Source of the DNA: Ceratodon purpureus
Taxonomy: Eukaryota; Streptophyta; Bryopsida; Pseudoditrichales; Ditrichaceae
Reading direction: 5' to 3'
Assembly (NCBI GenBank): GCA_014871385.1
Contig: CM026422.1
Coordinates: forward strand, 20,884,177 to 20,948,176
DNA: 64,000 nt
A model generated the notes under the pieces. It saw nothing but the letters and a program-made list of their open reading frames with translations, ran no database searches and had not been told where the DNA came from. A program made the translations under genes and the position numbers. Positions 1-64,000 of this stretch are shown in pieces. Within the stretch, counting starts at the first letter, position 1, and every line of letters starts with the position of its first letter.

Positions 1-497
1 TCATTCACTTCGATAACTCTATGATTATCAAATAAGACGGAATCCGGTCGTGGAAGGAGCTGGACAAGAAGAGCCCCCGATTTGGCGCCGTAAATATACA
101 TCGGGTAGACACCAACGTCGTGGAGAACCACTACTGGCCACAAATGTGTACGCTCATGCCCATCTCTTGCATACCTTTCCACCTCCAAAGCATATGCATA
201 TTGGTCACAGGAATACAGAGACGTCAAGTAGCTATCGTGATCATCCACCTTTATGATATGGTGAAGTTTATGTGGGCGTCGAATGCATTCGTACGAGAAG
301 TGGCAACACGGTGATTGAGTGAGGTCGAGGAAGATGCTCAATGTAGCTCGTGAAGGATTCCACATGGTGACTCGGACCCATCTCTGATGATCCACTTGGA
401 AGACTTCTCCATGAGCTTCACGAAGATGAAGAGATTGCACCATGCCTCCACTAGTCTCCCAATACCATAAGGAAATAATCACACGTTCGCTGTTAAG
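1..497 (-). CDS. Partial unrecognised protein, runs off the left edge
   Basis: On the minus strand one frame stays open from about 497 down to position 1, roughly 165 codons. It would begin just after a good 3' splice site (TTTGATCACAG) with an in-frame TGA immediately upstream, so I read it as an internal exon whose remainder lies outside the window. Readable stretches include YWETSGGMVQSLHLREAHGE, WPVVVLHDVGVYPMYIYGAK and SGALLVQLLPRPDSVLF. The mix of charged, aromatic and hydrophobic residues looks like a folded protein rather than a chance frame, but I do not recognise the family. A degraded relative of the sequence at its window-edge end lies at 713-830. Confidence 0.45.
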
Positions 498-712
498 AAT
501 CTGTGATCAAAGAATCTGACCCTCGAAGAATTTGGAGACGCAAATGCAAATCTAATAAACTTGTTTGCTATGCTGTATGATCATGCAAATCTCTCGTAAT
601 GCTAATCGTGCACGGGAAGTGGTCGCTTAGCGCACTCTCACCACTAAGCGCACGCTCAAATTCCTCTTCCTTGACTTTTGCAACGGAGAAATTTGAAATT
701 GAAAAACACTTA

Positions 713-830
713 ATAAAATGACATTGTAATGTGCAGAAATAAACAAAAATGTTCAAATGAGTTCTCATTATTGACACCAAAGCGCATCAAGAATATCTTG
801 ACATTGTCATTCACTTCGATTACTCCAGTC
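713..830 (-). pseudogene. Fragment related to the left-edge gene
   Basis: Positions 808-827 repeat the first 20 bases of the window with one change (TCATTCACTTCGAT, then A or T, then ACTC). Read on the minus strand, this continues the VIEVN sequence of the left-edge frame as VIEVNDNVKIFLMRFGVN and reaches a stop after about 35 codons. It may be a duplicated last exon or the end of a truncated tandem copy of the same gene. Inferred from one short match only. Confidence 0.3.
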
Positions 831-1088
831 AAGACTAAGCCTGCAAGAAACCTCTACAACGCTAATATCTGAACAAAATCGCTCCTTGGCGCCAAGGAAC
901 TACTGACAACATAAGAGCTAAGTCAAATTTATCTCCACTCTGTTGCATGGTTGGGGTTCTATGCTGAGTATCAATTTGAAGGTAATTCAAATTATTTGAT
1001 TGAAGATATCGGATATATAAGTATCTCGGTCATCAATTTAGTATCATAACAAGAACGTCGAGTTTTATTTTTTTATTTTTTTATTTTA

Positions 1089-1090
<2 letters not shown>
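831..1090. other. Intergenic, nothing recognised
   Basis: AT-rich DNA with no open frame or element ends that I can support. Confidence 0.4.

Positions 1091-1121
<31 letters not shown>
1091..1121. repeat. (AT)n microsatellite
   Basis: About 14 uninterrupted TA/AT dinucleotides within a T- and A-rich stretch. Confidence 0.9.
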
Positions 1122-1125
<4 letters not shown>

Positions 1126-2514
1126 ATTTTTTATTAACAACTTTTGTACATTAGATATAATTAAAGGGTATAAACCTATGCTGTAAAGAGTCAATATTTG
1201 TGTCCAAGTCAAATTGCATACCTCTAGCCGTTGCATGCTAATTATTAGTTGGGAAAGAGATTCTTTCAAATTTCTTAATGACAAAGTTACATTATTGAAG
1301 CTTTGTTTGAAATTTGAATGTGTACCTTCATCATTCATCAAATTGCTTTCAGCTTTCTCCCACGCGACCGTGACTAGTGCATTTTCATGTCACAAATCTA
1401 TCTTTAATTTTTTAATCAAACAAATCCATCCATTAATATGGTAAAAAAATTCTACTAATCATTTGAGAATTTATTCATATGTAACCATTTGCCATTGTGC
1501 ACCTCGTGAAAAAGTTAGTCCAAAGTGAAAAAGGGTGTTAATAATGGACCGTTGCATAACAACACTGGTAGTTTCACAATGGATGAATGTTCAATTATTT
1601 ATGAGAATTTTGAGTGTATTTGTGATGGCATGATTTCCTTCTCGCTACTAAAATTATTACACAAAGTTTAGAATTTTATGGTTTATTACTATAGTAACAT
1701 AGTCATTTAGCAAATTTTGGAATTCTTCCCTCTCACGGTTTGTGTCAAATTTTAACCTAATTCAAATGTCTTTTTAAAACATGAAACATTTTTTACTAAT
1801 TGAAAATTTGCTTCCATACTGTTTGAAATTTTATCTATAGATGTAAGTATGTAAATCTGAATACATAACTACTATTTCAATGCAAATGAACCGAATGTTT
1901 CATTTTTTAAATTTTTAATTTTTTTATAATACCTTATAGTAATAAATTCGCATAGGATTTGTAGGCTTCAATGATTTATGGTGGCCAATAAACTACCATA
2001 TAATTTAATATATCTTTTTATAAAGAAGATAATTTATGTCTATTCGTTATCTATAGTACAATTTTTGATTGAATTCACTATAGATCTAAACTTGCTCTAA
2101 CAATCTTTTTTTGACTCTCGTTTATTTATTCTTTGCATGAACTTTGTAGTCTAATATATGTTCCTTGCAATAACGCCTCGCCAATGTATAATAAAAAAAA
2201 CCATGTCAAGCCATCCGTGTAACATCAATTCTATACATAACCTTTATTATAAACCTAAACTATTTATTTTTTAAAAACATGTAACCTTTAATATTTATAT
2301 ATTTATGTGTAATTTGATACACTACATTCATTATTTCTTTTAAAAACCTTGGAGATGTTAAAAATAAAAAATTCATTAAATTAATATATTTAAAAACATT
2401 AACATTGTATAAATTGGCAGAGTAGATGTATGATTTTTTAAATTATGTAAAATAAATAAATAAATTATATATATATATATAAAAGTATGTATGCCTATAT
2501 ATTTAAAGAATTTT

Positions 2515-2543
2515 AGTGGCTTCAAGGCCACTATATAATCTAG
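2515..2543 (+). mobile_element. Helitron-like 3' terminus
   Basis: A perfect 6-bp stem hairpin (AGTGGC, loop TTCAAG, GCCACT) is followed 7 bases later by CTAG and then T. A short hairpin a few bases before a terminal CTRR, inserted next to T, is the 3' signature of plant Helitrons. No matching 5' TC terminus or Rep/helicase coding sequence was found, so this can only be a non-autonomous or decayed copy. Chance occurrence cannot be excluded. Confidence 0.35.
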
Positions 2544-3128
2544 TATTATATAAAAATTTAAAAATCTATTTTAATTATATTTTTTAAAACATCATTTTTT
2601 TTCCACCATTGATTATTTTTATTATATATTATTTTAAAAATTACACATATTCTAGGTGTTTTTAAATACAATTTTGATTTTACATATGTATATACATTTC
2701 AGACAATGTATATTTGAAAATGTGTTTGTATTTATCTTGTCATATAGTTTAAGGTTTTAAAACTAAACCCAAATTTTCATTATCATAAAATATTATATTC
2801 AAAATTCAAAATAATACATTGAGTACAAAATTACATGATAATTTAATATTACTATTATAATTATATATACGTACAATGTCCATTTATTTATTTGTGTGTA
2901 TCTTTTGTACAATGCAAATTGTGTTTGAACATGGTTTTTTTAAATAATTTTAATAACAAAATGAAAAGAAAAACTTATTTGAAAATATATTCTACATCCT
3001 TTAATTGAGTATAAAGCCATTATTTTTTAGTAATCTAAATCGACCATAGTTAGAGGAAAAAACACATTAATAGAACTTGTGTATTAAATTTTTATTATGT
3101 ATTTTCATATGTTTAATAAATGATATGT

Positions 3129-3158
3129 AGTGGCCAAAAGACCACTGGATATCTTAGT
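3129..3158 (+). mobile_element. Second Helitron-like hairpin terminus
   Basis: A hairpin AGTGG / CCACT with an 8-base loop is followed by GGATAT and CTTAGT. It shares the AGTGGCC start and the spacing of the 2515 terminus, but it ends in CTTAG rather than a clean CTRR. It probably marks a diverged copy of the same short element family. Confidence 0.25.
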
Positions 3159-3729
3159 AAGGACTAAATTAAGTTCAATATTAATAAATTTCCAAATAAA
3201 GCTAACAAGAATAATCCCACAATGTAGATTTGAGTAAAATCTACATTGAGAAGGATCGAAGTTTTTTCGGATGTAATGTGACACAAATTAACCAAATCAA
3301 TCTAAAACTAGAAACACATACACAAGTTAAAAAACTTCACAATTTACTTTGACAAATTTTATCAGTAACTTGACTGCAAGTGAAGACTTTCTCAAGCTCC
3401 AGCTGACCACCTCTCCACTTGCACCCCGAAAAGGATCTCAGCCTCTCCAACACGAAGAACAAGTCTAGCAGCTCAAGTTAACATTATAATATACACAACT
3501 CAAGTTGGTTGCATATTCTTACATAACGTAAACCATTACCTCCAGAATCTCCTTTGTGAACCAGAAAACAGGACCACCGGAGGAATCCATCTGTTTCCTG
3601 TGCCAAGCACACTCCCAACAGATCACTCCACTGTTTAGATCACCCTCCCACAAATGATATATTAAATGATATAAATGATATAAATTATGATATAAATGAT
3701 ACCACCACCCAAACGGAATTGGAATCTGG

Positions 3730-3814
3730 ACACAAAGGTATGTCATAGACACAAAGGTATGTCATAGACACAAAGGTATGTCATAGACACAAAGGTATGT
3801 CATAGACACAAAGG
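3730..3814. repeat. 19-bp minisatellite
   Basis: Four identical tandem copies of ACACAAAGGTATGTCATAG start at 3730, 3749, 3768 and 3787, followed by a 9-base partial fifth copy. The lack of divergence suggests recent expansion. Confidence 0.95.
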
Positions 3815-4937
3815 ATTCATATGAACTGGGGCCTGGTTTCTTTTTATTGCTATGCTTTGATCTGCTGCAGGTCCCATTTCAATGATGGAGGAATTTGCAG
3901 CAAGCGCGGATAAAGCAAGGAAGTGGGATGGAGGATGAGCATCTGTTGACCGGCACTAAGTTAGGGGAAGTTGTGAAAAGGTTTTGAAGGTATCCATTTT
4001 CTTGAGCTCTGTTGCAACTTGCAGCTAGCTTTCTCCCTCTCTACTAGGCTTTGAAAGATTCCACTCTGGCATGGTGGACCCAAATTCCATGCTTTTTACC
4101 ATCTCCGAAGGTGTAGTGAATTCATGCAAAGTACTGGACCATGTGGAAGAAAAGGTGTTTGGGAGTGAGTTCGGTTGGGAGAGAACCGAAGATATTTGAT
4201 GACTCCGAGGGAATTCTGTTGGAATATTAATCCTGCAACTACGAAGCCCATGGCCAGTGCAGTGAGCAGGGTTCGTAGTTGAGAGTGGAAGCAGGAATCT
4301 GGGTGCAATCTGGGTAGAGCAATCGAGGAGATTGAGGTGAAAGTGGGATACTAACATCGAGAGTGATAACTTGTGGAGCCTTCTTTCATCAACTAGCTGT
4401 AAAATTCAACTGTTCATGCTGCGCAATTGGGAAGGAATTAGAGGAGGAGTCTAGCGCCCTGATTCCCGCCTCCTCCACCGCCCTGGGACCTTGCTCGTTG
4501 CGCGCTAGCTCAGCAGATTCCATCACTCGGAGAATGCCTAGTCCTCACTCCTGCTCCTGGTCTTTCCCCAATTGTACTGATCTTTTGTTTTACTGTAGGC
4601 CAGCCTGCACACTAATTCCCGTACATGCATCGAAATAATAGTACCGCGCTCATGTACCCAGCCTCATGGTAAGTGTTTAATAGTGGAAGATCCAGGGTGG
4701 TGTTCTCCAGATTCCTAACTTGGAAGCCTCATAAGTTGACAGTTTGGGGCGTGACTGGCACAGGAAGCGAGGATCTGCCTCAGCTTTTAGAAAGGCGTGA
4801 CAAGGTGAGGGCTATAATTAGTCGGCGGTAGGGCCGAAGCAGGGCATGCAATTTGTTTTTGTTTTTGTTTTTTTGGCTCAAACAGGGCATGCAATTGGAC
4901 GTTGGAGGCGCATAGGAGATTCTGCATCCCAGCAGTG
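3815..4937. other. Intergenic, upstream of DUR3
   Basis: More GC-rich than the preceding DNA. The open frames here (for example minus strand 4025-4357) lack recognisable domains and overlap in several frames, so I do not call a gene. The right part should hold the DUR3 promoter. Confidence 0.4.
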
Positions 4938-4943
4938 TATAAA
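4938..4943 (+). promoter_or_regulatory. Probable TATA box of DUR3
   Basis: TATAAA lies in the context GTGTATAAAGCC, 136 bases before the DUR3 ATG. This leaves room for a start site near 4970 and a leader of about 100 bases. Position and motif only. Confidence 0.5.
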
Positions 4944-5073
4944 GCCTCCGGCGCAACAGTGGTTAATCTCATTCTCCTCCTGTCGCACCTCTGCAGGGCG
5001 CCTCCGACGTCTGCCCTGGATACAGACCAGTTGATTCCACTCATCAGCTTGTGATTGAGTTGGTTAGGCCGAG

Positions 5074-7702
5074 ATGGCAGGCGTTTGTGACCCCAACTTG
5101 CCCGGGTTGGAGTACTACTCGGTGATCAACGGCGTGTGCACTCGGCAGTCGAGTTACTTCGGAGGCGTGCCCGTGTTGTCCCAAGGGATTGGGTATGGTG
5201 TCGTGCTTGGCTTCGGTGCTCTCTTCGCTGTCGTCACATCCTTCTTGGTATGATCGCATCCTCACCTAGATGATATTGATTCGTTGCAGCTAGCATCCGA
5301 TATGTTGTTCAATTATTGATGCAGAGGACGTTGCATTAATGTTGATGATGAGTACTTTGTGTCTGATTGAACCTGGTTCGGTGTCGGTGAATTTGGTTAC
5401 TGTAACAGGTGTGGCTGGAGAAGCGGTACATCTTCTCCCGGCATAATTCGGAGTGGTTCAACACCGCAGGAAGGAATATCAAAACTGGTCTGATCGCCAG
5501 TGTCATTGTCTCCCAGGTAATGTTTTGATGACTGATATTCCTGCAACATTGATTCTAACGCTAAGAGATGGTTCGGTTCGGTTCGGTTCGGTTTTCGTTT
5601 TGAGGTGTGCTGATGGGAGTGAGTTGGATGATGTTGGCAGTGGACATGGGCAGCTACGATATTGCAGAGCTCGAACGTGGCATGGCAATACGGAGTGTCG
5701 GGGCCGTTCTGGTACGCCTCCGGCGCCACAATCCAGGTGCTGCTCTTCGGCGTGCTAGCCATCGAGATCAAGCGCAAGGCACCGGCAGCGCACACCATCT
5801 GCGAGATAGTGCGCGCACGGTGGGGCACGGCGGCGCACATCACGTTCCTGTGCTTCTGCTTCCTGACCAACATCATCGTCACCTCCATGCTCCTGCTAGG
5901 AGGCTCCTCGGTGGTAAACGCGCTCACGGGCATGAACCTGTACGCCGCTAGTTTCCTCATCCCCTTGGGCGTGGTGGTCTACACCCTGCACGGAGGACTC
6001 AAGGCTACATTCCTGGCGTCGTACCTGCACTCCGTCGTGGTGCACATCGTGCTCGTCATCTTCGTCTACCTGGTCTACGTTTCTAGCAAGAAGCTCGGCT
6101 CCCCGAAGGAAGTCTACAAACTACTCCACGAAGTCGTTGCCATCACCCCCTGCGTTGAGCCCCGCAACCACCATGGCCAGTCCTGCGGCCCCGTGGTCGG
6201 CAACAACGGCGGCTCCTACCTCACCATGCTCTCTACCGGCGGCCTTGTCTTCGGTATCATCAATATCGTCGGCAACTTCGGCACTGTGTTCGTCGACAAT
6301 GTATGAATCATCCCCTGTTTTTTCTAATTTACTCAATCCTCTGTTGAATGGACTGTCGGGTAACTTGCAATGGTTTCGCTGATTTGTGGTGGATTGTTGG
6401 TTGCAGGGTTACTGGATGAGCGCTATCGCTGCGCGTCCCTCATCCACCCACAAGGGTTACTTGTTGGGCGGGTTGGTGTGGTTCGCAGTGCCATTCTCCC
6501 TGGCTACGTCGTTGGGTTTGGGCACATTGGCTCTCGGGCTTCCCATCACGGCCGATGAGGCTAACCATGGTCTCGTCCCGCCCGCTGCCGCCACCGCACT
6601 CATGGGCAAGAGCGGAGCCATTCTGCTTCTCACCATGCTTTTCATGTGAGTGGTGTTCGATCCCCTCCTTTTTATTTCTCTTAATTTCAATCCGTTTCGG
6701 TGGATGTTGATGATACCGGTTTGGTTGTGCAGGGCTGTGACATCTGCGGGGTCGTCTGAGCTGATTGCGTTCTCGTCCCTGTGCACTTACGATATTTACC
6801 GGACATACATCAACCCCAAGGCGACGGGCAAGCAGATTCTGTGGGTGTCGCGATTGATTGTGTTGTTGTTCGGGTGCTTCATGGGAGTGTTGGCTATTAT
6901 TTTGAACAAGGCGGGTGTGTCGCTGGGGTGGATGTACCTTGCCATGGGCGTGTTCATCGGGTCGGCTGTTATCCCGGTTGCGTTCTTGCTGCTCTGGAGC
7001 AAGGCGAACGCCAAGGGCGCCATAGCGGGCTGCATCGTCGGCTGCCTTGCGGGTGTTATTACCTGGCTGACTGTCACCGCGGTGGAGTACAAGCGTGTCA
7101 ACCTTGATACCACGGGTCGGAATGCGCCCATGCTGGCGGGTAACTTGGTTTCTATTCTTACGGGTGGTGCAGTGCACGCCATCTTCTCGATCATGAGCCC
7201 CCAGAACTACGACTGGAGCTCCACCAGGCACATCACCATGGTGGAGATCGACACCTCTGACGTGCCTGAGGAGGAGTACAGCGAGGCCAAGCTGAAGCAC
7301 GCGCGCAACTGGATCATCAAGTGGGGCGTCGGGTTCACCATCCTCATTGTCATCATCTGGCCCGTCTTCGCCCTCCCCGCCAAGGTGTTCTCCCTCGGCT
7401 ACTTCACCTTCTGGGCCGCCATCGCCATCATCTGGGGCACAGTTGGGTCCGCTGTGATCATCTTCTTGCCCTTGTACGAGAGCTGGGATACGATCTCCTT
7501 CATTATCATGGGCATGTTCACCAGCGACATCTTGTATGAGCGCCTGGACGACATCAGCTCCCGGATTAAGGCTATCATGACGTCCATGCCGGAGTCGGAG
7601 AGGCTGTACTTGCTGGAGAAGGAGAAGCACAAGAAGATGGAGGCAAACGAGTCTCTCATGGCCAAGGAGAAGGAGTTGCATGAGGACAAGATCATCACTT
7701 AG
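5074..7702 (+). CDS. DUR3: Urea-proton symporter DUR3
   Basis: High-affinity urea/H+ symporter of the solute:sodium symporter (SSS) superfamily, which in plants imports urea across the plasma membrane. Five exons fit by phase and by comparison with plant DUR3: 5074-5247, 5409-5516, 5641-6300, 6407-6645 and 6733-7702, giving 716 aa, the usual plant length. Clear signatures are [20 protein letters not shown] (start of exon 3), [52 protein letters not shown] and [18 protein letters not shown]. The last spans the exon 4/5 junction, where AT joins G across the intron. Many hydrophobic segments are spread through the protein, as expected for about 15 membrane helices. The tail after the last helix is charged, Lys/Glu-rich and probably cytoplasmic. 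The start is the first ATG in good context (GAGATGGC) downstream of a TATA box. Intron 2 carries a short GGTTC repeat (5571-5598). No disabling change was seen. Confidence 0.95.
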
Positions 7703-10700
7703 AAGATGTGATTCAAAAATCTTTGAATGTACGTACTTTTGATGAAGGAATTCAGAAGCCAAGGCAGCTAGGGCGTGTGCAACGGCTGTGAATAGGGGTG
7801 ATGTTGGTTGTTTGTTATTCCGGTGTTGCGATGGTGGCGATGCACTGGTTGTATTCTTTCAAGGACAAGGAGATCGAAGGAAGGATGTTCTTTTGATTGT
7901 TGGCGGTAAAGGTGCAACAGACGGATAATGTGATGACTTGCAGCTAGCCACCAGTTTTTTTCTTAAATGTTTAGTACCATAGCAAGCAGTCAACAATGCA
8001 ATGCAGGAGCTCTGTGAGCTTTGTAGAGTAGTTAGCAGAGAAAACACAACGGTGAAAAAACCCAAAGGATTGTTTCATGTTAATTAGGACAAGTTAAAGG
8101 TAGAGTTAGAATCGTGGTGCTAATTTCATTACAGTGCCATTTTACAAATGTTATGCAGCAGTGGTGTAGAGTTCATGTTCTTATTAATAAACTGGACGCA
8201 TTCATGGCCATTTGACTCTTTGTGCACATTCTTCACTGAATCACTTCCTGTCTTCACAACATGACATGATCATCGATCCATGTGCAAGCAATCTTTAGCT
8301 GCTAATCATCAGCTTATAAATATGGTGCATTGTCAGATCACATTGTCTTCCCTTCATTGCATGAGCATGCATTTCAGCTTGAACGAGTTCATTACAAGAG
8401 AGAAGAGAAGCATGAGAATCTCAAATATCAACCAGTTTCGGATCAGTTTGTTCGTTGGCTGGGCCCCCTCAACGAAATATCGACTTCAGTGGAATAAGCT
8501 CAAGCAACCCATTATTGCAGAGACGACAAAAAAGAAACTATAAAATACTCGGATAGGCCTTCAAAGTTCAAACGATCAACTGTAGCTGGATACCCGGCAG
8601 CAACGACGAAAACTGTTCCCACAACGTCAAACCTGGGAAAAAGCGAGTCGGCAGCCATTCACGGAGAACTGGATCAGCAGGTTATTTTTACTTCTTAATT
8701 CACATGCACAACCGCAACTTTGGTTCTAGATCACTATTTACATCGCCTAGAACCAGGAAAGTCAGCAAGCTTAACGAAACTCAAACCTCTCCCTTTTTTT
8801 TTTCTTTTTTTTGTTTGAAACAAATGAAAGGAATTTCATTGCAAAGGAAACCACATTACAGAACAGACCAGCCACAAGTGGCCTGGTCAAGCCTCTCCTT
8901 TGGAAGCAGAACACCAGGAACCAATTATTCCCCTTCAAGATTATCCCCAGAATCACCAGTCTTTCAATGCAGCTTGTTATGTATTCTAAGTTACATAAAA
9001 AATAAAACAATTCATGACTGAAGGGTATGGCCCAACGAGGGCTCTACAGTAGAAGCCGTAAAAAATAGAGAAAGAATATGAATTGAGTAGTAATTCTTGC
9101 ATCGAGCCAGATACACCAGTTTCCAGGTTTACAAATATAAAATATAAAATTTTCAATCATATTTTCATACCGAATAGAAACCGGAAACAAAGTTACTGAA
9201 TGAAGGTACCTCAGTTACCTTAAGCTCGCTGAAGGCTCAAGAAAATTCAGAAAGGAGAAGGAACCAGAGAATTGGGATGTAACTAAATCCAACTTGCAGC
9301 ACGCAAAAATAAATATTAAGTGTGTTGATTCGGTTTTGGCTTTTGATTCGGGGCCGGCGGCAGAGGACCGGGATGAATGTTCACCGCATCTCATGAGAAG
9401 GGTGAATCCATGTCCGGCTGCCGCCTCCCACCGCGACGCTGCCTGCTCAGTGCTGCCCTTTCGGTGAGACGAGCATGTCTGTTTGCGGCCACCTCCTCCA
9501 TTAAAATATGCACCATGACAGCTCCCTTCTCTCATTTCCTCTATTCTGAGCTCCTCCAACCTTGGAGCAGCTCGCTTCCACTTGTGGGCGGCATTATTTT
9601 AATCAGGCTGTAAATGCTCCTTGGCCCCACCGTTTTTGTTCAGCTCGCACAGTAACCTCGTGTTAGTTATTCGGTTGAAAATTCTAGCATTATATTATGT
9701 CATTTTTGTTTTTTGGAGAGAGTTATACGGAGTAGTATTTTAGTGTTTCTGGATGATTCACAATAGAATAGTTTAGTATATTTCTCGTTGTCGCAATGAG
9801 AATGACAGTGTCCACTTCCTGCTCAGTGTGCCAGGGCGATGTACCTACTTTCGTTCGGAGTATCACGCCGTTGACATTGCTAGAATCTCCCCCAATGTGC
9901 TAATATTTTATTTTTCTTCACCCATGCCTCCCTCCCAGGTCTCCCGGGGACTGCCATGATGATGATGATCATCTTCTTTTTTATTTTGGAAACTTAAAGG
10001 CGACGAGGCCCCTTGCTATCATGATCACCTTGACATTGAGAAATGTGGTGAATTCTTTTTGTAGTTGTTAAGTCACCAGTGATTTTGTGTGTTTTGTGCT
10101 GTCGAGGATGAGGATATAGTACAACAAGATAGGTACAATACATGTAAAGGGCTCTGAAAAACTTAGTTTAAACAATTTGTCACAGTAGCTCAATATACTC
10201 TTGACGATATGATGAAAACTAATCTACTTTATCATCAGTATAGAAATATGTAATGTACTTACTCAACGAACAAGAAATAAGAATTGTTTATGAACACAAA
10301 AGAGATAGATTGCAACTGATTATGGTTTACTAGCATAAAACCAGATATATAAGCTTTGAGATATATTAGTGCCCAATTTGATCCTTGATGGCATACTGGG
10401 CGTAGGACCCTGCCTCACATGCAAGCCCAACTAGAAAATGGTGCCTTCAGAAAGTTTTTAACAATTGTTGGAACATGGTGCGAATGATGTTTAGGAGGAA
10501 TCTCAGGTAAAGCCTCTGAACTCTTGCTCTTTCCCAATAGGAAAATCCTAAAAAGATCGATAAGGTATGAAGTCCATGACGGGGTTGAAGATGACTGATT
10601 CGTCATGGCATCACGTTCATAAGTTTTTTTTTTTTTTTTTTTTTGATTTTTTTGGTTGATGAAGACACGTAACATTTTAATATTACTGCAAATTGGTAAC

Positions 10701-12174
10701 ACGTTCATAAGTTTTTACAGAGGACTTGTGCTCAATTTTCTGAAAACTGCAAAAGGTAATTCAGAGTGCGTCGGAGTATTTACTACAGTCGATTCAAACT
10801 CTTGATTCTTAATGTTTTTCTTAAGCAAATAGAGCAATCACCTGTAGGAGGGCCCAGTGCTGCCAAATTGGTGTACCAAAATTTTAGAAGAGTAGGATTC
10901 GGTGTTAGCGGTAGGAAATGGTTGTGCACTGTAACAGGCTTCCTAGAATCCATGAGTTTCCTTCCTTAGAATACGGTCGGAGGAATGTGGATAAGCCCTG
11001 GCAATATCCTCTTCGATCAAATTTTGTGAATACTGGTGCTTGTGTCCAAACATAAAGAAGAAACAGATGATGAAAAAAATGACGAGTTCCGTGCTTAATT
11101 TAATCATAGGAGCCCCACAGCTGCATCCTTAAGGCTTTCTGGAATCTACCAGGAGGCATTGGAGAATGTGCAGAGGGCATCATACAAACTTATTCATTTG
11201 TGGAGTCAATACAAAGTCTAAAAGCTTATTCAATCTTGCAGTATTCATTCTTTATAGTTGAGTATTCATTTGTAGTACCTTCTTGTAGTATCCAAGTTCA
11301 CTAGAAAGCTATGAAGCCATGAGTTGCGGGTGTCACTTCTCTCAACATGTTGTAGATCGTCAAGTGAGTGAGTGTCTTGGAGTGTTTCGGATTGTTTTGT
11401 GTGCTGGCTATCGGTTTTGCACTTGACCATCGTACGCAGTTGAATCTCGCATTTAGTGACACATTTTCTGTAAAACTACGCAAATTTGTTTTTGAGTGGG
11501 AGCAAGCCAGGAAGGTTTGTGAAGGAACTGATCATTCAAGATCATTTTCTTGAGGTCATCTTGAGTTTGTTGTTTAAATGTGCAGTTCATTGTCGAGCCC
11601 GAGTTTGTGAACAGACGAGGAAGAGTTTCAATGACACCCTCTCTGCCACGGATTTCTTCTTCTGGCTTCACTTTCTGAGCAAAACTTGGAGATACCTTTC
11701 AGCAGTGGTCTGTGATCCGTGGCAACCCAAATGACAATAAGTCAGTAAGACTGTCTTCACTAAAGTGTCAACCACCTGTTTGAGATATATGCTAAATACA
11801 TCGTGGTACTACAGTGTGTTGTTTCGTGAAGCTGTTGACTTCAGGAATAGTTATGATAGAACCAGTAAGAATTGGAGACAAAAGAATTTTTATCACCATC
11901 TTTCTACTACGAGAGAAGCAATTGAGCCAAACTTCAAACCAGAGAAGAAAGCATAATGTGAAGCCAATCTACAGCACCCTCTTTCTGACAAAAAGATTAG
12001 CAATGCTTCGGTATACTTCCAAAATTCCAATCACTAAAGCAGCATTTTTTGTCTTTGTGAACTCGAATACAGCTTTTAAATGACTAGAACGGTAAAGCCA
12101 CCTGATAGAAAAAGTCTACAATCTACCTAACTAAGTTACAATAGATGTTCCGCCTAAACCTGCACATTCCAATA
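7703..12174. other. Gene-poor spacer between DUR3 and SWI3
   Basis: The first few hundred bases are probably the DUR3 3' UTR. The rest contains short overlapping frames with no domain I recognise. T-runs at about 8794-8810 and 10624-10644 may be the tails of old reverse-oriented retroposed sequences. I could not delimit any element. Confidence 0.4.
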
Positions 12175-15100
12175 TTATTGAGGTGTACCACTGGATGTGG
12201 CTCCTGGCGCTGGTCGCGACATTCCTGGAGGTGCTGTTAAAGGTCTTCCAGGTGTTTGACCAGGGGTGTTTGCAATCGGCATCGAGGGTCTTCCAAGAGG
12301 CTGCTGTAGGGTAGGCGTTGCCATTCCAGTTCCTTGAGGCATTGCTGTTCGCCCTACTGATTGAGGCGTGGCTCCTCCAACCATTCCCTGTCTCATGAAT
12401 TGCCCTTGTGGTGTTGACATTGCTCCTGCAGTCACTGGTCTTGCAAGCCCCTGTAATCCTGGTGACTGTGCAATACCTGAAGGGTTGATTCCTTGAAAGC
12501 TAGAAGCAGCTCCTGGTGTATGCAATGGAGTGGACTGTCCGCCAGGTCCAAATGTGTACCCAGCAGGCCTTTGTCCTGCGGCACCAGCTTGCTGCCCAGC
12601 TCCAAGAGCACCGGGTGGATTGGGGCTCGAGCTTGTTCCCAAGCGAGTGGCGACCATTCGGGCATGCTCTGAGTATATCTTTTGCCGAGCGCGCTCCACA
12701 GACTCACATTCCTTGGATAACATCGTTTCCAAGTCATGGAACGTCTTCAACTTCAGTTCCAGCTTCTTCAGCTGCAGCACAATTTACTAGCTCAGGTTTT
12801 TTGAATTATATCACTAGGATAAACATCAACGCAATAGAGTTGCAAGGTTTGAAAACTTTTATAAGCATTTGCAAGCAACAGAATGAATCATGTTTGTAAA
12901 GTACTGAATCCTAAAAAAACTATCATGACAAAAGTCCGTCAGATTTCTTTAACGAATTTAAAATGCATCAAAAGCTAACTTGTTTTCATTGATTAGATAA
13001 CAGAGTGGAAGTCAAATACCTATAACAAGACCTGACTTCAAAGCATATTACCTGGTGTTCAATTACAATAGTGACCAAACGCTGCATTTCACGTTCCTCC
13101 TGATCAGCCAGCAGTTTTGCTTTGACAGCAGCAGCTGCCATTGCACTTGAGGCAGCGTACTTTACATGAGCACTACTAAGGACCTCTTCTGGCTTATACA
13201 ACTTCCCATTTAGTTCAGTCCTTGGAAGAACGGCTCCACCTGAAAAATTCGGCCTACCTTCAATTCAGACATTTACAGAGACTTCTAATAAAGAGCTTCA
13301 CTCTACATAGTTTGACAACATAAACTTCAAGTGCACACGTGCACTACCATCATCAATAAAAACGTCAAAGACTGATTCTCTTTCGCATAAAGAGCTCAGT
13401 AATGAAATACATGATGAAACTCAAGAACTGCAACTCTTACCGGGACCAGAGCCAGCCAAAGGGCGACTTGAAATGTTAGGCTTCACAGGCGTGATACTTC
13501 CTGAGGTCCCGCCAACTGAGCCAGCTCCAGCAGTGCTTGGTTGGGTTGCATCACTAGCACTACGCACCTCAGAATCTGCTGATGCTAACCTGCAAACCTC
13601 AAGAAAAGAATTTGCTTATCTACATATTCTGTGGCTCGGAACTTCCTCCTCAATCAGGATGTTATCGTAAAACGGACTTATGTGCGAACTACATTTACCA
13701 AAAACAATCGACGATTAATTACATATTGCTCTGACGGAGAAAATTAGTCCTACGGAGTGATAAGTGTATATGATATATATAAAAGAAGGAAAGGGATAAA
13801 GAGGAGTGCCACTTAATAGAGTTATCATTAGAACAGAACCACTTTATGTTGAGAATCGTTCAGCAGAGGGCAAGTCCAACCTATCAGGCTGTTGCACAGA
13901 GCTCGGTAAGGGACCCTTGGGGGGCTCCATTGTAATTGCGGTGCTTGCTGCAAGCCGAGGTCCAGGGTCCTTCTGCGTCAATGTGGCTAGTGCAGCCTGT
14001 GCAGCTGCTGCAGCTACTCGTGGCCCAACCATAGCTGCAAGAAACGCCACCTACAAGAAAATAACTGCTTGTCAGGGAACAAAAAACTAATATTTAGGAG
14101 GTATACAAACCAATAAATATTTTAAACATATTTGTAGTGGTTGCTGCGCAGAAAAAAACCTTTGGAGATCATTGCTTCACCAAACAAATTCATTAGTACA
14201 GGACATTATCAACGCTCTACGAAAAGTGTGAACCATGGAAAGACCCCCCTACACCCCCGCACATCAAGTTATATTTCTTACAGCATTGAAGATCAGCACA
14301 TGCTTGTGCATGTCAACTCAAGAAAAAGAACTCTAAACAGTACCTGAGCCATGACTGGATTGGGAGCCTCAGCAAAAGCCACAAATGGTCCTTGGAAATC
14401 TCTTGAAACCTCAGCACCAGCTTCAGTAATTGGTGCAATACTTTCACGTATATTATCTGCTTTTCCATCCCCAGTCTGTACACCTTGTACCGTGTTCTCT
14501 GTTTGTAAGACAATGGGTGGGGCTGGAACAGCTAAAGAAGTACCAGGAGTCTCCATATCTTCTAGGAAGGGATCCTCAACAGGAAGCCGAATGAAATGCA
14601 AGATACATTGTGCCTTTGACTTTGTAGCCACATGCTCAGCTATTTCAGTCCAATTGTCTCCGTACATGTCTAGAGCCTCCAATAGCAATAGAGTTTCTTG
14701 ATCTGTCCAACCGCCAGCATTTGCGTTATCTTCTTCTGCGGCATCCATCCTCATAAAATCTGTCGACACCATGTCAGGCCCAAACTTCCCATCGTTGTAA
14801 CAATCAGAGCACACATCGAAATCTGCCTGCCAACAACCACCACCCGATATAGATCAGACATTCATGACAGCGTAAGAAAAACTGGTGCACACGACTCAGC
14901 AGCGATTCAAATAATGACAAACATCCACAAAGATCAACTGGAGATCAAAACTAACCTGCTTCTGGCAATGATAGCGTTGTTTGCTGCAATCAGTACCGCA
15001 AGAATTGCAGTGATACTCCACTTCTGGTCCTTCTGGAAGAGCCAGAATCTCTGAAATAGCTACATCCGCTGATCTTTGGTTCACGTGACCATGCTTGGTA

Positions 15101-16899
15101 ACAGGAGCTCGTAGGGTATCAAACTCGTACAAGCTGAAACCCTTTCGAGGCAATGCCCGTAACATGCCCGTCAAATCGGAATCTAGGGCGGCAACAGGGC
15201 TTTGCCATAGTGGCCGAAATTCAGCAGGGGCCTGATAGTTGATAAGACCCCAGTGATCAAAAAACTCTAGGACTCGAGATATGGTTTTCTCGTCCAATGT
15301 AGTGAACATCTCGTGAACATCAGCAACAGTAAGTGTTTTTTTGACATTCTCTCGATATTTATTCATAATAGCATTCCGGTACTCCAAGTACAATTTCGGG
15401 GTCTTGCCAGGTGTTCTGCCATTAAAAAATTCAGGCAAACCACGTTTCTCCAAAGTGTGTATTTGTGTCCATGAAAACCAACCTGCAAAGTATGGCAAAA
15501 TCAATATTCCAAAGCCCAGTCTACCACCACACTTCCGTGTCAACGAAAGTTTTCTCCTTTGATGTAAGAGAGGTGGATGACTCAATCACAAAGCCTATGG
15601 AATGCCGGAATGTATGTGTTCTTCTACTCTACCAATACTGCCAATACCTCCGGTTCACTGGTTATCAGTAAAGCGTACTCGTTGTCCTGTAAACAGGACG
15701 TCTCTTGTACCCCAGCACTTTCTGATTACTCAATAAGATTATAATTCCAAAACTGTATGTCTAAGCTCGATTGAAATGTGATCTTTTAAAAATCTTAAGT
15801 GTCAACTCTGGCACAAACCCCAAGGACAGTGGTTTAAAGAATGTGTAGAACATCTTACCCGCATGGCTAGGAATAGTGTGCTGATCAGTTGTGCTGTCAC
15901 TTGTCCTAAGACCTGGTGTACCTGAAGGCAACGAGGCCTGCATGCTGCTGGACATCAGATGTGACTTTTCACCAAACCCTGCCGGATCTGCGCCTGCTCT
16001 CCTTCCTGGGATAAAAGTCCCATGCTGGTCGGACGTTGGGACAGAGTTCACTAGTAGCTGTCCATGTGATAAGTTCTCTAAGCTTGGAGCGCTCTTCTTC
16101 ACTTCGTCGTAGTCCCTGTCGCCGAATTGCACAGCCTGTTCCGCTTGTAAAACGGCTCCAACTGAGCTATGAGGTTGTCCCACACGCTGTTTAACAACGT
16201 GAAGATCACCGGCAACGCGTTCACTTTTGCCGGGTACTACCTCCACAAGCTCCCCGTTAGCTCCCAAGGGGATTGGGGATTCACCCCTCGCTGGTCTTTT
16301 ATTCGAAACAATTGATGCAGGTGGCGACGCTCGCTTCCTTTTCAGCATCCCTTCGTTCACTCCTGAATCATCTCCTGAGTCACCCCCCACGTCCTCCCCA
16401 CTGTCTTGTGGTTGACTTTCTATGCTTGCCTTTGCTGCAGCTGCTCCAGGCCTCAACTTAATCTTCAGCCCTACAATCATCAGCAAATTCACTCACCAAA
16501 TTCAGCAGCCTAAAGATATTGGCTCGTCGCAACGACACATCAAAATCGCCAACTCATACGAACACTCAGAGCCTTCAAAATCCGTAACAAAAATTCCTGA
16601 CAATCACTGCCATTAATTCTTCCAGCGGGAAAAACCAGTCAATCTGGAGAACTACATGCCAAGTCTTCTCAGGCAGATGAATTTTCCAATGCGTAACCCC
16701 AAAGAAAACACCAACCCCAGCAACGAAAAAAATCCAAATAGAGCACCACTCCAAAACCCTAAACATCACACAAGCCCAAATTTCCCAAAACCCACTAAAA
16801 ATCAAACACATTGATCACCAAAAACAACAACAGCTATCACAAAAAACACATACCAGCAGCGGAACCACCCGGACCCGCAGGCTGGCGCCGTGTAGCCAT
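12175..16899 (-). CDS. SWI3D: SWI/SNF complex subunit SWI3 (C/D type)
   Basis: Core scaffold subunit of plant SWI/SNF (BAF-type) nucleosome-remodelling complexes, acting in the nucleus. Eight exons in consistent phase: 16854-16899, 15859-16470, 14956-15482, 14344-14826, 13881-14050, 13441-13589, 13052-13239 and 12175-12771, giving 923 aa. Domains: a Lys/Arg patch (LKRKRA) near residue 65; SWIRM from about 220 to 305 ([20 protein letters not shown]); a ZZ-like zinc finger at about 375-410 ([20 protein letters not shown]); a SANT domain at about 430-475 ([20 protein letters not shown]); an Ala-rich segment; then a C-terminal coiled coil ([15 protein letters not shown]) for dimerisation and a Gly/Pro/Gln-rich tail. 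The ZZ finger reads like SWI3D, while the Gly/Gln-rich tail recalls SWI3C, so the subfamily letter is uncertain. The start is [12 protein letters not shown] in exon 1. The gene appears intact. Confidence 0.92.
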
Positions 16900-17046
16900 G
16901 ACTACCGAGCCAAAAAAAAAACCTCAAGTTCAAACCCTCGCCGAGAAACGCATTGCACTCTCAGCTCCCGTCTCCTCTCGCGGCGAATCCCGCAGAAGCA
17001 TTGTATCGATCCTCAACGCTCCGCGATGGCGTCCAACTCCCGCCTG

Positions 17047-17069
17047 CTCACTCACTCACTCACTCACTC
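17047..17069. repeat. (CTCA)n microsatellite
   Basis: Nearly six uninterrupted CTCA units upstream of the SWI3 start codon, within the probable 5' leader or promoter. Confidence 0.85.
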
Positions 17070-17345
17070 GTGCAAACCAACCAACCCAGCTCGCATTCAC
17101 CATGTGCGCGGGCAACCCATGAAACCGCAATCGTGAAGCAAATCCGTCAAAGTAAAACCATCCTGGTGCAGTCGTAACGCTCGTTGGGTTTGGCTCGTGG
17201 CCCTCACGTGGTGATGGTGGCGATGGCCATGGCCATGGCGATGGCGCCAATTCGCAGCATTTTTGATTGAAAATCAAAGTTGTGCAAAGTTTTTCACGCT
17301 TGCTGCGCAAACCCTTTGTTTTCTTGTTCATGAATGCACTAGTAC

Positions 17346-17411
17346 CATGCTGGTATCATGCTGGTATCATGCTGGTATCATGCTGGTATCATGCTGGTAT
17401 CATGCTGGTAT
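17346..17411. repeat. 11-bp minisatellite with degenerate tail
   Basis: Six perfect tandem copies of CATGCTGGTAT start at 17346. Degenerate GGTAT-centred units continue to about 17590. Only the left part is homogeneous, as if one edge of an older array expanded recently. Confidence 0.9.
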
Positions 17412-17590
17412 CAAGATGGTATGTCAGGGTACAAGATGGGTATCATCCTGTACAGTGCAGATATCAAGATGGTATACGGGTTCATGAGAGGGTATACGCG
17501 TGGTGTCGCAGATGTATGAGCGGGTATAATCTGGTTATATCTGATGTATGAGAGGGTATACGGGTGAAATCGGGAGGGTATCATCCTGGT

Positions 17591-18211
17591 GGTGTTGCAT
17601 TGGGTAAGATCACGATGAGAGCTGCCAAAGTGTTGTGGCGAGGTATTTAGTGTTACAAAAATTTCTACCTGGAGAAAGTAACGGTGTTTTTGCCATCCTA
17701 AAATTTTCTTTTTCTTTGGTTTAATATGGTGAATATTTATAATTATTTATATAGTATTCTTTAATAAGTCTAATGAGTATTTAAATCTAAATTTTACTAA
17801 GTTCACCATATAAAAATATGAAGCTCTTTTTGAAAACTAACAATGGATAAGGTCTAAATATTATGTTCTTTAATTGCTAATTGCTCTTTTTTACTTTTAA
17901 TTCTTTAAATTTTAAACAAACCTTCGTAACAATAGATAGTGATTCCTTTTAATTTACCAGAATTCATCATGGAAAAAGCTTTTGAAAATTAAACAATTTG
18001 GTCGTTTGTTTTTAGGCTAACGATAATCCTTGATTTAATATATAAACCTCTTTATTCCAATTGTTCATCAATACACTTTGAAATCAAAATGTTTAGATAC
18101 TAATTATTCTCAATTTCATTCATTTCCTATAACATAAAAACCAACAACTAATATCCTTTTTCCCACATGAAAATTAATACATTAAATCTACTACTTCAAA
18201 GATTAACTTTA
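17591..18211. other. AT-rich spacer
   Basis: No coding signal. From about 18132 onward this sequence matches 23020 onward, marking the 3' boundary of the duplicated Dof-like gene unit. Confidence 0.5.
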
Positions 18212-19249
18212 CTAACCGTAGTATGTGAACTTTTTACCGCAATCCATACATTTATACCTCGGTTGAGTTTGTCCAGCAGTTTTCTGATTATTAAAGTATT
18301 GGAATTCAGTCTTTAATGAAGGGCAATTTGGACATTTCTTTTCCACTCGGCGAAGATGGTCAGGCTCAAAAATACCCCTTGGTCGTCCGGGCCCACCCTT
18401 GTGTAATTTTTTTTTAACTGGTGGAATTTCTTCAGCATCCATGGATGATTGAGGTTGCTCAAGCACTGGTGCCTGAATTTCTCTACTAGGTCTTCCTCTT
18501 GGCTTCCTTGAATCACCATTGACCTTGGATTCACCATTTTTCATATCTCCAACATTTGGCCCATGCGAAAAGCCTTGATGTTCAATACCCTCTTCTGGCA
18601 AAGACTCCAATTCGTTATTGATTTGTTGCACATCAATAGGACGTTGTATGTCATTTGCATTGAATTGGCAACGAAGAATAGACCTTGGTAATTGTTCTAG
18701 ATGTTGATATAAGTGTTGGGCTTGTGTGTTATTTGTATTCAATCTGGGACAAAGATGTTGATAGACTCCTTGTTGGGCTTGTGTGTTACTTGTATTCAAT
18801 CTGGGACAAAGAACAGGCCTTCGTATATGTTCTGGATGTTGATAGACTGGGGCTTGAAACTGTTGCTGGTGTTGAAATAGATGAGATATATGTGGACCGG
18901 GTCTAAATATACCGGCAGTGGTTTGAGCATTATGAATACATGTATTTGGTAAAGATGGAGGATGATGTGGATGCTGTAATTGTCTTGGAATTGGCTGTTG
19001 ATATGGATGTTGGTAATTTTGTCCATTGATCGCACCTTGCATTGGTAGCTGAAAGTGTTGTCCATAGACTAGATCTTTTTGAGCCGCATAGATATCATTC
19101 GAATAACCTGGTAATTGATGTTGCGGACTTGGAGGCAAGCCAAAGTCTTGTTCATCAAATAAATCTTCATCGATAACACTAGCTTCACGCAAGGAATCCA
19201 CAAATCTTCCTTCATTCGATTCATCACCTCCTATCTCTACCTCCTCCAT
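18212..19249 (-). CDS. Dof-like zinc-finger protein with AT-hooks (intact copy)
   Basis: A single open frame of 345 aa starting MEEVEIGGDESNEG. An acidic N-terminus is followed by a Gln/His/Pro-rich middle (PYQQPIPRQLQHPHHPPS) with tandem repeats of about 18 residues around LNTNNTQAQ. Then come two AT-hook-like motifs (RKPRGRPS and GGPGRPRG) and, at the very C-terminus, a finger KKCPNCPSLKTEF...QPRYKCMDCGKKFTYYG. The CxxC, YFNN, QPRYxC and CxxC order resembles the Dof DNA-binding domain, but spacing between the Cys pairs is 24 rather than 21 and the protein ends right after the finger. I infer a nuclear DNA-binding protein of a divergent, plant-specific type. A second copy lies at 23098-23858 plus 42349-42709. 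The longer frame upstream of MEEV is not conserved in that copy, so MEEV is preferred as the start. Confidence 0.7.
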   Translation of the reverse strand: MEEVEIGGDESNEGRFVDSLREASVIDEDLFDEQDFGLPPSPQHQLPGYSNDIYAAQKDLVYGQHFQLPMQGAINGQNYQHPYQQPIPRQLQHPHHPPSLPNTCIHNAQTTAGIFRPGPHISHLFQHQQQFQAPVYQHPEHIRRPVLCPRLNTSNTQAQQGVYQHLCPRLNTNNTQAQHLYQHLEQLPRSILRCQFNANDIQRPIDVQQINNELESLPEEGIEHQGFSHGPNVGDMKNGESKVNGDSRKPRGRPSREIQAPVLEQPQSSMDAEEIPPVKKKLHKGGPGRPRGIFEPDHLRRVEKKCPNCPSLKTEFQYFNNQKTAGQTQPRYKCMDCGKKFTYYG

Positions 19250-20096
19250 GACGGAAAAAGAAATTAAAAATAAAAAGTAAATTAAAATAAAACGAAATAT
19301 ATTCACGTATACCAAATATAACCCGAAAAGAAAAACACGCCAATGTAAAAGCACCGGCTCTCGTCTCCCACGTATGTTATACCTCCCCACCGCTTCCCAC
19401 CTCGACAAACGGTATGGGTTTAATGTGCCAAACAGCTCTAGCACATCCAAAACGCAAACTTAAAAGCTTTTCCTCCACTGCAGCTCCCATCTGCCGCCGT
19501 CTTCCGCAAGGAAGCTAGAACACCATTAGGTAGAAAAAGCTTGAAGTTAGAATACCATAAAATAGAAAAAGCTTGAAGCTAGACAGTCAGTTATCTGACA
19601 CAAATAGAGGGCTTAGAATCCATTTACTGCAGTATACCTTCTAAATATTGACCAGGAATTCACTCTAACTGATACTAAGCTTCAGTGAGCACTACTCCTT
19701 TTAGCTTGCTTGGCCGGCACTTCTTGCAGATTTTTTGATGTTAAATTACCGGTCCTCAACGATCTCATGATCTGCATATTATAGCCGCGGCTCGGGAATA
19801 GCGGATTTGAGTTGTATCTTTTCGGAAACACCTATGTGTTTGGATTCATGATGAGGTTGCGGTATGCATGAGGAAGGTGTTTGGGGAGGAATCGAGTCGA
19901 AGTGGTCGATAGGTACACCATAGATTGACGTGACGCTGCAAGGTCGGCAGAGCTGCAATTGTTTGTCGCGCCGCTATCGTCTGGTTTGAAGGAGATTCAC
20001 ACGTGGATCATGTTGAATTTCAGATGATCTTGAAGGTGTTTTTCTTCATCGTAGTACTTTCTGACCGACTCTCCCTCTTTACAAACCTCGTTTGGA
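19250..20096. other. Intergenic, divergent promoters
   Basis: The left part up to about 19505 is the 5' flank of the Dof-like gene and is conserved in the second copy (42710 to about 42955). The right part leads to the UBC/F-box gene. No other feature seen. Confidence 0.45.
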
Positions 20097-20104
20097 TATA
20101 AAAT
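20097..20104 (+). promoter_or_regulatory. Probable TATA box of the UBC/F-box-like gene
   Basis: TATAAAAT lies 116 bases upstream of the chosen ATG (20213). It also argues that the in-frame GTG at 20138 lies in the leader and is not the start. Confidence 0.5.
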
Positions 20105-20212
20105 AGTTGCACCCCTGCGCTCTGACCCTCTCATAGTGTGCCGACAATAGTCTCATCAATTCGGTACCTCTCCCAATTCTGCTCACAAACCCCTAACGAT
20201 TTCTTAGGCATC

Positions 20213-22282
20213 ATGAGGAGGGGACAGGAGAAAGAAGCCGATCACCAATCGAACGTGGCTATGAAGGCAACCATGTTGAGATTGCAACGAGAGATCGTAG
20301 AGCTGGAGAAAGAGCCTCTGGAAGGAATTCAGTGTCATTTTTGTGACAACGACATGAAGAACATGTGTCTTATTTTGAGTCCCCAATCGGGCCCATTTGC
20401 GCGTTTGCGTTTGCACTTCAAGGTCCACATACCAGATGCGTACCCGCGGGAACCACCGAGAGTGACAATCCAAACGGTCGTGAACCATCCCAATGTGCTA
20501 GCGAACTATATCTGCTGCGACATCTTGAGGCCACGTCGCTGCGAGTGGGACATGAACTCGGGCTACAACGGTGGCTATACGCCAGCGTACCTTCTGAAGT
20601 ACATCTTCTATCAGCTGCTGAGCTTCTTTTCTGTCGATGAGGTCGACCAGGAGCATGGAGGCCCAAGTCCCGTGATCCCCAGCTATTATTCTAAAGAGAA
20701 TTTTCGGAAGCGCGCCGAGGAAGAAGTCCGGGGCTATCAGTGCAGGTCATGTGGCTTCAATCTCTCGATTTCATCCTCCGAAACTCAATCTCAAGTTGTT
20801 GATGAACTCAATCTCAAGTTGTTGATGTCGAATATTTCGATGCCTTCCAACTGCGACGCATCTTCCTCGTCAAATGCAGTTGCCATGGAAATTGATACGC
20901 AGCTGCTAGGGCAACAGGAGAAGTGCTCTCTTGGCGACCTTGACAACGATTGTTGGCTGTCAATTCTTGATAAACTGTCGGACCAGGATATGCATTCGCT
21001 GTCAAGAGCATGGCCACCTGTGAAGCAATTGCAGCAAAACGTCCTCATCCGCAGGCAACTCGTCTGCTTTTACCTTCGCAAAACCCACACAGAGTCAGTG
21101 CTGGGCATAGGACTCACAGTCCCAGCCGGTGATATACATTGTCTTCCGCGCACACGCTTCATAGGAAGGGCTGCTACCATCACGATGCTCGATCTCCTGT
21201 CAGAGGAAGCTTATACGCAGCATCTTGTTCGAACGGGAATATGCGGCGAGAAATTCAACGTCTTTCTTCCTATTGCTATCAGCCCATTGCACTTTCGCAG
21301 CGCATTGACTATCCTCAAGGACTCCCTCTTGCACCTTCACCGTACGTGGGTGCGGCCCGAGAAATTGGAACGCTGGCCACTCTGCATTGTAGAGGTCCTT
21401 CCTCGCCTCATGAATCACATGGTGCTTGAGCTTGTGAAGGACTGTGATGAGTTGCAGAGCAGTGGACAGGGGCTATCAGGAAACCGACAGTGGACCGTAA
21501 AGAAATCCTCTGAGAAAGCGCTGCAGGGGTACTGTCTTTTGCTTGACCTGTTTCAAAAACTAGCCAAGCAATTTCCGGAGGTAGGAAGAGAGATCCGTAA
21601 CCGTGTCACTATGTTTCAAGGGAGCGAAGGAGGCAGACAGAAAAGTCGAACGCCGGATCTTGGTCACTTCCTCACATACTTGCTAGTCTTGCAAGAGAAC
21701 TGGAGTACATACTGTGTCCGCTTCACTGAGGAGCTTCTGGCACGCAATGTAGTGTGGTACCTCGATGGGAGTAAAAAGGACAAACCGAGCTTGGTGCACC
21801 TTGCACACTTGGAGGACGACTCATATGTGTCCCTGCAGCGACTTCGGGAGACGTTTGCAGCAAATGCTCACTCACTGAAGCTCTTCATGTTCCAAGTCAG
21901 TTTCCTGAGGTTGGTTTCAAAAGGGATTGATAGCCACTATGGGTACCCGTCACCTGAGAACAGCACAAGTATATTTCAACAGACTCAAGAGATCTATGCG
22001 GTCAAAGACTGGGATGCCTGTTTACGCATTTGTGAGTACCCGCTGCCTGTTAACAAGTGGCGACCCTATGTGTGCAAGATGCTTAAGATGGCAGTAGTGC
22101 ACAGCCAGGCAGCAAAATACCATGTTATGCCATTCTCGAAGCAACAGCTTTACTATTGGCGTTGGCGTGCTGAGCCTACATGCCCTGCGCCAAGTTGGTG
22201 GCGTCCTGGGGATATTGACAGGTATGGCCTTCACAGATTGCGACCTAAGGGTCTCAGCTTCTTCCCGAATAATCGAAACTAG
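20213..22282 (+). CDS. UBC-fold and F-box-like fusion protein
   Basis: Intronless frame of 689 aa. Residues 15-145 form a ubiquitin-conjugating (E2) fold: LRLQREIVELEKEP, the PxxYPREPP strand, then HPNVLANYICCDIL with Cys101 (or Cys102) where the E2 catalytic Cys sits, and TPAYLLKYIFYQLLSFF. A CxxC (YQCRSCGF) follows at about 177-180. Residues 238-285 resemble an F-box (LGDLDNDCWLSILDKLSDQD). The rest (290-689) is a conserved-looking helical region (MNHMVLELVKDCDE, SEKALQGYCLLLDLFQKLAK). Joining an E2 fold to an F-box suggests a role in ubiquitin transfer or substrate choice, which is an inference. I recall similar large UBC-domain proteins mainly from fungi and protists, so transfer or retroposition is possible. 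The coding sequence holds an in-frame 24-base duplication (20784 and 20808). Confidence 0.75.
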   Translation: MRRGQEKEADHQSNVAMKATMLRLQREIVELEKEPLEGIQCHFCDNDMKNMCLILSPQSGPFARLRLHFKVHIPDAYPREPPRVTIQTVVNHPNVLANYICCDILRPRRCEWDMNSGYNGGYTPAYLLKYIFYQLLSFFSVDEVDQEHGGPSPVIPSYYSKENFRKRAEEEVRGYQCRSCGFNLSISSSETQSQVVDELNLKLLMSNISMPSNCDASSSSNAVAMEIDTQLLGQQEKCSLGDLDNDCWLSILDKLSDQDMHSLSRAWPPVKQLQQNVLIRRQLVCFYLRKTHTESVLGIGLTVPAGDIHCLPRTRFIGRAATITMLDLLSEEAYTQHLVRTGICGEKFNVFLPIAISPLHFRSALTILKDSLLHLHRTWVRPEKLERWPLCIVEVLPRLMNHMVLELVKDCDELQSSGQGLSGNRQWTVKKSSEKALQGYCLLLDLFQKLAKQFPEVGREIRNRVTMFQGSEGGRQKSRTPDLGHFLTYLLVLQENWSTYCVRFTEELLARNVVWYLDGSKKDKPSLVHLAHLEDDSYVSLQRLRETFAANAHSLKLFMFQVSFLRLVSKGIDSHYGYPSPENSTSIFQQTQEIYAVKDWDACLRICEYPLPVNKWRPYVCKMLKMAVVHSQAAKYHVMPFSKQQLYYWRWRAEPTCPAPSWWRPGDIDRYGLHRLRPKGLSFFPNNRN

Positions 22283-23097
22283 CTCCCATATCAAATTATG
22301 TTCCCAGTCAGTAGGGAATGTAAGGTAGAGATTGGTATTCCCGTGGCCTATCAGTGCACCAATATCCGAGCAGACAGCACCTGACTACCACACTTAGCAG
22401 GTTGTATAACAACCCATCATGTTCTCCATGCAAGAATCTTTGTATTGCATATACCTACTCACGGAAATAGTGGTCTACAATGTTGCACTTCAAATATTCA
22501 TAAAAATTTGATAAATTTCTGAAAAAAATATATTAAAAAATCAGATTTGTGATTTACGACCTAAAATCTGTATGTATAAATTTTATCCCCATAGTTTTCT
22601 CAATCCCATATATGCTGAATGGTTTAAACTGAAGGAAATACCCATCTCTACCTTAACCCAAATGGGGGACACAGAACTAGACAGAGCAGGTCATGCAGGG
22701 CAAGGGAGCAGGTCATGCAAGGCAGGGGCGTCAGCTGAAAGAGGTGGTGAGCAGATGACGTGGGAGGGAACGAGTCAAAAGACTCAATGTAAAAGACATC
22801 GGCAACCCGCGCCGATAGAGACGCTGAGAGACGCCAACTCCCGCCAGCACCCGCGGACGCGGCCGCGCGTCTATCTGGACGCTGGCACCCTCGACCGACG
22901 CAGAAAACAGGCTTGAAATTGTTGTTAAATTGTTGGTTTGGTCGTGTCAGATTGGTCGATCTGCATCGGTGGGAGCGCGTGAGTGCTCGATCTGCGAAGA
23001 TCTTCGATGCTCGAGTCTCGACATAAAAACCAACAAATAATATCCTTTTTCCCACATGAAAATTAATACATTATGTGTACTACTTCAAAGATTAACT
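22283..23097. other. Intergenic
   Basis: 3' flank of the UBC/F-box gene, then a GC-rich patch (about 22780-22910) without a recognisable gene. From 23020 the sequence matches the 3' flank of the intact Dof-like gene. Confidence 0.45.
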
Positions 23098-23858
23098 TTA
23101 TTGACCGTAGTATGTGAACTTTTTACCGCAATCCATACATTTATACCTTGGTTGAGTTTGCCCGGCAGTTTTTTGATTATTAAAGTATTGGAACTCAGTC
23201 TTCGATGAAGGGCAATTTGGACATTTCTTTTCCACTTGGCGAAGATGGTCAGGCTCAAAGATACCCCTTGGTCGTCCGGGCCCACCCTTGTGTAATTTTT
23301 TTTTAACTGGTGGAATTTCTTCAGCATCCACGGATGATTGATGTGGCTCAAGCAGTGGTGCCTGAATTTCTCTAGGTCTTCCTCTTGGCTTGCTTGAATT
23401 ACCATTAACCTTGGATTCCTCATTTTTCGTATCTCCAACGTTTAGCCTATGCGAGAAGCCTTGATGTTCCATACCCTCTTTTGGCAAAGACTCCAATTCG
23501 TTATTGATTTGTTGCACATCAATAGGACGTTGTATGTCATTTGCATTCAATCGGCGATGAAGAATAGGCCTCGGTAATTGTTCTAGATGTTGATAGTCTT
23601 GGGCTTGTGTGTTATTTGTATTCAATCTGCCATAAAGATGTTGATATTGTTGGGCTTGTGTGTTACTTGTATTCACTCTGCCACAAAGATGTTGATAGAC
23701 TTGTTGGACTTGTGTGTTATTTGTATTCAAACTGGGACAAAGAACAGGCCTTTGTATATGTTCTGCATGTTGATAGACTGGGGCTTGTTGAAATAGATAA
23801 GATATATTTGGAACGGGTCTAAATATACCGGCAGTGGTTTGAGCATTATGAATACATG
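23098..23858 (-). pseudogene. Dof-like gene copy 2, 3' part (cut by a MULE)
   Basis: Encodes the C-terminal two thirds of a close paralogue of the 18212-19249 protein: CIHNAQTTAGIF, three LNTNNTQ-type repeats, both AT-hook motifs and the complete C-terminal CPNC...CMDC finger, ending one residue later than copy 1. The frame is open up to the junction at 23858, where the Mutator-like element begins. The missing N-terminal part lies 18.5 kb away at 42349-42709 in the same orientation. Both halves lack internal stops, so the interruption looks recent. A chimeric frame continues from here into the element up to 24045. Confidence 0.85.
23850..23858. repeat. Left 9-bp target-site duplication of the MULE
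   Basis: GAATACATG, identical to 42340-42348 and present once in the intact paralogue (ATTATGAATACATGTATT). Nine bases is the typical Mutator duplication length. Confidence 0.9.
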
Positions 23859-23886
23859 GGGTCGCACTAACTACCCCCCCACAAAC
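23859..23886 (+). repeat. Left terminal inverted repeat of the MULE
   Basis: The 28-base left end pairs with the right end in inverted orientation. The inner 19 bases (TAACTACCCCCCCACAAAC) differ at one position from the right end; the outer 9 match only partly. Confidence 0.8.
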
Positions 23887-24505
23887 TCTACATTTTGCAC
23901 ATTTCGGGCAGGAGGGGGCTGCCCGGTACAGGCTGTCTCTCCCATGACCATCCCGGGTCTCAGTGGGACCCGGCCTTCTGACAGCGAACCCGTGACGGCT
24001 ATGCCAGCTGTCTTTGCCAGCCCTGCGTGGCCTATGGATGAGCATTAACGACTTTTGGTTGGGCTCTGTTACCCCAGGCAGGGCTTGTCCTGCAGTGGGG
24101 TTTTATGAATGGCGGGTCCCATAAGTTTTTGTGCTGCCAACTAATCCGGATCTGAGAATTTAAACTACACTTTAGATAACGGATAATTCCGACATTCTTC
24201 TAAGAATGGGGGTATCTAAAGGTTTAGGCAAATCATGCAGTGCAGATTATTTGTTGTTCTACTAGGATCCAAAAATTAGGGTTCCTTTTGGTATTAGGGT
24301 TAGAGTGGATGCGGCTTAGGGTTTATGCTGCACCAAACACATGTTCTGCTTAAAAGATGTATTTCGTCCTGCAACAAACGTGTGCAATGAAGAGGAATTA
24401 GAGAGGAACTGATGTGGTTTAGGTTTCTCTGTTTTGTGTGAGTGAATTGTTTGTCTTCCCTTTGATTATATGGTTTAGGGTTGACTTACTACGTAGTTCT
24501 AAAAA

Positions 24506-27500
24506 ATGGCCCCAGGTGTTGATCTGTCCAGTGATGACTCGGACTGTTGCATTGTCCCTAGGCGTTTACATGAAGCAGTGAAGCTCAGTAAGAAGGTGAT
24601 AGGAGGTCCTTATGAACTAGGTGCAGCATTTGTTGACCTGACAATTGAGAAACATCTTGATGAAACTAGAGAAGCAGGGAATGGAAAGTCTAGGGAGGAT
24701 CCAATTCAGATTGGTGGGTCGTTGAAGAAAGGGGAAGTTGGTCCATCATTTGTTGATTTATGTTCTGAGTACAGCAGTGATTCCACGTTCAATTTGAATG
24801 ATGCTGGATTTAGGTATTCCAAGAGCTCAGTAGTGGACCTTTGGGAGGGTTCATCTCAGCCTTCTTTCTATGAGCGTCCTGTGCACATTGATGTCACAAG
24901 TGATAACACGTTGTCTAGGGACTTTTCAACTTACCACAATTCCCAAAACTCTGCTGGTATAGGTGGTCCAGTGAGGAGGGAAGTTGTTAGTGATGAGTCT
25001 TCTATGCTATCCTCTGGAACTGATGATGTTATTGAGAGACTCCGTTCTTTAAGTACTGGAATGAAAGAGATGTATGTAGACTCTGAAGTATACTTGTCAG
25101 AACATTCTTCTGCTTCTGAGAACTATACTGATGTAGATCTGGGTAAGGGGAACGGTATGGGAGAATGTGGAAACGCAGCTGATGTCAAGTGTGATCAGCT
25201 GCCAACATCGATGGTTGCAGATTTTAAGAGTACGAAGGTCAATCTGACTAAGATTCAAGGCCCTTCAAAACAGGCAACTCCAGGGTGTGGGACGAAGTCA
25301 GAGAACGTGGGAGAAGGTCTTTCTACCGATGGTGCTTCGAAGAAAGCTGTAGGGGCTCATGGTGCTCCAAAGGCAGAGGCCGTTCCTGCAGCATCACCAA
25401 AACGGCGATCTGCAAGGCCTACAGTCCGGAAGAGGAACTTCTGTACAAGCTCAGGAAAGGCACCACCGATTGTACTTGTTGATGACTGGGATACCGAAGA
25501 GTTCCCTTACCAGGGACCAGAGCGCGAGAAGGAGCTTCTGAAGAAACTGAGGGAATTCAAGCAAACTCCACCACCAGGACCTTTTTGCAAAGATGACATC
25601 TCCTGGGAGCCAATTCGAACTCAAAGTGCAGGACAATACTTTTTACACGAGGTTGCCGTAATTCCATGGAGCAGATTGGATGACTTCAGAACTGGAGAAG
25701 GTATGGATAAAAATTTCCCGTGCAGGTTCACTAAGGAGACTCAAAGGAAGAGGGCACCAGGCTCTCTAAATATCCCTCGAGCAAATAGCGCGTCCAAGGT
25801 TATTAGGTAATGAATCCCTGATGCCTGTTTCATATGGTTTCGAGCAGATTCTGAAGTTAAAAATGAATCTGAACCTTCAAATTCTAAACGTTGTTCTGCA
25901 ATACATTGCTCAGGTTCAGTTGTAACTACGGTCCTGCTGATGACTCCGCTATCTATATCAAGGACCTGAAGGGTCTCCTACAAGCAGAGCAATTGAAGAG
26001 GAAGAAGACAATAGCCACTGTATTACAGAAGAAGAAGCGAGGGAAAAAGCCCATGGCAGATTATGATGTCATGTCCTCTGACAGAAAAACAGGCCATCAG
26101 AAGACTCGCATCGGTCAGAAGGAGGCTGGAACCTCGATGAAGAGGGGGTGCTTGCGGCACTTCATTGCAAAGCAGAACTACATGGATAACAGCTTGTGTC
26201 AACTTGTATACAAGATAAGCGAGCATGTGAATAGCAATGGGGACCAGTGTCACGGTGTGGCAGTGGCTGGTTTCAAACATTCTATGGGCACATGTCTCTC
26301 TGATAAGAAGAAGAGTGAGCTCACTGAACTCCTGGATTGTGGCTTAACACCAACTCAGGTGATGGTACAGCACAAGGCGCACATGATGGAGCTCGCCTTA
26401 CAGAATGTCCCAGTGCATAGGGACATGATCGTCTTGCCTCATGACGTCAGGAACTTGGCCAACAAGCGTGCAGGGGATTTGTGGATGAAGCACAAGAACG
26501 AGGTTGTGAGCTTGAGAATGTGGAAGGACGAGAACATTAAACGTGTTTTTTTTTACCAGGAGCACAGCTTGCTCGACATGAATATCACTGAGCAGCAGAA
26601 CAACCCCTTTGCACTCGGATTTCAAACTGAATGGCAATTTGAAATGTTGCTCAAGTTTGGAAATAAAGGGGCCCTTGCAATCGATGCTACCTTCGGCACA
26701 AGCCACTCAAGGGTAAGACAATCTCAGTTGCTGTTTTGTGTTTTGTTTTGAATGCTGCTGTTGAGGAGGTTCTGTGACCTCATAGTAAACAATCGAAGTG
26801 TAGAGTGTTTACACATTCGTGGACTACGCCTAAGCATATCTCCGTTGTCTGGATTGCACTACAAGCCAACCCCTGTTACTAACTGCTCTTGTAAATATGT
26901 TCTCCAGTATCCTCTATACACCGTGATGGTGTTTGACGAATGGAGAAGCGGGATACCTGTAGCGTACTTCTTCTCTTCTTCAGCAAAAGAAGAACATCTA
27001 CAGCCTATACTACAGGCCTTGAAGGACAAAGTCACCAAGAAACTACCTTCCTGGGAGCCTTCTTCTATCATTGTTGACAATGCCCAAGCGGAAATTAACG
27101 TCTTGCAGTAAGTTATTAGAAGAGTTTAGGGTCTAAATGAATAGCATGTTTCATACATCAACACTGGTTTGCTTTGTCTTGTCTTGCTTTGTCCAGTGAT
27201 CCTGACTTATTCATTGTCTTGCTGGACTGTAGAAAGCTCTGGCCACAGTCGAAGATCCTTCTTTGCTTCTGGCACGTGAAGAAGGCATGGGCCGAGAATG
27301 CTAGAACAAAGATAAGTCGCATTGAGGATAGGGCTAAAACATTGAAGGAAGTTGGAGACATCATGTATGGGAAGGGATTCGTCCACGGGAATGATCCTGT
27401 GGAGTGGGCCAACAGCGAACTTGATAAAATTCGATTGCGTCGCCCATCTGCAGAGAGATTCATGAAATACATTGATAAACATTGGAGGAAGAAGATAGGG

Positions 27501-28457
27501 ATGTGGTGCATCTCGAATCGGAATATTCCTCATGCAGGACAGAACACGAACGCTGCTATAGAGTCGTACCACGCTAATCTAAAGCGCATACTGTACCTGG
27601 AGAAGCAACGATTTATGGGGCGGCGAATGGATTGGACGGCTGATGATCTGCAGCGAGTAGTGACTGGGCACTACTGGTACTTCAGGGTGTTAAAGGAGTA
27701 CGGATTCATTCGGAACAGGAAGCAAGAGATTATCATTTGTAGTGCCATATTGGCCGCCCAAGAAATCCCAGATGACTACGTTAGCTTGAATCCAGGGGGC
27801 GAGGATATTGCACTTGTTGTCTCAGTGAACAATTATCCCCAGGTACATACCGTTTATGGACCTGATACTGAATGGGCTCAGTGTGATTGTTTTATGGCAG
27901 AACAGGGCACAATGTGCAAGCATGTGATGAAGTGTTTTGTCATGAAACACCCTGACATTGAGGAGGGCCTTATCCTTCGGGAGGCAGGATCAAAGTGTGG
28001 AGTACAGAGGACAATCCCACTAGCTCAGTGTTTTGAATCTATGCCCCGAGAAGAGGATGAGGATGTGGGCGGTGCAGAATCAGACAACAGTTCTAGTGCA
28101 TCATGTGTAATAGGGCCAAGTATTGGTAGTGCAAAGAACCCTATCGTTCTAAACAGTACGGAGATGCAGTACAACACTACACCAACAGCACAACGACCAC
28201 TCACACAGGACAGCCCAGAGGTTGTTTTCAAGGACCTCCTATGTACCGCTGCACAACACACTGCACTGCAGCTTCATCTGGTGTCAGACTTAAAAATCAT
28301 AAGAGGGAAGTACAAAAGGATGATAGCTCGTGGAATAGTTCGTCCTGACAGTAAGGATACCCCTGCGGCATTTCCACTTAGAGGTGGGGACTGGTCCTTA
28401 AAGAGAAAACCAGGTCGCCTTGAAACACCAAAATCTGGTAAACGATCTAGGGTGTAG
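24506..28457 (+). CDS. Mutator-like (MULE) transposase
   Basis: DDE transposase expected to cut and move the 18.5-kb element. Four exons in phase: 24506-25806, 25914-26712, 26908-27107 and 27233-28457, giving 1174 aa. The N-terminal 430 residues are Ser/Asp-rich and poorly conserved. A conserved block starts at TPPPGPFCKDDISW and continues through MKRGCLRHFIAKQ. The MULE core has Asp691 (AIDATFGTS), Asp757 (IIVDNAQAE), FWHVKKAW and Glu877 (NTNAAIESYH), i.e. the expected D, D and E. A SWIM zinc finger follows: Cys984, Cys986, Cys995, His997 (CDCFMAEQGTMCKH). The exon 3/4 junction (Q then KLWP) is set by the paralogue at 58126, which splices at the same place. No break was seen, so this copy may be functional. 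It ends 348 bases from the stop of the convergent ULP gene A. Confidence 0.88.
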
Positions 28458-28804
28458 CATTCAGTCGGGCCTGATACTTCTCTTTCCCTCAAGCTATGTG
28501 CTGTTTAGAGTTAATGATCATTACATGTGTGATGAAGGTAATGTGGAGCCTTTATTATGTAGTGCTCCTTATAGGCTATATCTTTTTGTCTGCTTTAGTA
28601 TTTCTCGTTTGCCCGTTAGGCATATTGTGTACCAGGGTTCGTACCTACCATTTCAGATATAAACATCAGAGTATTCTATACTAAGTCTACCACGTTGTTG
28701 CATTGTTATTGCATCGGACATGAAGGAGTTCCATTTGTAATATACAACAACAGTACCCATACATGCAGTACATATATATTTCTTATAAAATGTGCACAAC
28801 AATC

Positions 28805-31800
28805 TCATGTGTTGTGGATACATGACACCACAGAGGTGCATCCACAATGCTTCAACCCTCCAGACTCCACTCTACTCTTCCATCTAGAAAATCCTCCCAA
28901 AAGTTGAACATACGTACTGCTGGGCTTAACACATTTAAACTGATCTCGCGTTGGAAAAGGCACGACTTGCAACGGTGCACCCCTGTGACTTGCACCACGT
29001 ACTACTGAAAGCCCTCTATGTCTGTGTTGCTGCGATGGTACCTTTCGGCGATTAGAAAGGGACAGTGGCATCCGTCTCCCTGCTCCAGATCGGTCTACTT
29101 GAGGCTGCTCTTCTTGCTTGTCACGGGCGGGAGGACACTGAAGGTCCGCCATTGCCACCAGGATTTCCTTCACCTCTAACTCTAGCTTCTCCATAACCTA
29201 GTGGGTAAACGAAATAGAAGAACAGAAGAATGTAAGGGAGTACACGTCTTACTCAAACGATCTCAAGCAATGGCTGTGAAAGAGAGGACGAATACCATAC
29301 GGGTGAGATCTTATGTAGTCATCTCAGTCACCACCTGCGTGGGCCCCCCTAAACCCTAAATTTTGTACAACTGTGCAGCCCACTTGGGCAGCACAAAAAA
29401 CACCTATTTTAGGGCACCACCCTCATGAGAACAATGCAGTTTAAATTAATAAGAAATCATGTCCATACATTCAGAGTACTCAGACGACGTGTGATACCGA
29501 AAGAACTATAGTATCAAATTGGTCCATATCTTGTGCCTAACCCCATGTCGCCCCAGTTTTCTCTTTAATGCGCCCCGATCGCCGAGGTGGGGACGCGTCT
29601 CCTCTCTTTCCCTTAGTTCTGTCTTGTACTTTGCTTGTGATTACGTCATGGAAGCCCACGCTTACCTTACATTCCAAATCATCCACAAGCCCGGTAACTA
29701 TGGCGCGCAAGATTGCAATCTTCAATTCTGCTTTGATCTCAAGAACCTCCTTCTCTCCAAATATGTGAGACATCTGGATCAATAAAGGAGAATAGTAAGA
29801 TTTGAAGTTTCGGTTTGAAAAAAAAAACTTACTTCAAAGCTTAGCAATGTTGCAGGACAACACACCTCCTGCCTCCAGTCCACAAACCGCTTGTTCGACC
29901 AGTATGTCACGTACATGATAATGTAGCACATCACGTAATATCCGCAAGACCAGTCATCACCTTGCTGTGGACATTTCACACGGATCCAGGAGTTTAGGTC
30001 TGTGGCATTCACCCATGTGGCAGATCCTTCCTTGTGTCCCACAGCAATGCACCACAACTTCCCTAGGGACTGATGTAGTTTCGTAGAGCCATGCAATGTT
30101 TCTCCGGAATTTGAATCGAACTTCAAGAAATGTTCACTGGAGAGAATCGCCAGGCTCCAATGCTCACTGTTAACAATAGGGACCATGATAGTGTTGCCCT
30201 TCACGTGCCTGAACCCGGAGCTCATATGAAAGCACCGACGCAGTGCTTCGATGTCCGTTGTCTTCCGGATGACTTCGTACAGGGCTGTTGCTGGCAGTGA
30301 ATTACAAAGGAGAATTGGCTCTGGCACGCAGTCTTGAAACCAAGCACAAAAGAAGTCCATCGAGGGGGAACTGACTCTACCTTCTGGCGAGTCTACTAAC
30401 TGCATGTCCGGGACGGGGTACAAGGTTGTGCTGCCTTTCCGGAAGACAAAGGACAGGAATGCCGCCTCCTCTGGGCCGTGATCTTCAGATATACGTTCCC
30501 TTGATATTCTGTACGCGCTGCATGAAGGACATGAGAGTTCAAATATAAGTACAAAGTACGTTCCAAGGCTGTAGCACAAAGAAGAACATGCAATATGTTG
30601 CAAGGCTATAGTACAAAAAAGAACACACAGTAGAGGGATGGCAAAGTTTGAAAGGACGATGAAGAGGATTTTGTTCTAGCAACTGTATGAAAATTTACAT
30701 GGGATAAGCTACGGTCTATACTACCTACTGGGCTGGGCCCATACTGTGGAGGTTCGAGGTGCCGGATCTGTAAGAGGTCGCGGTATCTCCAATGGCAAGG
30801 ACTGTGCTGATTTGTAATCTTTTGTTGGTGAATTAGTCGACTCATTGAGGTTAAAGGCTGCTGGTGCGAAAGCCGGATCTTCTGGTGTACGTAGCAATCC
30901 AATCAATGGTCTTGCTTGCAGGAAATGGGCTACGATCCGCGACGGTGGTGTTACGGGAGATGGAGTTGCATCCATGTGTTGACCCCGATCTGGGGCAATA
31001 GTCGCTAGAGGGAGCACTTCTGGTATACTGCTGGATGGAGGAAGACCATCACCCACACAGTCGGTATGCAGGACATGTGATCTGTTCACCGGCGGCTGGA
31101 TGCTTCTGGGGGGGTCTTGTCCTGCTATGTCTTCTATGGGATAGGAACCAAGGTCACTGCCGAGATCCAGAGGTCGCATGGGGGAAATAGCGGCAGATAT
31201 ACGGGACGGCCCCAGCTTTAAAGCCAGATGTGCTGGAGTTCGGCGGTACCACCTCTGGTTCGGTAGAAGCACCGATGGACTGGGATTCTTCATATGCTCA
31301 TACAATATCCTCCTCTCTCTCTCACCCCCGTGAGCCTCTGGAAACACCTCTATATTCCCCCAATCTATCTGAAATGTTTGGGAGCTAATCAATTGAGAGC
31401 AGAAAGGGATATCTAAATGTGCGAGATCGATGGACGGCTGCGCTCCTTTATATCCAAGCCTCTGGAAAGTCAATTCCAATTCCTTCTCGCGGAGGTCCAT
31501 TAGCGCCTGTACTGCCTTATCAACATACTTCTTCAAAGATGGAGGGGGGTACGGTACATTATCCAGTCCAAGCATTCCCCAACCAACATCGACGTCCTCA
31601 CGTACATATAGTATCTTAGAAGTAACCTGACATATACACAGACTTCAGATGTTATAAGTCCTGTAACCATTCTGCAGTACATCAAAACCAAATGCAGCAA
31701 ATAACATAGACATTGTATTTCAAGCACATTACAACCGAATTGTCTGTTTAATACCTCGTCACAATGTTTTCGAAGCAAAGTTGGATCGCTTGGGCCCTGT

Positions 31801-34738
31801 GCCCACCACATGGCAGCAAGCACATCTCCGTACGCATCAGTACGATGCATGTCTAGCACAGCCCGTCTGGCAACACGACAGAGAAAACTCTCAATTTTCT
31901 CCAGTACGGGTTCCTGGTTCCAGCCTTGAAACGCCATAAGACCAACCATATCCCTCGAACATGTACTGAGAGGATAACAGAACCCTACCTTTATGCAAGG
32001 AAACAATGACCACCCAATGTCTATTATGTCTTGCGCACAAGAGGATAGTCTCTGCGACTCTATCCTGTCCCTAGCAATGGCCAACACTTTTTCCCTCGTC
32101 ATCCCATTCACGGGATGGGCGAGAGCACAAGTGCGCCCCAGCGACACTCTGGTATACAACTTCAAAGCCCTTACGATATGTGGGCACTCTAGCTCTAAGG
32201 TCATTGGTTCAGCTGTAGCTTCCTTCTGCAGCACAGCCAAAATACTCTCCAGTTCCTCTGAAGTGTGGTTCCAGGGTCGATCTGGTAGCCCCTGAACAGT
32301 CTGCCGTGTTAATATCCTGAAAAGAGGAGACCATGCCCATGTACTGTCTTCAACTTTCATTCTCTCTTTGTCCTCAAATCGCCGCAGCTGAGTTCGAATG
32401 TGAGCCTCTCGCTTCTCCTGTAGTGCTATCTCAGCATTGAGCTTAAGGGACACGTACTCTGCCTTTTCCCCTAGATACTTCAAGTACAATCTCAGCTTCT
32501 TTAGTTCTGCTTTCCTACCCTCCAGGTTTGCTGGTTTTATGTATGGATTCCAAGGCTTAACGGACATCATGACAAACTGGACCACTTCTGCGTGATGTTC
32601 TCCGTCTTTACCAGCACCCTGCAGTACAAAATAACAAGTTTATACCACAAATTTTATTTAGTGTATCCCACTGAATGCAATACCAAAGTCTCATGGACTG
32701 CCCCATATGCCATGTTACAAAGCACCGCAAAGACAACCTACTTCTTGCAGTACTGCACACTGAATTAGGATCCGCAGTACAAAGTGTTCAGTACCTGAGC
32801 TTCTCTCCACGCCACCCAAGGCCCGATAGATGCTAAAATCTTTGCGCCTAGTTGGTCATGTATCTCCAGTTCTTCTAACGCCATCATGCACGATTCAGGG
32901 TCGTGGAGCAATGATCGCTCTACTATTATAGCCTTAGGGGATTCCTGAAGGAGGTAGTACAATCCTGCAATGCTTTGGGGAACAGGGGGGGGGGCCCAGC
33001 TTGTATTCACCGTCGAGAGTAAGCGATGCTGCGTACTGTTGAGCCCTCTGCATTACATCTTCTCTACTCATGTTGTCGCCAATGTAGTGCAGATCATCAT
33101 TGTCTACAGATGAGCTTCGAACTGGTAAATTCGGTCCAGGCACTGAAATTTTGGGAGCCTCCAATCCTGCACCTAAGTCACGTACCCTTCCACTCTCATC
33201 CCCGCCATCCAAATGCTCTGCGGCGTAGAACTGGGAGACATAAAGAATGTCTTCCATGACGTCTGAATCCGATCTCACATTGTCTAACCCCTGTAGGACA
33301 TCAGGTCCTTCTGGCACCTTAAACCTCTTGCGTTTCCTATCATCCCAGGTCTCTGACTCCTTGTTCGGAGGAAAAGAATGTTCCGTGCTCACTCGACATA
33401 TGGTGTCTTGTAGCTCTTCCACCTGTTTTCTACCAACGCGCCCCTGACCTGTCCTGACTTTTCTAACTTGTGCTGCAGTTTGTTTTGCCACCCCTGTTTT
33501 CCCCTTTTCGCTCTCTACCTTCTGTTTACCCCTTTCTGACACTCGAAGATCTGTCTCCTGCACTACACCTGTCACTGTTGTAGTCCGCGGATTCCAGGGA
33601 CGACTGCCCTCTTCTCTAGGAAACGACAAGTGAAACTCTGCAAGAATGTCCTTCACCGCCCCTCGTTCACTCTGCAGAAACGTTGGGTACATTTTAAGCA
33701 CACCTGTACCGTCCTTCTTCCACGCATCGCATTGATCCTTGTAACGGTGATAAGATAGTGCATTTTTATCCGAAAAATCTTTATGACAGTACCTGCACCA
33801 ATAGTAATACCGTTTCTCCAGCGGCGGGTCTTGCCAGTAGTGGTATCGGCATAGATAATGAGCCTCAATGACTAGCTCCTTGAACTCCCGCTCAGTGTAT
33901 AAACAGGCACAAGGTACTCTCCCTTGTTTTAGCTCAGACCGGTACACAGGCTCCTCTCCGACCGTGACCCCCTACATTTCAATACATCTTCAATTACCGA
34001 GCACAAAGCCGATACACTAAAACCGTCCCAGAAATCAAATCCACTAAGACATTAGAATGTAACGCACCTGTAATTTGCCCACAGCTCCTCGCAGAATCAG
34101 CTCTTTCCAACGCTCGTATCCTAGCCCTTCAATTAGACGTGTGTCTTTATTCACTATCAGCTTCTCGTCCTCGGGGAAAGACACTCGACCAGCCGTGAAT
34201 CCGATGTTCGGGAGAGTGGATGACCCTTTGATACCATTTGCCCCTCCTGGTTCCATCACAGTCCATCTACGAGGGATGGGTTTCTTCTTAATTTCTGCGA
34301 AGTCCGAGTCTGAACTGGTTGCAGAAGAGTTTGCTTCATGACCTCCTCCAGACCCTCCAGGAACCCCTTCTCGTAAACCTAATAGCGGCTCAACTGCAGC
34401 GTCAATTCCCTCAGCTAGCACAGAGTTCCGTTGCGATCTCGCCCTTGTGCTTCTACCTAGTCCATACAACAACCGTGCCCAATAGATTTCAGGACAAGAA
34501 AACAGCAGCAAAACGTTGCCCTAAGTAGACCATACTTTTAGAGTTTTGGAACCCAACAAATAATTCAGCACTGGAAACCAACGTATCATATTCAACAGCA
34601 AATTCACGAAATAGAAGTCACGAAGGAAAACCCATAATTAATCTCTTCGAAATTCCAACTCAAAAATGCGATAGACTGCAAACCCTATACTCTAGTCCTA
34701 CCTGCATCTCCGTTGGTGACCACCTTCACTCGCCCCAT
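28805..34738 (-). CDS. ULP1-type protease gene A of the MULE
   Basis: Eight exons inferred by splice signals, phase and alignment to gene B: 34702-34738, 34068-34456, 32795-33971, 31755-32618, 30725-31626, 29833-30517, 29666-29773 and 28805-29197, about 1517 aa. Order: short N-terminus (MGRVKVVTNGDAG); a Cys-rich block (CACLYTEREFKELVIEAHY, then CRYCHKDFSDKNALSYHRY) like a C2HC finger; a basic linker; a conserved middle (PWNPYIKPANLEGR, ESQRLSSCAQDIIDIGWSLF); then a C48/ULP1 protease with His (NSEHWSLAIL), Asp (LKFDS), Gln (VKCPQQGD) and Cys (WSCGYY). ULP1 proteases process SUMO or related modifiers; what MULE versions do is unknown. A 10-G run at 32985-32994 shifts exon 3 by one base relative to gene B, so this copy is probably broken there or misread in the assembly. 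Confidence 0.72.
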
Positions 34739-37109
34739 CCCCCTTTGAGCACTTTTCTACAAGCGCTCCCCAGTCCTCCCGGCCGCTCATCAGCTTCTCC
34801 CTCCCGTCTTCAAAGTTGCCTTGCGAACCCTGTACCCGCAACCACGCCCCCGTTGATGTAGCGATTCCCCTATCAAAACACATCAATGGAGGCACCGTGA
34901 AGAAGCACACTCCCTAAACTTCGCAATGGAAATATAAGACTCTTCGCTGCAGCACAAGTGTAAGCTACAATGCGCTAAAATCAAGTATGCAGTACAACCA
35001 CTTAACAGGACAAACGATGTCAATGAGAACCACTCTCTGTATTGTAAGTTACTCAAACTCCGACACCACGGTAGAATTCAAGAAACCTTAAACCAGTCTC
35101 TTATAAACATCAATCTGTAGATGCTCTTGTCCCACCAGACGGTACTGAACCTTAGAAACAAGAGTATTGGAGTCGTATGTCTTGGAATTGAAAATATTCA
35201 AATTTTTTAAATTTGTAATCATGTCTCATAATTTTATCAAACTATATTCGAATCATACATATGAATATGTATATTATATTGTTCTTTCTTTACTACTCAT
35301 TAAAATCCCAAGTACTTATTTATCTTCTGCATATATATTCTTTAATTTGACATTTACTCTTTATTATATTATTTTTATGTTTTTTTTCCATATTAGCAAT
35401 GTGAACATAGTTTTCTATTTATTAAGAATTTATTTTGTTTTCCCATTGAATTTCTCTATTTCCTTCTCTTGAATATTTAAATGTTTCTTCCAACCTTTGT
35501 TTATTAGTTTTCATATATATCATTTAATTTATTTACATTGTTGTATTTAAATCATTTGTTATCATCTATAGTTCTCTTTTTAATTCATTTTATACCTTCT
35601 AAATTTTGTATACATCATTCTATTTTTGTTTATGTTGTTTCTTTAATTTTGTTTTGAATTTATTTTCTTTGTTCTATTTAAATCATTGATTATCGTCTTT
35701 TGTTTTCTTTTTAGTTCATTTCGTCCTCTTAAAATTTCTATACATCATTTTGTTTTTGTTTGTGATGTTTTCGTTTCTTCAGATTTAATTTAATTTATAT
35801 TTTATTTCATTTATTTACTTTATTTTTTTCATTTCTGTTCTTGCTATTTATATTTCATTTCTACATTTTATCTTTTTTTTTTCTTTTTTTTTTAAAAATT
35901 TTGCTTCATTTAATTTAATTTCTTTCCTTTTCTATATTGTTTTTTGTTTGGTACAACTCCATTCAACGTTGTTATTTTATATTTCTCAACCATCTCAATA
36001 TTTGCCCATCCAAGTACTGCAATTCTAAATCTTTATTTTATACTATTTCAATTTTTTGGTCTTTTTGTTTGTTTTTTTAATCGTACACTCGTATTGCATT
36101 GTGAACTCTCTCCCTCTCTCTAAATATATGTAGTAATTATATATATATTAAATATTCTCCATTAAATCTACCTCATTGGTGTATTATAATAAATTCGTCC
36201 ATACATTTTCATTTCTGGTTTTATTCCTTTACATGTTTTTTTTTTTTTTTTTTTTTTAAAATATTTTTTATTCTTTTTTTTTTTTGTAATATCTTTATTC
36301 TCCTACTATTTATCTTCTTGCTCTTGACCTCTTCATTTACCCATTCCGTTTTTTTCCTTCTTATTTAATTTTCCCTTTTGTACGTTTATCAGTTTATCCT
36401 TATATTTAAAACATCTTTACCAACTTCCACAATTTTTAATTTCTTTAATTTTGTTTTTTTTTTCCATAAATTTACGACGTCCCTTTTAATACCCAAAGTG
36501 TTTTATTATGTATCTTCTATTATTTGTCCCCTTATTTTTTTGTGCTACTATGTATTTATTCGAAATTTTAATCCCCTTTTCTTTTTATTAGATGCTGAAT
36601 GTTGTTTTTCCCTATAACTGGAGAGTACAGTACCCTTGACCAAGAATTTGTAATTTTGTGCTGCAGTTTAGATATTCCTTTTGCTCTATTTCACCTATCA
36701 CTTTCTAGCACAAATTCTTCATCCCTTAATTATCTTTTGTTTTTTGGGCCAATGTTGTCATTTATCTTCATTGGTTTATTTTATTTATTTATTTATTTTT
36801 CATTCTCTACTTTCCTTTGTGCTTGGATCTAGGTTTTCTTTTATCACGCCTTCGAATGCTTTGTACTATTTATGTACTGCACATTCATATCCTGGTAAAT
36901 CTTAGAGACCTCTACACCAGCATTACAGATCAATATGAATAATGGGGCGAGCATTCAAACATTTAAAGAGCGTGGAAAGCGGGACCCAAAGTACTTCTAA
37001 AAGACATCATTTACAAACTTAGTGACGCCAAGGTCAATACCGTCCAAACGATAGCATCCAAGTGCACCTAAACCTATTTTCACATCCAGAGCTGGAATTA
37101 GGTCATTCA
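34739..37109. other. T-rich spacer inside the MULE
   Basis: Between the two ULP genes. From about 35170 to 36900 the plus strand is strongly T-rich, with many T-runs and few G. No coding signal was seen. Either an old noncoding insertion or a composition-biased spacer. Confidence 0.5.
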
Positions 37110-40100
37110 CTATGGCTCCAAAATTTGCACTTCGCTGCGACAGCGGTACAAGGTAGAGTTCTTCTCCTGTAGTATGCTCAATACAGCCTTTTGCAAGTCG
37201 GATCTCACCTCTCCAACGGCATCAGCTCCAAAGATATCGCTCATCTGCCAAACAAATAAACACAGCTTATCAATAAAATGCGGCATGGCTAACATAAATG
37301 TAGAGAGGAGTTACTTTCAGTAGAAAGAACAGTGAATTAGGGGAACTATGCAGTACTTACGTCACTCAATAGTTCAGGCGTTTTTAGTTGCCTCACGTGA
37401 TTATTGTACATTATCATGTAGGAAATTACATAATAACCACAAGACCAACTGTCATTCTGTTGTGGGCACTTTACGTGCACCCATGAATTAATGTTGCTGG
37501 CCAGTTTCCAGGCATGAGATCCCTGGCTATGACCCACTGCCATACACCAGATCTTGGCTAGAGCCTCGTGAAACCTCTGAGGGCCATGGAAATTTGTATT
37601 GCCCACAAAGCCAGAATCAAACTTCAGGAAACCCTTCTCACTCAAAACAGCCAAACTCCAATGCCCATAGTCACACACTGGAACAATGAGAGTACTCCAC
37701 TTCCTTGCATTGCCATTCAGATGCACCTTCATAAATTCTTGTAGTGCACCCACTTTCGTAGTCTTGTCGGTGAGGTGCCGCAAAGCTATGGCAAAAACTG
37801 TAGGACATACCAGAATTTCTGGAGATAGGGAGGTCTGAAACCAGAGCGAAAAAAAGTCCATGAGGGGGGCACCCAGTTTTCCCTGATTCTCGTCGAGCAC
37901 TACCATATCAGGATCAGGCCTCAGAATTGTACTTCCCGTCTCGAATGTAAACTCAACACACCCGTGTTGTACGTGACCGCGTTCTTCATTAATTCTCTTT
38001 GACATAACCTCGTACAGACTAACAATTAAACTTTGAGTTAAGTGTTGTCTTTTAGATGAAGACATGTAGAATGTTAGAAGCTACAGTACAACAGTAGCTT
38101 CCTGAACTACAAGGTTCACAAGTACGGGCTTCGGGGAGTTACAAACCTAAGTAAGAGACCGCTATCAGTAGTTGATGTGGATATCTTCTCGTTCTGATCA
38201 TCTTGTCCCGCTGCCGTTGGTTGTTCTGCTTCAATAGTCAGTGTAGGACTTGGACTACTGTTCGTATTTATGCATTGCAAGGGAATTACACCCGGCCCAT
38301 CCGTGTTGTCATCGACCACGCTCGATGTAACATGGTGTTCCTGCGTATGGCCAACACTGACAGGACTATGCAGTACATCCGAACCGACCTCTGTCTTGCT
38401 ATAGCCTAGCACGTCGAATGCAACCTCCAAGCCCTTTTCACGAAGTTCCACCAGTGCCTTAGTTGCATTGTCGAAGCTACTGTGGATCTCATCGGAGGAG
38501 TTCGTCGCTTGTCCTGCACCCAACAGCGCCCACCCTGTATCCACGTCTTCTCTAACAGCGAGCATAGTGGAGAAGACCTGCGACAAACCAAAGGTAATCA
38601 GAGGTGTTTAGTTCTCTTCTTTGTGTATTAAGTGCGTCCATGTTATTCACTACAATAATTAAGCTTAGCAACTGCTGTTCCCTACAGAAATCTTTAGCAT
38701 CTGCACTACGCTGTCATTGTTCTGCTTTTATCTTAGGAATTTTTAGTACCTAGCATTATAAGCACCATAGCATGTATGTTAGAAACTGTACCTGTAGGGA
38801 TTCAGCCGTCGGTGAAGAGTCGAGGTCGGAGGTAGAACGTGTCCACATAGCCAATAGGTGTTTGTAAGAATTATTTGTCTGGCGCATGTCAAGGAAGGCC
38901 TGCTGATTGATACGACTAAAGAAAGAGTGAATTTTCTGAAGTACAGCCCCTTGTTTTTCAAATTCTCCCCCAATCAGAGAGTAAATATCCTGTGAGCAGT
39001 TAGAGAGTGATTCCACGGGTTTACAGCGAATACACGGGAAAAGAGTCCATCCAAACTCTGACACTTGCTGAGCGCAGCAAAGTAACCTCTGAGACTCCAC
39101 TTGGTTATTGGCCATCTCCAACAACCTCTGTCGTGTATATCCTAGCGTAGGGTGACACACCGGAGTAAACCGCGACATCGACAGCCGTCCATGAATTTTT
39201 AGTACACGCACTACATGGGGGCAGTCCTCCTCCATAGTGGTCTGGGTCCTCTGGTCATCGCCTTGTACTGCATCAAGTATTAAGTTTAACTCATCTTCAG
39301 AGTGCTTCCACGGCCTCGGTGGTGCACACTTAGGTAAGTAACCGACCAAGGCTTGGAACAGTGGAGACCACGCCCACTCCTTATTCTCAGCGTCAAGCAT
39401 CTGTTTTGCCTCATACTCATTTAGAACCGTCTCAATGTACTTCTCCCTTGCCAACTGAATCAAATTTGTAGCCCTCACCTCATACGCGGCCTGCTCTTCT
39501 ACGTATCCCAGGTAAGATGCGAGTTTTTTGAGCTCCTGCTGCCGTCCTTCTAAATCCGGGCTGCTCACGTACGGATTCCATGGCATAGTTGTTAGGTGCA
39601 CAAACTCTTCCTTGTTGTCCTTGTCCAATGTACCCTGTAAGTAGAGGCCATTAACATTAATTCTATAACATGAGGGTATTGCAAGGAAAAAATGTAACCA
39701 TCAGAAAATAAGGGACTGCATATAGTTTTCAACCTAAACCGTAAAACAAAAACCATCGGAACTTACCAATTGTGCTCTTCTCCAATGGATCTAGGGCCCC
39801 ACTGCAGCCATAATTTTGTCACTGAGAACACCGTTTTCCTCAAATGTGGTTAGAGCAGTCATGCAGACCTCCGACTTCTTCAAAAGAGCCGTGTCCACAA
39901 TGTGCATCGGAGACTCGGACAGAAGGTAGAACAAACCCGGTACTTTCCGGATTAAGGGAGGGGGGCCAATCTCTGGTATGTCCGCAGCACAAATGCTATC
40001 AGCATGCCTTTGTGCTGCGGCATACACTGCCTCCCGAGTATCTGACTTGCTATTATACCCATCGTCGAGGATACTCCTACTTCCGGGAGTCGCCACCCCT

Positions 40101-41299
40101 TCCATGTCGTTCGGAGATACAGGTTCTTTCAATTTAGGCCCTTTGGACTTCTTCGGTCGCTGGGGGGGTGAGCCAATAGGACTTGCAGCACAGGATGTTC
40201 CGCCATCTACGTCCCCTGGTTGTGACTGTAGGGACGACAGAGTCCGGCCTTCATGTCTGAAGCGTAGGAAATAACGTGGCGGGGCATCATCTTCGTAGGT
40301 TAGTATCTTCTTGGTATCCGAAGACGTGTCGGGTTCAAAAATCCTCTTTAGGCGCTTTAAGGAGGTGGTACCACTCCGTACCCTAGGTGAGTTACCTTTC
40401 TCTTGAGGCACTACATTACCTGCTTCATTCTTCAGCTCAGCGTCTCCACTCACTCCACCTTCAGGCTCCATCAGAGTCGAAGACCCTTCCATCGCAAACC
40501 CGGTCGTCACGCTGACTTCCGGCTCCGACCCTGTAGATCTTGATCCCTGTATGTACGTCCTTCTTCTATCCTTTGGTTTCGTTTTCTTCTCCTTAGAGTT
40601 GCATTGCTCCTCTATAGCCATCTGCTGTCTTGGTGCCCACGGTCGAAGCTCTGGAGGGGCAGGAAACCTAAGTCCTACTTCCTTTAGAATAGTACTAGTG
40701 ATCTTCTTGTCGCTAGGACAGAAGGTTGGGTACATTTTTAGAACAAGTCCACCTTTTCCCTCACCCTCCTTCCAAGTAGAGCACTGGTCTTTGTGTCGGT
40801 GGTACGAAAGTCCATTTTTATCCTTAAAATCCTGTTTGCAGAACAAACACCAAGACCAGCGACGGTTATCATTATAGTAATGATACCTGCAAGTGTAGTG
40901 CGATTCTATAACAAGTTGCTTGAACTCATTGTCGGTGTATAGGCACACACAATAAACCCTTCCCTGCTTCAGTGAGTATCGATGTACAGCCTCTCCTCCC
41001 ACTGTGACACCCTCTAGTATCCCGACAGATTCAGAATGTACCAAATCAAGCCACTTCTGAAACCCCAACTCCTTAATTAGCCGATGATCCTCATTGACAT
41101 TAAAGCCCTTACATAAAAACTTACTAACAACCCGCCTTCCAGTAGTACCCCCTCCGCTTTTAAACTGTGCGACAATTCCTCCCTCCGCAGCCAAAGAAGT
41201 CCTGGGGCACAATTCTCTGTACTGTACAGACAAGTCTTCAGGTGCAAGGCTCGATGAGGCAATTAGATTGAGTCCACTGTTCTGCCTACTGTCCTCCAT
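37110..41299 (-). CDS. ULP1-type protease gene B of the MULE (one internal stop)
   Basis: Five exons: 39767-41299, 38792-39634, 38147-38577, 37361-38018 and 37110-37244, about 1199 codons. The start is MEDSRQNSGLNL. It parallels gene A throughout: CVCLYTDNEFKQLVIESHY, finger CLFCKQDFKDKNGLSYHRH followed by KDQC, middle PWNPYVSSPDLEGR and ESQRLLCCAQQVSEFGWTLF, protease His1055 (YGHWSLAVL), Asp1070 (LKFDS), Gln1122/1123 (VKCPQQND) and Cys1129 (WSCGYY). Near the end of exon 1 the codon matching Trp in gene A (GPW) is TAG (39791-39793), which would cut the protein before the protease. The downstream frame stays open and splice phases hold, so the stop is either recent or read through. Divergence from gene A suggests an old duplication inside the element lineage. 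Confidence 0.75.
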
Positions 41300-42311
41300 T
41301 ACTTCCTATAACCCCATCCCAATCAAATGTTCTAATCTAAAACCTATGTTCTTGTCTTCCTCGGATGTTGTACTGTGTGATGTTTTCGTGGCCATTCCCT
41401 TCCATAAACCCTAAACCTAGGTGATGCTCTTCCCGAGATCTGATTTCCCTAAACACTCCAACATAGGAAAACAGCATTAGTAAACCCTAGCAGTCCTTCC
41501 AAATGCACTCACAACAGAGGTATGAACAGTAGACGAAGTACAACAATGAACCCTCCGCATCAAACTAAAACACCCATAAAACCGAATCAAAGATAAATTT
41601 TTGTAACACATATATCAATAATAAATCAAAATAAAGGTAAAGAACAAATGAAATACCTTGCATTAGGAGCCTTCAAAGTCTCTGAATCCAAAAATGTCTC
41701 CTTTGCCGACCCTAAGCACCCTAAACCCAATAAATTACATATAACACATTCCAGGAGCATAACAACGTCATCAGCGAAGAAAATAAAAGGAACTTGACTT
41801 ATATCACGACTGAAATGCCATACCTCGGAGCTGGAGCCTTCAAGTCTTCACACCGACGTTGAACTTCGCATCTTCACCTAGGTTTACAATACCAATTCTC
41901 CCGCACACCATACCGGAAGCACTCCACGCCATCCCAACGCCGTCGATGCTGTACTATCTAAACCCTAATGTACTCATCCTACTCCATTTTACAGGAAAGA
42001 CAACTAAACGTACTTCCAGGACAACTAGTCTCACTGTGATAATGCAGCACAAAAGTGGGTGGCAGCACAGCCACATCAACGTAGAACAAGACTCCGCCCA
42101 GAATAAAACCCGACTACCACTGTAGACGATGAAGTCTAATGAAGGAGCGAAGGGAACTTGGACGAAAAGGTTTGCAAGCTGGCATACCGCGTGGGCCCGG
42201 GACCTGGGCCATCACGGGCCGCCCGGGATCTGGAGGGAGCCGGGCCCGCCATAGACCCAGCCGCCATTTCGACGGGCAGGGTAAGGCAGCCCGCAACATT
42301 GGCGGAATGGG
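41300..42311. other. Right subterminal region of the MULE
   Basis: No gene. AT-rich near gene B, becoming GC-rich from about 42170 (GGGCCCGGGACCTGGGCC), like the left end. Probably holds the promoter of gene B and transposase-binding sites. Confidence 0.5.
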
Positions 42312-42339
42312 GTTTGTGGGGGGGTAGCTAACGTCCGGC
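42312..42339 (-). repeat. Right terminal inverted repeat of the MULE
   Basis: Reads on the minus strand GCCGGACGT followed by TAGCTACCCCCCCACAAAC, pairing with the left end at 23859. Confidence 0.8.
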
Positions 42340-42348
42340 GAATACATG
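42340..42348. repeat. Right 9-bp target-site duplication of the MULE
   Basis: GAATACATG, identical to 23850-23858. Downstream the sequence continues as in the intact Dof-like gene (TATTTGGTAAAGATGGAGG). Confidence 0.9.
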
Positions 42349-42709
42349 TATTTGGTAAAGATGGAGGATGATGTGGATGATGTAATCGTCTTGGAATTGG
42401 CTGTTGATATGGATGTTGGTAATTTTGTCCATTGACCGTACCTTGAATTGGTTGTTGATGAATTTGTTGATTTTCAGCAAGCAAAATTGGTGGAGTTGGT
42501 TGCGATGGCTGAAAGTATTGTCCATAGACTAGATCTTTTTGAGCCGCGTAGATATCATTCGAATATCCTGGTAATTGATGTTGCGGACTTGGAGGCAAGC
42601 CAAAGTCTTGTTCATCAAATAAATCTTCATCGATGGCACTACCTTCACACAAGGCATCCACAAATCTTCCTTCAGTCAATTCATCACCTCGTATCTTTAC
42701 CTCCTCCAT
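42349..42709 (-). pseudogene. Dof-like gene copy 2, 5' part (cut by a MULE)
   Basis: Encodes the N-terminal part of the interrupted paralogue: start codon at 42709, MEEVKIRGDELTEGRF, then FGLPPSPQHQLPGYSNDIYA and PSLPNTC up to the insertion point. Relative to copy 1 it has an extra short Gln-rich segment (ILLAENQQIHQQPIQG). Its 5' flank matches that of copy 1 up to about 42955, so promoter and leader were duplicated too. The frame runs on into the element for some 40 codons (to 42212). Confidence 0.85.
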
Positions 42710-44239
42710 GATGACGAAATTAAAATTAAAATGTAAAATAAAATAAATCCAAATATATTCACATATACCAAATATAACCCGAAATGAAAAACACGTCAAT
42801 GTAAAAGCATCGTCTCCCGTCTCGCACGTTTCTTATACCTCCCCACCGCTTCTCACCTCGACAGACGGTATGGGTTTAATGTGCCAAACAGCTCTTGTAC
42901 ATCCAAAAAAACTTTTCCTCCACTGCAGCTCCCGCCTGCCGCCGTATTCACACTGATGGGGTCAAGGTTAATACCACGGAACCATAACCGGGTATAGAAA
43001 AACCGAGTTTGCTGGAGCTCTTGAACGTCATGTTAACAGAACCAGAAGGAGGAGAACATCACGTCTTGCTATTGGGTTCGTCGAGAGAGAAAGCTGTTGG
43101 TGTTTCGATGAGGACACGAAGGTGGAGACATAAGTTTTCAAGGTGTTGCTTTCTTTTTTTGTGTCGGTTCCGGGTTTAGCTTTTTTGCTGAACTGGATTG
43201 ATAGTGGGTTGGTGCGATTTTAGGAGATCGGGTGATGTCTGTTCTGTGTGGATGTTTTTGTTAGGTTGTGTGATTTGACGCTTTTATCTAGAGTTTCGTG
43301 TGTCGGTTTTTGAAGACTCACTTGCTGAGTCTGTCTACTATGTTCGGTGAAGATAGAGATGTTGGAAGCAGCACTTATGGTTTTGATTGGACTACAGTAC
43401 TGTAATAGAGGAGTTTCGTGAGTGGGAATTGTGATGGGTGCCACTTATTTAGATCACGGAGAGTGACAAAACTTGTGATTGAGTCTCTGTTGGTGCTGAG
43501 TTGAACTACTGAGTTTTGTAAATTTGAATCTTAGTATTTGATGCGATCATTTACAAGGGAGGTGATTCTTTATTCGATTTGAGCTAGGATGGAATTGGTG
43601 ACAGGCATGAGGTGTTACTCGTTCTTTGTTTATGTAGTGATAGTCTCGGGTTTCACTTGATGTGTTATTCAAGCCTACAGGGGGTTTTGAGGTGTGTCAT
43701 TGATGAAGAACAAACTTTGGAATTAGCTCGTTATGAGAGATTCTTCGAGTGATTCTCAAACTGAGTATGCAGCGGGTTAGAATTTCGTAGCGATTCTCCT
43801 TAGAACGACTAATTTAGTTAGGTTCGTGATTCCTTACTAACGTCATGGAAGCGATGAGGAAAGGATTGGGGGCTATCAGCTATGGCGCACTGCGTTCACA
43901 CTATTCATGCCACAAGATTCCTGTGTATATGGGTGCAACCTGCCGACGGCGTTCAGTATAGGGGTGTGAGTGGGCCTTAGCTGATATCTGCTAAAATCAA
44001 TCTCATATATACTGATGACTTCATACGTCCTTGATATGAATACGATCACAATGCCCAATTCAATAGGCCCGATAATGTGTCCGGAAATTCTATAAAATAT
44101 CTAAAGGTCCTGTCTACGTAATAACACACCATTAAATGGTGCCTGTGAACATGGTCTTGATGTTTGCCGGTGCCATGCAATGCTAAGTGATTGTCAGCCA
44201 TTTGAAGATCGTGCGGGCTGAAACTTCCTGTGAAATAAG
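42710..44239. other. Intergenic before the immune-receptor gene
   Basis: The left 250 bases are duplicated Dof-like 5' flank. The rest is G/T-rich with short frames only. The right end should hold the receptor promoter. Confidence 0.45.
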
Positions 44240-47200
44240 ATGGACAGGTCTCTAGGTCGCAAGCCTCACCAATACGATGTGTTCATCAATCACCGGGGCC
44301 CAGATGTGAAGAAGACGTTTGTGGCTCACCTCAACGCTTCTCTCAGAAGAGATGGATTTCGACCTTTCCTGGATGCGAAAGACATCAGCCAAGGGCGCCA
44401 CGTCTTCAAGTCGATCGACAAAGCCCTGACGGGTGCTTGTGTTCACGTGGCTGTCTTTTCGAAGCGGTATGCTGAGTCCAAGTACTGTCTAAACGAGTTG
44501 TGCGATATGCTGAGGAGCGGACAGGTGATTCTACCAGTATTCTACGGTGTGAATGCAGAAGACTTGCGGCGGATCGAGAGTGGGCCATTCAACAAGGGCT
44601 TCGAAAAGCATGTGAAGCGTGGGAGGACAGAGGAGATTGGGAAATGGAAGGAGGCGCTTCGCAAAGTTGCTGATCACAGGGGCTTCCGACTAGATGAAGT
44701 GAACGGGTGAGTCCCAGTGTGTTGCGCGATGTGAAATAAATGCCATTTTATTCCTCAATTTGTAGAACAAGGATATCACTGTTTATGAATGGGCTGGTGA
44801 AAGTTCATGACTACTATTATTTGCAAACACTGTGTCCGAGCCTATGGTCGCACTTTATACGAGCCCAGCCTGATTCAAGGTCTGACTGAGCTGGTTGGTT
44901 TTGTTTGAAGTGCAGAGATGAAGAGCAACTGATAAGGAGCATCCTCGTGGAAGTCCGAAGTGCACTGCCAGCAACATTGCTCGCAGGGAAACAGCGATAT
45001 GGTATGGAAGGGCGCCTGAAGGAAGCGCTGAACTCGCTTGATCGTGTGAACGTTCTAGGTGTGGTAGGCATGGGCGGCATTGGGAAAACGACCCTGGCTA
45101 TGGAAATATACGATCACTTCGTGTCGCATCGGCAGTTCGAGAGGCACTGCTTTCTGAGGGACGTGCGGTCAAGGTCAAGCAGCGAGCCATCCCAGTTGCG
45201 GCGAGATTTCATGCATGCTATGGGACTGGGCGACTGTGATGTGATGAACACGGGTGAGTATGGACGAGTTTTCGAGGGCTCGATTCCTGGCAGAGTGTTG
45301 GTTGTGGTGGACGACATAGACGATAAAGGCCAATTCAAGGCTCTGGTTCCTGACATTCGAAAGCTGGGATCTGGTAGCCGAATAGTGATCACATCGCGGT
45401 ATCGCGATGTGGTGACGCAGACAATGGCTGGTGCACAGCGGTGGGAGGTGTACGAAGTCCCTGTTCTGAATGAGTACGAGTCGCGGTGTTTGTTCAACCG
45501 GCATGCATTTCTGAGCGAGACACCAAGTGAAGGCTTCGCTGATATGGCAGAAAAGGTTGCAGACGCATGTGGCGGTCATGCGTTGTCGCTGGAGACTGTA
45601 GGCGCTTCCCTGTTTGACAAGAAGGGTCGTGAGGACATGGAGATATGGTCGGAAGCAGTGAAGGATTTGAAAGAGAACGAGGGCGTTTTTGGGAAGCTAC
45701 GAAGCACTTACGAGAGGCTTCCGACGGACGGTGATCGGGCGATGTTCCTTGACATTGCGTGCATGCTGATAGGGATGGAGAAGGAAGTGGCACTGACGAT
45801 TTGGAAGTCGTGTAGTGGATGCAGCGGAGCGCAGTGCAGCACTTCGAGAACTCCATATTTTTCGTTACGGAGGCTGATGGATAGATCACTGGTGAGAGTG
45901 GATTCGCAGGGCATGTTGAGGATGCATGATGTGCTTCGGGACATGGGCAGAGATATGGTGAAGAGAGATAGTGTGAAGAAAGAGCGACGAAGGCCTGAGA
46001 AGTGGACGCACTTGTGGGATGCTGGGGTAGCTGCAAAGGTGCTGAGTTCTGCAGAGGTAAAAGTTCAGCTTGTTTGTATTTTAAACAAGATGCAGTGGCA
46101 TTTAGCATTGTAATTTTCGGCAAATTTGAGAGAATGTTTTATGCTTTGTATTTACGTGAAGTGGTTAACGCTTGGCTGTTCATGTCTTGTATGTGTATCA
46201 CGAGGAATGAATCAATCTGATGGATTAAGATTAGATAACATGCTATCACTTGATTTGGAAATTGGACTTGTCAGTACAATAGAAGCTTAGGTGTGATGCT
46301 TTAGCAGGACTTGAAGCCTGCAAAATGTGTTGAGATTTGCTGTGGTTTCTGTCGGTACGTTCTGGTGTAAGCCTTTTTTGCACGTTGAAACGAGCGCAGA
46401 CGAAACCTAGAATCCGAGGGCTCTGTTTGGGCGTTGGAGACGGCGCCAAGATTCTTGGCGATGGAGAATCGGCAGGTGTGGGGGGCGGTTGTGTATCATA
46501 TTTAGCTTCACGGTTGTCGGGCATGAAGGAGCTGCACCTGCTGGTATTGGATGGTAGCTATGTGGAAGTGCGAGATGAGAACTCAAGTTGGCCCGAAGAG
46601 CTACGGTGGCTCCGCTGGAGACGATTCCGTGGTGGTCAGTTACCGTCAGAGTTGAAGCTGCTATCTCTGGTTGTGCTGGACCTGGGCGGGAGTAGAGAGT
46701 TAACTTGTCTTTGGGAGGACGACGCGGATATCAAGGTGTGAATGAGGGAATACTCACATTCAGCCATATATGTATAGAGGATGATGTTGTTGTCGTAGTG
46801 GTTGTGGTGTTGAAATGGGGGGTTCATGGAAGTTGTATTCCTTGGCTTGCAAGGGTTGTGAGAGGAGGTGAATGTTACCTTGGGACGGAATGGCGTTGGG
46901 GAGCTAAGGGACTGAGGGCTTAGCTTACATTTGTAAATTCATTGAAGTCCATATTTCTAGTCATCTAATTTTTATCAGATACCTGTGATTCTGTCGCAGC
47001 AGGTTATATCACGAGAGAAGTTACTGATATATCGTTCAATTACGGCATGTCTCCTTGCAGCTTCCTGTGCTCCAGTTGTTAACCTTCTCGTGGTGCACAA
47101 GGCTCGTGGAGCTTCCGGAGAATTTTGGCCAGAGCGTACCAAAACTCAAGAGATTGGAAATGAGATCGTGTGGGAGCGTAAAGAGGCTACCAGAGTCTAT

Positions 47201-50200
47201 TGGCCTGTTGACGGACTTGGAACACCTGGATCTATATGATTGTGTTAGGTTGGTGAGCTTACCGGACGCGGTTGTGGGACTGGGAAAGCTGAAAACACTT
47301 ATTCTGGTCGGGTGCGAGAGCTTGCAGCAGTTGCCGGAGGAGATGGGGAGATTGACCAGCCTGGAGACACTGGATCTCTTGGACTGTATCTGTTTGTCCG
47401 ATCTGCCTGCATCCATCAACGGACTCAAGATGTTGACGACGTTGGAGGCGAGTCATACAGCGGTATTGGACCTCGGAGCGGGATTAGGGTTGCTCACTTC
47501 CCTCACATACTTGTCCACGTCTGGTCTTCGTAGCTGTGTTCCGGGTACCTTTCAAGGCCTCCAAGCACTGACTTCTCTGTTTTTAACTAATGCTTCCGCG
47601 GACATGGGGGAACTGGGAGTCCTTACTGCTCTTAAAAAACTCAATTTGTCATGGCATAAAACGATCACCGCCCTTCCCAAAAGCTTCGGGAACCTGAAGT
47701 GGTTGGTCCGCCTGGATATGAGCCAATGCCAAGAACTGCTGACTGTTGAGGCGTTGCCGGAGGGCTTGGAGCGCCTTGAGTTGCGTGGATGCCTTAAGCT
47801 CACTGAGATACCGTCCCTGGCGGGAATGAAGTCGTTGGTGCACTTGGACTTGCCCTATTGCGGAAGTCTAAGACATGTGCGTGGATTGGAATGCCTCACC
47901 ATGTTGGAGTATGTGGACCTTTCTAGGTGCACCTCAATTGATGGTCGTGGAATTCGCATCATGGGGTGCAGAGCTTTGCGGGAGTGTCGTGTGGGCGGAA
48001 GCAAAATTGGTGTGGCATACGACAACAGATGGATGGAGGTATGGGTTTACCTATTGTGGATGTTGTCATAGTAATATGAGAATTTGAAGATGTGATTGAG
48101 CAATATGGAGACGGATGTTAGGGTTAAGTTAGTTGGGTGTACATCTCATTGTCCTAGGGCGGTCCAATGACAGCTGGATGTAAGAGCATCCCCATTAGCC
48201 GCGCCAACGGCCCACGCCAACGGGTCTTGGCGGGCCCGCGTGGTTTTTGGAGTCCAATGGTCGCGCCAACCCCCCCTCCATCTTCCTGCGGCACTCTATC
48301 ACAGGCCCGCTCACGCCATTTTTTCTCTGCTTGGAGGGAGACAATTTCCACACTCTATTGCGTAGTCAACGCCAGGATGGCAACTCTTGAGGCGGGAAGG
48401 GGGAAGAAGGGGAAGCACTTTAGTGCTGACGAGGAGAGATGCTTGTGCAGGAGTTTTTTGGCTGTTTCGCAGGACCCTGTGTGTGGCAATGGGCAACGCA
48501 ACACTGCGTTTTGGGAGAGGATCACAACACACTTCAACAAAACAAAGCCAAGGTATGCTCCCACCCGTCCTTCAAGGTCTCTTGAATCGAAGTGGAGTCA
48601 CATCAAGCATGACGTTGCGAAATTTGTAGGAGCTCACAAACAAGTCTCAGATTCAAGGGAGTCAGGAGTTTCAGCTGAGGATGTTTTGGAGAGGGCGCTT
48701 GAATACTACAAGGACAGGCACCCGAAGCAGCAGACATTTGCGTTTTTGCATTGCTGGCAGTTGCTCAAGGAGGTTCCACGGTGGTGGCAGTCTGCAATGG
48801 ATGTGCAAAAGAAAAATGTTGGGCCAGACAGTTCCGCAGCGACCATGGCCAGGGGTAGAGGAGCCGCAGCCCAAGCTGTTGACCTCGGCGAGGACGCAGC
48901 CGGAAGCACAGACGGGCAGGAGGTGCCGCAGGTGGTTGCCGAAGAGGAGGTCCAGGTGGTGTCACCGAGGAGCTTCCGGTCCCGCCCGGCCCGGCCCCAG
49001 GGCAACAAGGCAGCGAAGAATGACCAAGCGGAGCAGGGTCGCAAGGAAGCGATATTGAAGAGCACCGCAAGGGCGACGGAACAGATGGCGGCAGCGAATC
49101 TCAGGAAAGCCGAGGCTATGGCGGATCACGCTGCTGCTGCCCTCTTCCGCATGCCCATGGAGGACCTCGACGAAGACGCCAAAGAATACTTCCAATTGCG
49201 CAGGAAAGAAGAGCTCGAGCGCATCAAGAGGAGGATGGACCAGGAGAGGCGTGTCGCTGAAAGGGAGAAGATGGAGCACGATAAGCTCCAAGCTGAGAGG
49301 GCGGCGGAGAAGGCAGCCCGCGAGAGAGCAGGGGAGGCGCAGGCAGGCAAGCGGCAGCGGCTGCAGCCCACCACCCCCGCAACCGCCACCGCAAGTACGC
49401 AGCCCCCGCCCTCTCCTGCCGCCACCGAGCCGGCGTCGCAGCCGCATGCTTCCCCCGCCACAGACGCCCCGACTCATTCCCCGACCTTCTCCACCGAACA
49501 GGGCCTCGAAGGTGCCCGCCCAGACTCCCCTTTTTTTTTTTTTTTGTTTGCTTGTTCTCTCGCAGCATCACGCTCACCCTCACCGTCGTCTTGCTCCACC
49601 TCTTGTCTTTTATCTCTCGTTTGCCGCACCTCTCCTCTCTCATCTCTCCAGTCTCTCCCTTGCAAACCCTCACAGCTTCTCCTCAATATGTGGCGTTTTT
49701 TTTTTTTCAATGACGTTGTTGTCCATCTTCTCTCACCTCTCACTCTCCGACCCTGTCTGTAACCTCTCCTCTCGCAGCCTTTGTTGATTGCTTCTGTTGT
49801 TATGTTCATTTGTTTTTTTTTTTTTTTTTTTTTTCTTAATTTCAATGGCGTTGCTGTCCATCTTCTCTCACCTCTCACTCTCCGACCCTCGCTGTAAGCT
49901 CTCGTCTCTCCGCTCCTTCATTGTTACTTGAGGTTTTTTTTTTTTTATTTATTTCAATGCTGTCCATCTTCTCTCACCTCTCACCTCTCACTCTCCGACC
50001 CTCGCTGTAAGCTCTCGTCTCTCCGCTCCTTCATTGTTACTTGAGGTTTTTTTTTTTTTTTTATTCCATTGCTTTCCACCTTCTCTCACCTCTCACTCTC
50101 CGACCCTCTCTGTAACCTCTCCTCTCGCAGCCTCTGAACGTTGTTTGCTTCTTATGTTATGTTGTATTTTTTTTTTATTTTTTTTTCTTCAATTATGGTA

Positions 50201-51051
50201 CTCTCCATCTCCTCTCACGTCTCAGTCACCGACCCTGTCTCTGCAGCTCTCTTTCCGCAGGTTCTGAGACCGTTTGCTTCTTATGTGTTTTTTTTTTTTT
50301 TTTTAAAATCCATGCTCTCTACCTGCTTCTCACCATCTCTCGCTACCCCTCTCATTCTCCCCCTCTCATTCTCCCACCCTGTCTCCCACCTTGCTCCTCT
50401 CTCCCGGTGTTTTTTTCATTTCTTGGTTTTTTTTTTTTTTTTAATTGCTTCATGTCTCTCAGGTTCTACCCTGTCTCTGATGTCGCTCTAGTCGTCCGGT
50501 TTTCTGTTTCCTTTAATCTCACGGTTTGTTCTTGTTTTTAGTTTTTTTTTTTTTATTCGTACAAGGCTCTCGTTTGTAAGCTCTCGTCTCTCCCTGCCGC
50601 TCTGATTGTATTTCTCTCCGAAGACCAGCAGTGTCACTCTTTACTGTTTTTTGTTTTTTTTTTTATCACTCCCTCTTTCTGTTCTCTCTATCTGTCGCTG
50701 CATCTTCTCTCCCCCTCTTCTGGTTTTAGATGGCTCCTTGCTCTCGGCTGTGATTCCAGTTTTAAGTGACTGCTTTCTTAGAATTTCTGATTTATATTGT
50801 TTTTTTTTTTAATCATGTTTCCAGATTTCTGCTAAACCTGTATCGTTCTGTTCCTCGTCGAAGGTTGCTTTCTCCCGCATAGTGATTCACAGTTTTGTTT
50901 GTCGTTCTTTTAAAAAAAAAAATTGGCTATTCTTCTTTATTTTTCTGAAATTTATAGTCAGTCTTTGTGTATCACTGTGTATTGCCCTTTCCTCGCCGAA
51001 GCTTGCTCATGGATACATGTCATCGTTCTGTTTCCTTTGAGGCTTGCAGCT

Positions 51052-51092
<41 letters not shown>

Positions 51093-53944
51093 GCTTTTCT
51101 CTTCTCTCGCAGTCTGTCTGTATCCACTGTTCGGACAGTTTGGGGGCTGGCTCTCACAATATGCTTCATCTCTTTTTATTTCTTTGCTGCAGCTTCTTTT
51201 CTTTGATGGAACTTGACTGTTAATCTGTTTTTTGGCTGAGCAGATGATTCACAACGAGATGATTGGGAGGACTCCCAATGCATCCCAAACACACAGTTTA
51301 TGATGACGCCTCCCTCCCATGCTCAAGCGTTTGAGGAGAGTAGACAGATTCATTTTGCACAACCCTCCCCCATGTATCCTTTAGGTTCTTCCTTTCCATT
51401 AGATAGTCATCACCCTTCCATTGGAGACAACCAAATGTATGGTTTTAGGAATTTTGGACAAGGCTTGAACTTGAATGCAAGATTTTATTCACAATAAAGA
51501 CATACATTTTCATTGTCCTAAACCTAGTCTACTCCGGTGTCCTCTCAACATCCATAAATGATCTATCAAATCATTTCGCAAAGCAAAATGTGTCTCAATG
51601 TTCTCCACCTCTCTCGTGCCAGCCTGCAAATCATGGAATGTGAATGGGATAGGAGTTCTCTGACATGGCCCCCCCAAATCAGCAAAAGGCTCTAGATGGA
51701 GACCTCTCTCATCCTCTAAAATCATATTGTGCATAATAATGCAAGCCAACATGATGTTCTCTATAACCCCTAAATCCCACTGCCTCACGGGATTTTTAAT
51801 GATCTCCCACCTTGCTTGCAACACCCCAAAGGCACGCTCCACATCCTTACGGGCGCCTTCTTGGCACTTGGCAAAGTGCTCCTTCATCTCACCTTGGGGC
51901 TCATGAATAGGCTGTACAAAACAGGCCCATGGTGGATAAATGCCATCTGCTAGAAAGTAGTATCGGGGATAAACGTGGCCGTTAACCTCGAAACTAATAT
52001 CCTGACCAGCACCTCGCAGAAGATTCAAAAGAAAAGGAGAACTGTCCAAAACATTGATGTCATTGTTGCCTCCAGGCAACCCAAAAAAAGCATGCCATAT
52101 CCATAAACCCTGGTCAGCCACAGCTTCCAGAATGAGGCTTCTATTCTTATCCTTGTCCTGGTATTGTCCCTACCAAGCCACAGGGCAATTCTTCCAAGTC
52201 CAATGCATGCAATCAAGACTCCCAAACATCCCTGGAAATCCCCGCTTCTCATTGATAGCCATCTGCTTCTGTATATCTTGCTGTGTAGGTTGTCTCAAAT
52301 AAACCTCTTCGAAACAACCTCTAATGGCAATCACAAATCTAGTCATGCACTCTTGTGCAGTGGATTCACCCAGCTTCACATACTCATCACATGCATCTGC
52401 CGCCACACCGTAAGCTAGCATACGGATGGCGGCAGTGCATTTCTGCAAAGAAGATAGACCTAAACGCCCCGCAGCATCCACACTTTGCCTAAACCATGGA
52501 TCAAACCTGACAACCTCCTCCACAATCCTTGTGAAGAGCTCCCTCCGCATCCGATAACGCCTCCTGAACTTCCTTGGGCCATACGTTGGATTCTCAGAGA
52601 AATAATCCTCCCAGAGAAGATCGTGGCAATGCTCCCTATTCCTAAACACATATGCCCTACCGGGCACACTACCTCCCACCTTTTTGGGTGAAGAGGACTC
52701 ACCCAAAATCTCACTTGACACAGCATCAACCATCTGAAAAAATAAATCATTCTCCAACTCATCCTCCATGTCTTCTTCAAACCCTATTTCCAATCCAAGA
52801 CTTCTCTCAAACTCATCCTCCCAAGACTCCATGGCTCTCACTCACCAAGAAAATAAACAAATACAAATCACACTCTCCCCTAAAAATCACAGACCCAGCC
52901 ACAACTCAAAACATTCACAACAAATCAAATATGGCGTTGTCCCACGCTGTGTTCAACAGAGACAGTCTCCGAGCTCCCAGCTCTCACACCAGCCCCAACC
53001 CCTCCCTCCCGCCCACGCCAGCCACGGGGGCAGCCATGTGGTGGCCCGCCCTGCCACCTCCCCACGCCAACAGCTCTTGAGGGGCGGAGTAGCGTGCGCC
53101 CATTGGGGCCGCGGCTCTCCACTCGCTCGCACGCTGCGACGGAGTCCACGCCATATGGCGTTGGCGCGTCCCCAATGGCGCGAACCATTGGGGATGCTCT
53201 AATGGTGCATGTGTAATCATTTACATGGCTAACGGTCTTATACGAACATAATGGGGTTTTATGAGTGTGAAGAGTTGTTTTGGGTGTAGTTTCGGGTTGT
53301 GGAAGACGTTGTGGAGACTGATAATGTTTTGAGTTGAGATGACTTTGGTAATGTCTGGAGGTGTTGATGGGGTAGGGACTTTCATGTTGCAGGGTGGTCC
53401 TTCTAGACAGGTTATCACTTGGATGGGCAATGCAATTCCTCTTCTTTCCAATGTTATCGGCAACGAAGTTGTGGTGTCCGGGACTAGGACTTCAGCCTTG
53501 GTGTTGGAGTGTGTGATTGCAAGGGATGCAAAGTGCATGTCTGTGATTTTGTGTTTGGTAACAAGAGGATTAAGGTATTCACGTCAGATAGAGGTTAAGG
53601 TGTTGAGGGGTGGGAGGTTGATTGTGCAATCCATTATATGTTGTTGGTGGTTGAATGATGACAACCTAGTGTGGTTGTGTACTTTGGGGAGGGAGCATCA
53701 GTTAGTGCAATCACTTCAGCATGGCGACCAAATACGTGTCTATTTGGATGGATTTCATTCTGGAACTTGTAGGGTGATGAAGGGGGGCATATGTGTTGTG
53801 CACAAGGAAGATGAAAACCTTATTCTGATGATGAATTCGGAGGTGTTGGAAAAGAAGGAGTCAGAAGATATGGTATCGCAATTCGGGAAGTTGGTTTTGG
53901 AAGATAATGGTGACTTGCAACCAACTTTTGTAATGGCTTCATAA
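44240..53944 (+). CDS. TIR-NBS-LRR immune receptor with C-JID-like exon
   Basis: Intracellular pathogen sensor. Five exons in phase: 44240-44706 (TIR), 44916-46056 (NB-ARC), 46400-46735, 47061-48038 (LRR) and 53339-53944, giving 1175 aa. TIR: YDVFINHRGPDVKKTFVAHL, SKYCLNELC. NB-ARC: P-loop GMGGIGKTT (207-215), kinase-2 VLVVVDDIDD, GSGSRIVITSRYRDVV, a degenerate GLPL motif (CGGHALSLE) and MHD (492-494). The third exon holds the conserved PEELRWLRWRRF linker. LRRs continue from LPVLQLLTF to the end of exon 4. The last exon (WMGNAIPLLSNVIGNEVVVS, VWLCTLGRE, GGICVVHKEDEN) resembles the post-LRR C-JID domain and joins in phase 0. The intron before it contains a whole PIF/Harbinger element. If that exon is not joined, exon 4 would read on to a stop at 48071. 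Confidence 0.85.
48181..48183. repeat. Left TAA duplication of the Harbinger element
   Basis: TAA before GAGCATCCCC, matched by TAA at 53200-53202. Three-base TWA duplications are typical of PIF/Harbinger. Confidence 0.8.
48377..51497 (+). CDS. Harbinger ORF1, Myb/SANT-like DNA-binding protein
   Basis: Accessory protein that in PIF/Harbinger elements binds the ends and helps nuclear import of the transposase. The start MATLEAGRGKKGKHFSADEE leads into a trihelix/SANT-like domain (CRSFLAVSQDPVCGNGQRN, AFWERITTHFNK, RSLESKWSHIKHDVAKFVGA, LKEVPRWWQSAM). A basic, then Ala/Glu/Arg-rich coiled coil follows (RKEELERIKRRMDQERRVAE) and a Pro/Thr/Ala-rich stretch. Two exons fit in phase: 48377-49511 and 51244-51497 (DDSQRDDWEDSQCIPNTQF to NARFYSQ), 462 aa. 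The intron holds the T-tract array. The unspliced frame runs to 49762 through poly-Phe, which I consider artificial. Confidence 0.7.
49530..51095 (+). repeat. Tandem array with T-tracts spaced about 118 bp
   Basis: Inside the ORF1 intron. At least ten T-runs of 10-40 bases recur near 49695, 49813, 49934, 50047, 50168, 50289, 50427, 50541, 50650 and 50800, and a 40-T run at about 51052-51091. Between them lies a diverged C/T-rich unit with CATCTTCTCTCACCTCTCAC and CTCTCCGACCCT. Units at 49840-50040 are nearly identical to each other; those further right decay. The plus strand is almost pure pyrimidine in many units. Confidence 0.85.
51510..52832 (-). pseudogene. Harbinger DDE transposase (one nonsense codon)
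   Basis: DDE_4/PIF-type nuclease. Start MESWEDEFERSLGLEIGF at 52832. Conserved blocks: GRAYVFRNREHCHDLLWEDY, FRRRYRMRRELFTRIVEEV, ADACDEYVKLGESTAQECMT, catalytic Asp in FGSLDCMHWTWKNCP, second Asp in GGNNDINVLDSSPF, Glu in KDVERAFGVLQARW, and the C-terminal MLACIIMHNMI. The frame is intact for about 440 codons except for TAG at 52170-52172, between the usual CPxAW and GQY motifs. It has no intron. Otherwise full length, so the loss is probably recent, or the TAG is tolerated. Confidence 0.88.
53200..53202. repeat. Right TAA duplication of the Harbinger element
   Basis: TAA directly after GGGGATGCTC, pairing with 48181-48183. Confidence 0.8.
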
Positions 53945-53996
53945 TTGGGAAGTTTGGAGGCTAATGATATGGTAATAGGATAATAAGATTTTTTTT

Positions 53997-54940
53997 TTCA
54001 TTAACCCCTAAAGGTCCAAGGTGTTTTGGCACTTCCAAAATTGAAAACTGTAGATTTTGACCACCGTATGGAAATTGATGTATGTTTCCAATAAAATTTG
54101 CTTTTCTGGTATTTCCAACCGTAAGATCTTCAACCTCACTACTTGCACTAATACCACGTCAAATTTCAACTGTTGGATCTTTACCATTTGTGAGATTATA
54201 ACGTTCAAAGTATATTGTTTTTTTTTTTTTGCCTTTCCTTGAAAGGCATAGTCCAAATGGTGCCAAGGGAGACTTGATGATTGTTACCCCAAACATTTTG
54301 TTCATATTTTTTTCCATGTAGGTAACTAAGTTGGGCACCTCCATGCAAAATTTTGAAGACTTATTTTGATTTTTTGGCCTTCATGCAAATTATTTTCCAA
54401 AAGCAGGTACAAAATCGTCAATATGGTAAAACTTAAATAACATTAAATGTTTTTGGTTTGGAAAAAAAGTGAACGGTGAAAAGTTACATCTATGAGTTTG
54501 TAAATTTTGGAAGAAAAAAAATTGAAAAATTCCTAAATCTCAAATTTTGACCATTTTTGAAAGGAAAATTTATAAAATTACAGAAAACTTTGAAGCTTGT
54601 TCATGTAATTTTTGGAGGCTGCCCTTGTAAAATTGGTAAACCTTTTGACTTGGGCCACTTTGGATTTTGAGTAATGATTTGGTTATGAACATAATTTTAA
54701 ATTTTTTTTGAAAAAAAACCTAATTTTAAACTGCCTCTTTTGGACTTGAAACCTAAAATTTCTAGATGAAGGTTCTAAAATTGGAATTTGACTTTGAAAA
54801 TTTTATTACGTACACCTTGCGGTAAATGGAGCATCTAGTAAAAATCTTAGGCAAAAATATTACTTTTAACATCTTCAACTAGGCTGCCCGAAATAGCAAA
54901 AATCCAAATCGGGTTTCTTGGACCTTTAGGGGTTAATGAA
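53997..54940. mobile_element. MITE-like element with 24-bp inverted ends
   Basis: A 944-bp noncoding AT-rich segment with perfect 24-base inverted ends. The outermost four bases are TTCA, followed by TTAACCCCTAAAGGTCCAAG at 54001 and its complement ending at 54936. If TTAA is the target duplication, the ends read CCCCTAAAGG, as in piggyBac-like elements, but the TTCA/TGAA flanks are inverted too, so the superfamily is open. It carries no transposase and starts 52 bases after the receptor's stop codon. Confidence 0.75.
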
Positions 54941-55599
54941 GTATCATTTTTTGACGTATTATTCGCGATGAAAAAAAAGAAGTATGTAACCATATATGAG
55001 TTTTATTGGAAAATCAATTCAATTGATTGAGTTCTTGCTTTTGTTACATTATGGTTAGAATGGTTGGCATGTTCAATGTTGATACAAGAATTTTCTTTTA
55101 ATCGTTCAAAATGACCGTCAATCGTTAGTATAAGATAAAGTAAACTTTGTTTTGTTGAACAATAATAGAAATTGAGTTTAAATGGTAATACCATGACATC
55201 AATTTATTTTTTTGATGCCTACAATAGACTTTTGATTTGAAGTTGCAAATCTTGTAGTTTGAATTTGATCATGGTTTTAACTTTATTTGATAATTTATTA
55301 GTAGGGCTTAAATACGTGCTTTCCAAGAGAAGAGAATAGAATTATGTTAACTTTGTCGTTCATTAAATATTTAGATTTTTATATTAAACATTTATATATC
55401 AAATCTATGTAGTCATAAATAATGTTGTTACTTTGAAACTTTGATTATTTGATTCTTTTTAGATGTCTGAGTTGTTAATTGCAAATTTGTGGTATTATAA
55501 AGTAAATATATAATCATAGATTGTTGCAAACATGCTAAATTATGAAAATACACTTTCTTAAACATTTATATTAGAACAAACAACATTTCATCAAAATGT
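54941..55599. other. AT-rich spacer
   Basis: No gene seen. It separates the MITE from a duplicated receptor-exon fragment. Confidence 0.4.
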
Positions 55600-55911
55600 C
55601 AAATGGTTTTAGTCTACTCGTGGTCTAATGTCAACCAAGTGTGGTTGTGTACTATGAGAAGGGAGCGTTAGCTAGCTCATGTGCAGTCACTACAACAAGG
55701 TGACTGGATATATGTCTGCTTGTTTGAAAATTGTTTTACAACTTATAGAATGTCCGAGGGGCCCATATGTATTATTCACAATGAAGAGGATAACTTTCTT
55801 TTGATGATGAATACAAAGGTGTTGGACAAGAAGCAATCTTTGGATTTGGTATTGCAATTTCAAAAGTTGGTGATGGAAGATAATGTTGACTTGGAACCAA
55901 TCTTTGTATAG
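55600..55911 (+). pseudogene. Duplicated fragment of the receptor C-JID-like exon
   Basis: Matches the end of the receptor's last exon: NQVWLCTM, then SLQQGDWIYVCLFENCF, GPICIIHNEEDNFLLMMNTK and VMEDNVDLEPIFV before a stop, against VWLCTL, SLQHGDQIRVYLDGFH, GGICVVHKEDENLILMMNSE and VLEDNGDLQPTFV. An in-frame stop lies between the first and second blocks. It is the remains of a local tandem duplication whose upstream part is lost or too diverged to see. Confidence 0.75.
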
Positions 55912-58125
55912 TCTTCGCTAGCTAGAAAAAATTGTGGTTGGCATATAACTTATCTTTGAGAATTATAGTTGGTTATATATTTGCTTGAAAACCTCTTTTA
56001 AAGATTTATTTTGATTGTAATAAAAATAATCAAACTACAAATTTAGCCTTTTAAGTACAACTTTGAAACTAATGCTCATTCTTTGTATTAAATTGTTTTC
56101 GTAATGCAAGATATAAATCAAAGGATTGCAATGAAAGTTAGAGATGATGCAAGCCTACAATTAGTATAAATTTGAGTTATCATGACAAAAATATTACATA
56201 AAAACTAATGTTATTAAGAAAGCAATTGCTCTTTCTCTCAACATGCTCATGTTTAGTGGTAACCAGAGTCCTTTAAATTTTTATAGCATTGGGCGGATTT
56301 GATAAAAACTTGTCAAGAAAGACATCTCTTTAAGGCTTATTCTAATTGCTCTAATTGGATTTTTTTTATAAAATATGTTGTGTTTGTTGATGAGATGAAA
56401 GAAGATTATAATTTATTAGTCCATGATTTTGTCAAAGTCGTATCATTTAAAATTATGTTTTTGGAAAAAATTAATCTAATTATATGATAACTTAAACTTG
56501 ATGTTCTCATTTTTAATAAAACACATATTTCTTTGAATTTATAATTAGGTCTGGATTTGATAACATTTTAGTGTAATTTAAAACAAGCCATAAAGATGAT
56601 GCCAAGAAGATATATTAAGTTGTTATGGTAATAATTAAAATAAGTAATACTACGATATTCCATTATTGATGATGATGTTAAATTAATTTCTACTTTTGAT
56701 TGCGACTATTGTGGCTAGCCTTAATTCCATGACAACAATTGAGAAAAAAACTAACAATATTCTTAAAAATACAATACAATACAAGTTAAATTAGTTTGTC
56801 AATTGCATAAAAATCAATAAAAAGATAATCATTGTTTATGAACACATACCAAGTAGACTTAGAACCATACCAAAAACCAAGTGGAAAAATAAGAGAGACC
56901 TCAACAACATGGCCAATCTATTCTAAATAAAAGCCCACATAAAAAACAAGGAAAATCAAACAACGACTTCAGCCACCACAAACGAAACTCAAATGAACAC
57001 ACATAATATACATCAAAGAGTTCACCAATAAACACTAGTAAAAATACCCATCTAAACAACAAACTTCTAGGAACACCAGCACAACGCACAATGTCTGGCC
57101 CTTCGAAGCCAGAACTCCACACACCGAGCATCACCGCTTTTGGGTGCCACTACTCGACCCCCGCGGGCACCAGAGGGGATCCCAACACCGTGCACAGTGG
57201 AACCCCGTCGCCGAGTCGCCCTGGACACCGGTGTTTATTTAGGTGGCAAAATTTTGCCAGAAGGCGAAATAAAATAGCAATTTACTATATTTGTCTCCAA
57301 AGACCTTAAATCACTCGTTGGTCTAAGCCAAAAAATACCCAATAGGGAACTTGGATAGAGCCATCATTCCTACAACAGGTTGGCCTTATTGCTCACTTTT
57401 GAGGCGTCCAGTTACATAATACTACATAATGCTTAAGATTAGTGAAGAAAAAACAAGGATCACCAAAGGACTTCTCCATTAAAAAAATTAATGAAGCCAA
57501 AAATTTGGTCCTAATGTATTCTTTGTAGCCACCTTAGCACCACACCTAAAACCCTAGGATTTACACTGCTGGACACATCGAGCCCAAGCTCACCAAAAGT
57601 TAATCCGAGCTCGGAGTGGGTCTCTCTATTTCCCCCCATCAAGCGGTGCAGCCGCCCCTCGCGCGGGCAGGGGCAGCGCCCGATGGGGGGAGCCACGCCC
57701 GACCCTCCCCTTCGCCCGACCCCGGGTCCCCGACCCCGTGCTCCCGTCGCCCCCGTGCCCGATGAGCGCCCCGTGCCCCGCCCGCCCGCCGAGACCCTCA
57801 TCCCTCCGTCCCTCCTTCTCATCCCCCGTCGACCCTCATCCATGGGTCGTCTCTCTCCCTCGCGACGCCGGTTTCCTGTCTGCGCCTCATTACTGCCGCC
57901 GCCGTCGACGACACTGTTCCGGACTGTTTGAATGGGGCTGCGACACAACGCTTGGACAGGCGTGTTGGGTTGCGGAATGTGGAATTGGGGATGGCGGATC
58001 GGGGGAGCAAGGAGGGGGCCGATAAGACAGTGGCTACGAGGAAGGTTGCGGCAACGGTACTTCAACTTCATAACGGACAGGTTTAGAGTTTTGTGATGTT
58101 GTTTTGAAGTCGTGGACATCATGAA
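55912..58125. other. Spacer with a GC-rich patch
   Basis: AT-rich to about 57080, then mixed sequence. From 57600 to about 57850 it is extremely C-rich on the plus strand (CCCGACCCCGGGTCCCCGAC), giving long Pro/Arg frames that are composition artefacts. It probably contains the 5' end of the second MULE, but no terminal repeat or duplication was found. Confidence 0.4.
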
Positions 58126-60974
58126 ATGGGTTCGGGAGTGGATGCCAGGGCCGGGGTCAGTGCTTGTGAGGACGCCGAGGAAGACAGCTTACGGGTTCCT
58201 CGACCTTGCTTTGGTCGACATTTGCCTGGACCCGAAGTTCATGGTGTTCTCTCTCGTGGAGGTGGTGGGCTGCGACTCGATGAAGGGCTCTGTACAGATC
58301 AGAGCGGCGTTTGGTTCATGGACAGTCATGCAGGGCCTTCAAGTACCGCTATCGATCTGTCATTGGTTGGAGATAAGTGGAGGTGGCGGGGTGATGCCAT
58401 TATTCCTGAAGAAGATCTACCGTGTACAGGGAATGTACAGCACAATGTTGGTTTGCTAAGTGCTCTATCTGATCCACCAGCCCTCGATGAGGTCCGACGT
58501 TTAGGGTTTCCAGAGCAGCCGCAGTATGAAGAGCAGCGAAATGAAGATGTCATTGCTGATATGGAGGGGGAGGGCGAGGACATAGATCTCAGGGAGTCAC
58601 CTGTCCGGGTGGGTGATGCAGACGGTATAGATGGGGGATGCAATGTCGAGGAACCAGACCTACTGATAGTGGGGGATGGCGATGGAGAAGCTTTCCCACT
58701 GCCTGACATACAGAAGAGAAAACCGTGGAGGAAGTGGCAGCAGAAGGTAAAGGAATCAGTCCAGAGACCACCACCTGGACCTTTCAGCCGGGTTGATCTC
58801 GTTTGGGGGCGGAAAAATATTGGTGGCAATGGAAAGCGAAGAGAGACGCAGACAGCCACGATCCCCTGGGATCGCCTAGAGGATTTTGTTGAAGGGGAGA
58901 TGTGCTCGCGGCAGCATCCCTGCACATTTGTGGAGCTGTCTAGGCAGTGCATGAAGATTGATGAGGGTAAACAGACTCCTGCAGAATCAGCCAAGCAGGA
59001 GATCAGGTATGGTCACCTTAACTATTTCTCTCTTCCTGTCCGGAATTCCTGTAATTTTCTGTTTTGGGATTTAGGGTTCCCATTACTGTCCAAAGTTACT
59101 GATAACTGTTTTTCGTCTGCTGCATCTACAGCTACTGGTGTCAATACGGACCAGAAGATTACAGTCGGCAGTACAAAGTTGCAGTTCAGAAGGCCTTTTC
59201 GCATTGTCTGGTACAGAGGAAGAACTCAACAAACCAGAAGAAGGCTGTCAAGAAGGCCCAAAAACTAGTGGAAAAGGCTGCAAAGGAGGCTGAAAAAAAC
59301 AACCGCCCCAAGAAGAAGACTAAGAAGCAACTTGTCCCAGATCTAAATGAGGAGGCTGAGGGTGAGGACGAAGAGGAAGTGGCACGGATTCAAGAGGCCC
59401 AACAGCAGCTGCTGCAAGCCCAAGCACTGATCCAGCAGAGCACAAAACCTGGTAGGAAAACCCGGGTGTCCAAAGTTCAGGCTGGCATGTCTTTAAAACG
59501 AGGCTGCCAGTGTAACTTTGTTGCCAAACAATTGGTTGCAGATGACACATTGTGCACTATTCAGTTCCACAATATGGATCACACTAACAAGGAGGGGAAG
59601 GCTTGCCATGGAGCAGAGTTTGGGGGTCAGCGGGCTGGCCTGTCCGGGCATCTCTCAGCAGCCACTAAGAAGTGGATTGCGGACACCCTTCGGTCCGGGA
59701 AGTCCCCAGCCCAAGTAATGGCTGACCACAAGGCGGAAGTCATGCGATGTGCTCAAGACAATATTCCACCAACCAGAGACACATTCATCATGCCCTCTGA
59801 TGTTTATAATATTGCAAACAAATTGGCAAAGGAATTGTGGGAGAAGCATCCTAATGATGCAATGAGTGTGCGTCTCTGGACTGATGAAAATCCTCACTCT
59901 TGGTTCCATTATAGGGAGTATGGGACAGTTGAATTGAATGACCCACCACCTCCAGAAGATGACCCTTTCTGTCTAGCAATACAAACAGATTGGCAGCTAG
60001 AGATGATGATCAGGCATGGTCATAGGAGGGCCACTTTCTCCACCAATGCACCCAAGGTAATCATTGGCGTATCCCTTTCTCAAAGCAAGAAACTTCCCTG
60101 TCTTTGAACATTCAGCAGTTTCAGTTTCTCCTCAAGTATGCTCTGACAATGCTGTTTGCCTGTCCGGACTTTTTTGCAGTACCCCCTTTATACAGTGATG
60201 GTCTTTGACGAATGGGAGCAGGGCATCCCGGTTGCATTCGCCATACAAGGGAGGTCCAGAGAAGTAGACATTGTCCCGTGGTTGAGAAAGTTGCGGGATC
60301 GTTGTGTAGCAATTAAGCCTGACTGGAGACCGAATGCATTCCTTGTTGACAATGACGACGCTGAACTGAATGCAATAAGGTATGTCCCTGCAAAATACTG
60401 TTCCAGGTCAGGAGGCCATCTGTCTTGAAGTTAAATTCTGTCAGTTGCTTACTTCCCCCGGAGCAGGGGTGTCTGAGTCGCCTCTTAAGACCACTCCCTG
60501 ACTGTGCAGAAAGGTCTGGCCGGAAGCAGAGTCCCTCCCTGGACAGAAGAAGGACGAAGTAGCCATTCTACTCTGCTTATGGCATACAAGAAAAGCATGG
60601 TTGGAGAACGCCACTCAGAAGATAAAGGCTAATTATTTGCGAGCTGAGATACTCACTGCATGTGCTGATCTCATGTATGGCAATGGTATTCTTCAGGGGG
60701 ACCTGGCTGTCTTAGCTGCAAGGGAGCGTTTTCAGTTCTTGAAGGGTAAATATCCGCAGGCTAAGGCTTTCTTTGCCTACTTTGAAAAGGAGTGGATTCC
60801 GAAGATCGAAATGTGGGTTAAAGGGTACAGGAACATGCCCCACGCTAATCAGGACACCAATGCGGCTGTAGAGAGCTATCACGCTAATTTGAAGGCCATA
60901 CTACGGATGTCTAGAGCAAAATTCGATGGGAGAAGGGTGGATTGGCTGATTTATCACCTGCTCAAGGAAGTGCT
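58126..60974 (+). pseudogene. Second MULE transposase, 3'-truncated, first Asp missing
   Basis: Same family as 24506-28457 but diverged, with the same intron positions. Exons: 58126-59006, 59132-60056, 60180-60379 and 60510 to about 60974. Parallel motifs: RPPPGPFSRVDLVWG, MSLKRGCQCNFVAKQ, VMVFDEWEQGIPVAFAIQG, second Asp (FLVDNDDAELNAIR), LWHTRKAWLENA and Glu (NAAVESYHANLKAI). At the end of exon 2 the copy reads GHRRATFSTN where the intact one has GNKGALAIDATFGTS, so five residues including the catalytic Asp are gone. The gene stops inside exon 4 at the GC-rich element, so the SWIM finger is lost. Inactive relic. Confidence 0.82.
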
Positions 60975-61984
60975 AGTCAGGGTTGTTCAAATAGACGTCC
61001 GACCCGGCTCCGGACGTCAAGACGTCCGACCCGGACGTCCCTCGTCCCGGACGTGGCGTCCCCGACGCTCGAGAATTACGTCGCGGTAATAATTTTGCGA
61101 CCCCGGAGGAGTAAAAACATTCCCCAGCCGTCCGATCGGCCGATCCCGCCACCACGCCCCATCTCGGCCGTCCGTTCGCGGAGACGGCCGCGGAGACGGC
61201 CGCGGGGTCGTTGGGGACGGCCGCACGTCGATCCGACGGCCAAGATGCGGCCGTGCTGGCACATCCCGGGCCGTCGGATGTGGGCGGCCCTCCTGGGCCG
61301 TCGGATCCCACGGCCGTCGCCGTGGCCGACCGCGGGGACGGCCTCGGGGACGGCCGCGGGATCCGACGGCCCGGATCGACCCCGGCGCAGGCCATCGAGG
61401 ACCGCTCGAGCGGCGCGGCCGACCGCGGGCCGTCCGATCCCGCGGCCGTCCCCGTGGCCGTCCCCGCGGTCGGCAACGGCGACGGCCGCGGGATCGGACG
61501 GCCCGCGGCCGGCATGGTTGGCCGCGGAGGGCCGTCCGATCCCGCGGCCGTCCGCGTGGGCGACCGCGTGGAGACGCAGCCGTCCCCGGCGACGGCCGCA
61601 GGGACGGCCGCAAATTAAAAAAAAAAAATCCCGAATCTTAAAATCTTCATAACTTCTTCAAAACGTCTCCAAATTGGGCTTATGAGGTGTTTTTTGGCAT
61701 CTACATTTCCTGTAGATGCCAAAAAACATCTCATAAGTCCAATTTGGACAAGTTTTGAAGAAGTTACGGGAATTTGGCGATTTCGGGAAGTTGAGGGGTC
61801 GGCCGTCGGCGGGGACGGGGGGCCGACCCCGGCGACGGCCGTGGGGACGGCCAGCCGTCCCCGGCGACGGCCGCGGGGACGGCCCCCCGTCCGCTTGGAG
61901 GCGGGGTCTCGCATGGCCTTCCTTCTTCTCTTGCGTTTTCTCTAGAGACGGCCTCCCCTCCCCTCCTCCCCTCGTCCAACCTTG
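60975..61984. mobile_element. GC-rich fold-back element with AT-rich hairpin core
   Basis: A sharp switch from about 45% to roughly 70-75% GC begins at CAGGGTTG (60976) and ends near CAACCTTG (61977-61984), whose complement is CAAGGTTG. That gives hAT-like imperfect inverted ends of about 8-9 bases. Inside, inverted GC-rich arms (GGCCGTCC and CCGTCGGATCC motifs repeated on both strands) surround an AT-rich hairpin at 61649-61767. No target duplication was found and the MULE does not resume beyond it, so the right edge is uncertain or a deletion followed. No transposase. Confidence 0.6.
61649..61767. repeat. 57-bp-arm hairpin
   Basis: The left arm (61649-61705) and right arm (61711-61767) pair with only a few mismatches around a 5-base loop (TTTCC). 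Core arm sequence TTTTTTGGCATCTACA pairs with TGTAGATGCCAAAAAA. Transcribed, it would fold like a small-RNA precursor. Confidence 0.85.
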
Positions 61985-64000
61985 ACAAAAAAGTTCTATT
62001 TCTAGATACTCTAAAAACAAAATCAATACTGAATTAGAAATTTCAGACATATCCCTGAAATCATGGAAAATGTCCAAAAGATTTTGTAATCGGGATTGTG
62101 GGATCCGCCTTGATGTTGGGGTATACTTTAGAAGGAGATATTTATGCCGTTCAATTGTTGGTGCTCTACTTTGGTTTGCAAACATAATCTCAATGTCTAG
62201 AAGGAAGATTACATTTGTTTTGGAAATGAAATTATGGCCCATGGGCCTATAGACGAGGGAGGTATACGATGGGGGGTACAACTTAAAAGGTAATGAGAAG
62301 CTTATAAAAAATAATATTCTTTTATTTGAAGACATTATTTCGTTAGGTAATAAAGTTAAAGGAGAACTCGACATGGATTTCTCTTACATTAATATGACAA
62401 GTTTGTATGTTTTTGGCTTTAATTTTATAAGGCAAGACAAATTCTTTTTTCCATGAAAATGCTCTTTTCCTAATTAATTGCTTTCTTGGGTATTTAAAAT
62501 TATGCCCACTGTAGTTTGTATATCTTAGTGTTATTGAACTTATTTCTTATGTTTTCAAATACCATTTTATTCTATGTAATTTTAATTAACTATTTTCCAA
62601 TTATTGTCTCGTGCTTTATCTAATCCTTTAATCTGTAAGAAAAAAGTCCTTTCTAAGTTGGATATATTTATTTAGTTTCTTCTTTTGCCATAATGTTATC
62701 ACCATGACATGGTTTTTTCTATTCACTTCATACTCCTCATTTCTTCTTGTATGTCATTTCCACTCTTGCAATTATTATTATTATTTTTTATTTGATCTTT
62801 TATTCTAATTATCTTTTTGATTTATTATTACCTCTCATGTACTTTTTTTTTTTTTTTTTTTCCCTTGATATCTATCTTCTCTATACACATCTATTTCCTT
62901 CAAACCTTTTCCCATTGTAGTTTGTCTGTCTCGCAGTTATTTGTTATGTTTCATTTACTGTCATATTGTATTTTATTTCAATTGTCTGTTTTTTATTATT
63001 GTCTTGTACATAATATAATCCCCTAATCTTTTATTTATTTTTCCTTTCTTCCGATAGGCAAAAGTAAAAAGATAGAATGGGAGACAGATTAGAGGAATAT
63101 TAAATAAATAAATAGATGATGGGAGAGGAATGGAAGGATAGGAAAATGAGAAGATAAAATGGAAGAATAATGTTAAGATAAAAAACTAAAGAGACGATAG
63201 AATGGAAAAATAGTGTAATAATAAAAAGTTCAGAGTATAGAATGGAATAATAGTGTAATAATAAAATAACAAGAAGATAGAATGGAAGGCAAATGGAAAA
63301 AGTATAAAAATAAAAGGTAGAATCGGAGACTAAGGAAAGAATACAAAATAATTAAATACTTAAATAAATAAATAAACAAATATAAATTTTTGGCTATGAA
63401 GTATGTGTTTGTATTTCCACATTTAGATGAATCCACATGTTATGTCTTTCATTCATAAAAATAATGATTATGAATCACCTTTAAGATGGAAAAAAATCAT
63501 AAGTCTCAGAATAAAAAATTAACGAGATTTGTTAAACTTTAAGCCATATAGACTCAGTGTTTGTCTAAAAGGAATGGAAGGCAAACAATGTGGCATTCAC
63601 TTGCCCAAGTACTCAAATGTAATACTAGCATATCTTTCATTTCAAAAGCAAGAAACAGTTCTCTTAATGTCAACTCCCAAACCTTCAAAATTCACTCACC
63701 TTTTAAAATTAAACATCCACCCTTGTCACATTGCTTGGTTTTTTAATTGATTAATCAATTTATTTATTATTAGAACTAAAATTTGTTGTATTTAAATTTC
63801 TATCCTCTATCACTTATAATAAATTTTTTGTCCACCATCTTCGACTTCTAATTCAACTTTACAATCCTCAATTCTATTTAATGTGTCCTCCAACCTCCTT
63901 CACACAATTTCAACTTCTATCTAATTTGATTTGAAATCTAATTTCTAAGTGTTACGTCCTCTACAACATACCTTCCAAATCCTCTCATTCAAATTCATTT
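61985..64000. other. AT-rich DNA to the right edge
   Basis: No gene seen. The plus strand is T-rich to about 63050, then abruptly A-rich to about 63380. Short frames near 63529-63750 have no recognisable domain. Confidence 0.45.
63153..63290. repeat. Degenerate 40-bp tandem repeat
   Basis: GATAGAATGG (or GATAAAATGG, GTATAGAATGG) recurs at about 63153, 63196, 63236 and 63276, with TAGTGTAATAATAAAA in the middle two units. The period is 40 bases in the better-preserved part. Confidence 0.75.

Follow-up and report, generated by a model that had tools for sequence, protein, structure and literature searches.

A ten-letter motif spread along a two-protease Mutator-like element of Ceratodon purpureus suggests recognition of the element by its own proteins

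To our knowledge, how plant transposons escape silencing by means of their own proteins is understood mainly from VANDAL. Genes for C48 proteases are carried by Ginger DNA transposons, Kaonashi elements and KIU genes occur in Arabidopsis and other eudicots, the accessory protein of Kaonashi carries DUF1985, and terminal inverted repeats (TIRs) are absent from some Mutator-like elements (MULEs). In the VANDAL MULEs, VANC21 binds a short element-specific motif and the VANCs lift silencing (PMC5735166, PMC10398659). These sources place DUF1985 in VANC proteins (PMC5735166) and describe the VANC21 motifs as mostly noncoding, often tandemly repeated and in a single orientation (PMC5735166, PMC10398659). 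MULEs that carry ULP genes are reported from Arabidopsis, melon, rice and grapevine (PMC2528002, PMC13317346); Kaonashi is described as a non-TIR MULE with a C48 (ULP1) gene opposite to the transposase (PMC2528002), and the Ulp1-carrying VANC (KIU) VANDALs as recognising motifs of their own kin and causing hypomethylation (PMC13317346). A C48 gene is likewise noted in CACTA transposons (PMC2528002). One review doubts that the Arabidopsis Kaonashi proteases act on SUMO (PMC6117577), and another calls the function of the ULP domain on plant transposons unknown (PMC13317346).

Within the 64-kb stretch of C. purpureus DNA analysed here (the window), an 18,481-bp segment is a single inserted unit (Table 1). 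The perfect 9-bp duplication and the inverted ends described in the original prediction both hold: the two copies of GAATACATG agree at 9/9 bases, and the core TAACTACCCCCCCACAAAC matches at 18/19 bases between ends that belong to this one unit. When the flanks are joined minus one 9-bp copy, they can be aligned to an uninterrupted sister of the broken host gene (84% over 1475 columns, including 138 gap columns). The alignment is unbroken across the junction, such that the empty site is visible and defined to the base. The joined host stop-to-stop frame spans 414 codons and, since it is open apart from the insertion, the insertion looks young. Beyond the TIR cores there is weak gapped similarity that may reach ~280 bp on the left and ~300 bp on the right. 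Across the window there are two copies of the 16-base core CTACCCCCCCACAAAC, one per element end and each with zero mismatches; at up to 3 mismatches 0.46 occurrences are expected, and two were reached in 7 of 100 shuffles. MULE target-site duplications measure 8-11 bp and mostly 9 (PMC6446971). The element is a TIR-bearing Mutator-like plant transposon, probably young at its present site.

Table 1. Coordinates of the features within the 64-kb window.
Feature	Position	Strand	Remarks
Sister of interrupted host gene	18132..19504	-	Dof-like zinc finger (3.1e-8); supplies empty site
Target-site duplication GAATACATG, left copy	23850..23858	.	perfect 9-bp repeat and empty site
Whole element	23859..42339	.	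51 GCA[CG]NACA sites, 14 full TGCAGNACAA sites
Left terminal inverted repeat	23859..24140	+	strong core 23868-23886
MULE transposase gene	24506..28457	+	splice enumeration; Pfam MULE 8.7e-12
Transposase model exons	24506-25806, 25914-26712, 26908-27107, 27197-28457	+	1186 aa
Gene B	29537..34256	-	architecture as gene A
Gene B exons 1-3	34256-34068, 33971-32795, 32618-31755	-	
Gene B exons 4-6	31626-30725, 30517-29833, 29773-29537	-	
C10 run	32985..32994	-	frameshift point of gene B
A+T-rich spacer between A and B	35000..36650	.	~20-35% G+C; motif-free
Gene A	37110..41299	-	N-terminal finger-like motif, ULP1/C48 domain at the C terminus, conserved middle in between
Gene A exons	41299-39767, 39634-38792, 38577-38147, 38018-37361, 37244-37110	-	
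In-frame TAG in gene A	39791..39793	-	Trp in B
Right terminal inverted repeat	42040..42339	-	core 42312-42330
Target-site duplication GAATACATG, right copy	42340..42348	.	perfect 9-bp repeat and empty site

The transposase had been announced with DDE and SWIM motifs. Its MULE domain is borne out (PF10551, 45.8 bits against a cut-off of 27.6), and motifs of both kinds can be placed by their pattern: we take D691, D757 and E889 to be the catalytic triad and CxCx8CxH from residue 996 to be the SWIM motif, while the Pfam SWIM model is absent from the matches for this protein. Splicing was enumerated over 399 open-frame combinations, of which 4 (1172-1186 aa) passed a splice-consensus filter; the longest, a stop-free model of 4 exons, was chosen. 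Arrays inside the element are confined to the A+T-rich spacer (Tandem Repeats Finder), and Rfam gave 0 matches over the whole window. A nested insertion in the spacer was considered and set aside, the best bordering repeat, AATTTGTAAT, being no proof in such sequence.

Both ULP genes lie on the strand opposite to the transposase, as does the C48 gene of Kaonashi (PMC2528002). The models comprise 1199 codons in 5 exons for A and ~1346 codons in 6 exons for B, the latter with a frameshift bridged. The original prediction gave 1200-1500 codons and overlooked the TAG in A and the frameshift in B; under the present models each ULP frame is interrupted once in this sequence, by a lesion that may be genuine or an assembly error. 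The splice sites and catalytic residues of both genes are intact. A and B have 4 intron positions in common, agree at 430 of 1116 aligned residues and, judging from their divergence (pN 0.44 vs pS 0.83, with pS saturated), are both long constrained. The claim of two diverged paralogues, each with a finger-like motif and a conserved middle, is supported. Their most similar stretch is the N-terminal region: identity is 56 of 86 residues for the finger region, against 90 of 204 for the ULP region and 39 of 186 for the linker.

The predicted His, Asp, Gln and Cys of the ULP1 site are found in both proteins and align to 6dg4. Profile searches, proposed earlier as a check against the C48 and MULE families, succeeded for the transposase and for B, whose exon-containing frame exceeds the Pfam C48 cut-off (25.3 vs 20.7 bits, 1.6e-5). 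A, a probable C48 member by its paralogy to B, scores 20.4 bits in its frame and 16.9 as a whole, under the same cut-off. Against solved structures, the A+B profile finds the Ulp1-like SUMO protease 6dg4 (4.9e-4) and ULP1 1euv (0.017), and of 11 sequences with E<=1, 8 are ULP/SENP and 3 neuroserpin. The finger-like motif of B matches zf-C2H2_4 below cut-off (0.004), and A gave no zf-C2H2_4 match in Pfam, neither in its frames nor as a whole. The predicted structure of the finger region is poor (pLDDT 51.6), and 0 of 178 matches in a fold search with this poor model reached E<=0.001; that of the conserved middle (pLDDT 39.3) was too poor for such a search. DUF3452 is sub-threshold in the conserved middle of A (17.8 vs 26.3 bits in its frame, 12.3 for whole A) and was not found in B's frame. 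A protein kinase assignment for the middle (PDB profile E 0.02 over 24 positions) is unconvincing.

Among the Pfam matches, DUF1985 was absent for whole A (E up to 5), for frames spanning 3 exons of A and 4 of B (E up to 1), and for exon 3 of A, exons 1 and 6 of B and the part of B exon 2 beyond the C10 run. The present element thus differs from Kaonashi and KIU in this lack of a match, in having two ULP genes with a finger-like N-terminal motif, and in motif sites that also occupy coding exons; it further differs in its TIRs from Kaonashi, which is described as non-TIR (PMC2528002). A separation from Kaonashi, as first proposed, fits the features compared, namely the TIRs and the lack of a DUF1985 match.

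We regard the dispersed motif, unnoticed in the original prediction, as the best clue to function. Short and sharp, it has the ten-letter consensus TGCAGNACAA, and its looser form GCA[CG]NACA, a pattern picked once this very element had been scanned for k-mers under a rough coding mask, occurs at 51 sites in the element, with 9 more in the remaining 45.5 kb of the window; 200 local order-2 simulations of the element gave a mean of 6.96 (sd 2.6, maximum 13). Outside the element there are at most 2 sites per 2-kb bin and no excess on either side, so that the edge is sharp at the ends. Inside, the sites lie in coding and noncoding DNA alike, are unbiased in orientation (28/23) and, the A+T-rich spacer aside, are evenly distributed (KS P 0.88), with no regular spacing (as random, P 0.32); the outermost 227 bp on the left and 270 bp on the right hold none. 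Since the flanking sequence is flat beyond the ten letters, longer dispersed repeats are disfavoured as the source. The top 8-mers of control stretches reach 10, 9, 8 and 14 copies vs 12 in the element. Three of these control words at least, those with 10, 9 and 14 copies, are taken as local repeats, presumably from the tandem array at 17342-17422 and from a block rich in G+C near 61 kb. Words were for this reason scored by their spread over 1-kb bins instead, and here the element reaches 16 bins and a score of 21.1, against at most 7 bins and 12.9 for the top four control words.

The excess extends into codons. Of the words derived from noncoding DNA alone, the top two recur in coding DNA, GCAGNACAA 13 times vs 2.1 expected and TGCAGNACA 12 times vs 2.4 (synonymous-codon shuffles, 0/400 each), and GGCNGCACA and CCCTAANCC, 2 of the 8 noncoding words so tested, have no coding excess; this split offsets the post-hoc choice only partly because the motif was already known beforehand. 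By gene, the coding sequence holds 13 sites in A (2.9 expected) and 11 in B (2.5 expected; synonymous-codon shuffles, 0/500 for each), and 8 vs 3.4 in the transposase (P 0.008). With 19 of these sites sense and 13 antisense (P 0.38), there is no strand preference, and an RNA-level signal is therefore disfavoured as the reason for the motif. None of 19 alignable sites has a counterpart at the matching position of its paralogue, a comparison covering 19 of the 24 coding sites of A and B, the 5 without a gap-free counterpart being excluded.

A ten-base or so self-tag across coding and noncoding DNA is familiar from the uptake sequences of Neisseria and Haemophilus; these serve DNA uptake in bacterial genomes and the likeness is one of analogy only. 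The CACTA and Ginger elements with ULP genes belong to transposase superfamilies other than MULE, and we know of no dispersed motif of this kind in them. There is also a likeness to VANDAL and its VANCs, which with Kaonashi are the known relatives from flowering plants; there, a dense, element-specific short motif lets the encoded protein find its own element (PMC5735166, PMC10398659). However, VANC proteins are described with DUF1985 (PMC5735166), to which A and B have no match, and the present sites occupy exons and spacers in both orientations and are not confined to noncoding tandem repeats. The VANC6 motifs AGTTGTCC and AGTTGTAC have TTGTNC in common with the reverse complement of the present motif, an overlap with a chance of 0.006 for this one comparison that may be a coincidence.

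The spread of the motif suggests that the element's own proteins recognise the element by a tag, perhaps against silencing. We give a probability of roughly 0.4 to the reading that the element comes with a system of its own for addressing and anti-silencing, in which A and/or B would counter silencing by binding the motif. At least one of the two ULP proteins would attach to TGCAGNACAA all along the element via the N-terminal region, and the C-terminal protease would then free the silencing factors located there of SUMO, an assumed target, or of a related modifier. Silencing being relieved, the transposase could be expressed and other copies could stay active. The duplicate ULP gene might serve another modifier, another stage, or merely dose. 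Given one lesion per ULP frame in the present copy, the element may now depend on the proteins of other copies. A fuller version, which we hold to be doubtful, is that the ten-letter motif forms a self-address written through exons and spacers and read by finger-ULP proteins that would strip SUMO-type marks from silencing factors lengthwise; this anti-silencing would be separate from VANC, with two paralogues kept and the coding sequence itself selected as a binding substrate.

It is conceivable, though unlikely, that the motif is rather an internal site for the transposase or a cofactor, compacting or synapsing a long element in which the ULP genes are unrelated passengers. MULE transposases bind terminal regions, and yet the terminal stretches here are free of the motif, and its even density includes no concentration at the ends. 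What speaks for such a site is the near-symmetrical position of motif sites ~270 bp inside both ends (24130, 42062) and a length of 18 kb, which is long for cut-and-paste, an activity whose efficacy falls above 6 kb of cargo according to a review (PMC6431247). Slightly less likely, in our estimate, is that a host factor reads the motif or that it results from a mutational or replication bias, with no reader encoded by the element. An element-wide, unstranded motif in coding and noncoding DNA is what this would predict, but the sharp edge at the element ends fits poorly, a general bias would affect the neighbouring genes too, and the specific core letters with one free base are as expected for a protein site.

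The least likely alternative that we considered is an ordinary Kaonashi-type ULP MULE, in which captured proteases sit on a decaying transposon and A and B are pseudogenes with no living function. The stop in A and the frameshift in B point that way, as does the occurrence of ULP-carrying MULEs in other plants (PMC2528002, PMC13317346). However, a single lesion in each gene of ~1200 and ~1350 codons, the intact catalytic residues and splice sites, and the strong constraint between A and B over a saturated synonymous distance argue against it; the insertion looks young, and dead cargo leaves the motif unexplained.

The element family is known here from one copy. Viral contigs searched with the A N-terminus, the A/B ULP profile, the transposase core and the TIR core yielded no relative, nor did genome contigs searched with the finger profile; the contigs were viral and prokaryotic and so uninformative on host copy number. 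If the element does address itself and resist silencing in this way, selection for self-recognition would reach into protein-coding sequence, and the motif and the finger-ULP proteins would form a directly testable protein-DNA pair. Such a system could also account for the repeated presence of ULP proteases on transposons of plants. As to further features of the ULP coding sequences, a single site of the 13 in A comes as close as 2 alignment columns or less to one in B, in opposite orientation (0.48 expected by chance), and C-runs number 3 in A vs 0.43 expected (P 0.008) and 2 in B, tested without its C10 run, vs 0.76 (P 0.18).

Two copies of GAATACATG enclose the 18,481-bp element, and its ends carry an inverted repeat, TAACTACCCCCCCACAAAC, in which 18 of 19 bases are common to both, as expected from the 9-bp duplication and inverted ends of the original prediction. 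The 16-base core of this repeat is exact at both ends and has no other match in the window with up to three mismatches allowed; 7 of 100 shuffles likewise yield two such loose matches. An internal control for the insertion is provided by the sister of the interrupted gene, a Zn_ribbon_Dof match (3.1e-8) in the same window. When the flanks are joined minus one 9-bp copy, they align with the sister at 84% over 1475 columns without a break at the junction, all 138 gap columns lying away from it, and form a stop-to-stop frame of 414 codons. Thus, the element is inserted as a single unit into a Dof-like gene, within an exon. A young insertion is suggested by the perfect duplication and by the open frame of the host gene. 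The Dof-like genes stand in tandem, the element splitting the second. Matches to Dof, TIR-NB-ARC and Plant_tran mark the DNA as that of a plant.

The element encodes the predicted MULE transposase: an uninterrupted 1186-codon model spread over four exons matches Pfam MULE (8.7e-12). Of 399 splice combinations with an open frame, four satisfied a splice-consensus filter, and this model is the longest of them. The claimed DDE and SWIM motifs could also be placed by pattern, by which we take D691, D757 and E889 to be the DDE residues and CxCx8CxH to be the SWIM motif. Genes A and B, oriented opposite to the transposase, are paralogues as proposed, identical at 430 of 1116 aligned residues and sharing the His, Asp, Gln and Cys of a C-terminal C48-like domain. 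Frame comparison and splice sites give five exons for A and six for B, with four introns common to both in place and phase and an extra B intron near the start. The assignment to C48 holds by the Pfam cut-off for B, but A falls slightly below it; a profile search against solved structures gave 11 sequences at E ≤1, of which eight are ULP or SENP proteases and three neuroserpin. A finger-like CxxC...H...C motif can be read in the N-terminal region of both proteins, where B gives a zf-C2H2_4 match below the Pfam cut-off (0.004) and the Pfam scan of A gives no finger match. Identity is highest in the finger-bearing region (56/86), followed by the ULP region (90/204), the middle (109/281) and the linker (39/186). 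Structure models of the finger region and the middle were of poor quality. Synonymous differences are saturated (0.83) versus 0.44 for nonsynonymous ones (custom script, 1115 codons, the B frameshift bridged), indicating that both genes were long constrained after duplication. In this copy, an in-frame TAG replaces a Trp codon in A, and the frame of B shifts at a C10 run. A weak, sub-threshold match to DUF3452, a retinoblastoma-related domain, falls in the conserved middle of A.

A word scan of the element surfaced TGCAGTACA, GCAGCACAA, TGCAGGACA and related words. The element holds 51 occurrences of the wider pattern GCA[CG]NACA, against 9 in the other 45.5 kb of the window and 6.96 +/- 2.6 (maximum 13) in 200 simulations preserving local trinucleotide composition; the full TGCAGNACAA occurs 14 times versus 0.32 (100 simulations), and once outside. 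Since 8-mers in four equal-length, mutually overlapping control stretches of the window also reach 8 to 14 copies, spread over one-kb bins was scored: the best gapped word of the element occupies 16 bins (score 21.1), and in no control do the four leading words fill more than 7 (score ≤12.9). The pattern was chosen on the element on which it was tested, so that its P values are better taken as effect sizes, with the splitting of noncoding from coding DNA as a partial guard. The top words derived from noncoding DNA only, GCAGNACAA and TGCAGNACA, occur 13 and 12 times in coding DNA versus 2.1 and 2.4 after synonymous shuffling (0/400 shuffles reach these counts); six of eight such words, mostly variants of one another, are enriched there at P <0.02 and two are not. 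GCA[CG]NACA itself is found 13 times in A (2.9 expected) and 11 times in B (2.5 expected; 0/500 shuffles for each), 8 times in the transposase (3.4 expected, P 0.008) and 19 times in the 7.27 kb of noncoding DNA. Of the coding sites in A and B, 19 align without gaps to the other paralogue, and none of these is a site there too (1 to 5 mismatches; five further sites lack such a counterpart), so that the sites were gained or lost after the duplication.

Most single changes to the core GCAGNACA bring its count near expectation. Counts stay above expectation with C in place of the second G (14 vs 2.7) and with A or T in place of the first C (14 vs 5.4; 9 vs 3.6), more weakly with A replacing either G (10 vs 5.5; 9 vs 4.0) and, at small counts, with a few other changes. 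The outer positions favour T and A, present at 22 and 24 of the 37 core sites, and the flanks beyond them are flat. Sites are nearly balanced between strands (28 vs 23) and evenly spread (KS P 0.88) outside a T-skewed, A+T-rich spacer that lacks the motif. The telomere-repeat-like TAAACCCTA occurs five times in noncoding DNA of the element and nowhere else in the window, and AAACCCTAA four times in the element and twice outside. TTGTNC of the core is common to published VANC6 target motifs, possibly by coincidence (chance 0.006, one comparison).

The motif resembles a recognition site for a DNA-binding protein; if it acts at all, it would do so at the DNA level. Candidate readers encoded by the element are the transposase, A and B. 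Our preference is for A and/or B, since these are most alike in the finger-bearing region and since there are known cases of element-coded proteins recognising dense motifs within their own family. VANC21 of VANDAL MULEs binds YAGTATTAY, and VANC6, whose target elements carry AGTTGTCC and AGTTGTAC, bound a motif-dense region in vitro; silencing is removed by both (PMC5735166; PMC10398659). A recent review attributes the same to VANDALs with an Ulp1-bearing VANC (KIU) for their own kin (PMC13317346). Judging from the domain, the protease might strip silencing factors of SUMO or a related modifier, and another review doubts SUMO as the target of Kaonashi proteases (PMC6117577). ULP-carrying MULEs are described in Arabidopsis, melon, rice and grapevine (PMC2528002; PMC13317346). 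Unlike Kaonashi/VANC, the element has TIRs, carries two ULP paralogues without a DUF1985 match in A or B, and has motif sites within exons and on both strands, whereas theirs lie mainly in noncoding tandem repeats. Titles and abstract openings listed in searches of open-licence literature describe neither a two-ULP MULE nor a comparable coding-and-noncoding motif in a transposon.

Features of the element and its surroundings
Feature	Position	Strand	Remarks
Sister gene	18132-19504	-	Uninterrupted, Dof-like
Dof-like tandem, first (within sister gene)	18215-19459
Long open frame	20126-22279		718 codons stop to stop; ubiquitin-conjugating (UQ_con) domain, residues 52-169
Dof-like tandem, second	22901-23858/42340-42832		Split by element
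Element	23859-42339
TAAACCCTA sites	24317, 29350, 41405, 41481, 41959
Transposase	24506-28457	+	MULE
Gene B	29537-34256	-	ULP1/C48
Spacer	35000-36650		A+T-rich
Gene A	37110-41299	-	ULP1/C48
DUF3452 match	38792-39634		Within A
TIR-NB-ARC-LRR resistance-like gene	44234-48068		Adjoins element; TIR 7.1e-29, NB-ARC 1.2e-23; LRR from sequence only
Transposase, PIF/Harbinger-type	51516-52841		Plant_tran 7e-64 and 1.2e-16, two adjoining frames
Gene B weak match	57616-57747		E 0.13
Second MULE transposase	58654-60945		32-45% identity, three tblastn pieces, best 3e-58
Gene B weak match	59127-59600		E 0.007; overlaps second MULE transposase
Repeat block	~61-62 kb		G+C-rich

The second MULE transposase is related to that of the element. 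At this locus there is no motif excess, no clear ends flanked by a duplication could be recognised, and no clear ULP gene stands beside it, the gene B query giving only weak, unfiltered matches there. The G+C-rich repeat block follows it.
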